NCBI GenBank assembly: GCA_001443455.1
Contig: LDXO01000006.1
Location: 61,029 to 125,028 of the forward strand
Origin: Deltaproteobacteria bacterium CSP1-8
GTDB lineage: Bacteria; Desulfobacterota; Deferrimicrobia; Deferrimicrobiales; Deferrimicrobiaceae
Length of the DNA: 64,000 nucleotides
Direction of reading: 5' to 3'
Shown here piece after piece: positions 1 through 64,000 of this stretch. The notes under the pieces are model-generated. The model did no database searches. It was not told where the DNA came from and saw only the letters and a program-made list of their open reading frames with translations. Position 1 is the stretch's first letter; every line of letters starts with the position of its first letter. A program made the translations under genes and the position numbers.

Positions 1-1
1 C

Positions 2-1504
2 CTGATCGGTCGGCTCTTCTACGATACCGGCTCGCTTCCCGAGGAGCGGTACCGGGAGATCGAGCGCACCTGCCGGGAGCAGGGGCGGGAGTTCGAGTTC
101 GCCTATCTGATGGACGCACTCGAGGAGGAGCGCGAGCACAACATCACGATCGACACCGCACAGACTTTCTTCCGCACGGCAAAGCGCCCCTACATCATCA
201 TCGACGCCCCGGGGCACAAGGAGTTCCTGAAGAACATGATCACCGGCGCGGCGGCCGCCGACGCGGCGATTCTCCTGGTGGACGGCGCCGAGGGGGTTCG
301 GGAGCAGACGAGACGCCATGCCTACATCCTCTCCCTTCTGGGCCTGCCGCAGGTGGTGGTGGCGGTCAACAAGCTCGACCTGGTGGGGTACCGCCGGATA
401 CGGTTCCTCGAAATCGAGGAGGAGATCCGCAGGTTCCTCGGGTCCGTCGGGATCGTCCCTTCGTATGTCGTCCCCATCTCGGCCAGGGAGGGGGACAACA
501 TCGCGGCGAACTCCTCGCGCATGCCCTGGTACGGTGGCCCGACTCTTCTCGAGGCGCTCGACTCGTTTTCCCCCGCCCGGGAGGCGACCGGCCTTCCGCT
601 GCGGTTTCCGGTCCAGGATGTCTACGTGTGGGACCGCAAGCGGGTCTACGCGGGACGGGTGGAGTCCGGATCGGTGCGCCCCGGCGCCCGCGTGGCCTTT
701 TCGCCGTCGGGGAAATCCTCCGTCGTACGAACGGTGGAGAAGTGGAACCGTCCCGACTGCCCGCAGGCCGCGGCCGGGGAGTGCGTCGGCATCACGCTCG
801 AGGACGAGCTCTTCCTGGAACGGGGGGAAGTGATGGGAACCCGGGAGAACGTTCCGGCGTCCGCGAGGGAAGTGTCGGCGAGCCTCTTCTGGCTGGGGAT
901 CGCCCCCCTGCGACTGAATCAGAGATATGTCATGAAGCTCGCCACGGGCGAGGCCGAGGTGACACTCTCGACGATTACCGAGAGGATCAACTCGTCGACG
1001 CTGGAGGTCATCGAGCGGCACCCTGACCGGGTGGAGAACCTGGATGTGGCCAACGTCACCTTCACGCTCCACCGGCCTTTGGCCGCGGACACCTTCGAGG
1101 AAAACCCGAGGCTGGGCCGGTTTGTGGTCGCGGAGGACGGGTTCGTCGCGGGGGGAGGGATCGTCCGCGAGGTGCGGTCGGACCCGGTGGGGGCGCGGAC
1201 GCGGGTGATCCGGCTCGACGCGCGGCTTATGACCGAGCCGGACGGCAACCTGATCGACCTGTCCCGGGAAGCGGGCCCGATCGAGTTCGATCTCTCGCCG
1301 GGATTCCTCGACCGCCTCGAGGCAGGGGAAAAGGTGGTGATCCGCCTCCGGACGGCGGACCAGTTTGAAAAACTCGCCCGGCTGGCGTTCGGGCACCACA
1401 TGGGGCTCGAGTTCGGGCGCGACGGGGAAGGGGGGAAAGTTGTCCTCTGCCGGGAGCGCCCCGTGCGCCTTCCCGTCGCGGAAGAGACCGGCCCGGTGAT
1501 CTAG
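2..1504 (+). CDS. cysN: Sulfate adenylyltransferase subunit 1 (CysN), 5' truncated by window edge
   Basis: GTPase subunit of ATP sulfurylase, which with CysD activates sulfate to APS in the cytoplasm. The reading frame is open from base 2, so the P-loop lies outside the window and the first ATG (110) is internal. Visible are the switch region of a translation-factor GTPase (EREHNITIDTA), the DxPGH G3 motif (IIDAPGHKEF) and the NKLD G4 motif (VAVNKLDLV), then the EF-Tu-like beta-barrel domains. A C-terminal extension of roughly 100 residues follows the barrels. The stop codon TAG lies inside the left arm of the inverted-repeat element that follows, so the last residues may have been altered by its insertion. 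The sulfite reductase gene follows in the same direction, which fits an assimilatory sulfate operon. Identification is firm; a bifunctional CysNC is excluded because no APS kinase domain follows. Confidence 0.93.
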   Translation: MIGRLFYDTGSLPEERYREIERTCREQGREFEFAYLMDALEEEREHNITIDTAQTFFRTAKRPYIIIDAPGHKEFLKNMITGAAAADAAILLVDGAEGVREQTRRHAYILSLLGLPQVVVAVNKLDLVGYRRIRFLEIEEEIRRFLGSVGIVPSYVVPISAREGDNIAANSSRMPWYGGPTLLEALDSFSPAREATGLPLRFPVQDVYVWDRKRVYAGRVESGSVRPGARVAFSPSGKSSVVRTVEKWNRPDCPQAAAGECVGITLEDELFLERGEVMGTRENVPASAREVSASLFWLGIAPLRLNQRYVMKLATGEAEVTLSTITERINSSTLEVIERHPDRVENLDVANVTFTLHRPLAADTFEENPRLGRFVVAEDGFVAGGGIVREVRSDPVGARTRVIRLDARLMTEPDGNLIDLSREAGPIEFDLSPGFLDRLEAGEKVVIRLRTADQFEKLARLAFGHHMGLEFGRDGEGGKVVLCRERPVRLPVAEETGPVI

Positions 1505-1671
1505 TGCAGGGTCTCGCAAATAACCTGGCATTCGATCGCCGCTGCAGTAGCGAAGGCTTCGTTGCGCTCCTTGCGGCGTACTTCGTTCCAGTACGCCTCA
1601 GTCGCGCGCCTCGCCGGCGCGGCGCATCGACGGTCTCGGTGCGTCAGCCTATTTGCGAGACCCTACACTAG
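1501..1671. repeat. MITE-like element with 22-bp terminal inverted repeats
   Basis: The sequence CTAGTGCAGGGTCTCGCAAA at the left end and its complement at the right end form 22-bp terminal inverted repeats with a single mismatch. They enclose about 127 bp with no open frame of its own. Both ends finish in the palindrome CTAG, which could be the target or a duplicated target site. The left arm supplies the cysN stop codon, and the right arm ends just ahead of the sulfite reductase start. Size and structure fit a non-autonomous MITE; the transposase family that would move it cannot be named from this window, where it occurs once. Confidence 0.7.
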
Positions 1672-1694
1672 GGGCATCCGGGCGGAAGCGGGTC

Positions 1695-3392
1695 ATGGAA
1701 GTTCAGGCGGAAATCGAGGAGATGGCACGGGCGATCGACGCGGTCCGGTCCGGTGCCATCTCGCCGGAGGAATTCCGCCGGGTCCGGGTCATCCAGGGAA
1801 TCTATCCCATCCGGGGGGGGACGGACCGTTACCTTCTCCGCATCCGGATACCGCTCGGGCGCCCATCGCCTTTCCACCTGCGCGCGATCGCCGATGCGGC
1901 CAATCGGTTTGCATCGGGGCGCCCTGTCCACCTGACCACGAGGCAGGACGTGCATATCTACGACATCGGCATCCGGGACATTCCGGAGGCGATGGCGTTT
2001 CTCGCGGAAAGGGGGCTCACCACTCGCGAGGCGTGCGGTGATACGGTGCGCAATGTCGTAGTGTGCCCCTTCGCCGGGATCGCGCGGGACGAACCCTTCG
2101 ACGTAGTACCGTACGCGGACGCGGTCGGCAGGTACCTGCTTCGGAACCCCCTCGGGCAAGGATTGCCCAGGAAGTTCAAGATCGCCTTCGAGGGGTGCGG
2201 GGGTAGCGACCACGTGGATCTTGCCTGCCATGACGTCGGTGTACGGGCGGTTCGCTCCGATAACGGCTGCCCGGGTTTCCGCGTGACCCTCGCGGGCGGG
2301 CTCGGCGCGCTGCCGCAGGCGGGAATCGCACTGGAACCGTTCACGCCGGCAGGCGACCTCGGGGATACGATCCTGGCCGTCTTACGCCTGTTCGACCGCC
2401 TTGGGGACAGGCAGAGAAGGGGGAGGGCCCGTCTCAAGTTCGTCGCCCTTTCGATGGGGGAAGATCCCTTCCGGCAGGCGGTGGTGGACGAGCGTCGTGC
2501 ATTGGAGAAGGCGTCCGGGCGGAGACTTAGACTTCCGGATCCGGCCGTCCAGCCCTCCGCGTATTCCCACGAAGGGAAGACGCCTCCGGGTTGGCCCGGA
2601 GCGTTCTTCCAAAGAGGGAACGGGGTCGTGGCCGTCCCGCTTCATGTGCCTCTCGGCGACCTGGCGCCGGAGCAACTGCGCTGGCTGGCGGAGATCGCGG
2701 AACAGGCCGATGCGACCGTCAGGCTGACGCAGGCGCAGGGGATCCTGGTCTCGGACGTCCCGGAGGATCTCATCGCTGTCCTGGCGGGGAAGTTACGGGA
2801 GGCGGGGTTTCGCCCTCCCGGGGATATAGCCCTTACCCGCTGCGCCGGGACGGAAACCTGCACGGTGGGAACGACGAGGGCACGCTCCCTTGCTGACCTG
2901 ATCGAGAAGGAGGTCCTTTGGTCCGGGGATACCAACGTGCCAACGGGCCGCGGAATCAGCGTGAGAATCTCCGGATGCGCCAACGGGTGCGGGCGGCACC
3001 TGCTCGCCGACATCGGCCTGCAGGGGGTGGCCCGCTCCGTCCCCGGTCTGGGGGAGGGTGCCGGCCGCCTGGCGCCGCACTATATGCTCTTCCTGGGGGG
3101 CGGACAGGACGAAAACGGAGGGGTCCGGTTCGGCACGAGAGTGGGCCGCATCCCCGCGCGCCGTGTTCTCGAGGCGGTGAAGCACGTTCTCGCTGTCTTG
3201 CGCCACGATGCGATTCCGGGGGAAAGAGCCGGGGAGACGATATCGCGGCTGGGAGTGCCCCCGTTCACTGCCGCTCTCGGGGACCTGATGGAGCCGCCCC
3301 CGGAATTGTTTTCGGAGGAGGATTTTCTCGACTTGGGCACCTCAGGACCCGTCCCATTCCCCCCCGACCGCACGGGGTCGAAGGCTCCCTGA
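1695..3392 (+). CDS. Siroheme/[4Fe-4S] sulfite or nitrite reductase
   Basis: Cytoplasmic six-electron reductase of the ferredoxin-dependent sulfite/nitrite reductase family; next to cysN the most likely job is sulfite to sulfide. The 565-residue protein has the duplicated family architecture. An N-terminal ferrite-like half (HLTTRQDVHIYDI) comes first. Near the C-terminal third lies the cluster/siroheme signature CX5C (RCAGTETC) followed by CX3C (SGCANGCGRH). The ORF track begins at a TTG inside the upstream inverted repeat; ATG 1695 is preferred because homology starts there, although its ribosome site is weak. Promoter or read-through signals must cross the MITE-like element. Sequence alone does not separate nitrite from sulfite reductases; context favours sulfite. 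Confidence 0.9.
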   Translation: MEVQAEIEEMARAIDAVRSGAISPEEFRRVRVIQGIYPIRGGTDRYLLRIRIPLGRPSPFHLRAIADAANRFASGRPVHLTTRQDVHIYDIGIRDIPEAMAFLAERGLTTREACGDTVRNVVVCPFAGIARDEPFDVVPYADAVGRYLLRNPLGQGLPRKFKIAFEGCGGSDHVDLACHDVGVRAVRSDNGCPGFRVTLAGGLGALPQAGIALEPFTPAGDLGDTILAVLRLFDRLGDRQRRGRARLKFVALSMGEDPFRQAVVDERRALEKASGRRLRLPDPAVQPSAYSHEGKTPPGWPGAFFQRGNGVVAVPLHVPLGDLAPEQLRWLAEIAEQADATVRLTQAQGILVSDVPEDLIAVLAGKLREAGFRPPGDIALTRCAGTETCTVGTTRARSLADLIEKEVLWSGDTNVPTGRGISVRISGCANGCGRHLLADIGLQGVARSVPGLGEGAGRLAPHYMLFLGGGQDENGGVRFGTRVGRIPARRVLEAVKHVLAVLRHDAIPGERAGETISRLGVPPFTAALGDLMEPPPELFSEEDFLDLGTSGPVPFPPDRTGSKAP

Positions 3393-3440
3393 TACGCTTT
3401 CCGGATACGATTACCGGTGGCGAATGACGCGCCGGCGAGA

Positions 3441-3446
3441 TATAAT
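3441..3446 (+). promoter_or_regulatory. -10 box of the structured RNA gene
   Basis: A perfect TATAAT sits 6 bases before the first base of the 12-bp closing helix of the RNA, where a -10 element should be. A poor -35 (TGGCGA) lies 17 bases upstream. The position relative to the RNA end is the main support. Confidence 0.5.
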
Positions 3447-3451
3447 AATAC

Positions 3452-3607
3452 TGCGGATCTGGGGAATGAGCCGGCGAACCGGTCGGCTCCCATGTCCGCC
3501 GGTACCCGCAGGGCCTCCCTGGAAAGCGGGGAGAGAAAAAGACATCCTGCGAAACGGCGGAACACGCTTCCTGCCTAGAGCGAGCGGGACACCGACCCAG
3601 ATCCGCA
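3452..3607 (+). ncRNA. Structured small RNA, 6S RNA-like candidate
   Basis: About 156 nt between a TATAAT box and a terminator-like hairpin. The two ends pair perfectly over 12 bp (TGCGGATCTGGG with CCCAGATCCGCA). The middle folds as an extended hairpin: CCGCCG with CGGCGG, CGCAGG with CCTGCG, and CTCCC with GGGAG, separated by internal loops. Between the closing helix and this hairpin both strands are largely unpaired, and the 5' side of the bubble contains TGAGCC. A closing stem, large central bubble and terminal stem-loop of this total length is the 6S (ssrS) architecture, which regulates sigma-70 RNA polymerase. No protein frame is convincing here. It could instead be another structured RNA; a covariance search was not possible. 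Confidence 0.5.
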
Positions 3608-3612
3608 TTTCC

Positions 3613-3638
3613 TTGCCCGTTTTCAGGCAAACGGGCAA
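3613..3638 (+). terminator. Hairpin after the small RNA
   Basis: A perfect 10-bp stem (TTGCCCGTTT / AAACGGGCAA) with a 6-base loop begins 5 bases after the RNA's closing helix. The T tract after it is short (TGTTTCC), so termination strength is uncertain. Confidence 0.55.
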
Positions 3639-3848
3639 TGTTTCCTCCCCGACGTGGACGGATTCCGGCCAGACGGCGTTTCCCCTTGCGGAAATCCCCG
3701 GGATGCCCCCCACCCCCCGAAAAGACCGTTGGGCAAGCGGCGCGGATGCCGTGTAGAATCGCCTTACGGGGTTTTCGCGGGAGGCGGCGGTCGAGGCGTT
3801 GGGAACATCGAGAAACCTGAACCGACGGCATTTCGCGGGGCGCTTACG

Positions 3849-5366
3849 TTGATCGGCTCTCGCGGAACCGGCCCGGCTTATCTGAAATATCTTCTTATTC
3901 TTCCCGTCATTTTCCTCCTTCTCTTTCTTTCCTCCTCGTCCCGGTCCGGATCCGACGCCGCGGCGAAGGTCCGGGAGCGGGGCACCCTTCTGTGGGGAGG
4001 CGACGCGGAAGGGGGCGCCCCGTATGTCTTTCCCGATCCGAAGAACGTGGATGTTCTGATCGGGTTCGAGGTAGAGCTCGCCGGGGCGATCGCAAAGGTG
4101 ATGGGGGTACCGGCCAGGTTTGTCCAGAACGCCTGGGACAGCCTGATCCCCGCCCTGGAGCGGGGCGATTTCGACCTGGTGATCAACGGGATCGAGATCA
4201 CCCCGGAGCGAACCGCAAAAGTCCTCTTCTCCCGGCCGTATTACGTCTATACCGAGCAGCTTGTCGTCAGGAGGGAGGAGGACGGGATACGGGGGCTTGC
4301 CGACCTTGCGGGGAAACGGGTCGGCACTCTGATGGGCGCCGTCTCCCAGACCATGCTTCAGCAGGCGGGAGGGGTCGACATCAGGATCTATTCCGGGGTC
4401 GTCGAGCCGTACGAGGACCTCGCCCTGGGAAGGCTGGACGCGGTCTTCCTCGATCTGCCGATCGCCGCCTACTACGCCCGGCCGAACCCCTTGCTGAAAT
4501 ATGCCGGCCCCCCCGCCGGCGAGGGGTATTACGGGATCGCCATCCGGAGAGAGGATGCCTCCCTGAAGGAAGCCGTCGACGGCGCCATCGACAGGCTCCT
4601 GAGGTCGGGGGAACTGAGGCGGATCTACGAGAAGTGGGGGCTTTGGAACGAGGCGCAGGAGAAGCTTTTTCATCCTGACCGGTCCCCGGGAGCCGGCGCG
4701 TCCGGAAGGGACGCCCGGGATGCTCCCCTGGTCACGTTTTTCCCCGCCCTCCTGAAAGGAGCCGGGATCACCGTCCTGGTTTCCGTGGTTTCCATGGGGC
4801 TGGCCGTCGCGCTCGGCCTCCTCCTCTGTCTCCTGCGCCATTACTCGGGGGGCCCCCTTCGCATTGCGGCCTCTTCGTACATCGAGATCTTCCGGGGCAC
4901 GCCGCTCCTCATCCAGCTCTACCTCCTCTATTACGGCCTGCCGAACGTGGGGATCACCTTAAGCCCCCTCCTCGCCGCGTTCCTGGGGCTCGGCATGAAC
5001 TACGCGGCCTACGAGGCGGAACTGTACCGGGCGGGGATCGAGGCGATCCCGAAGGGACAGATGGAGGCCGCCCTCTCGCTCGGGATGAGCAGGCGCCTGG
5101 CCCTCCGGAGGATCGTCCTTCCCCAGGCGCTGCGGGTCGCCGTGCCGGGGGTCACGAACGACTTCATCTCGCTGTTCAAGGACTCCTCCCTGGTCTCCGT
5201 CATTGCCATGGTGGAACTGACCAAGACGTATAACATTCTCGCGGCGACCACCCTGCGGTTCCTCGAGCTGGGGCTTGTGGCCGCCTTCCTGTATTTCGCC
5301 ATGAGCTACCCGTTGTCCCTCATGGCGAGGAGGCTCGAGGAGCGGCTTGCGGGGCGAACAAGATGA
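3849..5366 (+). CDS. Polar amino acid ABC transporter, fused binding protein and permease
   Basis: A single polypeptide of about 505 residues. It joins a membrane-anchored periplasmic solute-binding domain (SBP_bac_3 family, roughly residues 45-265) to an inner-membrane permease domain (roughly 290-500). The N-terminus has one hydrophobic segment ([15 protein letters not shown]). The permease carries the EAA loop ([16 protein letters not shown]) and HisM/GlnP-type features ([20 protein letters not shown]). The track's ATG at 3654 lies in non-homologous sequence; TTG 3849 is the best start before the hydrophobic segment, with no strong ribosome site. The stop overlaps the ATG of the ATPase gene. 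The substrate is probably a polar amino acid but cannot be specified. Confidence 0.88.
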
Positions 5367-6136
5367 TATCGGTCAGGGGACTTCACAAAAGCTTCGGGAA
5401 GCAACCGCTGTTCCGGGGGATCGACCTGGAAATAACAAAGGGAGAGGTGGTGGCATGCATCGGCCCCTCGGGAAGCGGGAAGAGCACGTTCCTGCGGTGC
5501 ATCAACGGCCTGGAGCCTTTCCAGCAAGGGGAAATCGTCGTGGGCGGGGTCGAGCTTCATTCCCTCAACCGGGAAAAACCCGGCAGGGCCGACCGGGAGG
5601 CCATCCGGAAGGTCCGGCTGAAAGTGGGGATGGTGTTCCAGCAGTTCAACCTGTTCCCTCACATGACCGTGCTGGACAACATCATCGAGGCGCCCACCCG
5701 GGTGCTGCGGCTTTCGAGGAACGACGCGACGCAGCGTGCGGTCGGCCTGCTGCGGCGCGTCAACCTGGAGAGAAAGATCGACAGCCACCCGTCCGAGCTG
5801 TCGGGAGGGGAGCAGCAACGGGTGGCCATCGCGAGAGCCCTGGCGATGAAGCCCGAGGCGATGCTGTTCGACGAGCCGACCTCCTCCCTCGATCCCGAAA
5901 TGGTCGGGGAGGTCCTCTCCGTCATCCAGGCCCTGGTCGAGGAGGGAATGACCACGCTGATCGCCACCCACGAGATGGACTTTGCCCGGGAGGTGGCCGA
6001 CCGGATCGTGGTATTCGATCAGGGGGAGATCGTGGAAGCCGGCACCCCCGAAGAGATCTTCCGGCATCCGAAGAAGGACCGCACGTTGATGTTCCTGCGC
6101 CGCGTGCTGCGGAGAAACGCTCTCCCCCCGGGGTAG
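5363..6136 (+). CDS. Polar amino acid ABC transporter ATP-binding protein
   Basis: Cytoplasmic ATPase that energises the fused binding protein/permease upstream; the ATGA overlap implies translational coupling. The 257-residue protein has Walker [11 protein letters not shown]-loop (MVFQQFNLF), signature LSGGEQQRV, Walker [15 protein letters not shown] and the switch His (IATHEMDFA). All catalytic elements are intact and the length is typical of the GlnQ/HisP group. With the fusion protein it forms a complete two-gene uptake system. Confidence 0.93.
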
Positions 6137-6234
6137 CGCTCCCTCCCCCTCCTTTCTGGCGGCCGGTTTTCGACAGGCATTCCAATGGGTTATAGTGGTA
6201 GGATCGGGTAGACGCGAGGAGAGCCGGGGAGGAC

Positions 6235-7597
<1,363 letters not shown>

Positions 7598-7605
<8 letters not shown>

Positions 7606-8752
7606 AAAACGCCTGCTGAACGGATGGGCGGACGAACTGCGGCCGGTGTTCTCGCCGAGGATGGTCCTCGTCGCGTGGATCCCCTGCCTTCTCATCACCA
7701 TCCTGCATTACCGGACCCTGGTCGAGTACGCGTGGGCCCACGACGTCCTCCGGCGCCTGTACTACCTTCCGATCCTGTTCGCCGCTTTCTCGGGGGGGGT
7801 GCGCGGCGGGATCTCCGTGTCCGTGTTCGCGTCTTTCATCTATTTCCCCCACGCGTTCCTCTCCCTCGTGGCGCGCGACCCCGGGGACGCCCTGGAAAAG
7901 GGGCTGGAGATCCTTCTGTACAACATCGTGGCCGTGGTGGCGGGACTCCTCGTCGACCGGGAGCGCCGGGAGCGGGAGAAGCAGGAGCGGCTCGCAAGGA
8001 AGCTCTCCGAAGCGCTGGAGGAGCAGCACCGGATCGAGTCGCAGCTCATCCGGACGGGCAGGCTCGGAGCGCTCGGCGAGCTGACGGCGGGGATCGCCCA
8101 CGAGATCAAGAACCCGCTCCACACGATGAAGGGGACGGCGGAGATCTTGCGGGACGCCATCGCGCCCGAGGCCCCCGAGCGCCGGATGCTGGACCTCCAC
8201 ATGGAGGAGATCGACCGGCTGGCGCAGACCGCCGAGAGATTCCTCACGTTTGCCCGGCCGGCCCCCTCCGACCGCCGCCCGCTCGATTTGCGGGAGGTGG
8301 TGAATCGCGTCGCGTCGCTGGTGGAGACGCAGGCCCGCCGGGAGGGGGTGACGACCGTGATCGACCGGTACGACGGGGCGGAGCCCCCTGCGGTGATGGG
8401 GGACGCCGACCAGCTGACCCAGCTGCTGCTCAACATCGCACTCAACGGGGTGCAGGCGATGGCCGGCCGGGGGAGCGGGACCCTCTCCTTCTCCGTTTTC
8501 CCCGAGCGGCAGGGCGGGAAGGGGTACTCCTGCGTCGCTCTCCGCAACGACGGGCCGGAGATCCCCGAAGACCATCTGGAACGGATCTTCGATCCCTTCT
8601 ACACTACGAAGGACGGCGGGACGGGCCTGGGGCTCTCCATCTGCTCCCGGATCGCCGACCAGCACGACGGCCTGCTGTCCGTCCGCAATCTTCCGGAAGG
8701 CGGGGGAGTCGAGTTCACCCTCGCCCTCCCGGCCGGCAGGGATGACGCATGA
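7598..8752 (+). CDS. Membrane sensor histidine kinase
   Basis: Partner kinase of the response regulator, overlapping it by 8 bases and overlapping the transporter gene by ATGA. Of 384 residues, about the first 115 form a multi-pass membrane module (LHYRTLVEYAWAHDVLRRLY, PILFAAFSGGVRGG). A short charged linker follows, then the phospho-acceptor H-box AGIAHEIKNPLHTMKG and an HATPase with N and G boxes (LLLNIALNGVQAMAG, GGTGLGLSICSRIADQH). There is no periplasmic sensor or PAS domain. The membrane module resembles the N-terminus of the HD-GYP protein at 34.5 kb. The signal is unknown; linkage suggests metal status or envelope stress. Confidence 0.9.
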
Positions 8753-10590
8753 ACGAGGAGAGATCCCTCTCGGAAGTCCACTCCTCGGTGACGATCCCCG
8801 AGCAACGGGGGTTCCTGAGGCGGCTGTTTGCCTTCGCCGGCCCCGCCTACCTCGTGGCGGTCGGCTACATGGACCCGGGGAACTGGGCGACCGATATCGC
8901 CGCCGGTTCCCGGTACGGGTACGCCCTCGTCTGGGTCCTGGTGATGTCCAACGCCATGGCGATTCTCCTCCAGAGCCTCTCCGCGCGGCTTGGGCTTGTT
9001 TCCGGGCGGGACCTGGCCCAGGCGTGCCGGGACCGGTACCCGGCTTCCGTCAACGTCGCGTTGTGGATCCTTTGCGAGGTGGCCATCGCCGCCTGCGACC
9101 TGGCCGAGGTGATCGGGTCGGCCATCGGGCTCCAGCTGCTGTTCGGCATCCCCCTCATCTACGGGGTCCTGATCACCGCTTTGGACACGTTCCTGATCCT
9201 CTTTCTCCACCAGGCCGGGATCCGGAAGATGGAGGCCTTCATCCTGGTCCTGGTCGCGACGATCGCGGGCTGCTTCCTGTTCGAGATCCTCGTCTCCCGC
9301 CCGGACCTGCCCGGGATCGCGCGCGGGGTCCTCCCCTCGCTTCCCGATTCCGATGCCCTCTACTTCGCCATCGGAATCCTTGGAGCCACGGTCATGCCGC
9401 ACAACCTCTACCTCCACTCTTCGCTGGTGCAGTCCCGCCGCGTCGAAAAGACCGCGAGGGGGATCCACCAGTCGCTGAAATTCAACCTGATCGATTCCGT
9501 GGTCGCCCTCAACCTGGCCCTCTTCATCAACGCGGCGATCCTGATCATGGCCTCCGCCGTGTTCCACCGGGCGGGGTACTTCGACGTGGCCGAGATCCAG
9601 GACGCGCATCAGCTGCTGGCCCCCATCGTGGGGAGCGCGCTGGCCCCGATCCTCTTTGCGGTCGCCCTGATCAGCTCGGGACAAAGCTCCACGATCACGG
9701 GGACCCTGGCCGGCCAGATCGTGATGGAGGGATACGTCAATATCCGTCTGAGGCCTTGGCTGCGGCGCATCGTCACCCGTGCCGTGGCGACCGTCCCCGC
9801 CGTCCTGACGATCGTCCTGTTCGGGGATCGGGCGACGGGGGAACTGCTGGTCTTAAGCCAGGTCGTGCTGAGCCTGCAACTCTCCTTCGCCGTCATCCCT
9901 CTCATTCACATGGTGAGCGACAGGAAGCTGATGGGAGCCTTCGCGATCCGGCCATGGGTGCAGCTGCTTGCCTGGACGACCGCGGGGATCATCGTCGTCC
10001 TCAACGCCAAGCTGGTGATCGGCGAGGTGGGCGTCTGGATGGGCAAGGAGGGGACGTCGGGAATGCTGGCGCGCTATCTCGCCATCCCGGTCATCGCGGC
10101 GGTGGGGTTTCTGCTCCTCTTCGTGCTCCTCGATCCGTTCTTCCTCGGGAGAAGAAAACGGCGGGAACCCGCGGATGTGCACAAGGGTCCCGAGCTGGAG
10201 GGCGTGGAGCCCGCCCGGCCTTTCGGCAAAGTCGCCGCCGCCCTCGATTTCGGGGATACCGACGCCGAAGTCCTCTCCCGCGCAGCGGCGCTGGCAGCCT
10301 CGGCGAAATGCCCGCTTCTCCTCATTCACGTGGTGGAGAGTGCCGGCGCACTGGCGCTCGGGCGCGACATCGGGGATGCGGAGAGCCGGGCCGACCTGGA
10401 ACGCCTCAAGCGCTATGCCATCGATCTGGGGAAGTACGACGTGGACGTGGAGGTCGAGCTGGGGTTCGGCAGCCCGGTCCGGGTTCTTCCGGAGATGGTG
10501 AAAAGGCACGGCGTGGAGCTGCTCGTCGTCGGGGCCCACGGGCACCGCGGATTCACCGACTGGCTGTACGGTTCGACCATCGACGGCGCC
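8749..10590 (+). CDS. NRAMP-family divalent metal transporter with C-terminal Usp domain, natural 3' end lost
   Basis: Proton-coupled Mn2+/Fe2+ importer of the inner membrane. The hallmark DPGN in TM1 (VGYMDPGNWATD) and MPHNLYLHS in TM6 are intact, with about 11 hydrophobic segments to residue 465. A cytoplasmic universal-stress-protein domain follows (about 485-610), ending in the nucleotide loop GAHGHRGFTDWLYGSTIDG. Usp domains normally continue about ten more residues (final beta strand). Here homology stops at about base 10590, and the same frame runs open to 12018 through the antisense of the next gene. The end given is the limit of homology, not a stop codon. Fusion of NRAMP to Usp is known in bacteria. 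It is translationally coupled to the two-component system upstream. Confidence 0.78.
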
Positions 10591-12087
10591 CAGGATCTTT
10601 TTCACCGTAGGGGTAAGACGGGTTCGGTTGTAGGCGTCGGCCAGCTTCCTGATCACTTCGCCCTGGGTCGGGTAGGGGTGGATGGTCTTCCCGATGGCGG
10701 AAAGCCCAAGCCCCGAGGTCATGGCGAGGGAGAGTTCGTTGATCATTTCCCCGGCGTGGCTGGCCACGATGGTGGCTCCCAGGATCGTGTCGCTCCCCTT
10801 GCGCAGGTGGACGCGGGCGAACCCTTCCACCTCCCCGTCGAGAAGCGCCCGGTCCACGTCGGAAAGGGGGACCGTCAGGGTGACGACCGGGATCCCCTTT
10901 TCTTTCGCATCGGCCTCGTACATCCCCACGTGCGCGACCTCGGGGTCGGTGTAGGTGCACCACGGCACGACGAGGGCGGAGCTTTTCTGCCTTCCCATGA
11001 ACAGGGCGTTGGCGATCAGGATGCGGGCGAGGGCGTCGGCGGTGTGGGTGAACTTGTAGGGAAAGCAGATGTCGCCCGCGGCGTACACGCGGGGGTTGGA
11101 CGTCTGCAGCCGGTCGTTCACCTCGACTCCCCGCCTCGGGTCGTACGCGAACCCCGCCGACTCCAGGTTCAGGCCGTCCACGTTGGGGGCCCGCCCGATG
11201 CCGACGAGGATCTCGTCGACGCGGATCGCCCTCGCTTTCCCCTCCTGCTCCACGTGGACGACCTTTTCGATTCCTTCTTTCGAGACCCGGACGACTTTCG
11301 CGTCCAGGATCAGCTCCACCCCTTCCGCCATGAAGGACTTCTGGACGATCCCGGCGGTGTCCGGGTCTTCCCGGGGAAGGATGTGGGAGCCCATCTCGAC
11401 CAGGGTCACCCGGCTCCCGAGGCGGCGGAATGCCTGGGACAGCTCGCACCCGATTGGCCCTCCGCCGATGACGGCGAGCCTCGGTGGGAGTCCGGTCAGG
11501 GAGAAGACCGTTTCGTTGGTGAGGTACCCGGCTTCCCCGATCCCCGGGATCGGCGGAGCCGCCGCCCGGGCGCCCGTGCAGATGGCCGCCCGCCGGAACC
11601 GGAGTCGCTTGCCGTCCACTTCGATGGCGTCGGGCCCGGCGAATCTCCCCTCGCCCAGAAAGACGTCGACGCCCAGCTTTTCGGAAAACCGGTGGACGGA
11701 GTCGTGGAAGCTGATGTCCGCCCGGATGCGCCGCATCCTCTCCATCGCTTTCCCGAAATCGATCGAGAGATGCCCGGTTCCCCCCACTCCGAATTCCCCG
11801 GAGGTCCGCGCATCGTGGATCACCCGGGCCGGCCGGATGATCCCCTTGGAGGGGACGCATCCGACGTTCAGGCAGTCCCCGCCCAGGAATTCGCGTTCGA
11901 TCAGGGCGACTTTCGCGCCCAGCCCGGCCGCCCCCGCGGCGGCGACAAGCCCGGCCGTCCCTGCTCCGATGACCACCAGGTTGTAGCAGTCGGCGGGGAC
12001 CGGGTTTTTCCAGGTTGAGGGGTGGACGTTTTCCCCAAGGGTTCTGTTTTCCTCGGTGTCCGGCAGAATTGCGAATTGCTGCCCCAT
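10591..12087 (-). CDS. FAD-dependent pyridine nucleotide-disulfide oxidoreductase (mercuric reductase-like), natural 3' end lost
   Basis: Flavoprotein of the class I disulfide reductase family. FAD site VVIGAGTAGLVAAAGAAGLG, redox disulfide GGDCLNVGCVPSK, NAD(P)-binding GGGPIGCELSQAF, second FAD motif VYAAGDI, and the C-terminal interface histidine region TIHPYPTQGE are all present. It lacks the N-terminal HMA domain and the C-terminal Cys pair of true MerA, so mercury reduction is not supported. The start ATG 12087 has AAGGAGGT. Homology ends near RLTPTVKKILG; the frame then runs into antisense of the NRAMP-Usp gene down to 9853 without its own stop. Relatives often lie beside TVP38 membrane proteins, one of which is at 16.4 kb. 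Confidence 0.78.
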
Positions 12088-12242
12088 GAGTACCTCCTTG
12101 CTATCCGTGCTATTTCCCGGTTCCCGGAACCGGATTCACGGCAACGGCATTCCCGCCGTTTCCGTCGCCCGCCTTCCCGAAAGATTCGCGGATGAGGAAA
12201 AAGGATTCTTCAAGTTTCTGCCCGTTCCACAGGCAGGGGCGC

Positions 12243-12434
12243 TTACGGGAGGCCCGGAGATTTCCCGATGCGCTCCCGGTCTTCCTCCGATAGGGTCTTC
12301 CTGGACAGTCCGTCCGGAGGATCTTCCGTTGCCACGAGGTGCCGCACGGTATTGCGGATCAGAAGGAGCTGCCGTTCATGCCTCGCGCAGAACGGGCACA
12401 TGAACAGGGCGGTGATCCGCCCCATCGACAGCAT
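12243..12434 (-). pseudogene. Remnant of a zinc-finger anti-sigma factor (zf-HC2-like)
   Basis: A 63-residue frame contains MCPFCARHERQLLLIRNTV followed by LSEEDRERI near the end. This resembles the second half of small anti-sigma factors: the CxxC after the helix, then QL and a terminal Arg/Glu-rich helix. The first zinc-ligand half is missing upstream in every frame, and no ECF sigma gene is adjacent. It is most simply a decayed 3' fragment, though a short expressed protein is possible. The rest of the 630-bp interval 12088-12719 shows no other gene. Confidence 0.35.
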
Positions 12435-12719
12435 GCTGAAGCCGGTCCCGGTAGCCGGGCGAGTCGATCCGGCCCCCGAACCACGAGGGCGGGCCGGAGG
12501 GGAGTGCCCTCCTCGTTAGGCAGCGAAAAAGGAAACTTCCTATCGGGTCAGACAGCCCGTGGAACGTCCCTTGAGCATTCTTGGGCGGCCTGCTTTTCGC
12601 CATTTTTTTCTCATGCGATAATATTGCCAGTACGATCTTCGGCCGATCCCGGATGGTTTGGAAATGCATTACCAGGCACCGGTAGAGGATGTCCCGGAAT
12701 GAAAAAACAGGAGGATAGG

Positions 12720-13241
12720 ATGGGGAAAAAAATCGTTTCTCATCTTCTTGGTGGGGTGTTCGCATATGCGATCGTCGCTTTCCCGACCACTGCCGGCGCA
12801 GGATTCCTACTGCATCCCTCTCGGGAAATTCCGAAACTGAATACGATATTCTCTCCGAGCGGTTTCCATCATTCGGACACGGAAGGAGGAATCGGAAGCG
12901 GCATCGAATTCTCCGTCAGGGAGGATCCGAGAAGACGCACAACATGGCTTGACATCAAGACCCCGAATGGCACGCAATCGCTGCCGTACGAGTCATCTTC
13001 CGAACAACAAGGGGATGTGCGGGGATTGAATTTCTCCCTGACATCGCCGATCGAATGGCGGATCCCGTACGGCGCGCGTATTCTGATTTCCGACTCGGAT
13101 ATCCGTGTCGTGATCCCGAAATCGGACGGGACATTGACGGAATGGTCCTTCCGGTCCCAAGGTTGCGGCATCTGGCATGTCACTTCGCCGGATGGCGCCA
13201 CGGTAAGCGCCGACGGAACCCATTGGACAACAGAGAAGTGA
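12720..13241 (+). CDS. Secreted hypothetical protein
   Basis: A 173-residue exported protein with a Sec signal peptide (KIVSHLLGGVFAYAIVAFP, cleavage near TAGAG). The mature part is rich in Ser, Thr and short beta-prone segments and contains one Cys (SQGCGIWHV). ATG 12720 is chosen over the much earlier track start because it has AGGAGG at ideal spacing and precedes the signal sequence directly. I recognise no family. It is monocistronic and flanked by gene remnants, so it may belong to a rearranged accessory patch. Confidence 0.6.
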   Translation: MGKKIVSHLLGGVFAYAIVAFPTTAGAGFLLHPSREIPKLNTIFSPSGFHHSDTEGGIGSGIEFSVREDPRRRTTWLDIKTPNGTQSLPYESSSEQQGDVRGLNFSLTSPIEWRIPYGARILISDSDIRVVIPKSDGTLTEWSFRSQGCGIWHVTSPDGATVSADGTHWTTEK

Positions 13242-13267
13242 CGTTCATCAGTGCCTGGCTTGCGGCC

Positions 13268-13411
13268 CGCCGGGAATCGTGGCCCCGGCTCATCCGTCGC
13301 GCCTACGAGGTCGATCCTCTCCTTTGGCGTTGCGGCGAGCGGATGCACATCGCGGGCTTCCTCTTGCCCATTCAACAGATGCCGAAGGACATCCCGCAGA
13401 TTGGGTTCCGG
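13268..13411 (+). pseudogene. Remnant of an IS91-type transposase C-terminus
   Basis: Frame 2 reads ESWPRLIRRAYEVDPLL then RCGERMHIAGFL. In IS91-family (PF04986-type) transposases the corresponding tail is a W-R-L-I-K/R-x-Y/F-E-x-D-P-L stretch followed by CPRCGGxMxIIAFI. The first zinc Cys is replaced and nothing upstream in frame matches the catalytic domain, so only a small degraded 3' piece survives. The remainder of 13242-13636 has no convincing gene. Confidence 0.4.
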
Positions 13412-13636
13412 CGCGGAACCGGGGAGGGCGCAGAGGGGGCTCGTCCCCACTCCGCACCGCATCCCTTACCGCATTCCGGGGATTCCGGCCGAGAGCACCG
13501 GCGCCATGTCCTTCATGTCCCCGGGATCGCCGGTGGGGTGGCGAACGACATGGCCTCCACGAAGCGCCGGGGAAGGCGACCCGAAGCCCGGCGACGTACC
13601 CGGTTCGACCGCTGCCGAGGTCCCGTCCGGGTTTGC

Positions 13637-16345
<2,709 letters not shown>

Positions 16346-16349
16346 CGGT

Positions 16350-17042
16350 TCACTCCCCTTTCCGCTTCTTGATGATTTTCGGGATGAAGAAGGAGAAGAC
16401 GAAGAGGGCCACGGAGAAGAACACCTTGACGGAAAGGAGGTCCGCCCAGTTCCCGCTCAACCATATCTCCCGGACCGTCCCGACGAAAAAGGTGAAGATG
16501 AATGTCCCCACGATGATCCCCAGGCCGGTGCCGAAGACGTAGTCCCGGAAGCGCACCCGCGTAAGCCCCATGCCGAAGTTCATGGGGGTGAAGGGGAAGT
16601 AGATGAGGCGCAGGTAGAGGACCGTTGCGAAACCGTTGCGCTCGATCGCCTCGTCGTATTTCTTGAGCCTGTCCCCGATGAGGGAGGCTGCGAATTCCCT
16701 GCCGAGGGTGCGGCCGATCCAGAAGGCCGCGCTTGAGCCGAGCATGGCACCCACCCAGACATAGAGGAAACCCCAATAGGCCCCGAAAATGGCGGCGCCG
16801 AGCGTGGTCAGGAGCGTGCCGGGCACGAAGAGGCAAATCCCTAAGGTGTACACGAGGATGAACAGGAGAGGAGCCCAGTACCCGGCGGACTCCAGTACCT
16901 GACCCAGCGCCTCGCGCGTGAGGTAGCTCTTCACCGGGGTGAAGCGGACGATCAGAACGGCCGCGACGATGAAGGCGAGCAGGAAGAGCGCTTTGATCAG
17001 CGGCCTCTTCCCCGTTGATGTTTTCTGCGGCGCGGCCTCCAC
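16350..17042 (-). CDS. TVP38/TMEM64 (DedA-like) membrane protein
   Basis: Inner-membrane protein of 230 residues with about six hydrophobic segments and the SNARE-associated (VTT) domain. The family stretch FVPGTLLTTLGAAIFGAYWG is present, as is RLIYFPFTPMNFGMGLTRV. GTG 17042 is used; GAGGAAA lies upstream at good spacing. The family is linked to lipid scrambling and, in many bacteria, sits beside mercuric-reductase-like flavoproteins such as the one at 10.6-12.1 kb. It is the first gene of a two-gene unit with the GH63 glucosidase. No metal-binding motif is visible. Confidence 0.88.
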   Translation of the reverse strand: MEAAPQKTSTGKRPLIKALFLLAFIVAAVLIVRFTPVKSYLTREALGQVLESAGYWAPLLFILVYTLGICLFVPGTLLTTLGAAIFGAYWGFLYVWVGAMLGSSAAFWIGRTLGREFAASLIGDRLKKYDEAIERNGFATVLYLRLIYFPFTPMNFGMGLTRVRFRDYVFGTGLGIIVGTFIFTFFVGTVREIWLSGNWADLLSVKVFFSVALFVFSFFIPKIIKKRKGE

Positions 17043-17225
17043 GTCGCTTTCCTCTCTGCTGGGTAAGCAAGGCGGCCCGGTGTTTTTTCGGTTTCGCCAT
17101 CATCCCCGGGAGATTCTACATCGGTTTCATACATAGGGATGGGGCGATCTGTATCGGAGATTCGTCGCGAAACGGAATCCGCGGCTCCCAGGGGGGCAGG
17201 GGAGGGCAGGGAGCACAAATGCCGT

Positions 17226-17257
17226 AGAATACTCTATGACTTCCTGAAGAAAATCCT
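17226..17257 (+). promoter_or_regulatory. Paired upstream activator boxes (site A)
   Basis: AGAATACTCT at 17226 and AGAAAATCCT at 17248, start-to-start 22 bp. The pair lies 107 bp upstream of a sigma-54 promoter and is matched at 24.06 and 36.15 kb. Spacing and position fit binding sites for an NtrC-type activator. The rest of 17043-17332 holds no gene. Confidence 0.6.
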
Positions 17258-17332
17258 CTTTCCCCTCAGCGGGGAAAGATCCCACGGCCTAAAAAAAGAG
17301 GATATCCCACAAGAAATCATGGAGTCGCGATT

Positions 17333-17348
17333 TGGCATGGCTGATGCA
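17333..17348 (+). promoter_or_regulatory. Sigma-54 (-24/-12) promoter
   Basis: TGGCATGGCTGATGCA matches TGGCACG-N4-TTGCA with GG-N10-GC exact. Transcription would begin near 17359. That removes the TTG 17332 and ATG 17344 starts of the ORF track from consideration. Confidence 0.65.
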
Positions 17349-17406
17349 CCTCACCCTTGCCGGAAAGAGCACGGCGCATTGGACGGGAAGGGGGGTGAAC
17401 GCGTTG

Positions 17407-17565
17407 ATGGGAGGATGGTTGATCTGGCTGCTTCTGGGGGGACTGTTCCTGTTCCTCATGTTCCGCGGCGGGGGTTGCTGCGGCGGGCATGGAGACCATG
17501 ACCACCCCGCCCGTGGTTCCCCCGGGCGCAAGGATGACGGCACGGGCCGTTCCGCGGGGCAGTAG
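17407..17565 (+). CDS. Small single-pass membrane protein, His/Cys-rich tail
   Basis: A 52-residue protein with one transmembrane helix (WLIWLLLGGLFLFLMF) and a tail RGGGCCGGHGDHDH rich in Cys and His, suited to metal binding. ATG 17407 is preferred since it lies just downstream of the predicted sigma-54 start and follows a GGAAGGGGGG tract; GTG 17395 is possible. It heads the copper ATPase unit. Similar tiny GGCCGGH-tailed membrane proteins accompany copper genes elsewhere; the function is not established. Confidence 0.6.
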   Translation: MGGWLIWLLLGGLFLFLMFRGGGCCGGHGDHDHPARGSPGRKDDGTGRSAGQ

Positions 17566-17611
17566 GTGAAACGCGAAAAAAACCGGTGTCATGGAAGCGA
17601 GGTGAGTAAAG

Positions 17612-17713
17612 ATGAAAAGGAAAATGCTGTCGGTGGACGATCAGTCATATAAATGCCCCGGGTGGGATACAGGGAATCAGGATACCGGGGGCCATGATCC
17701 CGGGAGCAAATAG
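17612..17713 (+). CDS. Possible 33-residue ORF between small membrane protein and Cu-ATPase
   Basis: ATG preceded by GAGGTGAGTAAAG. The frame encodes a hydrophilic peptide with a single Cys (SYKCPGWDTG) and ends 47 bp before the ATPase start. The ribosome site is the only support; it may be a leader peptide or spurious. Confidence 0.25.
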   Translation: MKRKMLSVDDQSYKCPGWDTGNQDTGGHDPGSK

Positions 17714-17759
17714 GTAACCGCCTGGCGTGGCCCGAGACACGTCGAGGAATGGAGGTGCG

Positions 17760-20240
<2,481 letters not shown>

Positions 20241-20450
20241 AGGTTCGTCTGGAGCCTATCCAGGCCGAAACTTTCACCCCGGCAAGACATCGTTGGAATA
20301 GGGTCGTTTGGGAGGCCTTGCGAGATATCCTCCCGGTGTTTTCCCTTATGAGGCATGGGGTATACGGCAGCATCTCGGCCGCCTTTGCCCGGCGGGAAGC
20401 TGGTTTCCGACTACGGCATGTACAAGAAGAATCATCGGGGTAAAGAACCT

Positions 20451-21887
20451 ATGACGGCTTCTCCATCTCCAACAGGAAGCAAAGCCAGGGTGCTTGGCAT
20501 GGCGCTCAGCGTCATGGTTCTGGGCGGCTGCGCCACGTTTTCCAAGGACGGCGGCTTCGGCGCGGTCGAGCAGATCGCCAGGGAGCGCATCGACAAGGAT
20601 GTGAAATGGCAGCGCGACGACAATCAGCGGGAGAGCGTACAGGCCACGGTGAAGACTCTCCTGGCCTCGCCCCTTTCCGCCGACGCCGCGGTGCAGATCG
20701 CTCTCCTCAACAACCCCGGTTTGCAGTCCACTTATGCCGAGCTGGGCATCGCCGAAGCCGATCTCGTTCAGGCAGGCCGGATGACGAACCCGCACTTCGG
20801 TTATCTGCGGACGTCGGAAGGCGGAGAGCGCAAGCTCGAATGGGCGCTGACCTTTCCGATCGTAGACCTCCTGACCATCCCGATGCGGACCCGGATCGAG
20901 CGCGGTCGTTTCGAACAGGTAAAGCTGGCGGTGGCGAGGGAAATGCTCGACGTCGCGACCGAGACCCGCAAGTCATGGATCGTCGTGGTCGCGGCGGCGG
21001 AGCGTGTTCGCTACCTCGGGCAGGTAAAGCTTGCGGCGGAAGCGTCCGCCGAGCTGGCGAGCCGCATGGAGGCAGCGGGAAACATAAGCCGCCTCCACCG
21101 GATGCGGGAGCAGGTATTCCGCACCGAGACGGTCGCACATCTGGACCGGGCGACGCAGGCAGCGGTGGCAGAGCGCGAGCGTCTGACGCGGCTGATGGGT
21201 CTATCCGGCGGCGACGTCGCCTTCAAGATCCCCGAGCGCCTGCCCGGACTTCCCGCCGGCAAGCCCGAGATCCAGGATCTCGAGGCGCGCGCGATAGCCG
21301 AACGCCTGGACGTCCAGGAGGCGATACGTGAATCCGAGGGCCTCGCCGCGTCGCTCGGCCTCACCCGGGCCACCCGTTTCATCAACGTGCTCGAACTCGG
21401 GCCCGCAGGCACGAAAGAGGATCCCGAGCCGTGGAAGCGCGGTTTCGAAGCGAGCCTGCAGCTCCCCATCTTCGACTGGGGCGGGGCACGCGTGGCCAAA
21501 GCCGAAGCGATCTATATGCAGGCGCTGCACCGCGTTGCCGAGACGGCGGTAAACGCACGCTCGGAAGTGCGCGCGGCTTACTCTGCGTACCACAAAGCGT
21601 ACGACACCGCGATTCGCTACCGCGAAGAGATCTTGCCTCTGCGAAAGGAAATCGCGGAGGAGAACATGCTCCGCTACAACGGGATGCTGATCAGCGTGTT
21701 CGAACTGCTCGCCGATGCGCGCGAACAGATCGGAGCCGTCATCGCCTCCATCGAGGCGCAGCGCGACTTCTGGCTTTCGGAGAGCGGTCTGCAGGCCGCG
21801 TTCAACGGGCCGACGACGGGCAGGCGGGCCACGGCCCGGATGGTTTCCGGCGGAATGCCGCCCGATCCGGCGACGGCCGGGCATTGA
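20451..21887 (+). CDS. TolC-family outer-membrane lipoprotein
   Basis: Outer-membrane channel/efflux factor with a lipobox (VMVLGGCAT) and two OEP repeats, 478 residues. Features include QIALLNNPGLQSTYAELGIA, the long coiled helices, and FPIVDLLTIP. ATG 20451 is chosen to place the lipobox correctly; GGGGTAAAG lies upstream. It sits between the copper ATPase and the multicopper oxidase with no matching adaptor or pump beside it, so it may serve the CusBA system at 29-34 kb or act alone. Codon choice (many GCG/CGC) differs from the flanking genes and agrees with the next two genes, hinting at joint acquisition. Confidence 0.85.
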   Translation: MTASPSPTGSKARVLGMALSVMVLGGCATFSKDGGFGAVEQIARERIDKDVKWQRDDNQRESVQATVKTLLASPLSADAAVQIALLNNPGLQSTYAELGIAEADLVQAGRMTNPHFGYLRTSEGGERKLEWALTFPIVDLLTIPMRTRIERGRFEQVKLAVAREMLDVATETRKSWIVVVAAAERVRYLGQVKLAAEASAELASRMEAAGNISRLHRMREQVFRTETVAHLDRATQAAVAERERLTRLMGLSGGDVAFKIPERLPGLPAGKPEIQDLEARAIAERLDVQEAIRESEGLAASLGLTRATRFINVLELGPAGTKEDPEPWKRGFEASLQLPIFDWGGARVAKAEAIYMQALHRVAETAVNARSEVRAAYSAYHKAYDTAIRYREEILPLRKEIAEENMLRYNGMLISVFELLADAREQIGAVIASIEAQRDFWLSESGLQAAFNGPTTGRRATARMVSGGMPPDPATAGH

Positions 21888-21908
21888 CAATCGACAGGAG
21901 ACCTTCCC

Positions 21909-23207
21909 ATGATAACGCGTCGACAATTCTTTAACGCATCGGCAGCAGCAATGCTCGGTGCTGCGCTGGTGAGCAAAGGGCAGGCGGCGTCGCTGCCGGA
22001 GGCGCCGATCCAGTCCAAGTCCGTAACACAGCCGCCGCTGGTTCCCCCGAACGGCCGGCCCTACCAGCCGGTTGTCACGCTGAACGGATGGACTCTGCCC
22101 TGGCGCACGAAGAACGGCTGGAAGGAATTCCACCTCATCGCCGAGCCGGTCAAGCGAGAAATCGCCCCCGGCATGATGGCCAACCTGTGGGGGTACAACG
22201 GACAGAGCCCCGGCCCGACCATCGAGTGCGTCGAGGGGGACAAAGTGCGCATTTTCGTCACCAACAAGCTGCCCGAGCACACCACGATCCACTGGCACGG
22301 GGTTCTGCTGCCCAACGGAATGGATGGCGTTGGCGGCCTCAACCAGCCGCATATCGCCGCGGGCAAAACCTATGTCTACGAGTTCGTCATGAAGAACTCC
22401 GGCACCTTCATGTACCACCCCCACGCGGACGAGATGGTGCAGATGGCGATGGGCATGATGGGCTTCATCGTCGTGCATCCGAAGAATCCGAACCAGTACC
22501 AGGTCGACCGCGATTTCGTCTTCCTGATCAACGCCTTCGACATCGATCCCGGCAGCTATACGCCGAGGGTCAACACGATGCTCGACTTCAACCTGTGGTG
22601 CTGGAACAGCCGGGTGTTCCCGGGCATCGATCCGCTCGTCGTGCGCAAGGACGACCGCGTAAGGATCCGCATGGGCAACCTCACGATGACCAATCATCCG
22701 ATCCACGTCCACGGGCACAACTTCTCCGTGACGTGCACCGACGGCGGCTGGGTGCAGAAAAGCGCTCAATGGCCCGAGACGACCGTCGACATGCCGATCG
22801 GCGCGCTGCGCGCGATCGAGTTCGTGGCGGATGCGCCGGGGGATTGGGCGTTTCACTGCCACAAGTCCCACCATGTAATGAATGCGATGGGCCATGGCGT
22901 TCCGACGATGATCGGCGTTGACCACCGGGGCGTGGCGGAGAAGATCAACAAGCTGTTGCCCGAGTACATGGTGATGGGCGAGCGTGGCATGGCCGAAATG
23001 GGCGAGATGGAGATGCCGCTGCCCGACAACACGCTTCCGATGATGAGCGGGCAGGGCCCGTTCGGTCCCCTCGAGATGGGGGGAATGTTCACCGTCGTCA
23101 AGATCAGGGAAGGACTGGCCCGCGACGACTACGCGGATCCGGGCTGGTACAAGCACCCGAAAGGCAGCGTCGCCTACGAATGGAAGGGCGACCTTCCTGC
23201 ATCCTGA
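21909..23207 (+). CDS. Tat-exported multicopper oxidase
   Basis: Periplasmic copper oxidase, 432 residues. The twin-arginine signal is TRRQFFNASAAAMLGAALV. All four copper-ligand clusters are present: HWHGV, YHPHADEM, HPIHVHGH and HCHKSHHVMNAMGH. These make a complete T1 plus T2/T3 centre, implying oxidation of Cu(I) or organic substrates as in CopA/CueO relatives. It is followed 18 bp later by the cupredoxin-CusF gene and preceded by the TolC-like gene, all with the same compositional style. The Met-rich stretch MVMGERGMAEMGEMEMPL near the C-terminus is typical of copper-tolerance oxidases. Confidence 0.94.
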   Translation: MITRRQFFNASAAAMLGAALVSKGQAASLPEAPIQSKSVTQPPLVPPNGRPYQPVVTLNGWTLPWRTKNGWKEFHLIAEPVKREIAPGMMANLWGYNGQSPGPTIECVEGDKVRIFVTNKLPEHTTIHWHGVLLPNGMDGVGGLNQPHIAAGKTYVYEFVMKNSGTFMYHPHADEMVQMAMGMMGFIVVHPKNPNQYQVDRDFVFLINAFDIDPGSYTPRVNTMLDFNLWCWNSRVFPGIDPLVVRKDDRVRIRMGNLTMTNHPIHVHGHNFSVTCTDGGWVQKSAQWPETTVDMPIGALRAIEFVADAPGDWAFHCHKSHHVMNAMGHGVPTMIGVDHRGVAEKINKLLPEYMVMGERGMAEMGEMEMPLPDNTLPMMSGQGPFGPLEMGGMFTVVKIREGLARDDYADPGWYKHPKGSVAYEWKGDLPAS

Positions 23208-23225
23208 CCATTGTAAGGAGGAGAT

Positions 23226-23972
23226 ATGAAGCGAACGATCATCGCTTCCGTGCTCGCCGTGGCACTCGTGGTCCCCGCCGGAGTACTGGCCCACGGCGAC
23301 AAACATCATGATAAGCAGGAAGACCGGGCCGACGTGGGCCATGAAGGGGCCCTCGGGAGACCCGGCGATCCCGGCAAGGTTACCCGGAATGTCGAGGTGG
23401 AAATGAGCGACGCGATGCGCTTCAACCCCGAGAGCATCAGGGTGAAACGCGGCGAGACCATCCGTTTCATCGTCAAGAACACCGGCAAGCTGCAGCACGA
23501 GATGGTGCTTGGCACCATCATGGAACTGAAGGAACACGCCGAGCTGATGCGGAAGTTCCCGGAGATGGAACACGCCGATCCCAATCAGGTAAGCGTCGAG
23601 CCCGGCAAGACCGGCGAACTGATCTGGCAATTCACCAACGCCGGCACGTTCGATTTTGCCTGCCTGGTGCCCGGCCATTTCGAGGCGGGCATGGTCGGCA
23701 AGGTCCACGTCGGCCGCGCCGCCGGGACGGACCCCGCCGACAGCGGACAGGCCATGACCGAGGGGCTGGTGAAGAAAGTCGACAAGACTGCAGGCAAAGT
23801 AACCCTCAGCCACGAGCCGATCGCGAATCTGGGAATGCCGAAGATGACGATGATCTTCCGGGTCATCGATCCGGAAATGCTCAACCGGTTGAAGGAAGGC
23901 GACAGGATCCGTTTTGTCGCGGACAAGGTGAACGGCGCGTTTACCGTAATGGAGTTCGAGCCGGCGGAGTAA
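23226..23972 (+). CDS. Cupredoxin fused to a CusF-like copper chaperone domain
   Basis: Exported protein of 248 residues. After the signal peptide and a His/Asp-rich linker (HGDKHHDKQED) comes a cupredoxin with His near LQHEMV and the CxxxH loop FACLVPGHFEAGM, giving type-1 copper ligands. A C-terminal CusF domain follows (EGLVKKVDKTAGKVTLSH, GMPKMTMIF) with the Met/His ligands of CusF. CusF is normally a separate periplasmic metallochaperone feeding CusB. Fusion to a cupredoxin suggests Cu transfer from an electron-transfer or storage domain to the efflux pump. AAGGAGGAG precedes the ATG. Confidence 0.9.
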   Translation: MKRTIIASVLAVALVVPAGVLAHGDKHHDKQEDRADVGHEGALGRPGDPGKVTRNVEVEMSDAMRFNPESIRVKRGETIRFIVKNTGKLQHEMVLGTIMELKEHAELMRKFPEMEHADPNQVSVEPGKTGELIWQFTNAGTFDFACLVPGHFEAGMVGKVHVGRAAGTDPADSGQAMTEGLVKKVDKTAGKVTLSHEPIANLGMPKMTMIFRVIDPEMLNRLKEGDRIRFVADKVNGAFTVMEFEPAE

Positions 23973-24019
23973 GCGCTTTTCGGGGATGAGCGCGTACTCC
24001 ATCCCCGTAAAGAAAATTC

Positions 24020-24045
24020 AAGGCCCGGGAAGTCGCCCGGGCCTT
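24020..24045 (+). terminator. Rho-independent terminator-like hairpin
   Basis: AAGGCCCGGG and CCCGGGCCTT form a perfect 10-bp stem with a 6-base loop about 48 bp after the cupredoxin-CusF stop. The T tract is weak. It separates the copper unit from the next sigma-54 unit. Confidence 0.6.
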
Positions 24046-24059
24046 CGTTGGCGGGAAAG

Positions 24060-24089
24060 CGAATACTCCCCACCCCTGGAGAATATTCT
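24060..24089 (+). promoter_or_regulatory. Paired upstream activator boxes (site B)
   Basis: CGAATACTCC at 24060 and the perfect palindrome AGAATATTCT at 24080 (start-to-start 20 bp). The pair lies 120 bp upstream of the sigma-54 promoter at 24180 and corresponds to sites at 17.2 and 36.1 kb. Confidence 0.6.
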
Positions 24090-24179
24090 TCACGGCATCG
24101 GCTTCCGGGGGAAATACGTCCCGGGAGTTTCCTGTCGCACTTCCCCGATACCATTCGGATTTTGGATTCTCCGGCCGAA

Positions 24180-24195
24180 TGGCACGGGAAGTGCT
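24180..24195 (+). promoter_or_regulatory. Sigma-54 (-24/-12) promoter
   Basis: TGGCACGGGAAGTGCT: a perfect TGGCACG element and GC at the -12 position with exact GG-N10-GC spacing. The predicted start is near 24206, 27 bases before the DUF2318 gene. Confidence 0.7.
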
Positions 24196-24232
24196 TTCCG
24201 ACTGTGGAAATATCGACCCGGAGGGCCAGTAC

Positions 24233-24805
24233 ATGACGAATACCGCAGGACGAAACGAGACAACGCATGAGACCTCGAAAGGAGTAGACGGCGGATTCCG
24301 CCCCGGAGGCGGGAAGGGGAACCGCCTCTTTCTAATAACAATGGTCCTCCTCCTGGGGACGGGCACGGTCGTTGCGGCGGGATGGTTCGGCGGTATCTTC
24401 AAGAACACCCCCGCGGACAACGCGAGGGTTGCGGGCGTGGTCGAATCGGCGGATGCCGTGAGGATTCCCCTTTCGGCCCTTGATTCCGGGAAAGCGCTCT
24501 TTCTCGAGACGGACCTGGAGGGAAGACAGGTCCATTACTTCGCGGTGAAGAGCTCGGACGGTGTTTACCGGGCCGCCTACGACGCCTGCGACGTCTGTTT
24601 CCGGGCGAACCGTGGATACCGGCAGGAAGGCGATCTCATGGTGTGCAACAAATGCGGCCAGGCCTTTCCGAGCGTGAAGGTCAACGAGGTCAAGGGGGGG
24701 TGCAACCCGGCGCCACTTGCCAGGATAGTCGATGGCCAGTCCCTGGTGATCCGGAAGGGCGACCTCGCGGCCGGGAAGGATTACTTCCCCGGGAAGCGGT
24801 CGTAA
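24233..24805 (+). CDS. Membrane-anchored DUF2318 (FtrD-like) Cys-rich protein
   Basis: 190 residues with one N-terminal membrane anchor (LFLITMVLLLGTGTVVAAGW). A periplasmic DUF2318 domain follows, carrying CDVCFRANRGYRQEGDLMVC and CNKCGQAFPS and a final Cys (GGCNP). These cysteines probably bind metal or an Fe-S centre. In FtrABCD iron systems the equivalent domain (FtrD) takes part in Fe(II) handling. ATG 24233 has GGAGGG upstream and lies just after the sigma-54 start; the track's GTG lies within the promoter. It is first in an operon with an FtsX-like permease and a LolD-like ATPase. Confidence 0.85.
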   Translation: MTNTAGRNETTHETSKGVDGGFRPGGGKGNRLFLITMVLLLGTGTVVAAGWFGGIFKNTPADNARVAGVVESADAVRIPLSALDSGKALFLETDLEGRQVHYFAVKSSDGVYRAAYDACDVCFRANRGYRQEGDLMVCNKCGQAFPSVKVNEVKGGCNPAPLARIVDGQSLVIRKGDLAAGKDYFPGKRS

Positions 24806-24821
24806 CCGGACCGGGCGGAAA

Positions 24822-25973
24822 ATGAATATACGCAAACTGGCCTGGAAGAACCTGTTCCGGAGGAAGTCCCGTGCGGTGTTCACCGGCCTCGGGATCTTCC
24901 TCGGGATCGGGACGTTCGTCGCCCTCTCCTCCCTCACCATGCAGATGGAAGGGGCGGTGCGCGACAAGCTGGACCGGTTCGGGGCGAATATCCTCGTCGT
25001 TCCCCGGACGGAACAGCTATCGCTGGGGTTCGGCGACATCGCCCTGGGGGGCGCGCAGGTCGCCCGCGCAAGGCTGGCCGTATCCGATGGTGAGGCGATC
25101 CGCTCCATCGAACTGAAAGACCGCCTCCGGTCGGTCGTTCCCTTCTTCCTCACGGCGACCGACGCCTCCGGGAAGGACGTCGTGTGGATGGGTCTTCCGG
25201 CCGAAGAGATCGCCGTCGCGCGCCCCTGGTGGAAGGTATCGGGGATGCTTCCCATGGAGAAGGGAGAGGTACTCTTAGGCTCCGAGGCAGCCGCACTCCT
25301 GGACAAGGGACCCGGGGGGACCGTTCTCTCCGGCGGCCGTAAATTCCGCGTCGCCGGTGTCCTGTCCCCGACGGGGGAGAAGGAGGATTCGATGGTGATC
25401 GCCCCCATCGGAGACGTGCAGGCGCTCGCGGGGAGCCCCGGCGGTGTGACCTTCTTCGAGATCGCCGCCCTGTGCAAGGATTGTCCCGTCGAGGACATCG
25501 TGGCACAGATCGGGAAAGCCCTTCCCGGCGCGCGAGTCTCCGCCATCCGGCAGGTTGTGGAAAGCAGGAAGGCGGCCGTTGACCAGTTCCGGCGGCTGGG
25601 CATGGCCGTCTCGGCCATCGTTCTCGCCATCGGGGGCCTGATGGTGTTCGTAACCGTCATGGGGAGCGTCCAGGAGCGGACGCGGGAGATCGGCGTCCTG
25701 CGCGCCGTCGGGTTCCGGCGGCGCGCCATCGTTTCCCTCCTCTTCTGGGAGACGGGGTGGGTCTCCCTCCTCTCGGCGGTTTCCGGCGCCGTTCTCGGGA
25801 CGGCGGCGGCGTGGCTCGCCTCGCCCCTTTTCGGCGTGGCGAGGACGGAGGCTGCCGTTACCCCGGCGGTGATCGGCGTGGTCATCGGCATGGCCCTTGG
25901 CTTCCTGGGAAGCGTTCCCCCCGCCCGTCGGGCGGCCGCCCTCTCGCCGACAGAAGCAATCCGCAGTCTTTGA
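24822..25973 (+). CDS. MacB/FtsX-type ABC transporter permease
   Basis: Inner-membrane protein of 383 residues with the MacB layout. An N-terminal helix (RAVFTGLGIFLGIGTFVALS) is followed by a periplasmic MacB-core domain of about 220 residues and three C-terminal helices with the FtsX stretch EIGVLRAVGFRRRAIVSLL. It pairs with the ATPase 15 bp downstream. Association with DUF2318 suggests handling of a metal or reduced thiol rather than lipoproteins or macrolides; this is inference from context. Confidence 0.88.
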   Translation: MNIRKLAWKNLFRRKSRAVFTGLGIFLGIGTFVALSSLTMQMEGAVRDKLDRFGANILVVPRTEQLSLGFGDIALGGAQVARARLAVSDGEAIRSIELKDRLRSVVPFFLTATDASGKDVVWMGLPAEEIAVARPWWKVSGMLPMEKGEVLLGSEAAALLDKGPGGTVLSGGRKFRVAGVLSPTGEKEDSMVIAPIGDVQALAGSPGGVTFFEIAALCKDCPVEDIVAQIGKALPGARVSAIRQVVESRKAAVDQFRRLGMAVSAIVLAIGGLMVFVTVMGSVQERTREIGVLRAVGFRRRAIVSLLFWETGWVSLLSAVSGAVLGTAAAWLASPLFGVARTEAAVTPAVIGVVIGMALGFLGSVPPARRAAALSPTEAIRSL

Positions 25974-25988
25974 TCGAAGGAGAAGAGG

Positions 25989-26705
25989 ATGGATCCCTTC
26001 ATCGAATTGGACAACGTCTCGATGCTGTACGGCAGCAACGGGACGATCGCGGCGGCGTTGCGCGGGGTCTCCTTCTCGATCGCCGCAGGGGAGTATGTGG
26101 CGATCACGGGCGAGTCGGGGGCGGGGAAGAGCACGCTCCTTACTCTTCTCGGCGGTTTGCAGGTTCCCACGTCCGGGAGGGTCGTCATGGGGGGGATCGA
26201 CCTTTCGGGGCTTTCTGCCGACGGCCTCGCCGACTTTCGGAAGCAGACGATCGGGTTCGTCTTCCAGGCATACCACCTCCTGCCGTATCTCACGGCCCGC
26301 GAGAACGTGATCGTTCCCCTCTCCCCCGAGAGAATGAGCTCCCGGGAAAAGGCGGACCGGGCGGACGGGCTCCTCGAAACCGTGGGGCTTTCGGGGAAGG
26401 AAAACCGGCTGCCCTCGGAGCTGTCGGGAGGAGAGTGCCAGCGGGTGGCGATCGCCCGTGCCCTTGTGCACGACCCCGCCGTCCTGCTCGCGGACGAGCC
26501 TACCGGGAACCTGGACACGACGACGGGGGAGCAGATCCTGGACCTGTTTTCCGAATGGCACGGAAGGGGAAAGACCGTGCTGATGGTCACCCACAACCGG
26601 GCCAACCTGTCCCGTGCGACGCGGACCGTCCGTCTGCGCGACGGACTGGTGGAGGAGGACCGGCGCATGTCGCCGTCCGGCCGGGCGATGGGATTGCCCG
26701 GTTGA
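25989..26705 (+). CDS. MacB/LolD-type ABC transporter ATP-binding protein
   Basis: 238-residue ATPase with Walker A GESGAGKST, Q-loop FVFQAYHLLPYL, signature LSGGECQRVA, Walker B VLLADEPTGNLDT and switch His (MVTHNRANLS). It is the partner of the preceding FtsX-type permease. GAAGGAGAAGAGG precedes the ATG. It is a complete NBD of the LolD/MacB group and probably works as a mechanotransmission rather than an import ATPase. Confidence 0.9.
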   Translation: MDPFIELDNVSMLYGSNGTIAAALRGVSFSIAAGEYVAITGESGAGKSTLLTLLGGLQVPTSGRVVMGGIDLSGLSADGLADFRKQTIGFVFQAYHLLPYLTARENVIVPLSPERMSSREKADRADGLLETVGLSGKENRLPSELSGGECQRVAIARALVHDPAVLLADEPTGNLDTTTGEQILDLFSEWHGRGKTVLMVTHNRANLSRATRTVRLRDGLVEEDRRMSPSGRAMGLPG

Positions 26706-26736
26706 ATGCCGGCAAAGACCTTGGGAGGAGGAACGG

Positions 26737-27012
26737 ATGGAGGGGAAACACGACAGGGAAGGAAGGGAAGAGAGGGATTTGCTTGCGGAAAATGTACCGG
26801 CGAGGGATGCTGATCCGAATGGTCTGCCCGCCCACTCGCCTTCCTGGCGGGGGCTGGTAGTTGCCGTTATCGCGGCGGCCAGCCTTTCGGTGGCCGCAAC
26901 GCTGTTGCTCGGGGGATCGTTCGGACCCGGCAGGGCGAATTCGGCAGTGGGATGCGGTCCCGGAAGCGCATGCTGCCCTCCCGCGGGGGAACAGATAAAG
27001 ACCGCGAAATGA
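26737..27012 (+). CDS. Small membrane protein with Cys-rich tail
   Basis: 91 residues: an acidic cytoplasmic head, one transmembrane helix (LVVAVIAAASLSVAATLLLG) and a short tail ending VGCGPGSACCPPAGEQ, with three cysteines likely outside the membrane. ATG 26737 has AGGAGG. It belongs to the DUF2318-ABC operon by spacing. I recognise no family; a metal-binding accessory role is a guess from the Cys tail. Confidence 0.6.
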   Translation: MEGKHDREGREERDLLAENVPARDADPNGLPAHSPSWRGLVVAVIAAASLSVAATLLLGGSFGPGRANSAVGCGPGSACCPPAGEQIKTAK

Positions 27013-27085
27013 CCGGACGAACGGGAGAGGGTCTGCCGGTCTGGCTCTTTGGGTGGGAACGACAATACGACAGGAGGAACGGGAA

Positions 27086-27595
27086 ATGAGGAAGAAGGGA
27101 TTTCCGGTGGTTCTCGTAGCTGTTCTGGCGTTTTTGGCTTTGCCATGGGCGTCCTTTGCCGGCGACAAGGGGCATGGGTCGATGCCCGGGATGAAGGGCG
27201 AGGGCTCGATGGAAGGACACGGGATGATGAAGATGGGAGACAAGATCTTCGGCGGGGAGATCGGCCCCTGGCAAACCGAGGCGCGCCTCGTCGACATGAA
27301 GGCCCAGATGGAAAAATCGAAGGTCTCGGAAAAGATGAAGGCCATGATGAAGAACACGCACCACATCGCGTTTTCCCTCGAGGATCCGGTCGCGAAAAAG
27401 CCTGTTACCGAGGGAAAGGGGACGGTGGCGGTAATCGGCCCCGACAAGAAGGAAGCGACGTACAACCTGACGGGGATGGAGGGACACTTCGGCGCGGACA
27501 TCACCCTGGACAAGCCGGGGAAATACGAGTTCTCGGTCCAGATCGAGGCGGGCGGTAAGAAGGGGGCCGCGAAGTTCGCACACGAGCTCAAGTAG
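27086..27595 (+). CDS. Secreted Met/His-rich YtkA/FixH-like protein
   Basis: 169 residues with a signal peptide ending ASFA, then a Met/Gly/His-rich linker (GHGSMPGMKGEGSMEGHGMM) typical of periplasmic copper binders. The C-terminal beta-sandwich domain resembles YtkA/FixH-type domains. AGGAGG precedes ATG 27086; the track start 33 bases upstream is not supported. It closes the sigma-54-driven DUF2318 operon. A role as periplasmic metal or thiol partner of that system is inferred. Confidence 0.6.
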   Translation: MRKKGFPVVLVAVLAFLALPWASFAGDKGHGSMPGMKGEGSMEGHGMMKMGDKIFGGEIGPWQTEARLVDMKAQMEKSKVSEKMKAMMKNTHHIAFSLEDPVAKKPVTEGKGTVAVIGPDKKEATYNLTGMEGHFGADITLDKPGKYEFSVQIEAGGKKGAAKFAHELK

Positions 27596-27648
27596 CAAAC
27601 CCCGCATCCGAGGCGTGGCACGAACGGGGTCTCGAAGGGACCGGAAAC

Positions 27649-27882
27649 CATGGCAATAAGACTGCCGACCTTCCTGGTCGCGCTGCTCGTTTTCCCGGGA
27701 TTTGCCGCCCCCCGTCCGATTCCTGGTTGGCCGTTCCTCTCGCCTACGCTTCGGTTTCTCTGCTGAATCGGGATTACGGCGTCCCTTCGAGGGAGACCCG
27801 CCGGCTCCCCGCACATGGATTCGTCAGGATGGAGATCATCCCGGCGGGGTTGCCTCCGGGGTTCGACAGGATGTTGTTGTAA
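27649..27882 (+). pseudogene. Possible frameshifted small secreted protein
   Basis: ATG 27649 opens a signal-peptide-like segment (RLPTFLVALLVFPGFAA). After about 28 codons coding character moves to another frame (SWLAVPLAYASVSLLNRDYG ... PPGFDRMLL), which ends at TAA 27882. Joined by one frameshift this would be a small exported protein of about 77 residues. The family is unknown. The remainder of the 380-bp gap 27596-27977 shows nothing else, apart from a GG-N10-GC match at 27651 with no activator boxes. Confidence 0.3.
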
Positions 27883-27977
27883 GCAACGGACGGACAGGGT
27901 ACGAATGATCGACCAAGGGACGTTCAGCAACGGCCCGGCAAAATTCGCCGGAAACCCGTGCGAAAGGGGGTGCGGAG

Positions 27978-29285
27978 GTGAAAACGGAAAGACGGGATCA
28001 AGCCAGCGGGACGGCTGCGTCGCGGCTGGCCGGCGTTCTGCTGTTCCTCTGCGCATGCTTCGCGGCAGTATATGTCACGGCCGGGGAAGCCCCCGTCCCG
28101 GCGGGCTACTACATCAGAGAGGCCCTGTCGGGGAACCCTTCCCTGGCCTCCATGGGGGAGCGCATCCGGATGAAGGAGAACGCGGCGGTCCGTGCCGGGG
28201 CGTTCGATGACCCGAAGGCCTGGATCGGGCTCTCGAACGTGCCCATCGAGACGTGGTCGTTTCGCGACGAGGACATGAGCGGAAAGGAGATCGGTGTCTC
28301 CCAGATGTTCCCCTACCCGGGCAAGAGGAAGCTCAAGACCGATATTGTCGCGCGGGAGCGGGAACAGGCGGGTTATGACCTGGAGGAAATGAGGAGCATG
28401 CTCCGTTCCGAGGTGAAAATGACCTATGCGGAACTCGCCGCCGTGCGGCGGCAGGCGGAGGTGGTGCGCCGCACCCGGGACGTCCTTCGGGACATCGTGG
28501 GGATTGCGCAGGAGTTGTACTCCGTCGGCCGGGGAAGCCAGCCCGACGTGCTCCGGGGACAGGTCGAGTCGGGGAAGATGCGCGAGATGCTGCTCATGCT
28601 CGAGAACCGGGAGAAGGTCCTGTCGGTCCGTCTCAACACCCTGGCGGCCCTGCCCCCGGACCGGCCGGTCCCGGATCTTTTTGAACTCTCCGAGTTTCCC
28701 CTTCCCTTCCGGCCGGAGGAACTGATGGCGGCCTACCGGGAGGACCGTCCGGCCCGAAAGGCGTTCCGGGCACGGGTCGCCCGGGGGGAGGCCCAGGTGG
28801 CGATGGCCAGGCGGGAGTTTTACCCGGACTTCGAAGTATCGGTATCCTACATGCAGAGGGATTCCATGCCGGACGGGACGAAGCGGTCCGATATGGTCAC
28901 CTCCATGCTGCTGATGAACATTCCCGTGTGGAGAAAGGCGAAGCTCGACCCCGCCATCCGGGAGATGACCGCGGAGCGGGAGATGGCGGCCCGCGAGCTG
29001 GACGCCCTGGACCTGGCGACCTCGAACGAGATCGGGCGGATCCTTGCCACGCTCGGGAACCGGGCGGCCGTGGCCGTCCTGTACCGGACGACGCTCATCC
29101 CGCAGGCCGAACAGTCGTTCCGCGCGAACGTCGAGTCCTACGAGGTGGGAAAGATCGACTTCCCGATGCTCATGGATTCGGTGATGACGGTCCTCTCCTT
29201 CCGCAAGGAGTACTCCGGGATGGTGGGCGAGATGCACATGGAGAAGGCCAGGCTGGAAGCGGCCGTGGGAAGAGAGCTGAACTGA
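27978..29285 (+). CDS. Outer-membrane efflux protein of a heavy-metal RND system (CusC-like)
   Basis: TolC-family channel of 435 residues with a signal segment (LAGVLLFLCACFAAVYVTA) and paired OEP domains (REALSGNPSLASMGERI; FPYPGKRKLKTDIVARE). It precedes CusB and CusA homologues with short spacing, completing a tripartite pump. A GTG start is used, next to a GGGGGTGCGGAG tract. No lipobox Cys follows the signal, unlike E. coli CusC. Confidence 0.85.
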   Translation: MKTERRDQASGTAASRLAGVLLFLCACFAAVYVTAGEAPVPAGYYIREALSGNPSLASMGERIRMKENAAVRAGAFDDPKAWIGLSNVPIETWSFRDEDMSGKEIGVSQMFPYPGKRKLKTDIVAREREQAGYDLEEMRSMLRSEVKMTYAELAAVRRQAEVVRRTRDVLRDIVGIAQELYSVGRGSQPDVLRGQVESGKMREMLLMLENREKVLSVRLNTLAALPPDRPVPDLFELSEFPLPFRPEELMAAYREDRPARKAFRARVARGEAQVAMARREFYPDFEVSVSYMQRDSMPDGTKRSDMVTSMLLMNIPVWRKAKLDPAIREMTAEREMAARELDALDLATSNEIGRILATLGNRAAVAVLYRTTLIPQAEQSFRANVESYEVGKIDFPMLMDSVMTVLSFRKEYSGMVGEMHMEKARLEAAVGRELN

Positions 29286-29316
29286 TGGCGAATGGGCCGC
29301 GAGGCCCGAACGGGGG

Positions 29317-30906
29317 ATGATCGTGGGCGAAGAGCGCGAGGAAAGGATTCCGGGGGAGAAAAACGGCGCACCCGGGGAGGGAAAGGGGAGGGACGTGTCC
29401 CGGAAGGCCGCGTGGGGAATTGCTCTGCTGCTGGCCCTGCTCTGGGCGGGGACGATGGCGTTCTACAACGTGCCCGCCTTCCACCAGTGGCTCCACCCGC
29501 ACCCGGCGGAAGGGACCGTCGGCACCGCGGAGGAGTCGGGGAAGTACACCTGCCCGATGCACCCGTTCATCGTCACCGACCGGCCCGGCGCCTGCCCCAT
29601 CTGCGGAATGACGCTGGTGCTGCAATCGAGCATGGCGGCCGCCGCCGCGCCGGATAACGCTGCCCCGGCGAAGAAGGAGCGGAAGATCCTGTACTGGACC
29701 GACCCGATGATCCCCGGCGACCGCAGCGACAAGCCGGGGAAATCGCCGATGGGGATGGAGCGCACCCCGGTATACGAAGACGAAGCGATCGGCATGGTGG
29801 CGATGAACCCGACGCAGCGGCTGATGGCGAACGTGGCAACGGAGATGGTGGCGAGGCGAAACTTCGTTCTGGACACCACCGCCGTCGGGAAAATCTCGTG
29901 GGACGAGCGCAGGATGGCCAAGGTGTCCGCCAGGATCGGCGGGAGGGTCGAGAGGCTGCACGTGGATTTCACGGGAACGGGGGTTACGCGCGGACAGCCG
30001 CTCCTGGAGATCTATTCCCCCGAACTGATCGCGACGCAGCGGGAGTATCTTTTGGCCATCGAGGGGATGGAGCGGATGAAGGGAAGCCCATACGAGGACG
30101 CAAGATCCATGTCGGCGGGTCTCCTCGACGCCTCCCGGAGACGGCTTGCGCTGTGGGGCGTCACCGGCGCGCAGATCGAAGGGCTGGAGAGGACGAAGGA
30201 GCCGGCGACCGTCTTCACCGTTTCCGCCCCGGCGTCCGGCATCGTCACGGAACGGCTCGTGGCGGCGGGGCAGTACGTGATGGAGGGAACCCCGCTGTAT
30301 TCGATTGCGGAGATCGATCCGGTCTGGGTCCAGGCGGAGATCTACGAGGCCGAGATCCACAAGGTGCCCGTGGGCACCCCGGCCGTCGTCACGACCGAAG
30401 CCTACCCGGGGAGGGAGTTCAAAGGGCTCGTGGCGTTCGTGGATCCTTTTCTTAACCCCGAGACCCGTACGGTCAAGGTGCGGATCAACCTCCCCAATCC
30501 CGGCAGTCTGCTCAAGCCCGACATGTTCGCCAACGTCCTGTTCAAGGGGAGGAAGGGGAAGGAGCTGGCGGTGCCCGATTCGGCCGTGCTCATCACCGGC
30601 GAGCGCGCGATGGCATGGGTGGAGGTGAAGCCGAACACCTTCGAACCGCGGATGGTCAAGGTGGGCCACAAGTCGAACGGGTATTACGAGCTCCTGTCGG
30701 GGCTCAAGGAAGGCGAAACGGTCGTGACCTCGGCCGGGTTCCTGATCGACTCGGAGAGCCAGCTCAAGAGCGGCCAGTCGGATCCTCACGCGGGGCATGG
30801 GGGCGCGGAGGGCCCGAAGCAGACGCCGAAGGAAAGCTCCGCTCCCGCGCCATCGTCTCGGGGCGCCGCCGGGGAAGACGGTCATGCCGGGCACGGCGGA
30901 AAGTAA
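29317..30906 (+). CDS. CusB-like periplasmic adaptor with metal-binding domains
   Basis: Membrane-fusion protein, 529 residues. An N-terminal anchor is followed by a CPMHP heavy-metal-binding domain (YTCPMHPFIVTDRPGACPIC). A YWTDPMIPGDRSDKPGKSPM motif typical of CusB follows, then barrel-sandwich and beta-barrel domains (GRVERLHVDFTGTGV; MFANVLFKGR). The tail is His/Gly-rich (DPHAGHGG ... GHAGHGGK). It delivers metal and couples CusA to CusC in the periplasm. The extra His tail adds metal-binding capacity not found in E. coli CusB. It lies 18 bp before cusA. Confidence 0.92.
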   Translation: MIVGEEREERIPGEKNGAPGEGKGRDVSRKAAWGIALLLALLWAGTMAFYNVPAFHQWLHPHPAEGTVGTAEESGKYTCPMHPFIVTDRPGACPICGMTLVLQSSMAAAAAPDNAAPAKKERKILYWTDPMIPGDRSDKPGKSPMGMERTPVYEDEAIGMVAMNPTQRLMANVATEMVARRNFVLDTTAVGKISWDERRMAKVSARIGGRVERLHVDFTGTGVTRGQPLLEIYSPELIATQREYLLAIEGMERMKGSPYEDARSMSAGLLDASRRRLALWGVTGAQIEGLERTKEPATVFTVSAPASGIVTERLVAAGQYVMEGTPLYSIAEIDPVWVQAEIYEAEIHKVPVGTPAVVTTEAYPGREFKGLVAFVDPFLNPETRTVKVRINLPNPGSLLKPDMFANVLFKGRKGKELAVPDSAVLITGERAMAWVEVKPNTFEPRMVKVGHKSNGYYELLSGLKEGETVVTSAGFLIDSESQLKSGQSDPHAGHGGAEGPKQTPKESSAPAPSSRGAAGEDGHAGHGGK

Positions 30907-30924
30907 TCCGGGAAGGACGACGCG

Positions 30925-33900
30925 ATGATCAACGGAATCATTTCCGCCTGCCTCAAGAACCGGTTCCTGACGATCCTGGGGAGCGTCGTCATCCTGCTGT
31001 GGGGGATCTGGGCGCTCCTGCGGACACCGGTGGACGCCATCCCGGACCTCTCCGACAACCAGATCATCGTCTACACGATGTGGGAGGGTCGGTCCCCCCA
31101 GATCATCGAGGACCAGGTCACGTACCCGCTGGCGACGAACCTCCAGGGTCTGCCGCACGTCCGGGCGGTCCGTTCCACGACGATGTTCGGCGCGTCGATG
31201 ATCTACGTGATCTTCGAGGACAAGGTGGACCTCTACTGGGCGCGCAGCCGCGTGCTGGAGCGGCTGAACCAGCTCGGGGACCGGATGCCCAAGGGGGTCA
31301 CCCCGGTGCTGGGTCCCGACGGCACGGGGGTCGGCCACGTCTTCTGGTATCACCTCAAGAGCGACAGGCACGACCTGGGCGAAATGCGAGCCATCCAGGA
31401 CTGGTACCTGCGGTATCCCCTCCAGGCGGTTTCGGGCGTGGCCGAAGTGGCCTCCATCGGCGGGTTCGTGAAGCAGTACCAGGTCGATCTCGACCCGGTG
31501 AAACTTCTGGCCTACCGCGTTCCCGTCAAGGCGGTCACCCAGGCGGTGTCCATGGCGAACCGCGAGGTGGGCGGCAACGTCATCGAGGAAAACGCGATGG
31601 AGTACCAGGTCCGCGGCCGGGGATATCTCCGGTCGAAGGAGGACGTGGAAAACATCGTCGTCGGCACCTCGCTTTCCGGGACACCCATTTATGTGAAGAA
31701 CCTGGGGGTCGTCCAGATGGGCGGGGCTTCACGCCGCGGGCTCCTCGACGTCAACGGCGAGGGGGAGGTCGCCGGCGGGATCATCGTCATGCGGTACGGC
31801 GAGAACGCCCAGAAGGTGATCGAGCGGGTCAAGGTGAAGCTTGCCGAGCTTGCCCCGGGGCTTCCTCCCGGCGTGACGGTCGAGACGTCCTACGACCGCA
31901 GCGATCTCATCCAGAAGGCGATCGACACCCTCAAGGGCGCGTTGATCGAGGAGGTGATCCTCGTCACGCTGGCGCACATCGTCTTCCTGTGGCACTTCCG
32001 GTCGATCCTGATCGTGACCTCGCCGCTGCCGCTGGCCATCCTGGTCTCCTTCATCTTCATGCACTACGTGGGGCTCAATTCCAACATCATGAGCCTGGGG
32101 GGGATCGCCATCGCCATCGGCGTGCTGGTCGACGCGGGGATCGTGATGACGGAAAACGTGATCCGCCACGCCGAGCAGCACGGCGAGGGGTACGAGAAGA
32201 ACATCCTCTCCATCACCGAAAAGGCCGCCCACCTGGTCGGCCGGCCGATCTTCTACGCCATGGCGATCATCATCCTGGCGTTCGTCCCGGTCTTCGCCCT
32301 GACCGGCCTGGAAGGGAAGATGTTCCATCCCCTGGCCTTCACCAAGACGTTCGCGATGGTGGGCTCCACCTTCATCGCGGTCACGCTCGTGCCCGTCCTG
32401 TGCTCGTTCCTTGTCCGCGGCAAGCTGCACAAGGAAGAGGACAACTGGACAATGAAGTACCTGATGAAGGCGTACAAGCCGGCGCTCAACTGGGCGCTTG
32501 ACAACCGGAAGAAGACGGTGGCGATCGCCGCGGCCCTGTTCTCGATCGCAATCGTCATGGTGACTCGCATCGGCAGGGAGTTCATGCCTCCGTTGAACGA
32601 GGGGAGCCTGCTCTTCATGCCGGTGACCCTGCCCAACATCTCGATCAACGAGGCGAAGCGGCTCATCACCATCCAGGACAAGATCATCAAGGAGACCCCG
32701 GAGGTGGAGCACGTCCTGGGGAAAGTGGGCCGGGCCGAGACCTCCACCGACCCCTCCCCCGTCTCCATGTTCGAGACGATCATCCTGCTCAAGCCCAAAG
32801 ACAAGTGGCGCAAGGGGATGACCCAGGAGAAGCTCATCGGCGAGTTGAACGCCAGGCTCCAGATCCCCGGAGTGGGCAACGGCTGGACGATGCCGATCAT
32901 CAACCGGATCAACATGCTCTCCACGGGCGTCCGGACCGACCTTGGGGTCAAGATTTACGGGGACGACCTCAACCAATTATCGGACCTTGCGGTCACGGCC
33001 GGCGAGGTCCTCAAGAACGTGCCGGGAGCGGTGGACGTGGTCGCCGAGCGGACATTGGGGGGGACCTACCTCGACATTGTCCCCGACCGGGAAGCGGCCG
33101 CGCGGTATGGCCTCAACGTGGACGACATCAACGACGTGATCGAGACGGTCCTCGGCGGCATGCCGGTGACCAACACCATCGAGGGGCGGCAGCGCTTCCC
33201 CGTCCGGGTCCGTTTCCTGTGGGACTACCGGCAGGACATCGAGAAGATCAAGCGGATCCCGATCCCCAGGGGACCCGTGGTGAGCGCCTCGGCCGCTCCC
33301 GCATCCGCTCCCGCGGGCGGCGGAGGGGGGATGGGCCAGGGCGGCGGGGGCGGGGCCCCCATGGGAAGCGGGGGCGGGCAGATCACCCTCGGCCAGGTGG
33401 CGAAGATCTCCGTCTCCCCCGGACCGGCGATGATCAGCGCGGAGAACTCCTTCCTGCGGTCGGTCGTGTTCCTGAACGTGCGGGGGCGGGACATGGGGCG
33501 GTTCGTCGACGAGGCGAAGGAGTACCTGGCGAAGAACCTGAAGCTCCCGCCAGGATACTTCGTCGAGTGGTCGGGGCAGTACGAGAACCAGATCCGGGCG
33601 AAGAAGACGCTCCAGGTCGTGGTGCCGATGGTGTTCCTCATCATCTTCGTGATGCTCGTCATGGTCTACCATTCGGTGAAGGAGGCGCTCAACGTGATCC
33701 TGGCGGTGCCGTTCGCCCTGACCGGCGGGGTCTATCTCCTCTATTTCATGGGATACAACTTTTCGGTCGCCGTGTGGGTCGGGTTCATCGCCCTCTTCGG
33801 GACGGCGGTCCAGACCGGCGTCGTGATGGTGATCTACCTGGAGGAGGCGGTGGAGCGGGTCAGAAGCCGGGACGGGAGCCTCACCCGGGAGAACCTTCGT

Positions 33901-34131
33901 GAGGCGGTCGTGGAGGGGGCGCTCCTTCGGCTGCGCCCCAAGGTCATGACCGTCTCCACCGTCGTGGCGGGGCTATTGCCGATCTTCTGGAGCACCCGGA
34001 CGGGATCGGAGGTGATGAAGCCGCTGGCGACGCCGGTGCTGGGAGGGATGGTGTCCTCGCTCCTTTTCGTCCTCGTGGTCACCCCCGTTACCTTTCTGTG
34101 GCTTCGCGAGCGGGAGCTGAAAAAGGCGTAA
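30925..34131 (+). CDS. CusA-type heavy-metal RND efflux pump
   Basis: Inner-membrane proton-driven HME-RND pump, 1068 residues, 12 transmembrane segments and two large periplasmic loops. Hallmarks include [40 protein letters not shown], the TM4 [19 protein letters not shown] and [18 protein letters not shown] Gly-rich insertion of about 30 residues ([20 protein letters not shown]) lies in the second periplasmic domain near residue 800. It exports Cu+ or Ag+ with CusCB. A terminator-like hairpin lies about 200 bp downstream. Confidence 0.94.
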
Positions 34132-34333
34132 GCCTCTTGCACGGTGTCCGGAATCACGGGAAATGACATCTAAGGTGAATACAGGGAAAGGACACAGCCG
34201 GGTGATGAGGGAACCGATGCGACCGCGGCACTCGAGTCGGCGGAAACCGGGGGCGATCGTTGGGGCCGCCCGCGTTCCTGTCCGTGTTTTTCGACAGGCC
34301 GGTCTTCGTGGAGGAGATCGGGTTCCGCAATAC

Positions 34334-34364
34334 GATAAAGGGCCGCCGCGAGCGGCCCTTTATC
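34334..34364. terminator. Bidirectional terminator-like hairpin after cusCBA
   Basis: GATAAAGGGCCGC and GCGGCCCTTTATC make a perfect 13-bp stem around a 5-base loop, with AAA before and TTT after. It lies in the 365-bp gap 34132-34496, which otherwise shows no gene. Confidence 0.65.
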
Positions 34365-34496
34365 GCCGCCGTCGGGAGGACTGCCTCCCCGAGCCCACGG
34401 CGCAGCGGCCCCCGGAATAGCGGCGACGTTCTTCCGGGGCGTTACTCCGGCGCGCACGCACTCCCGAGGACGCGACGCCGCGATCGAGGACCTGTC

Positions 34497-35489
34497 ATGC
34501 CGGAGCCGGAAGAAAGAAAGGGTGTCGTCCTCCACGGGATACTCCGTGAGAAGATCCTCCTGGTCGTTGTCGTCACGGCCGCCGTTTCCCTCCTCCATTT
34601 CCTGACTCCCGCCGGCCCGCACACGCGGCACTGGCTTCATCTTCTTTACCAGAAGCTCTATTACGTTCCCATCCTGATGGCGGCGGCCTTCCTGGGAGTG
34701 CGCGGCGCATTTGCGACCGCGCTGGTTGTGAGCTTGATCTTCTTCGCCCACATCCTGAGGGACTGGAGCGGGGATCTGATGCGCCAGGCCGAGCAGGTCG
34801 GGGAGATTGCAAGCTTCTGGGTGATCGCCGTCGCCTCGTCGTTCCTGTTTCAGCGGGTACGGCGCGCGCTGGAGCAGGAGCGGGTGGCGCACGAGGAGAC
34901 GCTGACGGCCCTTGCCTCTTCCCTCGACCTTCGCGAGCGGGAGACCGCCCTGCATTCCCGCCGGGTCCGGGAATACACGATGCTGCTGGCGCGCCGGATG
35001 GGATGGAAAGACGAGGCGACCTTGGTGAATATCGCCATCGGCGCGCTTCTTCACGACGTGGGAAAGATAGGCGTACCGGATCATGTGCTCCTGAAACAGG
35101 GAGAGTTGACGCAAAAAGAATGGAATGAGATCCGCCGGCACCCGGAGCTCGGGGCTATGCTCATCGGCCGGATCCCGTTTCTTGCCGGCGCCCGCGAGAT
35201 CGTTCTTTCCCATCACGAAAAATACGACGGGAGCGGGTATCCGGGGGGCCTCAAGGGAGAGGACATCCCGATCGGTGGACGGATCTTCGCCGTGGCGGAC
35301 GTGTTCGACGCCCTCACGACGGAGCGGCCGTACAGGGCCGCCGTGTCCTATCGGGAGGCGGCCGATTTGATTGCGAAAGAGAGCGGGACGCACTTCGACC
35401 CCGAAGTGGTCGACGCATTCCACAAGGTCCCGTTTCGCGAATGGTCGGAAGTGGCGTCGAGGAACGGGGTGACGTTCAGGGAGAGCTGA
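34497..35489 (+). CDS. Membrane HD-GYP domain protein
   Basis: 330 residues. An N-terminal multi-pass membrane module (LHLLYQKLYYVPILMAAAFL) is followed by a coiled linker and a complete HD-GYP domain: HD in LLHDVGKIGVPD, then HH in LSHHEKYDGSGYPGGL with the GYP loop. Such domains hydrolyse cyclic di-GMP or related dinucleotides. ATG 34497 is chosen; the track start 237 bases upstream crosses the terminator. The membrane module matches that of the histidine kinase at 7.6 kb. It is monocistronic. Confidence 0.88.
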   Translation: MPEPEERKGVVLHGILREKILLVVVVTAAVSLLHFLTPAGPHTRHWLHLLYQKLYYVPILMAAAFLGVRGAFATALVVSLIFFAHILRDWSGDLMRQAEQVGEIASFWVIAVASSFLFQRVRRALEQERVAHEETLTALASSLDLRERETALHSRRVREYTMLLARRMGWKDEATLVNIAIGALLHDVGKIGVPDHVLLKQGELTQKEWNEIRRHPELGAMLIGRIPFLAGAREIVLSHHEKYDGSGYPGGLKGEDIPIGGRIFAVADVFDALTTERPYRAAVSYREAADLIAKESGTHFDPEVVDAFHKVPFREWSEVASRNGVTFRES

Positions 35490-35534
35490 ATCGAGACCCT
35501 TTTTAACGGTTTCCTGCGCGTAACGGTGGTTTTC

Positions 35535-35978
35535 TCAATCCCGGAACTTCCTGTGGCAGGCGGCGCAGATCTCCAGGATCCGGCCATAGGCGACGGCGGA
35601 GCGGGGCAGATCGTCCGCCTTGATGGCTGCCTTCAGGTTCCCCGTTCTCTTTCCCAGCTCGACATAAAGCCGGTGAAATTCCTTTACGCGTGCACGGTTC
35701 TTGTGCGGCATGTCCTTCTCGTGGCCATCCAGCGACCGATCGAGTTTCTCCGCCCCGTCATGCGCCAGTTTCGGAGCATTGTGGATGATGGCGTCAGCGA
35801 GCATCTCCGCCGCCTCCTTGAAGTTGGCCATCCGCTCGTGCTGGGATTTCATCGCCACCTCGTGATCGGCATGGGTTCCCTCCTTGTGCTCCGCGGGGCC
35901 GTGACTCGTCGCGGGGACGGCGAGAAACAGGATTCCGGCAAGTACGAAAATGGGAATTGCCCGGTGGAAAATGGTCAT
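35535..35978 (-). CDS. Exported class II-like c-type cytochrome
   Basis: 147 residues with a signal peptide (IPIFVLAGILFLAVPATSHG) and a single heme-binding CXXCH (CAACHRKFRD) at the extreme C-terminus. Helical segments precede it (MANFKEAAEMLADAIIHNAP), the arrangement of cytochrome c'-type four-helix bundles. ATG 35978 has GGAG upstream. It is divergent from the repeat-protein gene at 36.3 kb, and a TATAAT box lies about 50 bp upstream. Probable periplasmic electron carrier or gas/redox-binding protein. Confidence 0.8.
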   Translation of the reverse strand: MTIFHRAIPIFVLAGILFLAVPATSHGPAEHKEGTHADHEVAMKSQHERMANFKEAAEMLADAIIHNAPKLAHDGAEKLDRSLDGHEKDMPHKNRARVKEFHRLYVELGKRTGNLKAAIKADDLPRSAVAYGRILEICAACHRKFRD

Positions 35979-36025
35979 AAGATTCAACTCCATGGACATG
36001 GGATGGCAAAAATCCCTTCCTGGCT

Positions 36026-36031
36026 ATTATA
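36026..36031 (-). promoter_or_regulatory. -10 box for the cytochrome gene
   Basis: TATAAT on the minus strand 48 bp upstream of the cytochrome ATG; the -35 is poor. Suggests sigma-70 transcription, unlike the divergent sigma-54 unit. Confidence 0.4.
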
Positions 36032-36148
36032 ACTCAGGAATATAGCCGGCACCGGAGAAAAACTCCTTCCCCTTCACCGGGATATCGAACCACCCCTCTG
36101 CCGGGATAGGCCGGCAAGGGGAGTCGCGGTTCCGCCTGCCCCCGGTAA

Positions 36149-36180
36149 AGAATACTCTTCGTTCTCCTTGAGAAAATTCT
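36149..36180 (+). promoter_or_regulatory. Paired upstream activator boxes (site C)
   Basis: AGAATACTCT at 36149, identical to site A, and AGAAAATTCT at 36171, start-to-start 22 bp. The second box sits in the inverted repeat TGAGAA-N5-TTCTCA. The pair is 108 bp upstream of the sigma-54 promoter at 36257. Confidence 0.62.
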
Positions 36181-36256
36181 TCTCAGGCGGTATGCCTCCC
36201 GGATCTTTCAAATTGTAACGTGTTGATATGTTGGTGGTTTTGTTGCTTTGGGCGAG

Positions 36257-36272
36257 TGGTACGCCCTATGCA
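36257..36272 (+). promoter_or_regulatory. Sigma-54 (-24/-12) promoter
   Basis: TGGTACGCCCTATGCA matches the consensus with exact GG-N10-GC spacing. The predicted start near 36283 leaves a leader of about 54 nt before the repeat-protein gene. Confidence 0.65.
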
Positions 36273-36336
36273 TATTCTACCGGCAACGGGTTGGCATCAG
36301 GTGGAAAACCAAAAAAAAACAAAGGGAGGTTTCGAG

Positions 36337-36738
36337 ATGAAAAGAAAATCCTTTATGGGAGCAGTAGTGCTGGGTGCGCTCCTCGTCGTATTCGCGGGGA
36401 TCTCACAGGCAGGGGGGGTCATGCACAAGTCGAGCGGGGACGAGAGACCTTCGGTGAAGACCACTTCCCAGGAATTCTCGTTCGCAGAATTCGGAGAGGG
36501 CGGACCGTCCTACGAGTACTGGGAGGCATTGGAAACCGGTTCCAAGTCGAGCGGGGACGAGAGACCTGCGGTGGAGACCACATCCCAGGAATTCTCGTTC
36601 GCGGAATCCGGAGAGGGCGGACCGTCCTACGAGTACTGGGAGGCGTTGGGAACCGGTTCCATTTCAAGTTCGGGCGTGAGCAACCGCTTGCTGGATACCG
36701 GTGTGGATCCGTCCCGGTGGGAGGGACCTACGCAATAG
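36337..36738 (+). CDS. Small secreted tandem-repeat protein (EYW family, copy 1)
   Basis: 133 residues: a signal peptide (SFMGAVVLGALLVVFAGISQ), then two consecutive 39-residue units starting KSSGDERP and ending PSYEYWEALETGS, and a short tail with SRWEGPTQ. No Cys is present; Asp, Glu, Ser and aromatic residues dominate. ATG 36337 follows GGGAGG; the track start lies before the predicted transcript. It is driven by its own activator boxes and sigma-54 promoter and closed by a strong terminator. I know no family for it. The protein at 37.3 kb is a paralogue by signal peptide and repeat motif. A periplasmic or extracellular stress-induced role is inferred from regulation only. Confidence 0.65.
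   Translation: MKRKSFMGAVVLGALLVVFAGISQAGGVMHKSSGDERPSVKTTSQEFSFAEFGEGGPSYEYWEALETGSKSSGDERPAVETTSQEFSFAESGEGGPSYEYWEALGTGSISSSGVSNRLLDTGVDPSRWEGPTQ
36427..36660 (+). repeat. 117-bp tandem duplication inside copy 1
   Basis: Two adjacent 117-bp units (36427-36543 and 36544-36660) differ at about 7 positions, mostly single substitutions that keep the frame. It is a recent in-frame duplication. Confidence 0.85.
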
Positions 36739-36798
36739 GGGAACAGAGAAATCGTGTTCGAGTCGGTCGATCTGGGGTTGTAACCAACGTTGATTGAC

Positions 36799-36856
36799 AG
36801 AATGGGCCGGCCCGGGAGAGAGTGGTTACACCTCCCCGGGCCGGCCCATTCTTTTT
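36799..36856 (+). terminator. Rho-independent terminator of copy 1
   Basis: An 18-bp perfect stem (AGAATGGGCCGGCCCGGG and its complement) is followed directly by TTTTT. Very strong for a single small gene. Confidence 0.85.
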
Positions 36857-36953
36857 CCGGTCCGAGATACCCCATGCCCCAGATAGGAAATGCTCTTTAT
36901 CGCCTTCCTGAAAACTCGCTGGTTGCGGCGAACCCCGTCATCACCGATTGTAT

Positions 36954-36969
36954 ATTACAATATTGTAAT
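36954..36969. promoter_or_regulatory. 16-bp perfect palindrome, operator-like
   Basis: ATTACAATATTGTAAT is fully self-complementary and lies in an AT-rich patch 100 bp after the terminator. The TACA...TGTA core recalls BlaI/CopY-type operators, but the spacing differs. It may control the remnant leader at 37.05 kb or the gene at 37.3 kb. Confidence 0.45.
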
Positions 36970-37043
36970 GCTAACTTTTCGCTTTTTCCGGAGGTTGATG
37001 CGTCTGTTGCCAACTATGTCCTGAAACGGATCGGTACCGAAGG

Positions 37044-37079
37044 AAAAAGAAACAGGGGAGGAATCGAGATGAAATATTA
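37044..37079 (+). other. Orphan gene leader resembling that of copy 1, with a three-codon ORF
   Basis: AAACAGGGGAGGAATCGAG precedes ATG AAA TAT TAG. The leader copies the copy-1 leader (AAACAAAGGGAGGTTTCGAG) closely, but the reading frame stops after three codons. It looks like the decayed start of a third family member. No other gene is visible in 36857-37292. Confidence 0.35.
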
Positions 37080-37292
37080 GGGTTGTGACGGGTGTGGCGG
37101 TGGTCCGGTTGGCGGATCTGATCGTAGGGAAGGTGTTCAATATATATCGCAAATTGAGAATGTTCGACCAGGGAGAGAAGGGCGCCTCCAGGAATTTTCC
37201 TCCCCGAAGAATCTCTCTTCCATTGCTATCATCATAGCCTTAAATAAGAGGCGCTGTCATTAACGGCTAATGTAATCTAGGGGGGGAAAAGC

Positions 37293-37646
37293 ATGATAAG
37301 GAATTCCTTTATAGGGGTCGTATTGCTTGGAGCTTTTCTCGTCGTATTTGCGGGAATCTCACATGCAGGGGGAATGATGCATCAATCGAGCGGCGATGAA
37401 AAACCTGTGGGGGAGGCGATGGTCCCCGCATCCCCGCAATTCGGAACCTGGGAATACTGGTTGGCGGAGGAAACCGGGACCCTGCCGGGTCCGGAAGCGA
37501 GGAGCGGGCCGGCGGAGCAGGCGGCAGAGCCCGCGTCGCCGCAATTCGGAACGTGGGAATATTGGCTGGCGGAGGAAACCGGGACCTTGCCGAGTCCGGA
37601 CTCGAGCAGCCACTCGTCGGAGATTGTCGAGAGACCGGATTGGTGA
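37293..37646 (+). CDS. Small secreted tandem-repeat protein (EYW family, copy 2)
   Basis: 117 residues. The signal peptide SFIGVVLLGAFLVVFAGISH and the following GGMMHQSSGDEKP align with copy 1 almost throughout. The body holds two units of PASPQFGTWEYWLAEETGTL joined by a Pro/Ala/Glu linker (35-residue period). The shared core with copy 1 is an EYW triplet followed by an acidic ETG turn. No Cys. GGGGGGGAAAAGC precedes ATG 37293. It has its own terminator. No sigma-54 site or activator boxes could be found upstream, so it may be regulated differently. Family unknown. Confidence 0.65.
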   Translation: MIRNSFIGVVLLGAFLVVFAGISHAGGMMHQSSGDEKPVGEAMVPASPQFGTWEYWLAEETGTLPGPEARSGPAEQAAEPASPQFGTWEYWLAEETGTLPSPDSSSHSSEIVERPDW

Positions 37647-37686
37647 ACGATCGATCTGGAGCCGCAAACCGGAACCGCGTAGTGAG

Positions 37687-37740
37687 GATCCCGGCCGGGG
37701 AGAGGATCAATGCCGCTCTCCGGGCCGGGATCTTCTGTCT
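37687..37740 (+). terminator. Terminator of copy 2
   Basis: GATCCCGGCC...GGCCGGGATC with an inner GGAGAG/CTCTCC helix forms a long stem, followed by TTCTGTCTT. It lies about 40 bp after the copy-2 stop. Confidence 0.65.
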
Positions 37741-37858
37741 TCCCTTTCCGGGATATTACCCAGGACGTATTACTAATAAATTGTAAAATCACGACAATCC
37801 TGCTATGCTGCTTCCGATTAACGGCATTCCCTAAGGAAATCTCAGGCGGTGCGAGCGG

Positions 37859-39103
37859 GTGTTGCGCGACATTCCCAGAACCTTCCGGTCTGTCCTCTGT
37901 CTGGTGCCTTTTCTGTGCCTGGTATGCGGCGCGGTTCCCGGCCATGCCGAATTCGCGAGGGAACCACTCCCATCGGATTGGCGCGGAGACGATGCCCTGG
38001 CCGCCCTTGCCCGCCTGCCCGACGAAGAGATTCCCCTCGGGAAAACCCTTGTCATGGCATCTTCCCTGCTGGGAGCGGAACTGACCGGCGTCCCTGCGGA
38101 TCCTGTCGCCGTCGAGAAAGAAATCACCCGTCTCTCAGATTCGGTCCGTCCCGCCCTCCGGGACAGGAGCAACCCGCGCAGGGTCATCGCCGCCCTGAAC
38201 CGGTTCCTGTTCGTCGAGGAGGGATTCACCTACGACTGCGTCGCGGGGAATCCCGACAATTATCTTTTGGACCGGGTGATGAAAAACAAACGAGGGAACT
38301 GCCTCGGGTTGACGACGCTCTACCTCCTTCTGGCCGAGCGGCTTTCCCTGCCGCTCCACGGGGTGTACGTTCCATCCCACTGCTTCGTCCGGTACGAGGA
38401 CGCGGGGGTGCGAATCAACATCGAGACGGGGGAGAAGGGGGCCGATCGGGACGAGGGGCGGTATTCCCGTGATTTCGGGCTCACGGGGGGAAGGCCCTAC
38501 CTGCGATCCCTCGGCCGGAAAGAGATGATCGGGGTGTACCTCAAGAGCCTGGGCGCCGCCTTCTCCCGGAAAGGGATGGAAGATCGGGCGCTTCGCCTCT
38601 ACCGGGAAGCGGCGGTTTTCTACCCGGGTCTCCCCGACGCCTATTTTAACGCCGGGGTCTCCTTCCACAAGAAGGGATTGCTCGACGAGGCCATCGCGCA
38701 ATACCGGCGGGCCTTGGAACTCGACCCCGACCTCGCCATGGCGCGAGACAACATCGGGGTGGCCCTGGCGAAAAAAGGACGGTATGGGGAGGCCCTCGCG
38801 GAGGTGCGCAAGGCGGTGGCCTTGAGTCCCCGCAATCCCGTCACCCGGGCAAACCTCGCGGCCAGCTTGTGCGCCAGCGGGATGGTGGAGGACGGCATCC
38901 GGGAGTACCGCAAGGTTCTCGAGATCGATCCGGACAACGCGAGGGCGCTGGCCGGCCTGACAAACGCCTATTACGCCCGCGGGCAATTCCACGAGGCGAT
39001 CGTCCATTGCGACAGGGCACGGGAGATGGGGTGCAACTTCGACCCCGCCATGCTGGGGACTCTCGAGAAATACCGAGACCCTTCCCCCGCGTCGCTCCCC
39101 TGA
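37859..39103 (+). CDS. Exported transglutaminase-like protein with TPR repeats
   Basis: 414 residues. A signal segment (SVLCLVPFLCLVCGAVPGHA) precedes a SirB1/transglutaminase-like core with the Cys motif NKRGNCLGLTTLYLLLAERL and catalytic-type His in VPSHCFVRYE. At least four TPR units follow from about residue 225 (YFNAGVSFHKKGLLDEAIAQ, DNIGVALAKKGRYGEALAEV). Such proteins act in periplasmic protein interaction or processing; the substrate is unknown. GTG 37859 is the start in the track; TTG 37862 is adjacent. It is monocistronic and convergent with the DUF169 gene. Confidence 0.8.
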   Translation: MLRDIPRTFRSVLCLVPFLCLVCGAVPGHAEFAREPLPSDWRGDDALAALARLPDEEIPLGKTLVMASSLLGAELTGVPADPVAVEKEITRLSDSVRPALRDRSNPRRVIAALNRFLFVEEGFTYDCVAGNPDNYLLDRVMKNKRGNCLGLTTLYLLLAERLSLPLHGVYVPSHCFVRYEDAGVRINIETGEKGADRDEGRYSRDFGLTGGRPYLRSLGRKEMIGVYLKSLGAAFSRKGMEDRALRLYREAAVFYPGLPDAYFNAGVSFHKKGLLDEAIAQYRRALELDPDLAMARDNIGVALAKKGRYGEALAEVRKAVALSPRNPVTRANLAASLCASGMVEDGIREYRKVLEIDPDNARALAGLTNAYYARGQFHEAIVHCDRAREMGCNFDPAMLGTLEKYRDPSPASLP

Positions 39104-39121
39104 CCGTCCCGGTCGTACCCC

Positions 39122-39856
39122 CTATCCCCGGATCCGCCTCCGGATGGTCCCCCACGTCTTCGTGGTGAGGAAGCTCTCCGGGATGTTTCCCGCCATCCTT
39201 GCGAACAGCCCGTACGGCACGGCGAAGGTCAACAGGTTCCTCTCCACATAGGGACGGGCCGAAAGGTCGAAAAGACCCATCACCGCCCTCGGGTCGGACC
39301 GAGCACCTTCCGCAAGCGGCAGGGTGACGATGGCGCCGCAGGCGGAGGAGAACGGGGCGATCACGGCATCCCCCTCCCGGTCGAAGGAGGCCAGGAAGTG
39401 GAGGCCCGCGAGGAGGTCCGGGGACGCGAAGAAGACGACGACTTCGGGATCGTCCGCGGAGTGCGGCATGTCGGCCCGGGTGAACAGCCCGTATCTCTTC
39501 GGTGCGGGGCGGACCGGCACCTGGGCGAACCGGGCGCGGGCCAGTTCCGGCGTCTTGATGTACCGCTCGCCCTCCATTTTTCCGGGGATCCCGCACGACA
39601 GGAAGTATTCGATTCCCTCCCTCGGCGTGTCGAGAAAGCCCAGATAATATCCCCCTCCCGGGCACCCGTGGTGGGACGGGGAGAGCGCCACCGGCACCCC
39701 TTCCGTCCTCGTCTTCGCGAGGAGGGCGAACAGGCACGTCCTTGCCCCCTCCGGAGGGAAGAGCGTCCCTTTCGGAAGATCGTCCGCGTATCGGAACAGT
39801 ACCGGGTACTCCGACATCCCGAATGCTTCCATGAACGATCCGATCCGCGCTTTCAT
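39122..39856 (-). CDS. DUF169 family protein
   Basis: 244-residue cytoplasmic protein of the DUF169 family, common in anaerobic deltaproteobacteria and archaea. Visible family segments are HHGCPGGGYYLGF, the central YIKTPELARARF, and PFSSACGAIVTLPLAEG with conserved Cys. GAGGA precedes ATG. The biochemical role is unknown; relatives often sit near redox or methyltransferase genes. Divergent from the Crp/Fnr gene. Confidence 0.82.
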   Translation of the reverse strand: MKARIGSFMEAFGMSEYPVLFRYADDLPKGTLFPPEGARTCLFALLAKTRTEGVPVALSPSHHGCPGGGYYLGFLDTPREGIEYFLSCGIPGKMEGERYIKTPELARARFAQVPVRPAPKRYGLFTRADMPHSADDPEVVVFFASPDLLAGLHFLASFDREGDAVIAPFSSACGAIVTLPLAEGARSDPRAVMGLFDLSARPYVERNLLTFAVPYGLFARMAGNIPESFLTTKTWGTIRRRIRG

Positions 39857-39994
39857 GACGTCCTCACTTGTCGGTCAGAGCCCGAAGACATGATTCCCAG
39901 CCCGATCCATCCCACGTTGGCCATCGGACCCTCCTCCCGTTTGTCAAAGGATTTCCGTCCTTGACCGGCGGCGAATATACGGGAGAATGATATC

Positions 39995-40684
39995 ATGGTA
40001 GTTGCAATGTCCGAGACGCTGCGGAAGACGCCTCTGTTTTTCAACCTTCCTCCCGAAGACCTTTCCCGTATTGCCGGGATATCCTCCCTGCGCCATTGCG
40101 CCAAGCGGGAGACGGTTTTCCGGGAGGGGGACCGGGCCGACGGATTTTACGTCGTCGTCTCGGGGAGCGTGAAGGTCTTCAAACTCTCCGAGGACGGGAA
40201 GGAGCAGGTCCTCCACATCCTCGAGGCGGGCCAGTCCTTCGCGGAGGCGACCATTTTCGAGGGGGGGGTATTCCCGGCGAACGCCGAGGCGCTTTGCGAT
40301 GGCGACCTCCTCTTCCTCCCGAAGCGCCCGTTCATCGAACTCCTCGAGAAAAATCCGAAGATGGCGCTCCGCGTACTGGGGTCCCTGTCGAAGTGGCTGA
40401 AAAGGATGACGGACCTCGTGGAGAATCTCGCGCTTCGGGACGTGGAGGCTCGCCTGGTCTTTTTCGTGTCCGAGGAGATGAAGAGGCGGGGTTTGCCGCT
40501 CCGGGACGGGGCGGTGTACGAGATCCCCGTCAGCAAAAACGTCCTGGCCTCCCGGCTGGGAACGGTTCCGGAGACCTTCTCCCGCACGCTCAAGAAACTG
40601 CAGGAGGAGGGGAAGATCCGCGTCAAGGGGAACCAGATCCGGATTCTCAAGGCGGTTTCCCTCTTCGGCGCGCTGGCCCGCTGA
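39995..40684 (+). CDS. Crp/Fnr-family transcription regulator
   Basis: 229 residues: an N-terminal cyclic-nucleotide-binding-like sensor (EGDRADGFYVVVSGSVKVFK; GQSFAEATIFEGGVFPANAE), a long dimer helix, and a C-terminal winged helix (PVSKNVLASRLGTVPETFSR). It lacks the N-terminal Cys cluster of FNR, so oxygen sensing by Fe-S is unlikely. The layout resembles DNR/NarR-type nitric oxide or heme sensors. ATG 39995 has GGGAG. The broken cytochrome gene downstream may have been its target. Confidence 0.88.
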   Translation: MVVAMSETLRKTPLFFNLPPEDLSRIAGISSLRHCAKRETVFREGDRADGFYVVVSGSVKVFKLSEDGKEQVLHILEAGQSFAEATIFEGGVFPANAEALCDGDLLFLPKRPFIELLEKNPKMALRVLGSLSKWLKRMTDLVENLALRDVEARLVFFVSEEMKRRGLPLRDGAVYEIPVSKNVLASRLGTVPETFSRTLKKLQEEGKIRVKGNQIRILKAVSLFGALAR

Positions 40685-40749
40685 CGTTTCCGGCGGCCCC
40701 CGATCGGGGCCCGGTCTTTCCTAACGGCAGAACACGGAAGGAGGGGGGC

Positions 40750-40896
40750 ATGATGAGACGGTGGATGGTGGCAGCGGCTTGGATAGGCGCCCTCGCGTTT
40801 TCCGCAGGATCGGTTTCCGGGGAGATGGCGCAATAAGACGTTCCGATTCCCGGGGGAAGCAAGGTGTGCGTCGACTGCCACAACCCGCTAGGATGA
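40750..40896 (+). pseudogene. Nonsense-mutated exported c-type cytochrome fragment
   Basis: AAGGAGGGGGGC and ATG open a signal peptide (VAAAWIGALAFSAGSVSG). After MAQ an in-frame TAA interrupts, and the same frame continues DVPIPGGSKVCVDCHNPLG with a heme CXXCH before TGA. One C-to-T change (CAA to TAA) explains the stop. The start of a multiheme cytochrome is likely, but the rest is gone. The AT-richer stretch 40900-41160 holds no other gene. Confidence 0.55.
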
Positions 40897-41171
40897 GGTA
40901 TGCCCAGGAATATGATCGCAATAGATTGACCGGTGACCGCGTTCCCCCGATTCGAGTTTTCAGTGAGACAGAACGACGGGCAAAGGAGGAAATGAGGCAC
41001 TGACCACCCATTGCCTGCCCACGCGAGGCAAGAGATGGACCTTTTAAGGATGTAAAATTCTCGAGAAACGGCCAGAGCGAAACAAACAGCACAAATCGCA
41101 TCCAAATGTGTTGCGAGGGATGATGTATTTTGTGAAAACGAGGAAGCGCCTTGTGTGCGCGGCAGTCAGCC

Positions 41172-41708
41172 ATGAGTAATTTGACAGGAAAACCCGCCAT
41201 ACCGTTCAAGCTGAAAGACAGCAACGGTAGGATTCACCGTCTCGAGGACTTCTGGGGGAGTTGGCTCTTGATGGTATTTCATCGCCACCTTGGCTGACTC
41301 CCTTGCCGGGCGCACATCGCGCAGTTGCGTGATCATGAACAGGAGTTCACCAAGAGGAACGTAAAAATCGCAGTGGTCACGTTTGAAATCGACTTTCTTG
41401 CCCGCAGTTATGTTGAGGATACTTCGTTACCCTGGCCTCTTCTTGTCGATGAAGCCCGCGAAACGTACAGGAGCTATGGCATGCACTCCGCCTCCTTTTG
41501 GGATGTATGGGGTCCCAAAACGTGGTGGGTTTACCTGAAGGAGATCGTTAAGGGGGGGAAAGTAAGAAAATCGGAAGGGGATATCCGCCAGCGCGGTGGA
41601 GACGTACTGATCGGTCCGGATGGAATCGTCCATATGCATCATATCGGCACGGGCCCGGCGGATCGTCCAGCCGTTGAGGCGTTATTAAAAAAGATACATT
41701 CCGCATAA
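41172..41708 (+). CDS. Peroxiredoxin-like redox protein, probable selenoprotein (in-frame UGA, UxxC)
   Basis: A thioredoxin-fold protein of 178 residues if UGA 41295-41297 is read as selenocysteine (position 42). The N-terminal half (GKPAIPFKLKDSNGRIHRLE, then LLMVFHRHLG) runs directly into ULPCRAHIAQLRDHEQEF and stays open to TAA 41708 with full family similarity (FDVWGPKTWW, DVLIGPDGIVHMHHIG). In AhpC/TSA-like and SelL-related proteins this position holds the peroxidatic Cys of a CxxC. The UGA therefore replaces exactly that residue, leaving Cys45 as the resolving partner. A hairpin with a G-first loop lies 23 nt after the UGA. The alternative is a nonsense pseudogene. The ORF track shows only the part after UGA. 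The start ATG 41172 has a weak ribosome site. Confidence 0.65.
41298..41335 (+). promoter_or_regulatory. Candidate bacterial SECIS hairpin
   Basis: Downstream of the UGA, ATCGC and GCG-TG-AT can pair (two-base bulge) around the loop GCAGTT. The loop's first base is G, 23 nt after the UGA. This fits the general bacterial SECIS rules of a small apical loop with an early G 16-37 nt from the codon. The stem is short. Confidence 0.4.
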
Positions 41709-41734
41709 CAACATCCAGTTAGGCACCACCGAAA

Positions 41735-41966
41735 TCCCGCACATGCCGGGCGTCCGGGCAGGCCCCTCGCGCATGGACGCTTGCGCCAAAGGAACATCTT
41801 GTTCGGGATCGATGCTGAACTTCCGGGTCGCAGCGGAAATGGAGGAGCCCGGATGTTCCACTTCATCCATAATCGCCCGTTTTTTTACTTCGGTATCCAC
41901 TGCCGACGGTGCCGGACCGAGGTGATGACCTCGATCGGGCCCTTATCGGGTTTGTCCTCAGGGGCA
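41735..41966 (-). pseudogene. Remnant of an IS66-type OrfA (HTH transposase subunit)
   Basis: Minus-strand frames read PIEVITSVRHRRQW, then VKKRAIMDEVEHPGSSISAA and IPNKMFLWRKR in different frames. Together they reproduce the N-terminal HTH protein of IS66-like elements, broken by a stop and at least one frameshift. No other IS parts or ends are seen in 41709-42061. Confidence 0.5.
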
Positions 41967-41991
41967 TCTCCAATTCGCCTGAAATTAATAC

Positions 41992-42022
41992 TTGACATAT
42001 CCCATAGACATTATGGTATATT
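41992..42022 (+). promoter_or_regulatory. Sigma-70-like promoter of the rhodanese gene
   Basis: A perfect TTGACA and an AT-rich -10 region (TGGTAT at 16-bp spacing, or the overlapping TATATT) lie 40-70 bp upstream of the rhodanese ATG. Confidence 0.5.
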
Positions 42023-42061
42023 TCAGTCGCATATCCGAAAAAACCTCTAAAGGAGCTGGAA

Positions 42062-43039
42062 ATGAAAAAGATTTCGATCCATACATTGTTTGCCCTCCTG
42101 TCCCTTCTGTTCCTCCCGGCTACCGGTGCCTATGCCGGGCAGTCCGGGTACAAGGGGTTTTCCCGAGGCGATGTCCTGATTACCATCCACGAACTGAAGA
42201 ATCTGATTGATGCCGGGGCCCCGAGCCTAGTGATCCTGGCGACGGAAGACAGCGTGGGATACCGCACGGGGCACATCCCGGGCGCTCACCATGTGGACCG
42301 CCCCGACTACGAAGCTCCCCCCGATACCCAAAACGGCGTCACGGGAAACATCATCGACGCAGCCGGTTTCACGGAGCTAGCCCGGCGCACCGGCATCAAC
42401 CGGGACTCCACCGTAGTCGTCTACGACGACAAGTACGACGCCACCCGGCTCTGGTGGGCCTTCGCCTACTACGGCAAGTCCGACGTGCGGGTGCTCGACG
42501 GCGGTACCAAGGCCTGGAAGGAGGCAGGCTACCCCGTCGAGATCCTGGCCCCCGACGCTCCGGCACAGCACGGAAACTTCGTCGCCGCTGTCGCTCTCCC
42601 TCACCTGCGGGTGGATACCGCCGATGTCGTTGCACTCCGCAAGAATCCCGCGGCACAGTTGTGGGATACCCGCAGCCAAGAGGAGTTCACCGGGAAAGAG
42701 CAGAAGAAAGGGGCATACCGTGCAGGGTGTATCCCCGGAAGCCGGCACGCTGAATGGACCCTTTTCAAGAAGAAGGAGAATCGCTCCGAGTGGTTGACGG
42801 CGGCTGAAATGCAGCCCCTGCTTCGCAAACTCGGCTTCGATCCGAAGAAGGAACAATACTTCTACTGCCAATCCGGGGTGCGTTCCACCCAGGTCCTCTT
42901 CGCCCTCTATCTTTCAGGGTGGCCAATAGAAAAGCTGCACAACTACGATAGTTCCTGGATCGGCTGGTCGAAGGATTACAGCCTGCCGCTGGAAGCCGGC
43001 GTCCCGACCGCCGACCCCGGGCAGGAAGCAAAAAAATAG
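42062..43039 (+). CDS. Exported tandem-rhodanese sulfurtransferase
   Basis: 325 residues with a signal peptide (TLFALLSLLFLPATGAYA) and two rhodanese domains. The first is inactive-type (HIPGAHHVDRPDYE, VVVYDDKYDATRLWWAF). The second carries the catalytic Cys in YFYCQSGVRSTQVLF. It transfers sulfane sulfur from thiosulfate or 3-mercaptopyruvate to thiols or cyanide in the periplasm. AAAGGAGCTGG precedes the ATG. It follows the probable seleno-redoxin, so both may serve periplasmic sulfur/thiol redox. Complete and typical length. Confidence 0.9.
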   Translation: MKKISIHTLFALLSLLFLPATGAYAGQSGYKGFSRGDVLITIHELKNLIDAGAPSLVILATEDSVGYRTGHIPGAHHVDRPDYEAPPDTQNGVTGNIIDAAGFTELARRTGINRDSTVVVYDDKYDATRLWWAFAYYGKSDVRVLDGGTKAWKEAGYPVEILAPDAPAQHGNFVAAVALPHLRVDTADVVALRKNPAAQLWDTRSQEEFTGKEQKKGAYRAGCIPGSRHAEWTLFKKKENRSEWLTAAEMQPLLRKLGFDPKKEQYFYCQSGVRSTQVLFALYLSGWPIEKLHNYDSSWIGWSKDYSLPLEAGVPTADPGQEAKK

Positions 43040-43272
43040 GCCGGCGGGATTTACCCTTTTTCGCCCACCGGTACCGGGTGATTTCAACACGGGGTTTCGG
43101 TCGCGGAAAGGTCATGAATCTGTCAGACCTACCGGGGGTGATCCTCCCGACCCGGATCCGGGAGATCCGATACGTACGGGCGGCCACGTTGTACGAGTGG
43201 ATTGCAACGAGGATCGCGCTGCCGAGGTTCCCGGTGGGCTTGTCCATCATGAGGACAACCTTCCCAATCCCG

Positions 43273-44127
43273 TCACCGATGGCCGGCCGGTTTGCGGAAT
43301 TGCGCGGCTTCCCAGGCAAGCATCGCCATTTTCCTCGTTGCCCCCCACTGGTAATCTCCGAAATCTCCCGTTTTCCGGATGACCCGGTGACAGGGGATGA
43401 GGAATCCCACCGGGTTCCGTGCGACGGCCGAGCCGACGGCGCGCGCGGCTCCCGGTGCGCCGATCTGGACGGCGACATGCTCGTAAGAAATCGCGCGTCC
43501 CGGCGGGATGCGGACGAGAGCCTCCCACACCTTGACCTGGAAATTCGTCCCCCGGACGAACACGTTCAGCGGGGAGTCGTTCTTCCACCGCGAAGGGTCG
43601 AAGATCCGGCTCGCAACGTTTTTCGTAGCCCGCGGGTTTTCCCGAAGCGTCGCCCGGCTCCATGGCTTCCCGATCGTTTCCCATGCTTCCCCGCCTCGAT
43701 CGGCGGACAGAAACGACAATCCGCAGATTCCCCGGCCGGTGATGGCGAGGAGACAGTCTCCGAATGGACTCGGGTGCACTCCGTATTGGATCGTGAGGCC
43801 TGCGCCTTCTTTCTTCATTTCTCCCGGCGTCATGGCGTACACGCTGACGAGGAGATCGTGCAGGCGCCCGGAGCCCGACAACCCGGCTTCGTATGCCGCA
43901 TCCAGCACATTGGGTGATTCCCGCAGCAGCCTCCCGGCGTACTCCGCGGTGAGAAACTGGAGAAACCGTTTCGGACTGATGCCCGCCCAACGCGTGAACA
44001 GGCGGTGGAAATGGTACTCGCTCAAGCCCACCGTCCTCGCCACTTCCTTGAGGTTTGGCTGCCGACGGAAGTTTTCCCCGAGATAGAGGATTGCTTTTTC
44101 GATCCGCGCGTACTCGGCCGACCGCAT
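43273..44127 (-). CDS. AraC-type regulator fused to O6-methylguanine-DNA methyltransferase (Ada-like)
   Basis: 284 residues: an AraC-type HTH (LKEVARTVGLSEYHFHRLFT) followed by the alkyltransferase domain with acceptor Cys in PVGFLIPCHRVIRKTG and the NFQVKVWEALVRIPPG helix. It repairs alkylated guanine or thymine and may activate genes. The N-terminal Zn/Cys phosphotriester domain of E. coli Ada is absent, so induction by that route is not expected. ATG 44127 has GAGGAGGAAATC; earlier starts in the track lack support. Confidence 0.9.
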   Translation of the reverse strand: MRSAEYARIEKAILYLGENFRRQPNLKEVARTVGLSEYHFHRLFTRWAGISPKRFLQFLTAEYAGRLLRESPNVLDAAYEAGLSGSGRLHDLLVSVYAMTPGEMKKEGAGLTIQYGVHPSPFGDCLLAITGRGICGLSFLSADRGGEAWETIGKPWSRATLRENPRATKNVASRIFDPSRWKNDSPLNVFVRGTNFQVKVWEALVRIPPGRAISYEHVAVQIGAPGAARAVGSAVARNPVGFLIPCHRVIRKTGDFGDYQWGATRKMAMLAWEAAQFRKPAGHR

Positions 44128-44338
44128 GATTTCCTCCTCGAAACACTTCGCCTTGCTGCCACGATGACACCGGCTGTTGGATGACTCAACCCGATTCTTG
44201 CTGCCGGTGCCGATGGTGCGGCGGGGCGGATACCGCCCCCTTGCCGTGACCGATACCCGCCCCGGTTCAGCACCGGACAAAGGGCGTGGTATCATGATTT
44301 TCTATTTTTCTCCCCTCAGGGGGAAGGGGGATTCGGGG

Positions 44339-44884
44339 ATGGGACACTTCTCGGTGAGCGTGTTGGGGAAGGACCGGCCGGGAATCGTCGCGGAGGTCAG
44401 CAGGATCCTCTACGAGCTGGGGTGCAACATCGAGGACTCGACCTGCACGATCCTGTCCGGCCAGTTCGCGATGATCCTGGTCGTCTGGCACGAGAAACTG
44501 CAGACGGCCGCAGAGCTTGACGCCTCCTTCGACGAGGTGCGCCGGAGGATGGGGCTTCTGGTCACGGTTCACCCGTTGAAGGCGGAGGAGGTCGTCCGCG
44601 AGAAGTCGTTCTCCGGGCGCCCCCACATCATCTCCGTATACGGGGCCGACCGGCCGGGGATCGTCTACTCCGTGGCCCGGGAGCTCGCCACGAGGAAGAT
44701 CAACATCACGGATCTGAACTCCCAGGTGGTCGGTTCCAAGGAGCGGCCCGTCTACGTCATGGTCCTGGAGGTGGACATCCCGGAAGGCGTCGACATGAAG
44801 GAACTGGACGGGGTGTTCGACCGGATCAAGAAGGAACTCAGCGTATCCATTTCGGTTCGTCCGATCGAGACCCTGGAGCTCTGA
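44339..44884 (+). CDS. Tandem ACT-domain regulatory protein (GcvR-like)
   Basis: 181 residues with two ACT domains: FSVSVLGKDRPGIVAEVSRI and HIISVYGADRPGIVYSVARE. GcvR-type proteins bind amino acids and modulate partners. ATG 44339 is chosen because GGGGGAAGGGGG lies upstream and it precedes the first ACT strand. It is followed 12 bp later by peptide deformylase, probably in one operon. Ligand unknown. Confidence 0.85.
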   Translation: MGHFSVSVLGKDRPGIVAEVSRILYELGCNIEDSTCTILSGQFAMILVVWHEKLQTAAELDASFDEVRRRMGLLVTVHPLKAEEVVREKSFSGRPHIISVYGADRPGIVYSVARELATRKINITDLNSQVVGSKERPVYVMVLEVDIPEGVDMKELDGVFDRIKKELSVSISVRPIETLEL

Positions 44885-44896
44885 CGGACGTCCGGC

Positions 44897-45406
44897 ATGG
44901 CGATCCTCCCGATCCTGCAGTTTCCGGACCCCCGGCTGAAGGAGAAGTCCGCTCCCGTGACGGGCGTGACCGCCGGGGTGTCCGCCTTCATCGACGACCT
45001 CCTGGAGACGATGCGCGCTTTCCCGGGGTGCGTCGGCATCGCCGCCCCGCAGATCGGCAACCAGAGCCGAATCGTCGCCGTCGACGTCTCGGTGCACCGC
45101 CGCGGCGGCCAGGAGGAGAACCACGGCCTGCTTGTCCTGGTGAACCCGGAGATCCTGGCCATGGGGGGGAAGCAGCTCGTGCGGGAAGGGTGCATGAGCG
45201 TGCCGGACTACACCGCGAACGTGCAGCGCGCCCAGTGGGTCCTGGTGGACGCGCTCAGCCGGGAGGGGAAGCAGGTCATCCTCGAGGCCATCGGTTTCGA
45301 GGCGGTCGCCATCCAGCACGAGGTGGACCACCTGGACGGGTACCTGTTCCTGGACCGGGTCTCCTCCATCAAGACCGACCTCTTCCGGCGAAAGCGCTAT
45401 CGCTGA
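44897..45406 (+). CDS. def: Peptide deformylase
   Basis: Cytoplasmic metalloenzyme that removes the N-formyl group from nascent proteins. The 169 residues contain motif 1 GCVGIAAPQIG, motif 2 EGCMSVPDY (metal Cys) and motif 3 QHEVDHLDG (metal His pair and catalytic Glu). Complete. Operonic with the ACT protein upstream. Confidence 0.95.
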   Translation: MAILPILQFPDPRLKEKSAPVTGVTAGVSAFIDDLLETMRAFPGCVGIAAPQIGNQSRIVAVDVSVHRRGGQEENHGLLVLVNPEILAMGGKQLVREGCMSVPDYTANVQRAQWVLVDALSREGKQVILEAIGFEAVAIQHEVDHLDGYLFLDRVSSIKTDLFRRKRYR

Positions 45407-45463
45407 AATGCGGTCTCTTCCGCGGCGCCCGGCTCCGCGGGGCGGTCCGCAAGGGGAAGCGCC

Positions 45464-45775
45464 ATGGAAAAGGGAAAGTATTGCGTCAATTGCGGGGTCC
45501 ACATCGACGCCCGGGCGGAGATCTGCCTCGGGTGCGGCGTGCGGCAACCGTCCCTCAAGCGCCAGGGCAGCATCAGCAGGCGCGTCGCCGCCGCGATCTT
45601 CGCCATCCTTCTCGGCAGCTTCGGGGTCCACCGGTTCTACCTCGGACAGGTCGGATGGGGGATTCTTTACGTGGTCTTCTGCTGGACGCTCATCCCCGCC
45701 GTGGCGGGCCTGATCGAGGGAATCGTGTACCTTACGATGTCCGACGAGGAATTCGACGCGAAGTACGGACGGTAG
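45464..45775 (+). CDS. TM2 domain protein with zinc ribbon
   Basis: 103 residues: an N-terminal CxxC...CxxC ribbon ([20 protein letters not shown]) and a TM2 domain of two helices with the DRF-like turn ([20 protein letters not shown]). Small membrane protein found widely; function unclear. The start follows AAGGGGAAGCGCC. Confidence 0.85.
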
Positions 45776-45818
45776 CCGCGTCCGGAGATTCCCCGGGCAG
45801 AAACCGGGAGGTGGGGAA

Positions 45819-46805
45819 ATGAAGAAGCGCGCGCTGGGAAAGAGCGGACTCGCCGTGTCCGCTCTGGGGCTTGGCTGCATGGGGATGTCGGAATTCTATG
45901 GGCCGGGGGACGAGAAGGAGTCCATCGCCACCATCCACCGCGCGCTCGACCTGGGCGTGGACTTTCTCGACACCAGCGACATCTACGGGATCGGCCGCAA
46001 CGAGGACCTCGTCGGGAAGGCAATCCGGGACCGGCGGGACAAGGTCGTCCTTGCGACCAAGTTCGGCATCCTCCGCGGAAGCGACGGTTCCTGGCAGGGC
46101 GTGAACGGGAAACCCGGGTACGTGCGGACCGCCTGCGAGGCAAGCATGCGCCGCCTCGGGGGAGAGGTCATCGACCTCTACTACCAGCACCGGGTGGACC
46201 CCGGGGTCCCCATCGAGGAGACGGTCGGCGCGATGGCCGGCCTCGTCCGGGAGGGGAAAGTCCGGTACCTCGGACTGTCCGAGGCGGCACCGCAGACGGT
46301 TCGCCGCGCGCAGGCCGTCCATCCGATCGCCGCTCTGCAGAGCGAATATTCCTTCTGGACCAGGGACCACGAGGGCGAGGTGATCCCTGTCTGCCGGGAA
46401 CTGGGGATCGGGTTCGTGGCCTACAGCCCCCTGGGGAGGGGGTTTTTCACCGGCCGGATCCGGGTTGCCGGGGATCTGGACGAGGGGGACCGCCGGCATC
46501 ACTTCCCCAGGTTTCAGGGGGAGAACATGGCGGCGAACCTTGCCCTCCTGCGTCGCGTCGAGGAGATGGCGACGCGCAAAGGGTGCACCCCGGCGCAGTT
46601 CGCCCTCGCGTGGGTTCTCGCCCGGGGAGAGGACATCGTGCCGATACCGGGGACCAAACGGCGGGACCGCCTGGAGGAAAACCTGGGGGCCCTGGACGTC
46701 GAGTTCACGGCGGAGGAGATGGCCGAGGTCGACTCCGCGTTCCCGCCGGGGACCGCCGCCGGGATGCGCTATCCGGAAGAGGCGATGCGGATGGTAAACC
46801 GCTAA
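45819..46805 (+). CDS. Aldo/keto reductase
   Basis: NADPH-dependent carbonyl reductase of 328 residues with the catalytic tetrad Asp/Tyr (FLDTSDIYG), Lys (VLATKFG) and His (LYYQHRVD), and the phosphate-binding tail ([18 protein letters not shown]). It belongs to the AKR group acting on small aldehydes or quinones. GGGAGG precedes ATG. Complete. Confidence 0.92.
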
Positions 46806-46828
46806 AGAGGAATGGAGAACGGCAGAAA

Positions 46829-47410
46829 TCAGCGGTTCTCGAGACGGGAGCGGACGCGGTCGGCGGAGGGGAGACCGGATTCCCCGGAGACACTCGCAAC
46901 AGATCTTTCCCCGGATTCGGCCATTCCCGGGTCCGGTTCCCCTCCGGCGGAGCCACGCTTCACGGTGCTGACGATGGCTTCCAGCTTCTCCCGGTTCCCC
47001 TGGCCCTTTTTCATGGCGTCCCGGATGTTCCCCACGAGATCGAACGCATTCCCGAGCGAAACCCCCTCGGGGCCTTCCCGGACCACCAGGGACTTGTGCC
47101 GCTCCAGGAAGTCCCCGACGTCGATTCGCCCCTTGCGTTCCTTCTCCTCGCCCACGGGAGGGGGGGCGAGCAACCCGTTTCCCGCTTCGCCGACGGTCGC
47201 AACCTTTCGGACGGTTTCCCCGGGGATCTCGAGGTACGGGACCGCTTTCGCCCTGTTCCCGGAGTGGGATACCTCCACCCAGGCCCTGCTGCCGTCACTC
47301 CCGGCAAAAAACGGGATTTGGGACGGTTCTTCCCCCGCCTGTGCAAGAGCGGTGCACAGGAACAGGACCGTCGCGATGCCAAATCTCCTGCGGACCCCTC
47401 TTCTCGCCAA
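46829..47410 (-). CDS. Secreted hypothetical protein
   Basis: 193 residues from TTG 47410, which has CAGGAGGAG upstream and starts right before a signal peptide (RFGIATVLFLCTALAQAG). The track start 39 bases earlier has no such site. The mature part is acidic and basic in turn, has no Cys and includes VEVSHSGNRAKAVPYLEIPG. No family recognised. Convergent with the aldo/keto reductase. Confidence 0.5.
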   Translation of the reverse strand: MARRGVRRRFGIATVLFLCTALAQAGEEPSQIPFFAGSDGSRAWVEVSHSGNRAKAVPYLEIPGETVRKVATVGEAGNGLLAPPPVGEEKERKGRIDVGDFLERHKSLVVREGPEGVSLGNAFDLVGNIRDAMKKGQGNREKLEAIVSTVKRGSAGGEPDPGMAESGERSVASVSGESGLPSADRVRSRLENR

Positions 47411-47644
47411 TTGCCTTGCTCCTCCTGGGTGCTGCCGTGCCTGCACCACCTGCCTGGTTCCAGGGGACCCACGAAATGTGCCAAGATGTCGAACTGTTTT
47501 TTCTTATTGGAAACGGGAATTTCCCTGCAGAATCAGTTGTGAACTCCATTCAGATCTGTTATCGGGAGACAAGATCTTACATCTTTGATTGTCGTCGCCC
47601 GGGAACACCCCGCCCTTGTTTGTCGAATCAGGAGGGCAAGGCGC

Positions 47645-47672
47645 TTCCTGCGCGACGGGGAAGGGGTACAAT
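47645..47672 (+). promoter_or_regulatory. Possible promoter of the coiled-coil gene
   Basis: TTCCTG, 16 bases, then TACAAT, about 60 bp before the start codon. Moderate match only. No gene is seen elsewhere in 47411-47734. Confidence 0.3.
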
Positions 47673-47734
47673 AAAATCAGGGGAAGGGGACGAGGCAACC
47701 TCCGACGAATCCCGGAAAGAAAGGAGCGACCGCC

Positions 47735-48226
47735 ATGATCAGGGTGAAGACCTTTACCTCCCAGCTGAAGATCTTCCATACGCGGAACGAGTTGCTCGAA
47801 CTGGATCAGGCCGTGAACGACTTCGTCGCTTCGCAAGGCATACGGAAGGTGATTTCGGTGAGCGACGCCGTCACCACGGGTGTCAAGGGGGAGGCGATCG
47901 GCATCATCCGGGTGATCACCTACGAAGAACCCGGCGAGGGGGCCAGGGAAAAGGTTCTCGGGAAAATGGAGGAGAAGCTGAAAGGGTGGGGCGACGAGAT
48001 CGAACATCTCCGAGGAAAGGCCGACAGGCTGGGGACGGAGGCCCGGAAGAAGCTTCAGGAACAGGTGGAGGAGTTGCGTGCCAAGCAGGAATCGGCACGG
48101 CAAAAACTGCAGGAAATGAGGAAAACCGGCGGGGAGGCGTGGGAGGATCTTCGGACAGGGGCGGAAGCCGCGCTGGAGGATCTGAAAAAGGCCGGGGAGA
48201 GGGCCATCGGAAAAAGGAAAAAATAA
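47735..48226 (+). CDS. Coiled-coil hypothetical protein
   Basis: 163 residues, cytoplasmic. The first 70 form a mixed alpha/beta segment (ELDQAVNDFVASQGIRKVIS, GEAIGIIRVITYE). The rest is one long highly charged helix (EARKKLQEQVEELRAKQESA) ending in Lys-rich KRKK. AAAGGAG lies 10 bases before ATG. The N-terminal part recalls small sporulation/stress proteins with a conserved VSD-like strand, but I assign no family. Confidence 0.6.
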   Translation: MIRVKTFTSQLKIFHTRNELLELDQAVNDFVASQGIRKVISVSDAVTTGVKGEAIGIIRVITYEEPGEGAREKVLGKMEEKLKGWGDEIEHLRGKADRLGTEARKKLQEQVEELRAKQESARQKLQEMRKTGGEAWEDLRTGAEAALEDLKKAGERAIGKRKK

Positions 48227-48403
48227 AAAAAGAGGCTGATGGCCTGGGAGGGGAGGACCATTTCTTATCCCCTCCCACAATCCCGGGGAATGGAAAAAAA
48301 TTTCCTCTAAAGAAATCTCGGAAGATTGCCGAGATTAGGAATTGGGAGGATGCGAGTAATTCATTAAGAATAAAAAAATAGGAATTACAAGGAGGATCAC
48401 GGG

Positions 48404-48568
48404 GTGGATGCTGTCGCCATGATTCAAACATTGGAACCATTCAAGGCGGGAATCGGAATCGGGGCTATTGCCTTGATCTATGGCACAGTGAAAATGGAGT
48501 TCAGTCTCGGCGTATTGGGATTCTTTCTCTGTTTTCTTGCGGGATTGATCGCGCAATTATTCACGTAG
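48404..48568 (+). CDS. Small membrane protein (54 residues), absent from the ORF track
   Basis: GTG 48404 preceded by AAGGAGGATCACGG. The product has two hydrophobic stretches (GIGIGAIALIYGTVKMEFSL; LGFFLCFLAGLIAQLF) and would be a hairpin membrane protein. Good ribosome site and codon structure support it. Function unknown. Confidence 0.5.
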   Translation: MDAVAMIQTLEPFKAGIGIGAIALIYGTVKMEFSLGVLGFFLCFLAGLIAQLFT

Positions 48569-48596
48569 CTTGCTTCCCGATGATCAATTTTCCAGG

Positions 48597-48773
48597 TTAT
48601 CCTCGCATATATAAGGCAAAAAGTAAGAGGATACTGCCTGCAAAGAGCACCAATAAAAATATCTCCAGTATCCCACGGTCCTTTCTGTGGATCTTTTTTT
48701 GATGTTTCACGGCGGACGTTTTCGGTTTCCGGGGGATATTCTTCTTTTTCGAAACCTTGCTCACCGGCGTCAC
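48597..48773 (-). CDS. Small basic single-pass membrane protein
   Basis: 58 residues from GTG 48773 (alternative GTG 48764): a strongly basic head (VSKKKNIPRKPKTSAVKHQK) and a C-terminal helix (GILEIFLLVLFAGSILLLFA). It is the tail of a long minus-strand frame that otherwise shadows the Sel1 gene, but this part has its own amphipathic character. No clear ribosome site. Confidence 0.35.
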   Translation of the reverse strand: MTPVSKVSKKKNIPRKPKTSAVKHQKKIHRKDRGILEIFLLVLFAGSILLLFALYMRG

Positions 48774-48948
48774 CCGGGCTCTCAACAGGCATGGTGAAAA
48801 GAGGTCCTGCGGTTGTCGGTGTTGCGGGCGTCGACGAAATCCGTTACCTAAGTTTCCGGTTGTCCTCTCTGGGAGGGGAAGCGTCATGATATCATGGGTC
48901 GGCTTCTCGGCGATGGAAATCTTTTTGATATCTCTCGGAGGATTCGTC

Positions 48949-49728
48949 ATGCGGAAAGTGGTTTTTGCGGGGTTGATCCTTGCGTTCGGGCTTTCGATCT
49001 GCGCGCTGACGGCATCGTCGGCCGATGTTTCCGAATTGCTCGAAAGGGCCAAAAAGGGGGAGCCCGAGGCGCAATATGGCCTGGCCGAAAGGTACAGGAA
49101 AGGCGACGGGGTCCCGAAAAATGCCGAGGAAGCGGAGCAGTGGTACCGCAAGGCCGCCGAGAAGGGTTCCGCCGATGCCCAGTCTTCTCTGGGGAAGATG
49201 TATCGAACCGGCGAGGGCGTTCCGAAGAACAACGCCGAGGCGGCGAAATGGTACCGCAAGGCCGCGGATCAAGGTGTCCCCGATGCCCAGTCCACCCTGG
49301 GGAAGATGTATCGGAACGGGGAGGGCGTTCCGAAGAACAACGCCGAGGCGGCGAAATGGTATCGCAAGGCCTCAGAGAAGGGTGTCGCGGATGCCCAATC
49401 CACCCTCGGGAAGATGTATCGAAACGGCGAGGGAGTTCCGCAGGACAACGCCGAGGCGGCAAAATGGTATCGGAAGGCCGCGGAGCAAGGTGTTGCAGAC
49501 GTGCAGGCGGAACTGGGATTGATGTACGCCAACGGGCAGGGTGTCCCCCGTGATTATGTCGAATCCGTCAAATGGTACCGGAAGGCTGCGGAGCAGGGGA
49601 ATGCAAATGCGCAACACGGCCTGGGAGTGATGTACCACAATGGCTTCGGTGTGGAGCGGGATGACGGCGAGGCGACGAAGTGGTTCCGAAAGGCCGCCGA
49701 GCAAGGATATTACGGTAAGCCCCAGTAG
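48949..49728 (+). CDS. Exported Sel1-repeat protein
   Basis: 259 residues with a signal peptide (VVFAGLILAFGLSICALTAS) and six Sel1-like repeats of 36 residues each (for example DAQSTLGKMYRNGEGVPKNN). Sel1 repeats build helical solenoids for protein-protein contacts. Repeats 2-4 are nearly identical at DNA level, suggesting recent expansion. ATG 48949 has CGGAGGA; the track start 192 bases upstream lacks a site. Confidence 0.85.
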   Translation: MRKVVFAGLILAFGLSICALTASSADVSELLERAKKGEPEAQYGLAERYRKGDGVPKNAEEAEQWYRKAAEKGSADAQSSLGKMYRTGEGVPKNNAEAAKWYRKAADQGVPDAQSTLGKMYRNGEGVPKNNAEAAKWYRKASEKGVADAQSTLGKMYRNGEGVPQDNAEAAKWYRKAAEQGVADVQAELGLMYANGQGVPRDYVESVKWYRKAAEQGNANAQHGLGVMYHNGFGVERDDGEATKWFRKAAEQGYYGKPQ

Positions 49729-49762
49729 TGCCGTGCCGGGGGCCGGGGGTTTTCCTCGGCCG

Positions 49763-49978
49763 TCAGGCGATAGCCAGCTTCTCTTTCCGGTGGGTCCGCA
49801 GGTAATTCTCCACGTCGCGCAGATGGAAGAGGAGCGTGTTCTCCAGCCAGATCCCGGGGAGTTCCCGGCTCACCGCCAGGGTCTGGACGTGCAGCCTCGA
49901 AAGACTGAGCATGTTCGCCACCTCGGCCGCGGACAAAAGCTGCGTGTCGCCATGTTTGCGTTCCCCGTCCCGTTGCAT
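49763..49978 (-). CDS. Excisionase/MerR-like HTH protein
   Basis: 71 residues with the DNA-binding helix-turn-helix of the excisionase family (LLSAAEVANMLSLSRLHVQT, then a wing and RDVENYLRTH). AGGAGG precedes ATG, 13 bp after the stop of the upstream small gene, so the two are cotranscribed. Likely binds DNA; no toxin, integrase or phage gene is adjacent. Confidence 0.75.
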   Translation of the reverse strand: MQRDGERKHGDTQLLSAAEVANMLSLSRLHVQTLAVSRELPGIWLENTLLFHLRDVENYLRTHRKEKLAIA

Positions 49979-49991
49979 GTTCGCCGTCCTC

Positions 49992-50186
49992 CTATAGGTC
50001 GATCCACAAATTGCCGGCCTGTACCTGGAGCGTGTCCCCTTCGGATGAATCGAAGGTTTTTTTCACGATTCGCAGGAGTCCGACAAGGTTGCTGCCTCGC
50101 TCTCCTTTTCGCCTTTCCACGATGGTCCCGATGCGTATCTTCGTCTTCTTCTTGCGGTCCAAGCGGTACACGGGGAAGCTTTCCAT
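49992..50186 (-). CDS. Small basic hypothetical protein
   Basis: 64 residues beginning MESFPVYRLDRKKKTKIRIG, beta-rich (GTIVERRKGERGSNLVGLLR). ATG 50186 has GGAGGTATCGCC. First gene of a two-gene unit with the HTH protein. Not recognised; the beta-strand pattern would fit a small RNA/DNA-binding barrel, which is speculation. Confidence 0.55.
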   Translation of the reverse strand: MESFPVYRLDRKKKTKIRIGTIVERRKGERGSNLVGLLRIVKKTFDSSEGDTLQVQAGNLWIDL

Positions 50187-50691
50187 GGCGATACCTCCCG
50201 GGCGTTCAGGCATCCTCTTGCGTCATTCGTCCTTCCGGGACCGGATTTCCGATCCGTTTTCCCCGTGGGGAGAGAAGGCAGGGATACGCGCCATCCTTCT
50301 CTCCCCGATTGCATTTCCCGGGGATGCGAGCTGCCGGCCTCGAATCCCCCGTAAGGCTCCCCTCTGAAGCCAGCCGGGCGCGCCGGTGGGTCGGAGGATC
50401 GGGAGCATCATCTGTCATTGTTCTCTAGCAATATCAATGCCAAGCTAAACATTGTTATAATTGACTATACCCCCATGGTTTTTAATGGAAAAGCTGACAG
50501 GCAGAGGGGAAGCCAGGGCGAGAAATGTAGGAAAAAACTTATCCAAGTTCGTACAATGACTGCTGATTGTTTCCCTGTGGGGAGCTACTTCGCGTAACCG
50601 ATGGAACGGTGCCTGGTTCCGGGATATCCGACATCCCCTCTACAAGATCACGTGAACGCCTCCACGGTTCTTGTGGAGATCGACTTGGTCC
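50187..50691. other. Non-coding interval with a 12-bp hairpin
   Basis: About 500 bp without a gene. GGGGAGAGAAGG and CCTTCTCTCCCC (50267-50306) form a perfect stem without a T tract. The right part (50420-50600) is AT-rich with TATAAT-like sequence, suggesting promoters, but no clear unit can be assigned. Confidence 0.4.
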
Positions 50692-51579
50692 CTACGGATA
50701 CAGCCCCGCCAATCGTTCGATAATCGGCGGGATCAGATAGGTGGCCAGCTGCGTATGGGAGCCGCCGCCCAGGACCACAGAAAGTTTCCCCCCGCAGACT
50801 TCTCCCGCCAGTTCCCGCATACGGATCGCGATGTTCCAGTAGCAGGGCCCGGAAAGGCCGATGTCGCCATAGTCGCCCTGGTGCGTGTCGAAGCCGAAAT
50901 ACCAGAACATCAGGTCGGGCCGGAATTGGCGGACCCGGCGGGGGAAGTGCTGCTCCACCAGGTCGAGGTACAGATCGTTCATGGGCTGCTCGTCCCGCCT
51001 GCTTGCCCAAGGGGAGGGATAGGCCGCATCCACTTTCGTTCCGTCGGGGGACTCGTAATTCGTCCCGCAGAGGCAGACATGGAGGATATCGGGGTCGTTT
51101 TGAAACAGGTCCCGGGTGCCGTCGCCGTGGTGGGCATCGGTATCCAGGATGGCAAAACGCCGGAGGCCGTGTTTCTCCCGGAGGTTGACGATGCAAAGCG
51201 CAACGTCGTTGAAGCAGCAGTAACCCCCGAAATACTCCCGCCCCGAGTGGTGCCCGCCGGCGCCGATGAAGGCAAAGGCATTGGCAATTTCCCCTTCGGC
51301 GATCTTTTCTCCCGCCATCACCACGCCCCCCGCCGAGTGCCAGGCGGTGGAGCAAAGGGGGTCACCTTTCACGCCTTCGATCAGGGACGGGGTGTGAACC
51401 TTCAGCACCAACTCCTGCGAAACGGGCCCCGGCTCATACATCCTGACGTTCTCGCTTTGCAAGATCCTGTCCAGGGCCATGGGAAAGTCGGCCAGCCGCG
51501 CCCCGACAGTAAGATAGCTGCGCCGGGAATAGGAAGGGTGATAGAAAATTCCGGTGGTGCATGACGGCAGGGGGGACAT
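50692..51579 (-). CDS. Histone deacetylase family (acetylpolyamine/acetoin-utilisation type) enzyme
   Basis: 295 residues with the arginase-deacetylase fold. GAGGHHSG has the catalytic His pair, FAILDTDAHHGDGT has zinc ligands Asp and His, and LSVVLGGGSHTQL is near the end. Bacterial members deacetylate polyamines or proteins such as acetyl-CoA synthetase. Starts from ATG 51579 close to the left arfB duplicate. Complete. Confidence 0.88.
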   Translation of the reverse strand: MSPLPSCTTGIFYHPSYSRRSYLTVGARLADFPMALDRILQSENVRMYEPGPVSQELVLKVHTPSLIEGVKGDPLCSTAWHSAGGVVMAGEKIAEGEIANAFAFIGAGGHHSGREYFGGYCCFNDVALCIVNLREKHGLRRFAILDTDAHHGDGTRDLFQNDPDILHVCLCGTNYESPDGTKVDAAYPSPWASRRDEQPMNDLYLDLVEQHFPRRVRQFRPDLMFWYFGFDTHQGDYGDIGLSGPCYWNIAIRMRELAGEVCGGKLSVVLGGGSHTQLATYLIPPIIERLAGLYP

Positions 51580-51580
51580 T

Positions 51581-51713
51581 CCTTCATCATAAACGAGCCA
51601 TGCGCTAAGATGAACCCATGATCCGCGTCACGGAGACGATCTTCCTCGACGAAAGCGAGATTTTGGAACGGTTCATCCGCTCCTCGGGTCCCGGGGGGCA
51701 GAACGTCAACAAG
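51581..51713 (+). repeat. Left 133-bp direct repeat (5' part of arfB)
   Basis: Matches 54653-54785 at 132 of 133 positions. It contains the upstream region and first 32 codons of arfB and ends abruptly at AACAAG, where the AT-rich glycosyltransferase cassette begins. Confidence 0.9.
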
Positions 51714-51770
51714 ACCAGGTGGGTATTTGCCCAGGGTTATTCAAAATTAATGTGCTCTTCCATTATATAA
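51618..51770 (+). pseudogene. Truncated duplicate of arfB
   Basis: ATG 51618 encodes the same first 32 residues as arfB, including the GGQ loop (SSGPGGQNVNK), then runs into cassette DNA (TRWVFAQGYSKL) and stops at TAA 51770. The fragment retains the peptidyl-hydrolase loop but lacks the basic C-terminal tail that binds the ribosome. Confidence 0.75.
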
Positions 51771-52672
51771 ATTGGTCTTTCATTGGTTTGTTCGTATATA
51801 CGCCCGATATACTGGCCTAAAATTCCAATTGTGATCAATTGAATTCCACCCAGAAATAAAACTATAAGAAATACAAAAATCCAGCCTGGTATCGTTGGTT
51901 CCGGATAAGGATAATTGGAAATTACGGCATACAGGATTATTAACAAGCTGACCAGAGAGCAAAAATATCCTATAGCCAATGATATTTTTAATGGAAACGA
52001 AGAAAAAGAGAGAATACCGTCAATAGCAAGTTTTACCAATTTCCGAAATGGATATTTTGTTTTCCCCGCAAATCTCTTCTCCCTTACGTATTCCACTTCC
52101 GTTTGCCTGAACCCTACCCAGCTTACCATTCCACGGATGTAGCGGTTTTTTTCCCTCATTTTTTTCAGTTCATCAACTACTCTTCTGTCCATCAGCCGGA
52201 AGTCGCCACTATCGACTGTGATATCAATGTGGGTAGTTTTTCGAAGGAATCGATAGAATAGAAATATTGCAGCATGTCTGAAAATACCCTCTCCCTTGCG
52301 TTTTTTCCGCACGCCATGAACGACTTGATAGCCTTCCCCCCATTGTTTCACCATTTCCGGGATAATTTCCGGTGGATCCTGTAAATCTGCATCGATCGTC
52401 ACGACTACCCGGCCCGATGTCTTATCCATCCCAGCGGTAAGGGCGGCTTGATGTCCAAAGTTTCGGGAGAAGTTGATCAACTTTACTTTTTTATCCTGGA
52501 AACACAGTTGCTTTGCTAACTGTAATGTTTTATCGCGACTCCCATCGTTTATCAATATAATTTCGTATTCATCCTTATATCTATGAAGGACAGCCGTTAG
52601 TTTTTTATATAGTTCATGGATTACTAGTTCTTCATTATACAGCGGAACAATCACGCTAATAAATGTGGACAC
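51737..52672 (-). CDS. GtrB-like polyprenyl-phosphate glycosyltransferase (GT2)
   Basis: 311 residues: a GT2 domain (SVIVPLYNEELVIHELYKKL, DADLQDPPEIIPEM, QVVHGVRKKRKGEGIFRHAA) and two C-terminal membrane helices (LVSLLIILYAVIS; IFVFLIVLFLGGIQLITIGI). Members transfer a sugar to undecaprenyl phosphate for later use by a periplasmic glycosyltransferase. The gene is strikingly AT-rich compared with the rest of the window (many AAA, ATT and TTT codons), a clear sign of transfer. It is followed on the same strand only by the arfB duplicate. The GT39 gene upstream is the natural partner. Confidence 0.9.
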   Translation of the reverse strand: MSTFISVIVPLYNEELVIHELYKKLTAVLHRYKDEYEIILINDGSRDKTLQLAKQLCFQDKKVKLINFSRNFGHQAALTAGMDKTSGRVVVTIDADLQDPPEIIPEMVKQWGEGYQVVHGVRKKRKGEGIFRHAAIFLFYRFLRKTTHIDITVDSGDFRLMDRRVVDELKKMREKNRYIRGMVSWVGFRQTEVEYVREKRFAGKTKYPFRKLVKLAIDGILSFSSFPLKISLAIGYFCSLVSLLIILYAVISNYPYPEPTIPGWIFVFLIVLFLGGIQLITIGILGQYIGRIYEQTNERPIYIMEEHINFE

Positions 52673-52747
52673 AGGTTATCCCTTCCACTTTCATTTAATA
52701 TCGATTCATTTCGAAAAGGATTCTCCCTTCGATACCCCCAACATGGG

Positions 52748-54301
52748 TCAATAACCTACTCGAGGCGGGCTCGCCGGTTCGCCGAAGTACCTTTCCCGGA
52801 AAAAATCGTGCCCCGTCGGAAGGAAGGTTGGTATTGCATAGAAATCGTCGCGGATCTCCCGGAGCACGAGGTCCCGGTACGGTTTGTAGCGGAATCCTTT
52901 TCCGAGCAGGATGTGGAATTGTGTGCCGTACACCGGAAGAGTGCCGGTCTCGAACGAGTCGAAAAAGAGTTTCAGTTCCCTAGTATTGGGCATCCTTTTC
53001 AAAAACACCAGGATGTTTTTTCCGTCGAGGAGCCGGAAGTCGGTCCACAGGTCATCTGCCCGCCCGTGGGCGGATCCGTGGCCGAACACGACAAAGTGGT
53101 TCCCCGTGTAGTAGGAAAGGCGCGCGGCCGAGGCGTAGGAGGTCGTGGAGAAGGTGTACTCCCTCTCGAACGCCATAAGCCTCGCCGCCACCTCGGGTGC
53201 TTTGAAGAAAAAAACGAGGTCCCCGTAGAAACGGGTATTCCTCCAGGCCGACAGTGGCAGCGCGAGGAGGACCGCGAGAATTGCGATGTGAGCCATTGTG
53301 AAAACACCCATCCCCTGGACAGCCCCGGCAATCCGCTCCGTTCCCGAGACGGCGAACAGCGCCAGGAAGAGATACGGATAAAACGAAACGGCCCAGTGCA
53401 CCCCGATGGACTTCACCGTAGACAGAACTGTGAGCATTGCGATTGGCACGAGGAACAGCACGGCGAACGCGAGAAGGGGGCTTCCCATCATCCGTTCCGT
53501 CATCCCCTTTCGTTCCCGGTAGAGGAGGAAGAGGACCGGGGGGGTGACCAGGTAAAGCTGCGTGACCACGTGAAGAGCAACACTTTGGAGGTCGAACCGC
53601 ATCCCGGTGTTTCTGTTATACAGGTTGAACAGGACGTTCGCCCAGGAGTGGGTGTAGTTCCAAAACACGTTCTGAGCTACGAAAGGGGCAGCGGAAAGGA
53701 CCAGGAGCAGGATCCCCGCCAGACGCCTTCGGTCCTTACGGGCAGAAAGGAAGTACAGGGCGTATGACGCGCCGAGGAACACGGCGAGGTACTTCGACAG
53801 GAAGGAAAGGCCGAGAAAGGCTCCGGACAGAATGTACGAGAGGTACCTTTCCTCCCGGACCGCCTTGTAGAAGAAGAAGGCGGACAGGAACGAAAAGAGG
53901 TAAAGCGGGGTATCCGACGTGTAGGGAAAGAAGAGGATGTTCAGGGGGGACACCAAGTACAGGATGGCGGTTGCCCTGGCCTTGGTCGCGTCGTGCTCCC
54001 TCGGCAGGAAGTAGATCCCTACCCCTACGAGGGTCGAGGAAAGGATCGCCGGCAGCCGGATCACCCACTCCGTTTTCCCGGCCAGGAGGAACGGATACAG
54101 GAACCATGCGGCCATCGGCGGGTGGTCCCGGTACCCGAGGGCGGGCCGGATCGCCTGCTGATAGTAGTACGCCTCGTCGTTTGTCAGCGGGACGACGAAC
54201 GACAGGGCCATTTTGAGAAGGAGAGTCCCGCCCAGAGCCCACAGGAAGAGACGGCGGTACTCCTCCGCGCTGCGGGCCTCCCCTGCGGGCATCACTTCCA
54301 T
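52748..54301 (-). CDS. GT39/PMT-like membrane glycosyltransferase (ArnT-type)
   Basis: 517 residues with many membrane helices and the PMT_2 (dolichyl-phosphate-mannose transferase-like) signature. The acidic motif is PLTNDEAYYYQQAIRP, followed by GYRDHPPMAAW. It would take the lipid-linked sugar made by the GtrB-like enzyme and place it on a periplasmic acceptor such as lipid A, O-antigen or protein. Composition is closer to the host than its GtrB neighbour, so the cassette may be composite. Acceptor unknown. Confidence 0.85.
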   Translation of the reverse strand: MEVMPAGEARSAEEYRRLFLWALGGTLLLKMALSFVVPLTNDEAYYYQQAIRPALGYRDHPPMAAWFLYPFLLAGKTEWVIRLPAILSSTLVGVGIYFLPREHDATKARATAILYLVSPLNILFFPYTSDTPLYLFSFLSAFFFYKAVREERYLSYILSGAFLGLSFLSKYLAVFLGASYALYFLSARKDRRRLAGILLLVLSAAPFVAQNVFWNYTHSWANVLFNLYNRNTGMRFDLQSVALHVVTQLYLVTPPVLFLLYRERKGMTERMMGSPLLAFAVLFLVPIAMLTVLSTVKSIGVHWAVSFYPYLFLALFAVSGTERIAGAVQGMGVFTMAHIAILAVLLALPLSAWRNTRFYGDLVFFFKAPEVAARLMAFEREYTFSTTSYASAARLSYYTGNHFVVFGHGSAHGRADDLWTDFRLLDGKNILVFLKRMPNTRELKLFFDSFETGTLPVYGTQFHILLGKGFRYKPYRDLVLREIRDDFYAIPTFLPTGHDFFRERYFGEPASPPRVGY

Positions 54302-54539
54302 TTCTCCTCCCCTTTTTGTGTCATCCCATCGCTGCTCCCGTTTCCGTCGGTGGGGTGTCGGTCACGTGGTGCTCCCCTTGCATTGAGGTATGCCATCGGT
54401 TCGACGGGTTACCCTACGTTACAACATACGAGACCGGCCTGTCATATGGTCTGTTTCGTTACGATTTTCCGGAATAGAGGGATAAGAGATCAGACGGCCG
54501 GGAAATGGGATTTTGCGCAAATACCTCGAACATGATAAT

Positions 54540-54645
54540 CCGGTAGTCGAGGGGGGAGCCGTCCTCGTTTACTGCCTTGATCCGGAGCGCCATCTTCCCG
54601 AAGGTCTGCCCGAAGGCACCGTGCTCACCGCGGCGATGGAGGCCG
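54540..54645 (-). pseudogene. Mosaic scar of RDD-protein and rsmE sequence
   Basis: 54540-54623 matches 58017-58100 (RDD gene) at all but about two positions. It is joined directly to 54624-54645, which matches 58387-58408 (3' end of rsmE). The 284 bp between these pieces in the intact locus is missing. The scar abuts the right direct repeat. Confidence 0.75.
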
Positions 54646-54652
54646 GGCGACG

Positions 54653-54785
54653 CCTTCATCATCAACGAGCCATGCGCTAAGATGAACCCATGATCCGCGT
54701 CACGGAGACGATCTTCCTCGACGAAAGCGAGATTTTGGAACGGTTCATCCGCTCCTCGGGTCCCGGGGGGCAGAACGTCAACAAG
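54653..54785 (+). repeat. Right 133-bp direct repeat (5' part of arfB)
   Basis: Partner of 51581-51713 with one mismatch. It continues into the intact arfB gene. The two copies bracket the glycosyltransferase cassette and the mosaic scar. Confidence 0.9.
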
Positions 54786-55115
54786 GTGGCGACGGCGGTC
54801 CAACTTCGCTTCGACGTCCGACATTCCCGGTCACTGCCCGATGCCGTGCGGGAACGCCTGGTTCGCCTGGCGGGGAAGAGGATGACCGGCGAAGGCGTGC
54901 TGATCCTCGAGGCGCGAAGGTTCCGCACGCAGGAGCGCAACCGCCAGGACGCAAGGGACCGCCTGATCGCGTTGCTCCGCAAGGCGGCAGAACCCGTCAC
55001 GCCCCGCCGGAAAACCAGGCCCAGCCGGGAATCGCAGAAACGCCGGCTGGAGCGCAAGCACCGGCGAAGTGAATCCAAGAAGACTCGAGGACGAGTATCG
55101 ATTCCGGAACACTGA
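54690..55115 (+). CDS. arfB: Alternative ribosome-rescue peptidyl-tRNA hydrolase ArfB
   Basis: Rescues ribosomes stalled on truncated mRNA by hydrolysing peptidyl-tRNA. 141 residues with the GGQ motif (SSGPGGQNVNKVATAVQLRF) and a long basic C-terminal tail (ESQKRRLERKHRRSESKKTR) that enters the mRNA channel. Complete, unlike the duplicate at 51.6 kb. The 3' end overlaps the track start of the phospholipase frame, but the phospholipase GTG used here lies beyond it. Confidence 0.92.
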   Translation: MIRVTETIFLDESEILERFIRSSGPGGQNVNKVATAVQLRFDVRHSRSLPDAVRERLVRLAGKRMTGEGVLILEARRFRTQERNRQDARDRLIALLRKAAEPVTPRRKTRPSRESQKRRLERKHRRSESKKTRGRVSIPEH

Positions 55116-55182
55116 TATTCCACCCGACCGTGACGATCAGGTTGCGGCAGGCGTTGCACCCGAACCGGGAGGCGGCCAAGGG

Positions 55183-56157
55183 GTGAACAAGGATCTCCTC
55201 CCGGGGGCGGGCGTTCTCGCGCTTGTGCTTTCGCTCGCCGCAGGCGGCGCCGCAGGGGCGAACCGGTCCGACGGGTGGAACGAGTGTGCGAAGATCGCCG
55301 ACGACGCGCAACGTCTCAGATGCTTCGACGATCGTTTCGGCCGCAGCCCGGCGGAAACCGAAGCACCGTCCTACCTGTCACGGCTCTGGGAACTGGACAC
55401 GGAATCAAGGCTAAGGAAATTCGCCATCACGCCCTACCGGTCCAACTACATCCTGCCCGTTACCTACAACACCACGCCGAACGAAGGGCCCATCCGGGAG
55501 GCCGAGCCGGGGAAGGAAGTCAAGAACCACGAGGTCCAGTTCCAGATCAGTTTCAAGATCAAGCTCTGGCAGGACATCCTGGACAAGGAGATGGACCTCT
55601 GGGTTGCCTACACCCAGCGTTCCTTCTGGCAGTTTTACGATTTCGCGGACTCCTCCCCGTTTCGCGAGACCGATTTCGAGCCCGAGCTTCTGCTCAACGT
55701 CCGCACCAATTACCATCTCCTCGGCCTCAGGGGCCGCACCATCCAAGTCGGTGTGGATCACCAGTCCAATGGCCGCGCAAAACCGCAGTCCCGAAGCTGG
55801 AACCGCCTGGTGGCGAACTTCGGATTCGAGAGGGACAACGTCATTCTCCTCCTCGATACCTGGTATCGCATCCCGGAAAACGAGGAGGACGACGACAATC
55901 CCGGGATCGAGAAGTATCTGGGCTACGGACAGATGAACGTTTTCTACCTGCGGAAGGGACACCGGTTCGGGCTCCTGATCAGGAACAATCTCCGGTTGCA
56001 CGACAACAAGGGCGCCTTGCAGCTCGAATGGAGCTTCCCGCTCATCCGGTGGGTGAGCGGCTACGTCCAATACTTCAACGGGTACGGGGAGAGCTTGCTC
56101 GATACCAATGCCTCAGCCAACCGTATCGGCATCGGTTTCATCCTGAAGGAATGGTAG
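55183..56157 (+). CDS. Outer-membrane phospholipase A (PldA-like)
   Basis: 324 residues from GTG 55183: a signal peptide (VLALVLSLAAGGAAGA), a linker with two Cys (WNECAKIADDAQRLRCFDD), and the 12-strand barrel with the active-site motif VDHQSNGRAKPQSRSWNR (His-Ser pair) and GYGESLLDTNASANRIGIGF at the calcium/dimer end. It hydrolyses misplaced phospholipids in the outer leaflet. The ATG at 55069 in the track would overlap arfB and add a non-homologous stretch, so it is rejected. Confidence 0.88.
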   Translation: MNKDLLPGAGVLALVLSLAAGGAAGANRSDGWNECAKIADDAQRLRCFDDRFGRSPAETEAPSYLSRLWELDTESRLRKFAITPYRSNYILPVTYNTTPNEGPIREAEPGKEVKNHEVQFQISFKIKLWQDILDKEMDLWVAYTQRSFWQFYDFADSSPFRETDFEPELLLNVRTNYHLLGLRGRTIQVGVDHQSNGRAKPQSRSWNRLVANFGFERDNVILLLDTWYRIPENEEDDDNPGIEKYLGYGQMNVFYLRKGHRFGLLIRNNLRLHDNKGALQLEWSFPLIRWVSGYVQYFNGYGESLLDTNASANRIGIGFILKEW

Positions 56158-56258
56158 GTCCCCGGCGGACCCGGAGAAAGGGGGCTGGGCGGCGAACGGA
56201 GAAAGGGAGCAGGCCGTGCCCGCCCCCATTCTCTCTCTGGTCAAGATAGAACCGGGAT

Positions 56259-57278
56259 TTATGTCCAGGGATGATCGGTGAATCTCCATTCGTACCCGGG
56301 GATTCCGTCGACATCCGCTTCCACGTAATAGCCCGAGGATACCGGAACGGCGTCGATCACGGTAAGTCTTGCGCTTCTGCCTCCGCTTCCGGTTACGACG
56401 AGGACGCCGCTTGCGGGAAGCCTGTAGCCGGAGGAATAACGGAAAGATGCGGTGGTGGACACATCCACGTACCCGTAGTACGGCAGATAGATTCTTCCCG
56501 ACACGGTGGCGTCCACATAATCGGGGTCGCCATCAAAGTCCCCGTCCGGACCATCCGTCACGTTCAGCGTGTAGCGATCGACCCACACGGTTTCCCCGGA
56601 GGTGTTGTCCCGTGAATAAACGCTCATCAAGGCAGATGCCGACGGGCCGTTGACGGACAGATCCAGTGTTCCGTAAATGGTGACGGAATCAGTGCCATTC
56701 ACCATGGTGATGGGGTTGAAGGAGAACGAGATGTGAGCGAACGAACCTCCGGTCATGTCGAAGGTTCCCGACACGTTGGCCAGACCGGAAATCTCCCCGC
56801 TGCCATCCCCGTGCCAGTTTTCGAACCGGAACGTTCCCGTGAATTCTCCCGTCTGGTCATCGGCGGACAGGGTGAACGACATGCTCCCGCCGGACCCGTC
56901 GGAGATCGTGTTGTCGATCGTGACGACCGTCATGGGGAGGGCGCGGGTGGAAGAATTCGTCCGGACCGAAGAACCGGCAGGCACCGGGGTCTCCTCCGCG
57001 GCGTCCTTGAGCAACCGGACGAGCGTCAGGACTTTGGGGCGATCCGTAGCGGGATTCCCGGATCCGGAGTACCCGAGAATCGATACCGTGGAAGCCGAAA
57101 GGTCCCCTGCCTGGTAGGCCTGGAGAGCGATCTGTTCCGCATTGTTGTCCGTGATCGTGGATGGGGAGGTGATGCCGGTGTACGGGGATGCGGAACCGCC
57201 TCCCCCGCCTCCCCCGCAACCGGCGAGGAGGATAACAGCGAGCATGCAAACCACTGCCGATACGGTTCTTTTCACCAT
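56259..57278 (-). CDS. Lipoprotein of unknown function
   Basis: 339 residues with a lipobox (AVILLAGCGGGGGGGSA). The mature part is Ser/Thr/Gly-rich and beta-prone, and includes an acidic DGPDGDFDGDPDYVDA segment that could bind calcium. ATG 57278 follows AAAGGAGCGAAGAG; the track start is upstream of it. No enzymatic motif visible; family not recognised. Confidence 0.65.
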   Translation of the reverse strand: MVKRTVSAVVCMLAVILLAGCGGGGGGGSASPYTGITSPSTITDNNAEQIALQAYQAGDLSASTVSILGYSGSGNPATDRPKVLTLVRLLKDAAEETPVPAGSSVRTNSSTRALPMTVVTIDNTISDGSGGSMSFTLSADDQTGEFTGTFRFENWHGDGSGEISGLANVSGTFDMTGGSFAHISFSFNPITMVNGTDSVTIYGTLDLSVNGPSASALMSVYSRDNTSGETVWVDRYTLNVTDGPDGDFDGDPDYVDATVSGRIYLPYYGYVDVSTTASFRYSSGYRLPASGVLVVTGSGGRSARLTVIDAVPVSSGYYVEADVDGIPGYEWRFTDHPWT

Positions 57279-57410
57279 GACTCTTCGCTCCTTTGGGCAA
57301 GGATTGTTGCCACTGATTCCCGGGTATTCCCTCAACCTCTCCGCACCTTATCGAAAAAACGCACTTCGACCTTTATTCGCTTTAAGGTCTTCGCCCCCTT
57401 CCCGCTCGGG

Positions 57411-57500
57411 CTAACTTCTCTTCGCCGATACCCATACACCGATGGTGAATATCGCCAGGACCACGCCGACAATCACCCCCATGATGAACCACAGCATCAT
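57411..57500 (-). CDS. Small membrane protein (29 residues or longer)
   Basis: ATG 57500 preceded by TGGAGCAGG opens MMLWFIMGVIVGVVLAIFTI plus a basic end (VSAKRS). The same frame is open upstream to 57597 with KNHPWPWSRT-like sequence but has no normal start there. Too short for the ORF track. One helix; function unknown. Confidence 0.4.
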   Translation of the reverse strand: MMLWFIMGVIVGVVLAIFTIGVWVSAKRS

Positions 57501-57744
57501 CGTCCTGCTCCATGGCCAGGGATGGTTCTTTTCCCATGGCTCCCGGATCTTCTTATCGGCACAGAAACGGGAGGAATTTATCCCTTTTTCTTCCTACGGG
57601 GCCGGATGGGTCTCGGGGCAGGGGGGTGGAGGGACACCTTCCAAGCGCGAAAACGGGGGAGCAACGAGGGGCCGACGTGACAGGTACTTGATCAACGAAC
57701 GAAAAAAGGACCCGGCCGAAGTCGGCCAAGTCCTTGATGTTTCC

Positions 57745-57820
57745 TGGTGGCCCCTCCCAGAATTGAACTGGGGACACGAGGATTTTCAGTCCTCTGCTCT
57801 ACCATCTGAGCTAAAGGGCC
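57745..57820 (-). tRNA. tRNA-Phe (GAA)
   Basis: The minus strand reads GGCCCTTTAGCTCAGATGGT..., with a 7-bp acceptor (one G-U), D arm AGCTCAGATGGTAGAGCA, anticodon loop CTGAAAA giving GAA, T arm around GTTCAATTC, and an encoded CCA end. All elements are standard, 76 nt. Confidence 0.95.
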
Positions 57821-57863
57821 ATCGGTCAGGAGCACCAATAGTAGCGGACCCGGGCGGCGGGTG

Positions 57864-58340
57864 TCAAGCGGCCGTCCGGGCGTTCTCATGGACGACGATC
57901 GTCCTGCAGACCTTGTCGTGCAGCCCCTGCTTGCGCAGGTCGAAGGCGGCCCACAGGTAGCCGAGATCGAGCGTCAGGTCGCACAGGAAATACCCGAGCC
58001 ACCGCAGGAACGCTTTCCGGTAGTCGAGGGGGGAGCCGTCCTCGTTTACCACCTTGATCCGGAGCGCCATCTTCCCGAAGGTCTGCCCGAAGGCACCGTG
58101 GAGATAGACATAGTAGAAGGCGGGGAAGAACACGAAGAAGACGATCCGCACGACGTTCTCCGCGGAGAGCCGGTCGAACCAGAAACCCTCGCCGAATCCG
58201 CTCGGGGCCCACAGTCCCGCGTCTGCCCCCATCCGGTCCCCGAGGTAGAAGAGGTTGAACGTGGCGAGGATGAGGATGAGGTCGATGGTGCGCGCGAACA
58301 GGCGAATCCAGAATCCCGCGTACGGATGTTCTTCCCTCAT
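57864..58340 (-). CDS. RDD domain membrane protein
   Basis: 158 residues with the RDD start (GFWIRLFARTIDLILILATF), a second helix pair (VVRIVFFVFFPAFYYVYLHG) and the conserved GQTFGKMALRIKVVNEDG. Small inner-membrane protein of the RDD family, some of which act as ion transporters. An 84-bp stretch of its C-terminal coding part recurs in the scar at 54.5 kb. Confidence 0.85.
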   Translation of the reverse strand: MREEHPYAGFWIRLFARTIDLILILATFNLFYLGDRMGADAGLWAPSGFGEGFWFDRLSAENVVRIVFFVFFPAFYYVYLHGAFGQTFGKMALRIKVVNEDGSPLDYRKAFLRWLGYFLCDLTLDLGYLWAAFDLRKQGLHDKVCRTIVVHENARTAA

Positions 58341-58355
58341 CGTGAGCGGGCTCGT

Positions 58356-59093
58356 TCAGGGATTTCCGAAATGATACATCACCATGCTCACCGCGGCGAT
58401 GGAGGCCGTCTCCACCCGCAGGATCCGTTGTCCCAGTCCCGCCCGGACGAAGCCCGCCCGCTCCGCTTCCCGGACCTCGTCTTCCGAGAAGCCTCCCTCG
58501 GGACCGATGAGAAGCGCCACGCTCCTTGCCCCGCCCCTGCCGGACAGGGCCTCCTTCAGCCCGAACCTCCTCTCCCCTTCGTAGAACACGATGCGTGCCT
58601 CCGACGAGGCGGCCAGGGCGAGCGCTTCGGGATAGGAGAGAAGGCCGGGAATTTCCGGTACCCGGGCGGAACCGCACTGCTTGGCGGCGGCGAGCGCCAC
58701 CCGTTCCCAGCGCGTACGTCTCCTTTTCGCGTCCTGCGCGTCGATCCGGGGGATCGTCCGGGACGACCGGAACGGCGCCACCCGGGAGCATCCGAGTTCG
58801 GTAGCCTTCTCGAGGATGAAGTCCATCTTGTCGGCCTTGGGCAGCCCGACGAGAAGCGTGACGGCGACCTCCGGAGGGGGCTCCGGCGGCCACGTTTCGA
58901 GCACCTCGGCGCGCAGCGACCGCGAAGTCGCCTCGAGGATCCGCATCCGGTACCGCTTTCCCTCTTCGTCGAAGGCGAAGAACGAGTCGCCAGGGCCCAG
59001 GCGAACCGCCCGGAGCATATGCCCCGCCTCCGTTCCGGATAAAACGGCCGTGTCTCCCGAGATGTTCTCGCGGTTGACAAAAAACGTGGGCAT
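58356..59093 (-). CDS. rsmE: 16S rRNA m3U1498 methyltransferase RsmE
   Basis: 245-residue SPOUT methyltransferase. An N-terminal PUA-like domain (FFVNRENISGDTAVLSGTEA) is followed by the knotted SAM site with LLIGPEGGFSEDEVREAE and LGQRILRVETASIAAV. It methylates U1498 of 16S rRNA. ATG 59093 lies 1 bp after the prmA stop, so the two are cotranscribed. Upstream residues of the long track ORF belong to a shadow frame of prmA. Confidence 0.93.
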   Translation of the reverse strand: MPTFFVNRENISGDTAVLSGTEAGHMLRAVRLGPGDSFFAFDEEGKRYRMRILEATSRSLRAEVLETWPPEPPPEVAVTLLVGLPKADKMDFILEKATELGCSRVAPFRSSRTIPRIDAQDAKRRRTRWERVALAAAKQCGSARVPEIPGLLSYPEALALAASSEARIVFYEGERRFGLKEALSGRGGARSVALLIGPEGGFSEDEVREAERAGFVRAGLGQRILRVETASIAAVSMVMYHFGNP

Positions 59094-59094
59094 C

Positions 59095-60027
59095 CTACGG
59101 CGCGGTCCCTTCCCGCCGGAGCAGAAGGGCGGCCCACTGGCCATCCTCTTTTTTCCCCGCGAGCCGGCACCCGGCGGTCTCGTACTCTTTTTCCACCCAG
59201 TCGCTCTTTTCCGCCAGGATCCCGGAAAGAACCAGCCAGCCTCCCCGCTCCATCCGGGCGGTGATTTCCTGCTTGAGATCGATGAGGATCTCCGCGAGGA
59301 CGTTCGCCAGGACGAGATCGTACCTTCCCTCCATGCACGAAAGCGGCGTCGTGGCGGCATAGAACCGGTCCTCCACGCCGTTGATCCGGGCATTTTCCCC
59401 GGCGACCTCCACCGCCTTCGGGTCGACGTCGATCCCCACTGCGCACGACGCCCCCAGGCGGGCCGCGGCAATCCCGAGGATCCCCGTCCCGGTCCCGAAA
59501 TCCAGCACCCGGAGGGGCAGCGGGGCGGCGTCGAAGGCCTCTTCCAAAAACTGGAGGCACATCCTGGTCGTCTCGTGCGTCCCGGTGCCGAATGCCTGGC
59601 CGGGGTCGATGGTGAGGACGACCTCTCCGGGGGAGGGCGCATACGGCTCCCACGAAGGCTTCACGGTGATCCGCCTTCCGAGCCGTCTCGGCTTGAAGTT
59701 CTCCTTCCACTTTTCCGCCCAGCCGAAATCCGTGATCTCCGCCGCCGAGACGAAGGATCCCGCCTCGGCACCGAACGACTCCGCCAGCACGGGAAGGAAG
59801 TCGAGGAACTCCTGTTTCACGGAGTGCAGATCGGCCTCCCAGGGGAAATACGCGGTGAGCCGGGTCACCTCCTCCGGGGGCGGAAGGGGGTCCGCCGGGT
59901 CACCCTCCGGGCCGAAGAGCCGCTCGTCGTAGGCCATCCCCAGCGCACCGTGCTCCGTGAAGAAATGGGAGAGGGCGTCCACCGCCTCCCGTCGCGTCTC
60001 CACGGTGAAGGATTTCCAGCGTGTCAT
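59095..60027 (-). CDS. prmA: Ribosomal protein L11 methyltransferase PrmA
   Basis: 310 residues. The N-terminal substrate-recognition domain is followed by a SAM domain with LTIDPGQAFGTGTHETTRMC, motif I VLDFGTGTGILGIAAARLGA and the NVLAEILIDL catalytic segment. Trimethylates L11. First gene of the prmA-rsmE pair; a divergent amidohydrolase begins 100 bp away. Confidence 0.94.
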   Translation of the reverse strand: MTRWKSFTVETRREAVDALSHFFTEHGALGMAYDERLFGPEGDPADPLPPPEEVTRLTAYFPWEADLHSVKQEFLDFLPVLAESFGAEAGSFVSAAEITDFGWAEKWKENFKPRRLGRRITVKPSWEPYAPSPGEVVLTIDPGQAFGTGTHETTRMCLQFLEEAFDAAPLPLRVLDFGTGTGILGIAAARLGASCAVGIDVDPKAVEVAGENARINGVEDRFYAATTPLSCMEGRYDLVLANVLAEILIDLKQEITARMERGGWLVLSGILAEKSDWVEKEYETAGCRLAGKKEDGQWAALLLRREGTAP

Positions 60028-60126
60028 CTTCTCCGCTTGCCCTTCCTCCCGGCGCGTCTGCGGCTAAAAATAGTCGTCCCGGGAATATGCTAAGATAGCA
60101 CCTTGCCGCCCCCCCACGACAGAAAA

Positions 60127-61338
60127 ATGGACCGGGACAGAACACAACTCCTCTCGTTTGCCGACGCGCTTCGCCCCGATGCGGAGAGGATGCTCCGGGC
60201 GATCACCAGGTTTGCCGAGCTTCCGCTCCAGGAGAAGCGCACCTCCGAAACCCTCGCGGCGTTCCTTAAGGGCCGGGGATTCCGGGTGGAGAGGGGAATC
60301 GCGGGGATGGACACCGCGTTCCGGGCGGAAGTGTCCTTCGGCAGGGGGAAACCGGCGGTGGCGTTCCTGTGCGAGATGGATGCCCTGCCGGGCCTGGGGC
60401 ACGCCTGCGGGCACAACCTGGGCGGGGTCGCCTCCGCATGCGCGGCGGCGGCGCTGGCCCGTTTCGGGGCTTCCCGTTTCCGGGCGGGGAAGGTCATCGC
60501 CCTGGGGACCCCCGCCGAGGAGACGGGGTACGGCAAGGCCCGGATGGTCGAGGAGGGGATCTTCTCGGGAGTCGACGCGGCGATGATGGTCCATGCCTCC
60601 TCCCGGCGCCACGTGGCCAAGGGGTGCCTGGCCCTCTGCAAGGTCCGGTTCACCTACCTGGGGAAGGCGTCGCACGCGGCGGCGTACCCGGAGCACGGCG
60701 TCAACGCGCTCGACGGCGTCCTCCTCCTCTTCCAGGGAATCGCGACGCTGCGCCAGCACCTCCCCGATACCGTCCGGGTCCACGGGATCATCACGGAGGG
60801 AGGAAAGGCCCCCAACATCGTCCCGGAACGCGCCCAGGCGTACTTCTACGTCCGGGGAGAGACCGACGACGAGATGCTCGACTCGGTCCGGAGGGTAAAG
60901 GAGTGCGCCCGCGGCGCGGCGACTGCAACGGGCTGCCGGTTGCGGATGGAGGAGGGACCGTACCCCCTCTCCGCGATGAAGGTCAACCCGGTGCTTGCCG
61001 GCTCCTACCGGCGCGCCCTCGCGGTGCTGGGCCGTAAGGAGAGCGGCGCGCCCACCGACAGGAACCGCGGCTCCTCCGACATCGGGAACGTCTCCCAGGT
61101 CGTCCCGTCGCTCCAGCCGAACGTGCCGATCTCGAAAGGCGAGCGGGTGGAGATCCACACCCGATCCTTCGAGCAGGCGACCACGAGTCCCGCCGGGGTG
61201 GAAGGGATGATGGAGGGGATCCGGGCGCTGGCGCTGGCCGGGTACGACCTGTTCGCGGATCCCCGGCTCGTCCGGGAGGCCTGGAAGGCCTTCCGCAAAG
61301 ACGGGGGACGTTCCTTCCGCTCCAAGGAAAAGTTGTAA
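60127..61338 (+). CDS. M20-family amidohydrolase
   Basis: 403 residues, cytoplasmic, of the M20D (aminoacylase/AbgB-like) peptidase group. The metal-binding centre shows EMDALPGLGHACGHNLGG, the catalytic Glu in GTPAEETGYGKARM, and a further His in YLGKASHAAAYPEHGVNAL. Hydrolyses an N-acyl amino acid or p-aminobenzoyl-glutamate-like amide; substrate unknown. ATG 60127 chosen; the track begins at a TTG 24 bases upstream. Convergent with mutS2. Confidence 0.87.
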   Translation: MDRDRTQLLSFADALRPDAERMLRAITRFAELPLQEKRTSETLAAFLKGRGFRVERGIAGMDTAFRAEVSFGRGKPAVAFLCEMDALPGLGHACGHNLGGVASACAAAALARFGASRFRAGKVIALGTPAEETGYGKARMVEEGIFSGVDAAMMVHASSRRHVAKGCLALCKVRFTYLGKASHAAAYPEHGVNALDGVLLLFQGIATLRQHLPDTVRVHGIITEGGKAPNIVPERAQAYFYVRGETDDEMLDSVRRVKECARGAATATGCRLRMEEGPYPLSAMKVNPVLAGSYRRALAVLGRKESGAPTDRNRGSSDIGNVSQVVPSLQPNVPISKGERVEIHTRSFEQATTSPAGVEGMMEGIRALALAGYDLFADPRLVREAWKAFRKDGGRSFRSKEKL

Positions 61339-61355
61339 GAACGTCCCTGTGCTTT

Positions 61356-63800
61356 TCAGGCAAGGACGACGATCGTTGCCCCGTCGCCCCCCTGCTCCCG
61401 CGGGGCAGGGAAGAACCGCTTCGCGTACGGGGAGGCCTTCAGATGGCGGCGCACCCCCGTTTTCAGCGCCCCTGTCCCGTGCCCGTGGATGAGGAAGGCG
61501 TGGGGAGACTGGGCAAGGGAGAGCCGGTCGAGGAAAGCGTCCACCTCGGGCAGGGCGTCGTCCACGTACATCCCCCGCAGGTCGAGGGTATTCCCGGATG
61601 TCTGGAGGTACACCTCGGAAGCGGATTTCTCGGGCCTGCGCGCTGTGCCGGAAGCCGCAGACCCCGCGGGGGCCCTGTCCCCCGCGAAGACCCGGACCTG
61701 GTCCCTTGGCACCCGCGTTTTCATCCCCCCCACCAGCACCTCCACCCCGTTCTCCTGCAGGCCGGCGGGCGCGCTGACTTCCCCTTCCTTGTGAAGGGGA
61801 GACAAAAAGACCCTCTGCCCGGGGTAGAGGACGGCCCCCGGCGGCAGGGGCGCGGTCCTGCTCATCATCGCCCGCACCGCGGGATCCTCCTCCGCGGCTC
61901 TTGCCTTCTCCTTCCACTCGCGCAGGACCGTCGACGCCTTCCGGACCGTCTCGATCTTTTTCTCCTTGCGCAGCTCCTCCGTGACCGCCCGCAGCTGGGC
62001 TTCCGCCTTCCGGATCTCCTCGCGGATCCTCTGGCGTCCCTTCTCCAGCGCCTTCGACTCCTCCTCCCGCGCGCGATCCCGCAAGGTTGCGAGGAGTTGC
62101 TTTTCCTCTTCCGCCTCGCGGCGCTTCGCGCCGAACTCCGCGGCCTCGGCCGCGAGCTTTTCCCGCTCCCGTTCCAGCCGCGCGAGGACCTCGTCGAGCT
62201 TCTGCTCCTCCCCGGTGAGGTACCGTTTCGCCCGGGCGAGGACCTCCTCGGGAAATCCCAGCGCCCGGGCGATCTCCATCGCCATGCTTCTTCCCGGAAC
62301 GCCGATCCGCAGACGGAACGTGGGGCGAAGCGCCTCCGGGTCGAACTCCATCGAGCCGTTTTCGAAGCGCCGGTCCCCGAAGGCGATCCCTTTCAGCTCC
62401 TCGAAGTGGGTCGTGGCCAGGACCCGGACCTCGCGGTCCGCGAGCACCTCCAGAAACCCCCGGGCGATGGCCGCCCCCTCCCTCGGATCGGTTCCCGAGA
62501 CGACTTCGTCCAGCAGGACCAGGGAGCCCCGGTCCGCCCCCGCGAGGATCTCGTTCAGCCTCCGCACGTGGGCGGAGAAGGTGGAGAGGTCCTGTTCCAC
62601 GCTCTGCTCGTCCCCCACGGAGGCGAACACCCGGGGGAAGGTCGATAATGTCGAGTCGCCGGAGGCGGGGACGGACAACCCCGCCATCGCCATCAGCGTC
62701 AACAGCCCCAGCGTCTTGAGCGCGACGGTCTTTCCCCCCGCGTTGGGCCCCGTGAGGATCAGGCACCGGTAGGGGCGCCCGAGCGCAAGATCGTTGGGCA
62801 CGACTTCCTTGCGGGCCAGGACCATCAGCGGGTGGCGCGCGGAGAGGAGGTTCACCTCGCCGGAGGCGTTCACGGTGGGCTCCGCGGCGGAGAGTTCCTC
62901 CGCTAGGAGGCATCGCGCCTGGAGGAAGTCCATGTGCGCCAGGATCGCGCGGCACCGGAGGAGCTCGTCGGAAAGGCGGGAGACCTTGCCGCTGAGCTCG
63001 GCCAAGATCCTGGCGATCTCCCGTTCCACCTCGATCTCGGCCATCTTGATCTCGTTGTTCAGGTAGACGAGCTCCTCCGGTTCGAAGAATACGGTCTGGC
63101 CGCTTTGCGAGGTGTCGTGGACGATCCCGGGGAACAGCCCCTTGGCCGCGATCCGGAAGGGGATCACGAGCCGCCCCGAGCGGACGGTGGCGTACCCTTC
63201 CTGGATGTGGCGGGCGAACCGGGGCGAGGCGATGATCTCGTCGGCGGTCTTCTGGAGGCGGTTCCGAAGCTGCTGCAACTGCCGCCGCAAGCCCCCGAGG
63301 GACGGAGACGCCCGGTCGAGGATGTTCCCGGAACCGTCGATCTTCCCGTCGATCTCGTCGGCCAGGTTGCGCAGGGGGGGAAGCTTTCTGGCATGGTGCG
63401 CGAGTCGCGGGTACTTTCCGCGGCGGTCCTCGAAGAACCGGCGGGTGCGCTCCCCGGTCTTGGCCGTGCTCCCGACGAGGAGCAGTTCGGCGGGGGAGAG
63501 CGGCGCGCCTTTCACCGCCTTCTCCACTGCGGGGGTGATCTCCTTCAGCCCCTCGAGAGGAAGAGCACCCTCGCCGATCAGCATCCTGCGGCCATCCCGG
63601 TTCTCCTCCAGGGAGATCCGGATGGCGTCGAGGTCCGTCCCGGGCAAAATCTCCGCGCACCGCTCCCTGCCCGGTTCGGAGGAGGCGTGCCGGCAGAGCC
63701 GGGAGACGACTTTCCCCCATTCGAGCGCTTCGAGCGCGTTGGACCACGGCGTTTCCGGCAACCCTGGCTTCCCCTGGAAAATCCTTCGTTGCCCGTTCAT
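61356..63800 (-). CDS. mutS2: MutS2-family ATPase with Smr nuclease domain
   Basis: 814 residues: a core/lever region, the ABC-type ATPase with Walker A LTGPNAGGKTVALKTLG, Walker B SLVLLDEVVSGTDP and ATTHFEELKGIAFGD, a long charged coiled coil (about 510-640), and a C-terminal Smr domain (LDLRGMYVDDALPEVDAFLD, FLIHGHGTGALK). MutS2 splits collided ribosomes and restrains recombination. ATG 63800 is used because the family N-terminus starts there; it has no clear ribosome site, and a TATAAT overlaps the ATG. The longer track frame to 63992 is unsupported. Confidence 0.9.
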   Translation of the reverse strand: MNGQRRIFQGKPGLPETPWSNALEALEWGKVVSRLCRHASSEPGRERCAEILPGTDLDAIRISLEENRDGRRMLIGEGALPLEGLKEITPAVEKAVKGAPLSPAELLLVGSTAKTGERTRRFFEDRRGKYPRLAHHARKLPPLRNLADEIDGKIDGSGNILDRASPSLGGLRRQLQQLRNRLQKTADEIIASPRFARHIQEGYATVRSGRLVIPFRIAAKGLFPGIVHDTSQSGQTVFFEPEELVYLNNEIKMAEIEVEREIARILAELSGKVSRLSDELLRCRAILAHMDFLQARCLLAEELSAAEPTVNASGEVNLLSARHPLMVLARKEVVPNDLALGRPYRCLILTGPNAGGKTVALKTLGLLTLMAMAGLSVPASGDSTLSTFPRVFASVGDEQSVEQDLSTFSAHVRRLNEILAGADRGSLVLLDEVVSGTDPREGAAIARGFLEVLADREVRVLATTHFEELKGIAFGDRRFENGSMEFDPEALRPTFRLRIGVPGRSMAMEIARALGFPEEVLARAKRYLTGEEQKLDEVLARLEREREKLAAEAAEFGAKRREAEEEKQLLATLRDRAREEESKALEKGRQRIREEIRKAEAQLRAVTEELRKEKKIETVRKASTVLREWKEKARAAEEDPAVRAMMSRTAPLPPGAVLYPGQRVFLSPLHKEGEVSAPAGLQENGVEVLVGGMKTRVPRDQVRVFAGDRAPAGSAASGTARRPEKSASEVYLQTSGNTLDLRGMYVDDALPEVDAFLDRLSLAQSPHAFLIHGHGTGALKTGVRRHLKASPYAKRFFPAPREQGGDGATIVVLA

Positions 63801-64000
63801 TATATCGGGAACGTGGTAGCATCCACGGTTGATTTCCCGGGAGCGGAGGAAGCGGCGGGATTCGAGTGTACTACGCCTGGCGTCCTCCCGCCGCGGGCGC
63901 CCCTCTCCTTCGGCCCGCCGACCGGATGCCGCCCCATGGTCCGGGAACTTAGGATCGGCTCCGCTTCGTCTGCGTGATACCTCCAGGGACATGGAATGAT
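63801..64000. other. Window end, no supported gene
   Basis: The mutS2 frame stays open upstream on the minus strand to 63992, but the extra residues are Arg-rich and not family-like. No other start, RNA or repeat is visible. Confidence 0.4.

Follow-up and report, generated by a model that had tools for sequence, protein, structure and literature searches.

P0001 and P0002, paired exported proteins of a copper island, as apparent members of an unnamed, lineage-restricted family

Judged from sequence comparison, the neighboring genes P0001 and P0002 encode diverged members of a previously unnamed, lineage-restricted and fast-changing family of exported proteins, and the two probably serve as helpers, so far undescribed, in the handling of copper. 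Both lie in the window, as we call the whole 64,000-nucleotide stretch of DNA analyzed here (contig C6; Table 1). Proteins of the family are small, acidic, exported and, by prediction, mostly disordered, with the constant core W/Y-x(n)-(P/A)VETGxLP.

Table 1. Positions in the window of the two genes, their promoter and the copper-island features discussed
Feature	Position	Strand	Remarks
NtrC-type response regulator	6235..7605	+	Response_reg, Sigma54_activat, HTH_8; candidate activator
Histidine kinase	7598..8752	+	paired with the NtrC-type regulator; Pfam
Enhancer 17227 and sigma-54 box 17333	17227..17348	+	before His-rich 48-aa ORF and CopA ATPase
Copper ATPase, OEP, multicopper oxidase, cupredoxin-CusF	17760..23972	+	Pfam
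Enhancer 24061 and sigma-54 box 24180	24061..24195	+	before FtrD-ABC-CusCBA
FtrD-like, FtsX/ABC, small Met/His-rich protein, CusC, CusB, CusA	24233..34131	+	Pfam
Enhancer dyad GAATACTC-N14-GAAAATTC	36150..36179	+	putative site of the NtrC-type regulator
IHF-like site TATCAACACGTTA	36216..36228	-	between enhancer and promoter
Sigma-54 -24/-12 box TGGTACGCCCTATGCA	36257..36272	+	80 nt before the P0001 ATG
P0001	36337..36738	+	133 aa; family member, ETG unit duplicated
P0001 signal peptide	36337..36411	+	25 aa; cleavage guessed after SQA (by inspection)
P0001 tandem copies, 2 x 117 bp	36424..36657	+	around YEYW..ETG/GTG
P0001 intrinsic terminator	36799..36852	+	dG -51.4, z -8.1, then U-rich UUCUUUUU
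Possible decayed third family gene and decayed promoter	36888..37110	+	between P0001 and P0002 (inferred)
P0002	37293..37646	+	117 aa; family member with two WEYW..ETGTLP units
P0002 signal peptide	37293..37367	+	by inspection
P0002 tandem copies, 2 x 105 bp	37410..37619	+	repeat alignment
Stem-loop after P0002	37684..37735	+	dG -39.9, z -4.2, poor U tract
Exported Transglut_core2 and TPR protein	37859..39103	+	frequent downstream neighbor of the family

A conserved core and sporadic repeats

P0001 and P0002 have the start GG(V/M)MH(K/Q)SSGDE(R/K)P in common, and over the signal-peptide region and the next dozen residues they are identical at 88 of 114 nucleotides; the open reading frames and positions that the earlier note had assigned to them held. 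Repeat alignment also bore out its two-copy units with an EYW...ETG core. The P0001 unit spans 39 residues, and its copies are identical at 110 of 117 nucleotides in the best register, in line with a proposed 117-bp duplication with about seven differences; the P0002 unit spans 35 residues (84 of 105 nucleotides identical). In both genes this identity is far above chance. Since both period and sequence differ between the two genes, the duplications are independent. We detected no further copies of P0001 or P0002 elsewhere in their own 2.18-Mb genome.

The tandem repeat itself is not the family trait that the earlier note had taken it for. Most homologues carry a single ETG-LP unit; thus, the EYW-ETG core, and not the repeat, is the conserved heart of the family, and the repeats of P0001 and P0002 are local elaborations. 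Unit duplication is sporadic, affecting the core in P0001, P0002 and G014a and the tail in G011a. In relative G011, the member at L095 8504-8821 has a 20-residue tandem duplication of the C-terminal hairpin, independent of the window repeats.

We defined the family by a Sec-type signal peptide, a mature part of ~50-150 aa and the core W/Y..(P/A)VETGxLP; P0002 has all three, and P0001 has ETGSKS, without LP. A typical member of 83-115 aa consists of a signal peptide, an acidic linker, the core, a spacer and the final E-x-G-G-x-x-Y-R-x-G-I-D. The fuller form of the core is (W/F/Y)-x(3-5)-(P/A)-V-E-T-G-x-L-P, in which G never varies and T and P hardly do; this ETG-P core is near-invariant and the remainder of the protein drifts. 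The C-terminal GGxxYRxGID hairpin is usual in the family, not obligatory: it is lost in P0001, P0002 and the G003 member, with RLLDTGVDPSRWE standing in place of the tail in both P0001 and the G003 member, and the G007 member has DPRWE where the hairpin is expected.

P0002 served as the first query, followed by profile A2, built on the unit, profiles A5 and A7, built on single-unit relatives, and profile A10, built on the core. These searches found members in most genomes of the window's taxonomic family, two of them in the Deltaproteobacteria MAGs NC_groundwater_1812 and FeB_35. Among 395 genomes of the phylum, which the earlier note had proposed to search with the repeat unit, they found members only in that taxonomic family and none outside it. 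Inspection of the same slot where the profile was silent added members in G007, G015, G020 and G023, as well as further ones in G005 and G009, and the core profile then confirmed the same-slot members of G007, G015, G023 and G005. The expectation that these proteins belong to no known family agrees with Pfam and NCBIfam, in which neither P0001 and P0002 nor any of 24 relatives had a significant match, as well as with the profile search of the PDB and the tblastn search of plasmids, which gave no match. The family, the motif and the enhancer described below are absent from the resources searched, and an earlier account in the subscription literature is possible.

Several candidates were left out. 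CbtB (TIGR02459) scored 19 bits against a cut-off of 64.4, with the match confined to the signal-peptide stretch; the GAEDW repeat proteins L007, L008 and L012 (G001/G002) are alike only in leader and signal peptide and are not in copper islands; and the weak profile matches L102 and L104 have no copper linkage. Proteins with a similar signal peptide and leader and with PSFGAEDWVPPQGE-type repeats, outside copper islands, are found at L046 9711-10128 and also at L012 and L007 (G002, G001); they are possible distant paralogues.

A sigma-54 promoter and the copper islands

Upstream of P0001 an enhancer dyad, an IHF site and a sigma-54 box follow in the order of a full sigma-54 promoter. The IHF consensus WATCAANNNNTTR is found once in the window, at 36216-36228, and TAACATGTTGATA is also present upstream of the homologue G016a. 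The sigma-54 consensus alone, with 2 mismatches allowed, is no more frequent in the window than chance predicts; unlike the box alone, the box paired with the enhancer exceeds chance. We found exactly three sites for the enhancer pattern GAATACTC-N10..14-AGAAnATYCT in the 2.18-Mb genome, all within the window, with 106-119 nt from the start of each site to the start of the sigma-54 box after it; this bears out the activator boxes that, in the earlier note, P0001 has in common with copper genes. P0002 has neither enhancer nor sigma-54 box upstream and lies behind the strong terminator of P0001. The claim that each gene has its own strong terminator stood for P0001; the stem after P0002 is stable, but its U tract is poor.

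Across 24 genomes of the taxonomic family (about 57 Mb), the enhancer pattern had 7 matches, all 7 of which are before copper genes or P0001, and a reversed control pattern had 0 matches in the same genomes. Because this count takes in the window sites from which the pattern was derived, the cross-genome matches are the independent part. In a scored search, 10 of the 25 members linked to islands had the enhancer dyad with a sigma-54 box upstream. Of the 280 called genes, high scores went otherwise only to FtrD operons, two regulators and one gene of a copper island. In about 15 linked members, no promoter of their own is recognizable, some of these being downstream in clusters. Comparative genomics, combining enhancer, sigma-54 box and gene neighborhood in many genomes, argues strongly that the family belongs to the copper regulon, as the earlier note had suspected of the pair; within the pair, the copper promoter is confined to P0001. 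The enhancer as defined would predict the whole copper regulon of the lineage.

A single NtrC-type regulator is encoded in the window, together with a kinase (6235-8752), and the regulator-kinase-Nramp trio recurs in the copper islands of relatives. By proximity and class only, this regulator (6235-7605) may be the protein that binds the dyad. The Nramp transporter after the pair (8749-12018) is a fusion with a universal stress protein domain and is 1089 aa long.

Between P0001 and P0002, the stretch 36888-37110 has an enhancer-like sequence at 36888, a box-like TGATGCGTCTGTTGCC at about 36996 and an RBS with ATGAAATATTAG at about 37069. Here GGGGAGGAATCGAG-ATGAAATATTAG is similar to the P0001 start region, and the degenerate enhancer and box are at the usual spacing. 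The score of the relic promoter at 36888 is by itself not above background and no better than that of several spurious sites; a decayed third gene is therefore only a suggestion. Three intact family genes occupy the matching slot in G010 and G011. On the opposite strand, a gene for a cytochrome c'-like protein (35535-35978) adjoins P0001, and genes similar to it have been retained close to the family slot in G003, G005, G007, G008 and G009.

Pfam served to identify the island genes of the window. Family members, P0001 and P0002 included, lie in or beside copper islands with CusCBA, CopA, FtrD-ABC and multicopper oxidase genes, and typically upstream of one transglutaminase/TPR gene. In a common order, CusCBA is followed by a small exported protein rich in Met/His, HD-GYP, one to three genes of the family, the transglutaminase/TPR gene and a Crp regulator; this order is found in whole or in part in the window, G003, G005, G008-G012, G014 and G016 (several contigs are short). 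Co-occurrence with CusCBA, suggested earlier as a check, was borne out by the family slot after CusCBA in many relatives' islands. Members adjoin the CopA ATPase in G006, G018 and G019 and a sigma-54 NtrC-type regulator in G005, G006, G008 and G014.

This arrangement raises the alternative that the family proteins are substrates or partners of the neighboring exported transglutaminase-like/TPR protein, with the copper link being secondary, as the TPR gene is directly 3' of the family slot in many genomes. We regard this as very unlikely, given that members beside CopA (G018, G019) or a regulator have no TPR neighbor, that in G001 the slot and its TPR gene are present with no family member in the slot, and that the enhancer ties the family to copper operons.

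Two other small proteins of the window deserve mention. The exported protein at 27053-27595 has a Met/His-rich start (GHGSMPGMKGEGSMEGHGMMKMGDKIF) and no Pfam match. Proteins related to it are found again next to CusCBA in the islands of related genomes, and it seems to represent a further unnamed family of the copper islands. The first gene after the enhancer at 17227 is a 48-aa membrane ORF with CCGGHGDHDH (17419-17565).

Disorder, metal ligands and a proposed docking role

The structure prediction proposed in the earlier note gave AF2 models (n=2) whose confident parts are the signal helix and the C-terminal hairpin of the typical member; confidence is low elsewhere, which is consistent with the family proteins being mostly disordered. 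A small disordered exported repeat protein beside CusCBA, with its own promoter and terminator and with VMH/MMH after the cleavage site (in P0001 and P0002), might be a metal sponge that binds and buffers periplasmic Cu as SilE and PcoE do; the ligands would be the acidic/aromatic units or the MMH/VMH start. However, no His, Met or Cys column of the mature part is conserved among 24 members, and for that reason a SilE-like sponge is disfavored. Furthermore, the mature family proteins have 0-3 His, 0-5 Met and mostly no Cys, whereas SilE/PcoE have about ten His and at least ten Met (PMC5008109). We consider the sponge unlikely.

Selection keeps a short motif and the export signal across the family, along with the copper promoter of many lead genes; that the proteins are exported and fast-evolving, as anticipated, is supported. 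With modest confidence, we favor an account in which these are exported accessory proteins of the copper regulon, controlled by the regulator, that dock through the ETG-LP motif on an envelope partner. Copper stress would be sensed by the kinase (7598-8752), resulting in phosphorylation of the NtrC-type regulator (6235-7605), which would in turn open the P0001 promoter. The protein would then be exported to the periplasm and stay mostly unfolded and acidic, and its linear motif, W/Y...(P/A)VETGxLP, might dock onto a partner in the envelope copper machinery in an accessory role. The unit duplications in P0001 and P0002 would provide more docking sites. The docking role is suggested by conservation of the motif alone.

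A periplasmic accessory that tunes the copper-sensing kinase, as ZraP does in the sigma-54 ZraSR system, would have the same regulatory logic, and four members adjoin regulator-kinase genes (L041, L042, L044, L098). Nevertheless, most members are far from a kinase gene, there are up to 3 members per slot, and no ZraP model in Pfam or NCBIfam matched any of the 24 members, making such a feedback peptide improbable. A docking accessory protein is the most economical reading, of which ZraP-like kinase feedback would be a special case. More tentatively, these proteins may represent a new copper-response class without conserved soft-metal ligands, namely disordered secreted peptides that dock by repeated ETG-LP units on efflux or signalling machinery and expand by gene and unit duplication.

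The family would add to bacterial copper resistance a component that has no name yet and can be tested, in an uncultured lineage that has been little studied. It also shows that accessory envelope proteins can change fast while a short motif and a promoter stay, and for this reason such proteins escape family databases.

Comparison with known systems

Small periplasmic proteins induced by copper or other metals are known already (SilE, PcoE, ZraP), and the ETG-LP family itself is in none of the resources searched. ExtJ (NF040942) of Geobacter, likewise a small exported protein, was rejected as a relative, as only the signal peptide matched (residues 1-27, E 0.07) and the mature parts are unrelated. 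Like SilE and PcoE, the family proteins are small, exported and disordered, with repeated units, and adjoin CusCBA-type efflux genes. In contrast to them, the family has no conserved His/Met motifs and has a sigma-54 type promoter; the conserved ETG-LP core is not a SilE feature, and we found no sequence similarity.

ZraP is an ordered oligomeric chaperone. Its gene is activated by the sigma-54 regulator ZraR (PMC7657598). With the role proposed for the family, ZraP shares small size, a periplasmic accessory function and control by an NtrC-type regulator in a metal or envelope response; the family differs in being mostly disordered and in lying in a copper island. In Myxococcus xanthus, the CorSR two-component system exerts sigma-54 control over copper genes and regulates the curA copper operon, likewise with an NtrC-type sigma-54 regulator and kinase, a multicopper oxidase and a copper ATPase (PMC3707914). 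Members of the present family, however, were detected only within the window's taxonomic family, and the likeness to CorSR is one of regulator class and controlled genes.
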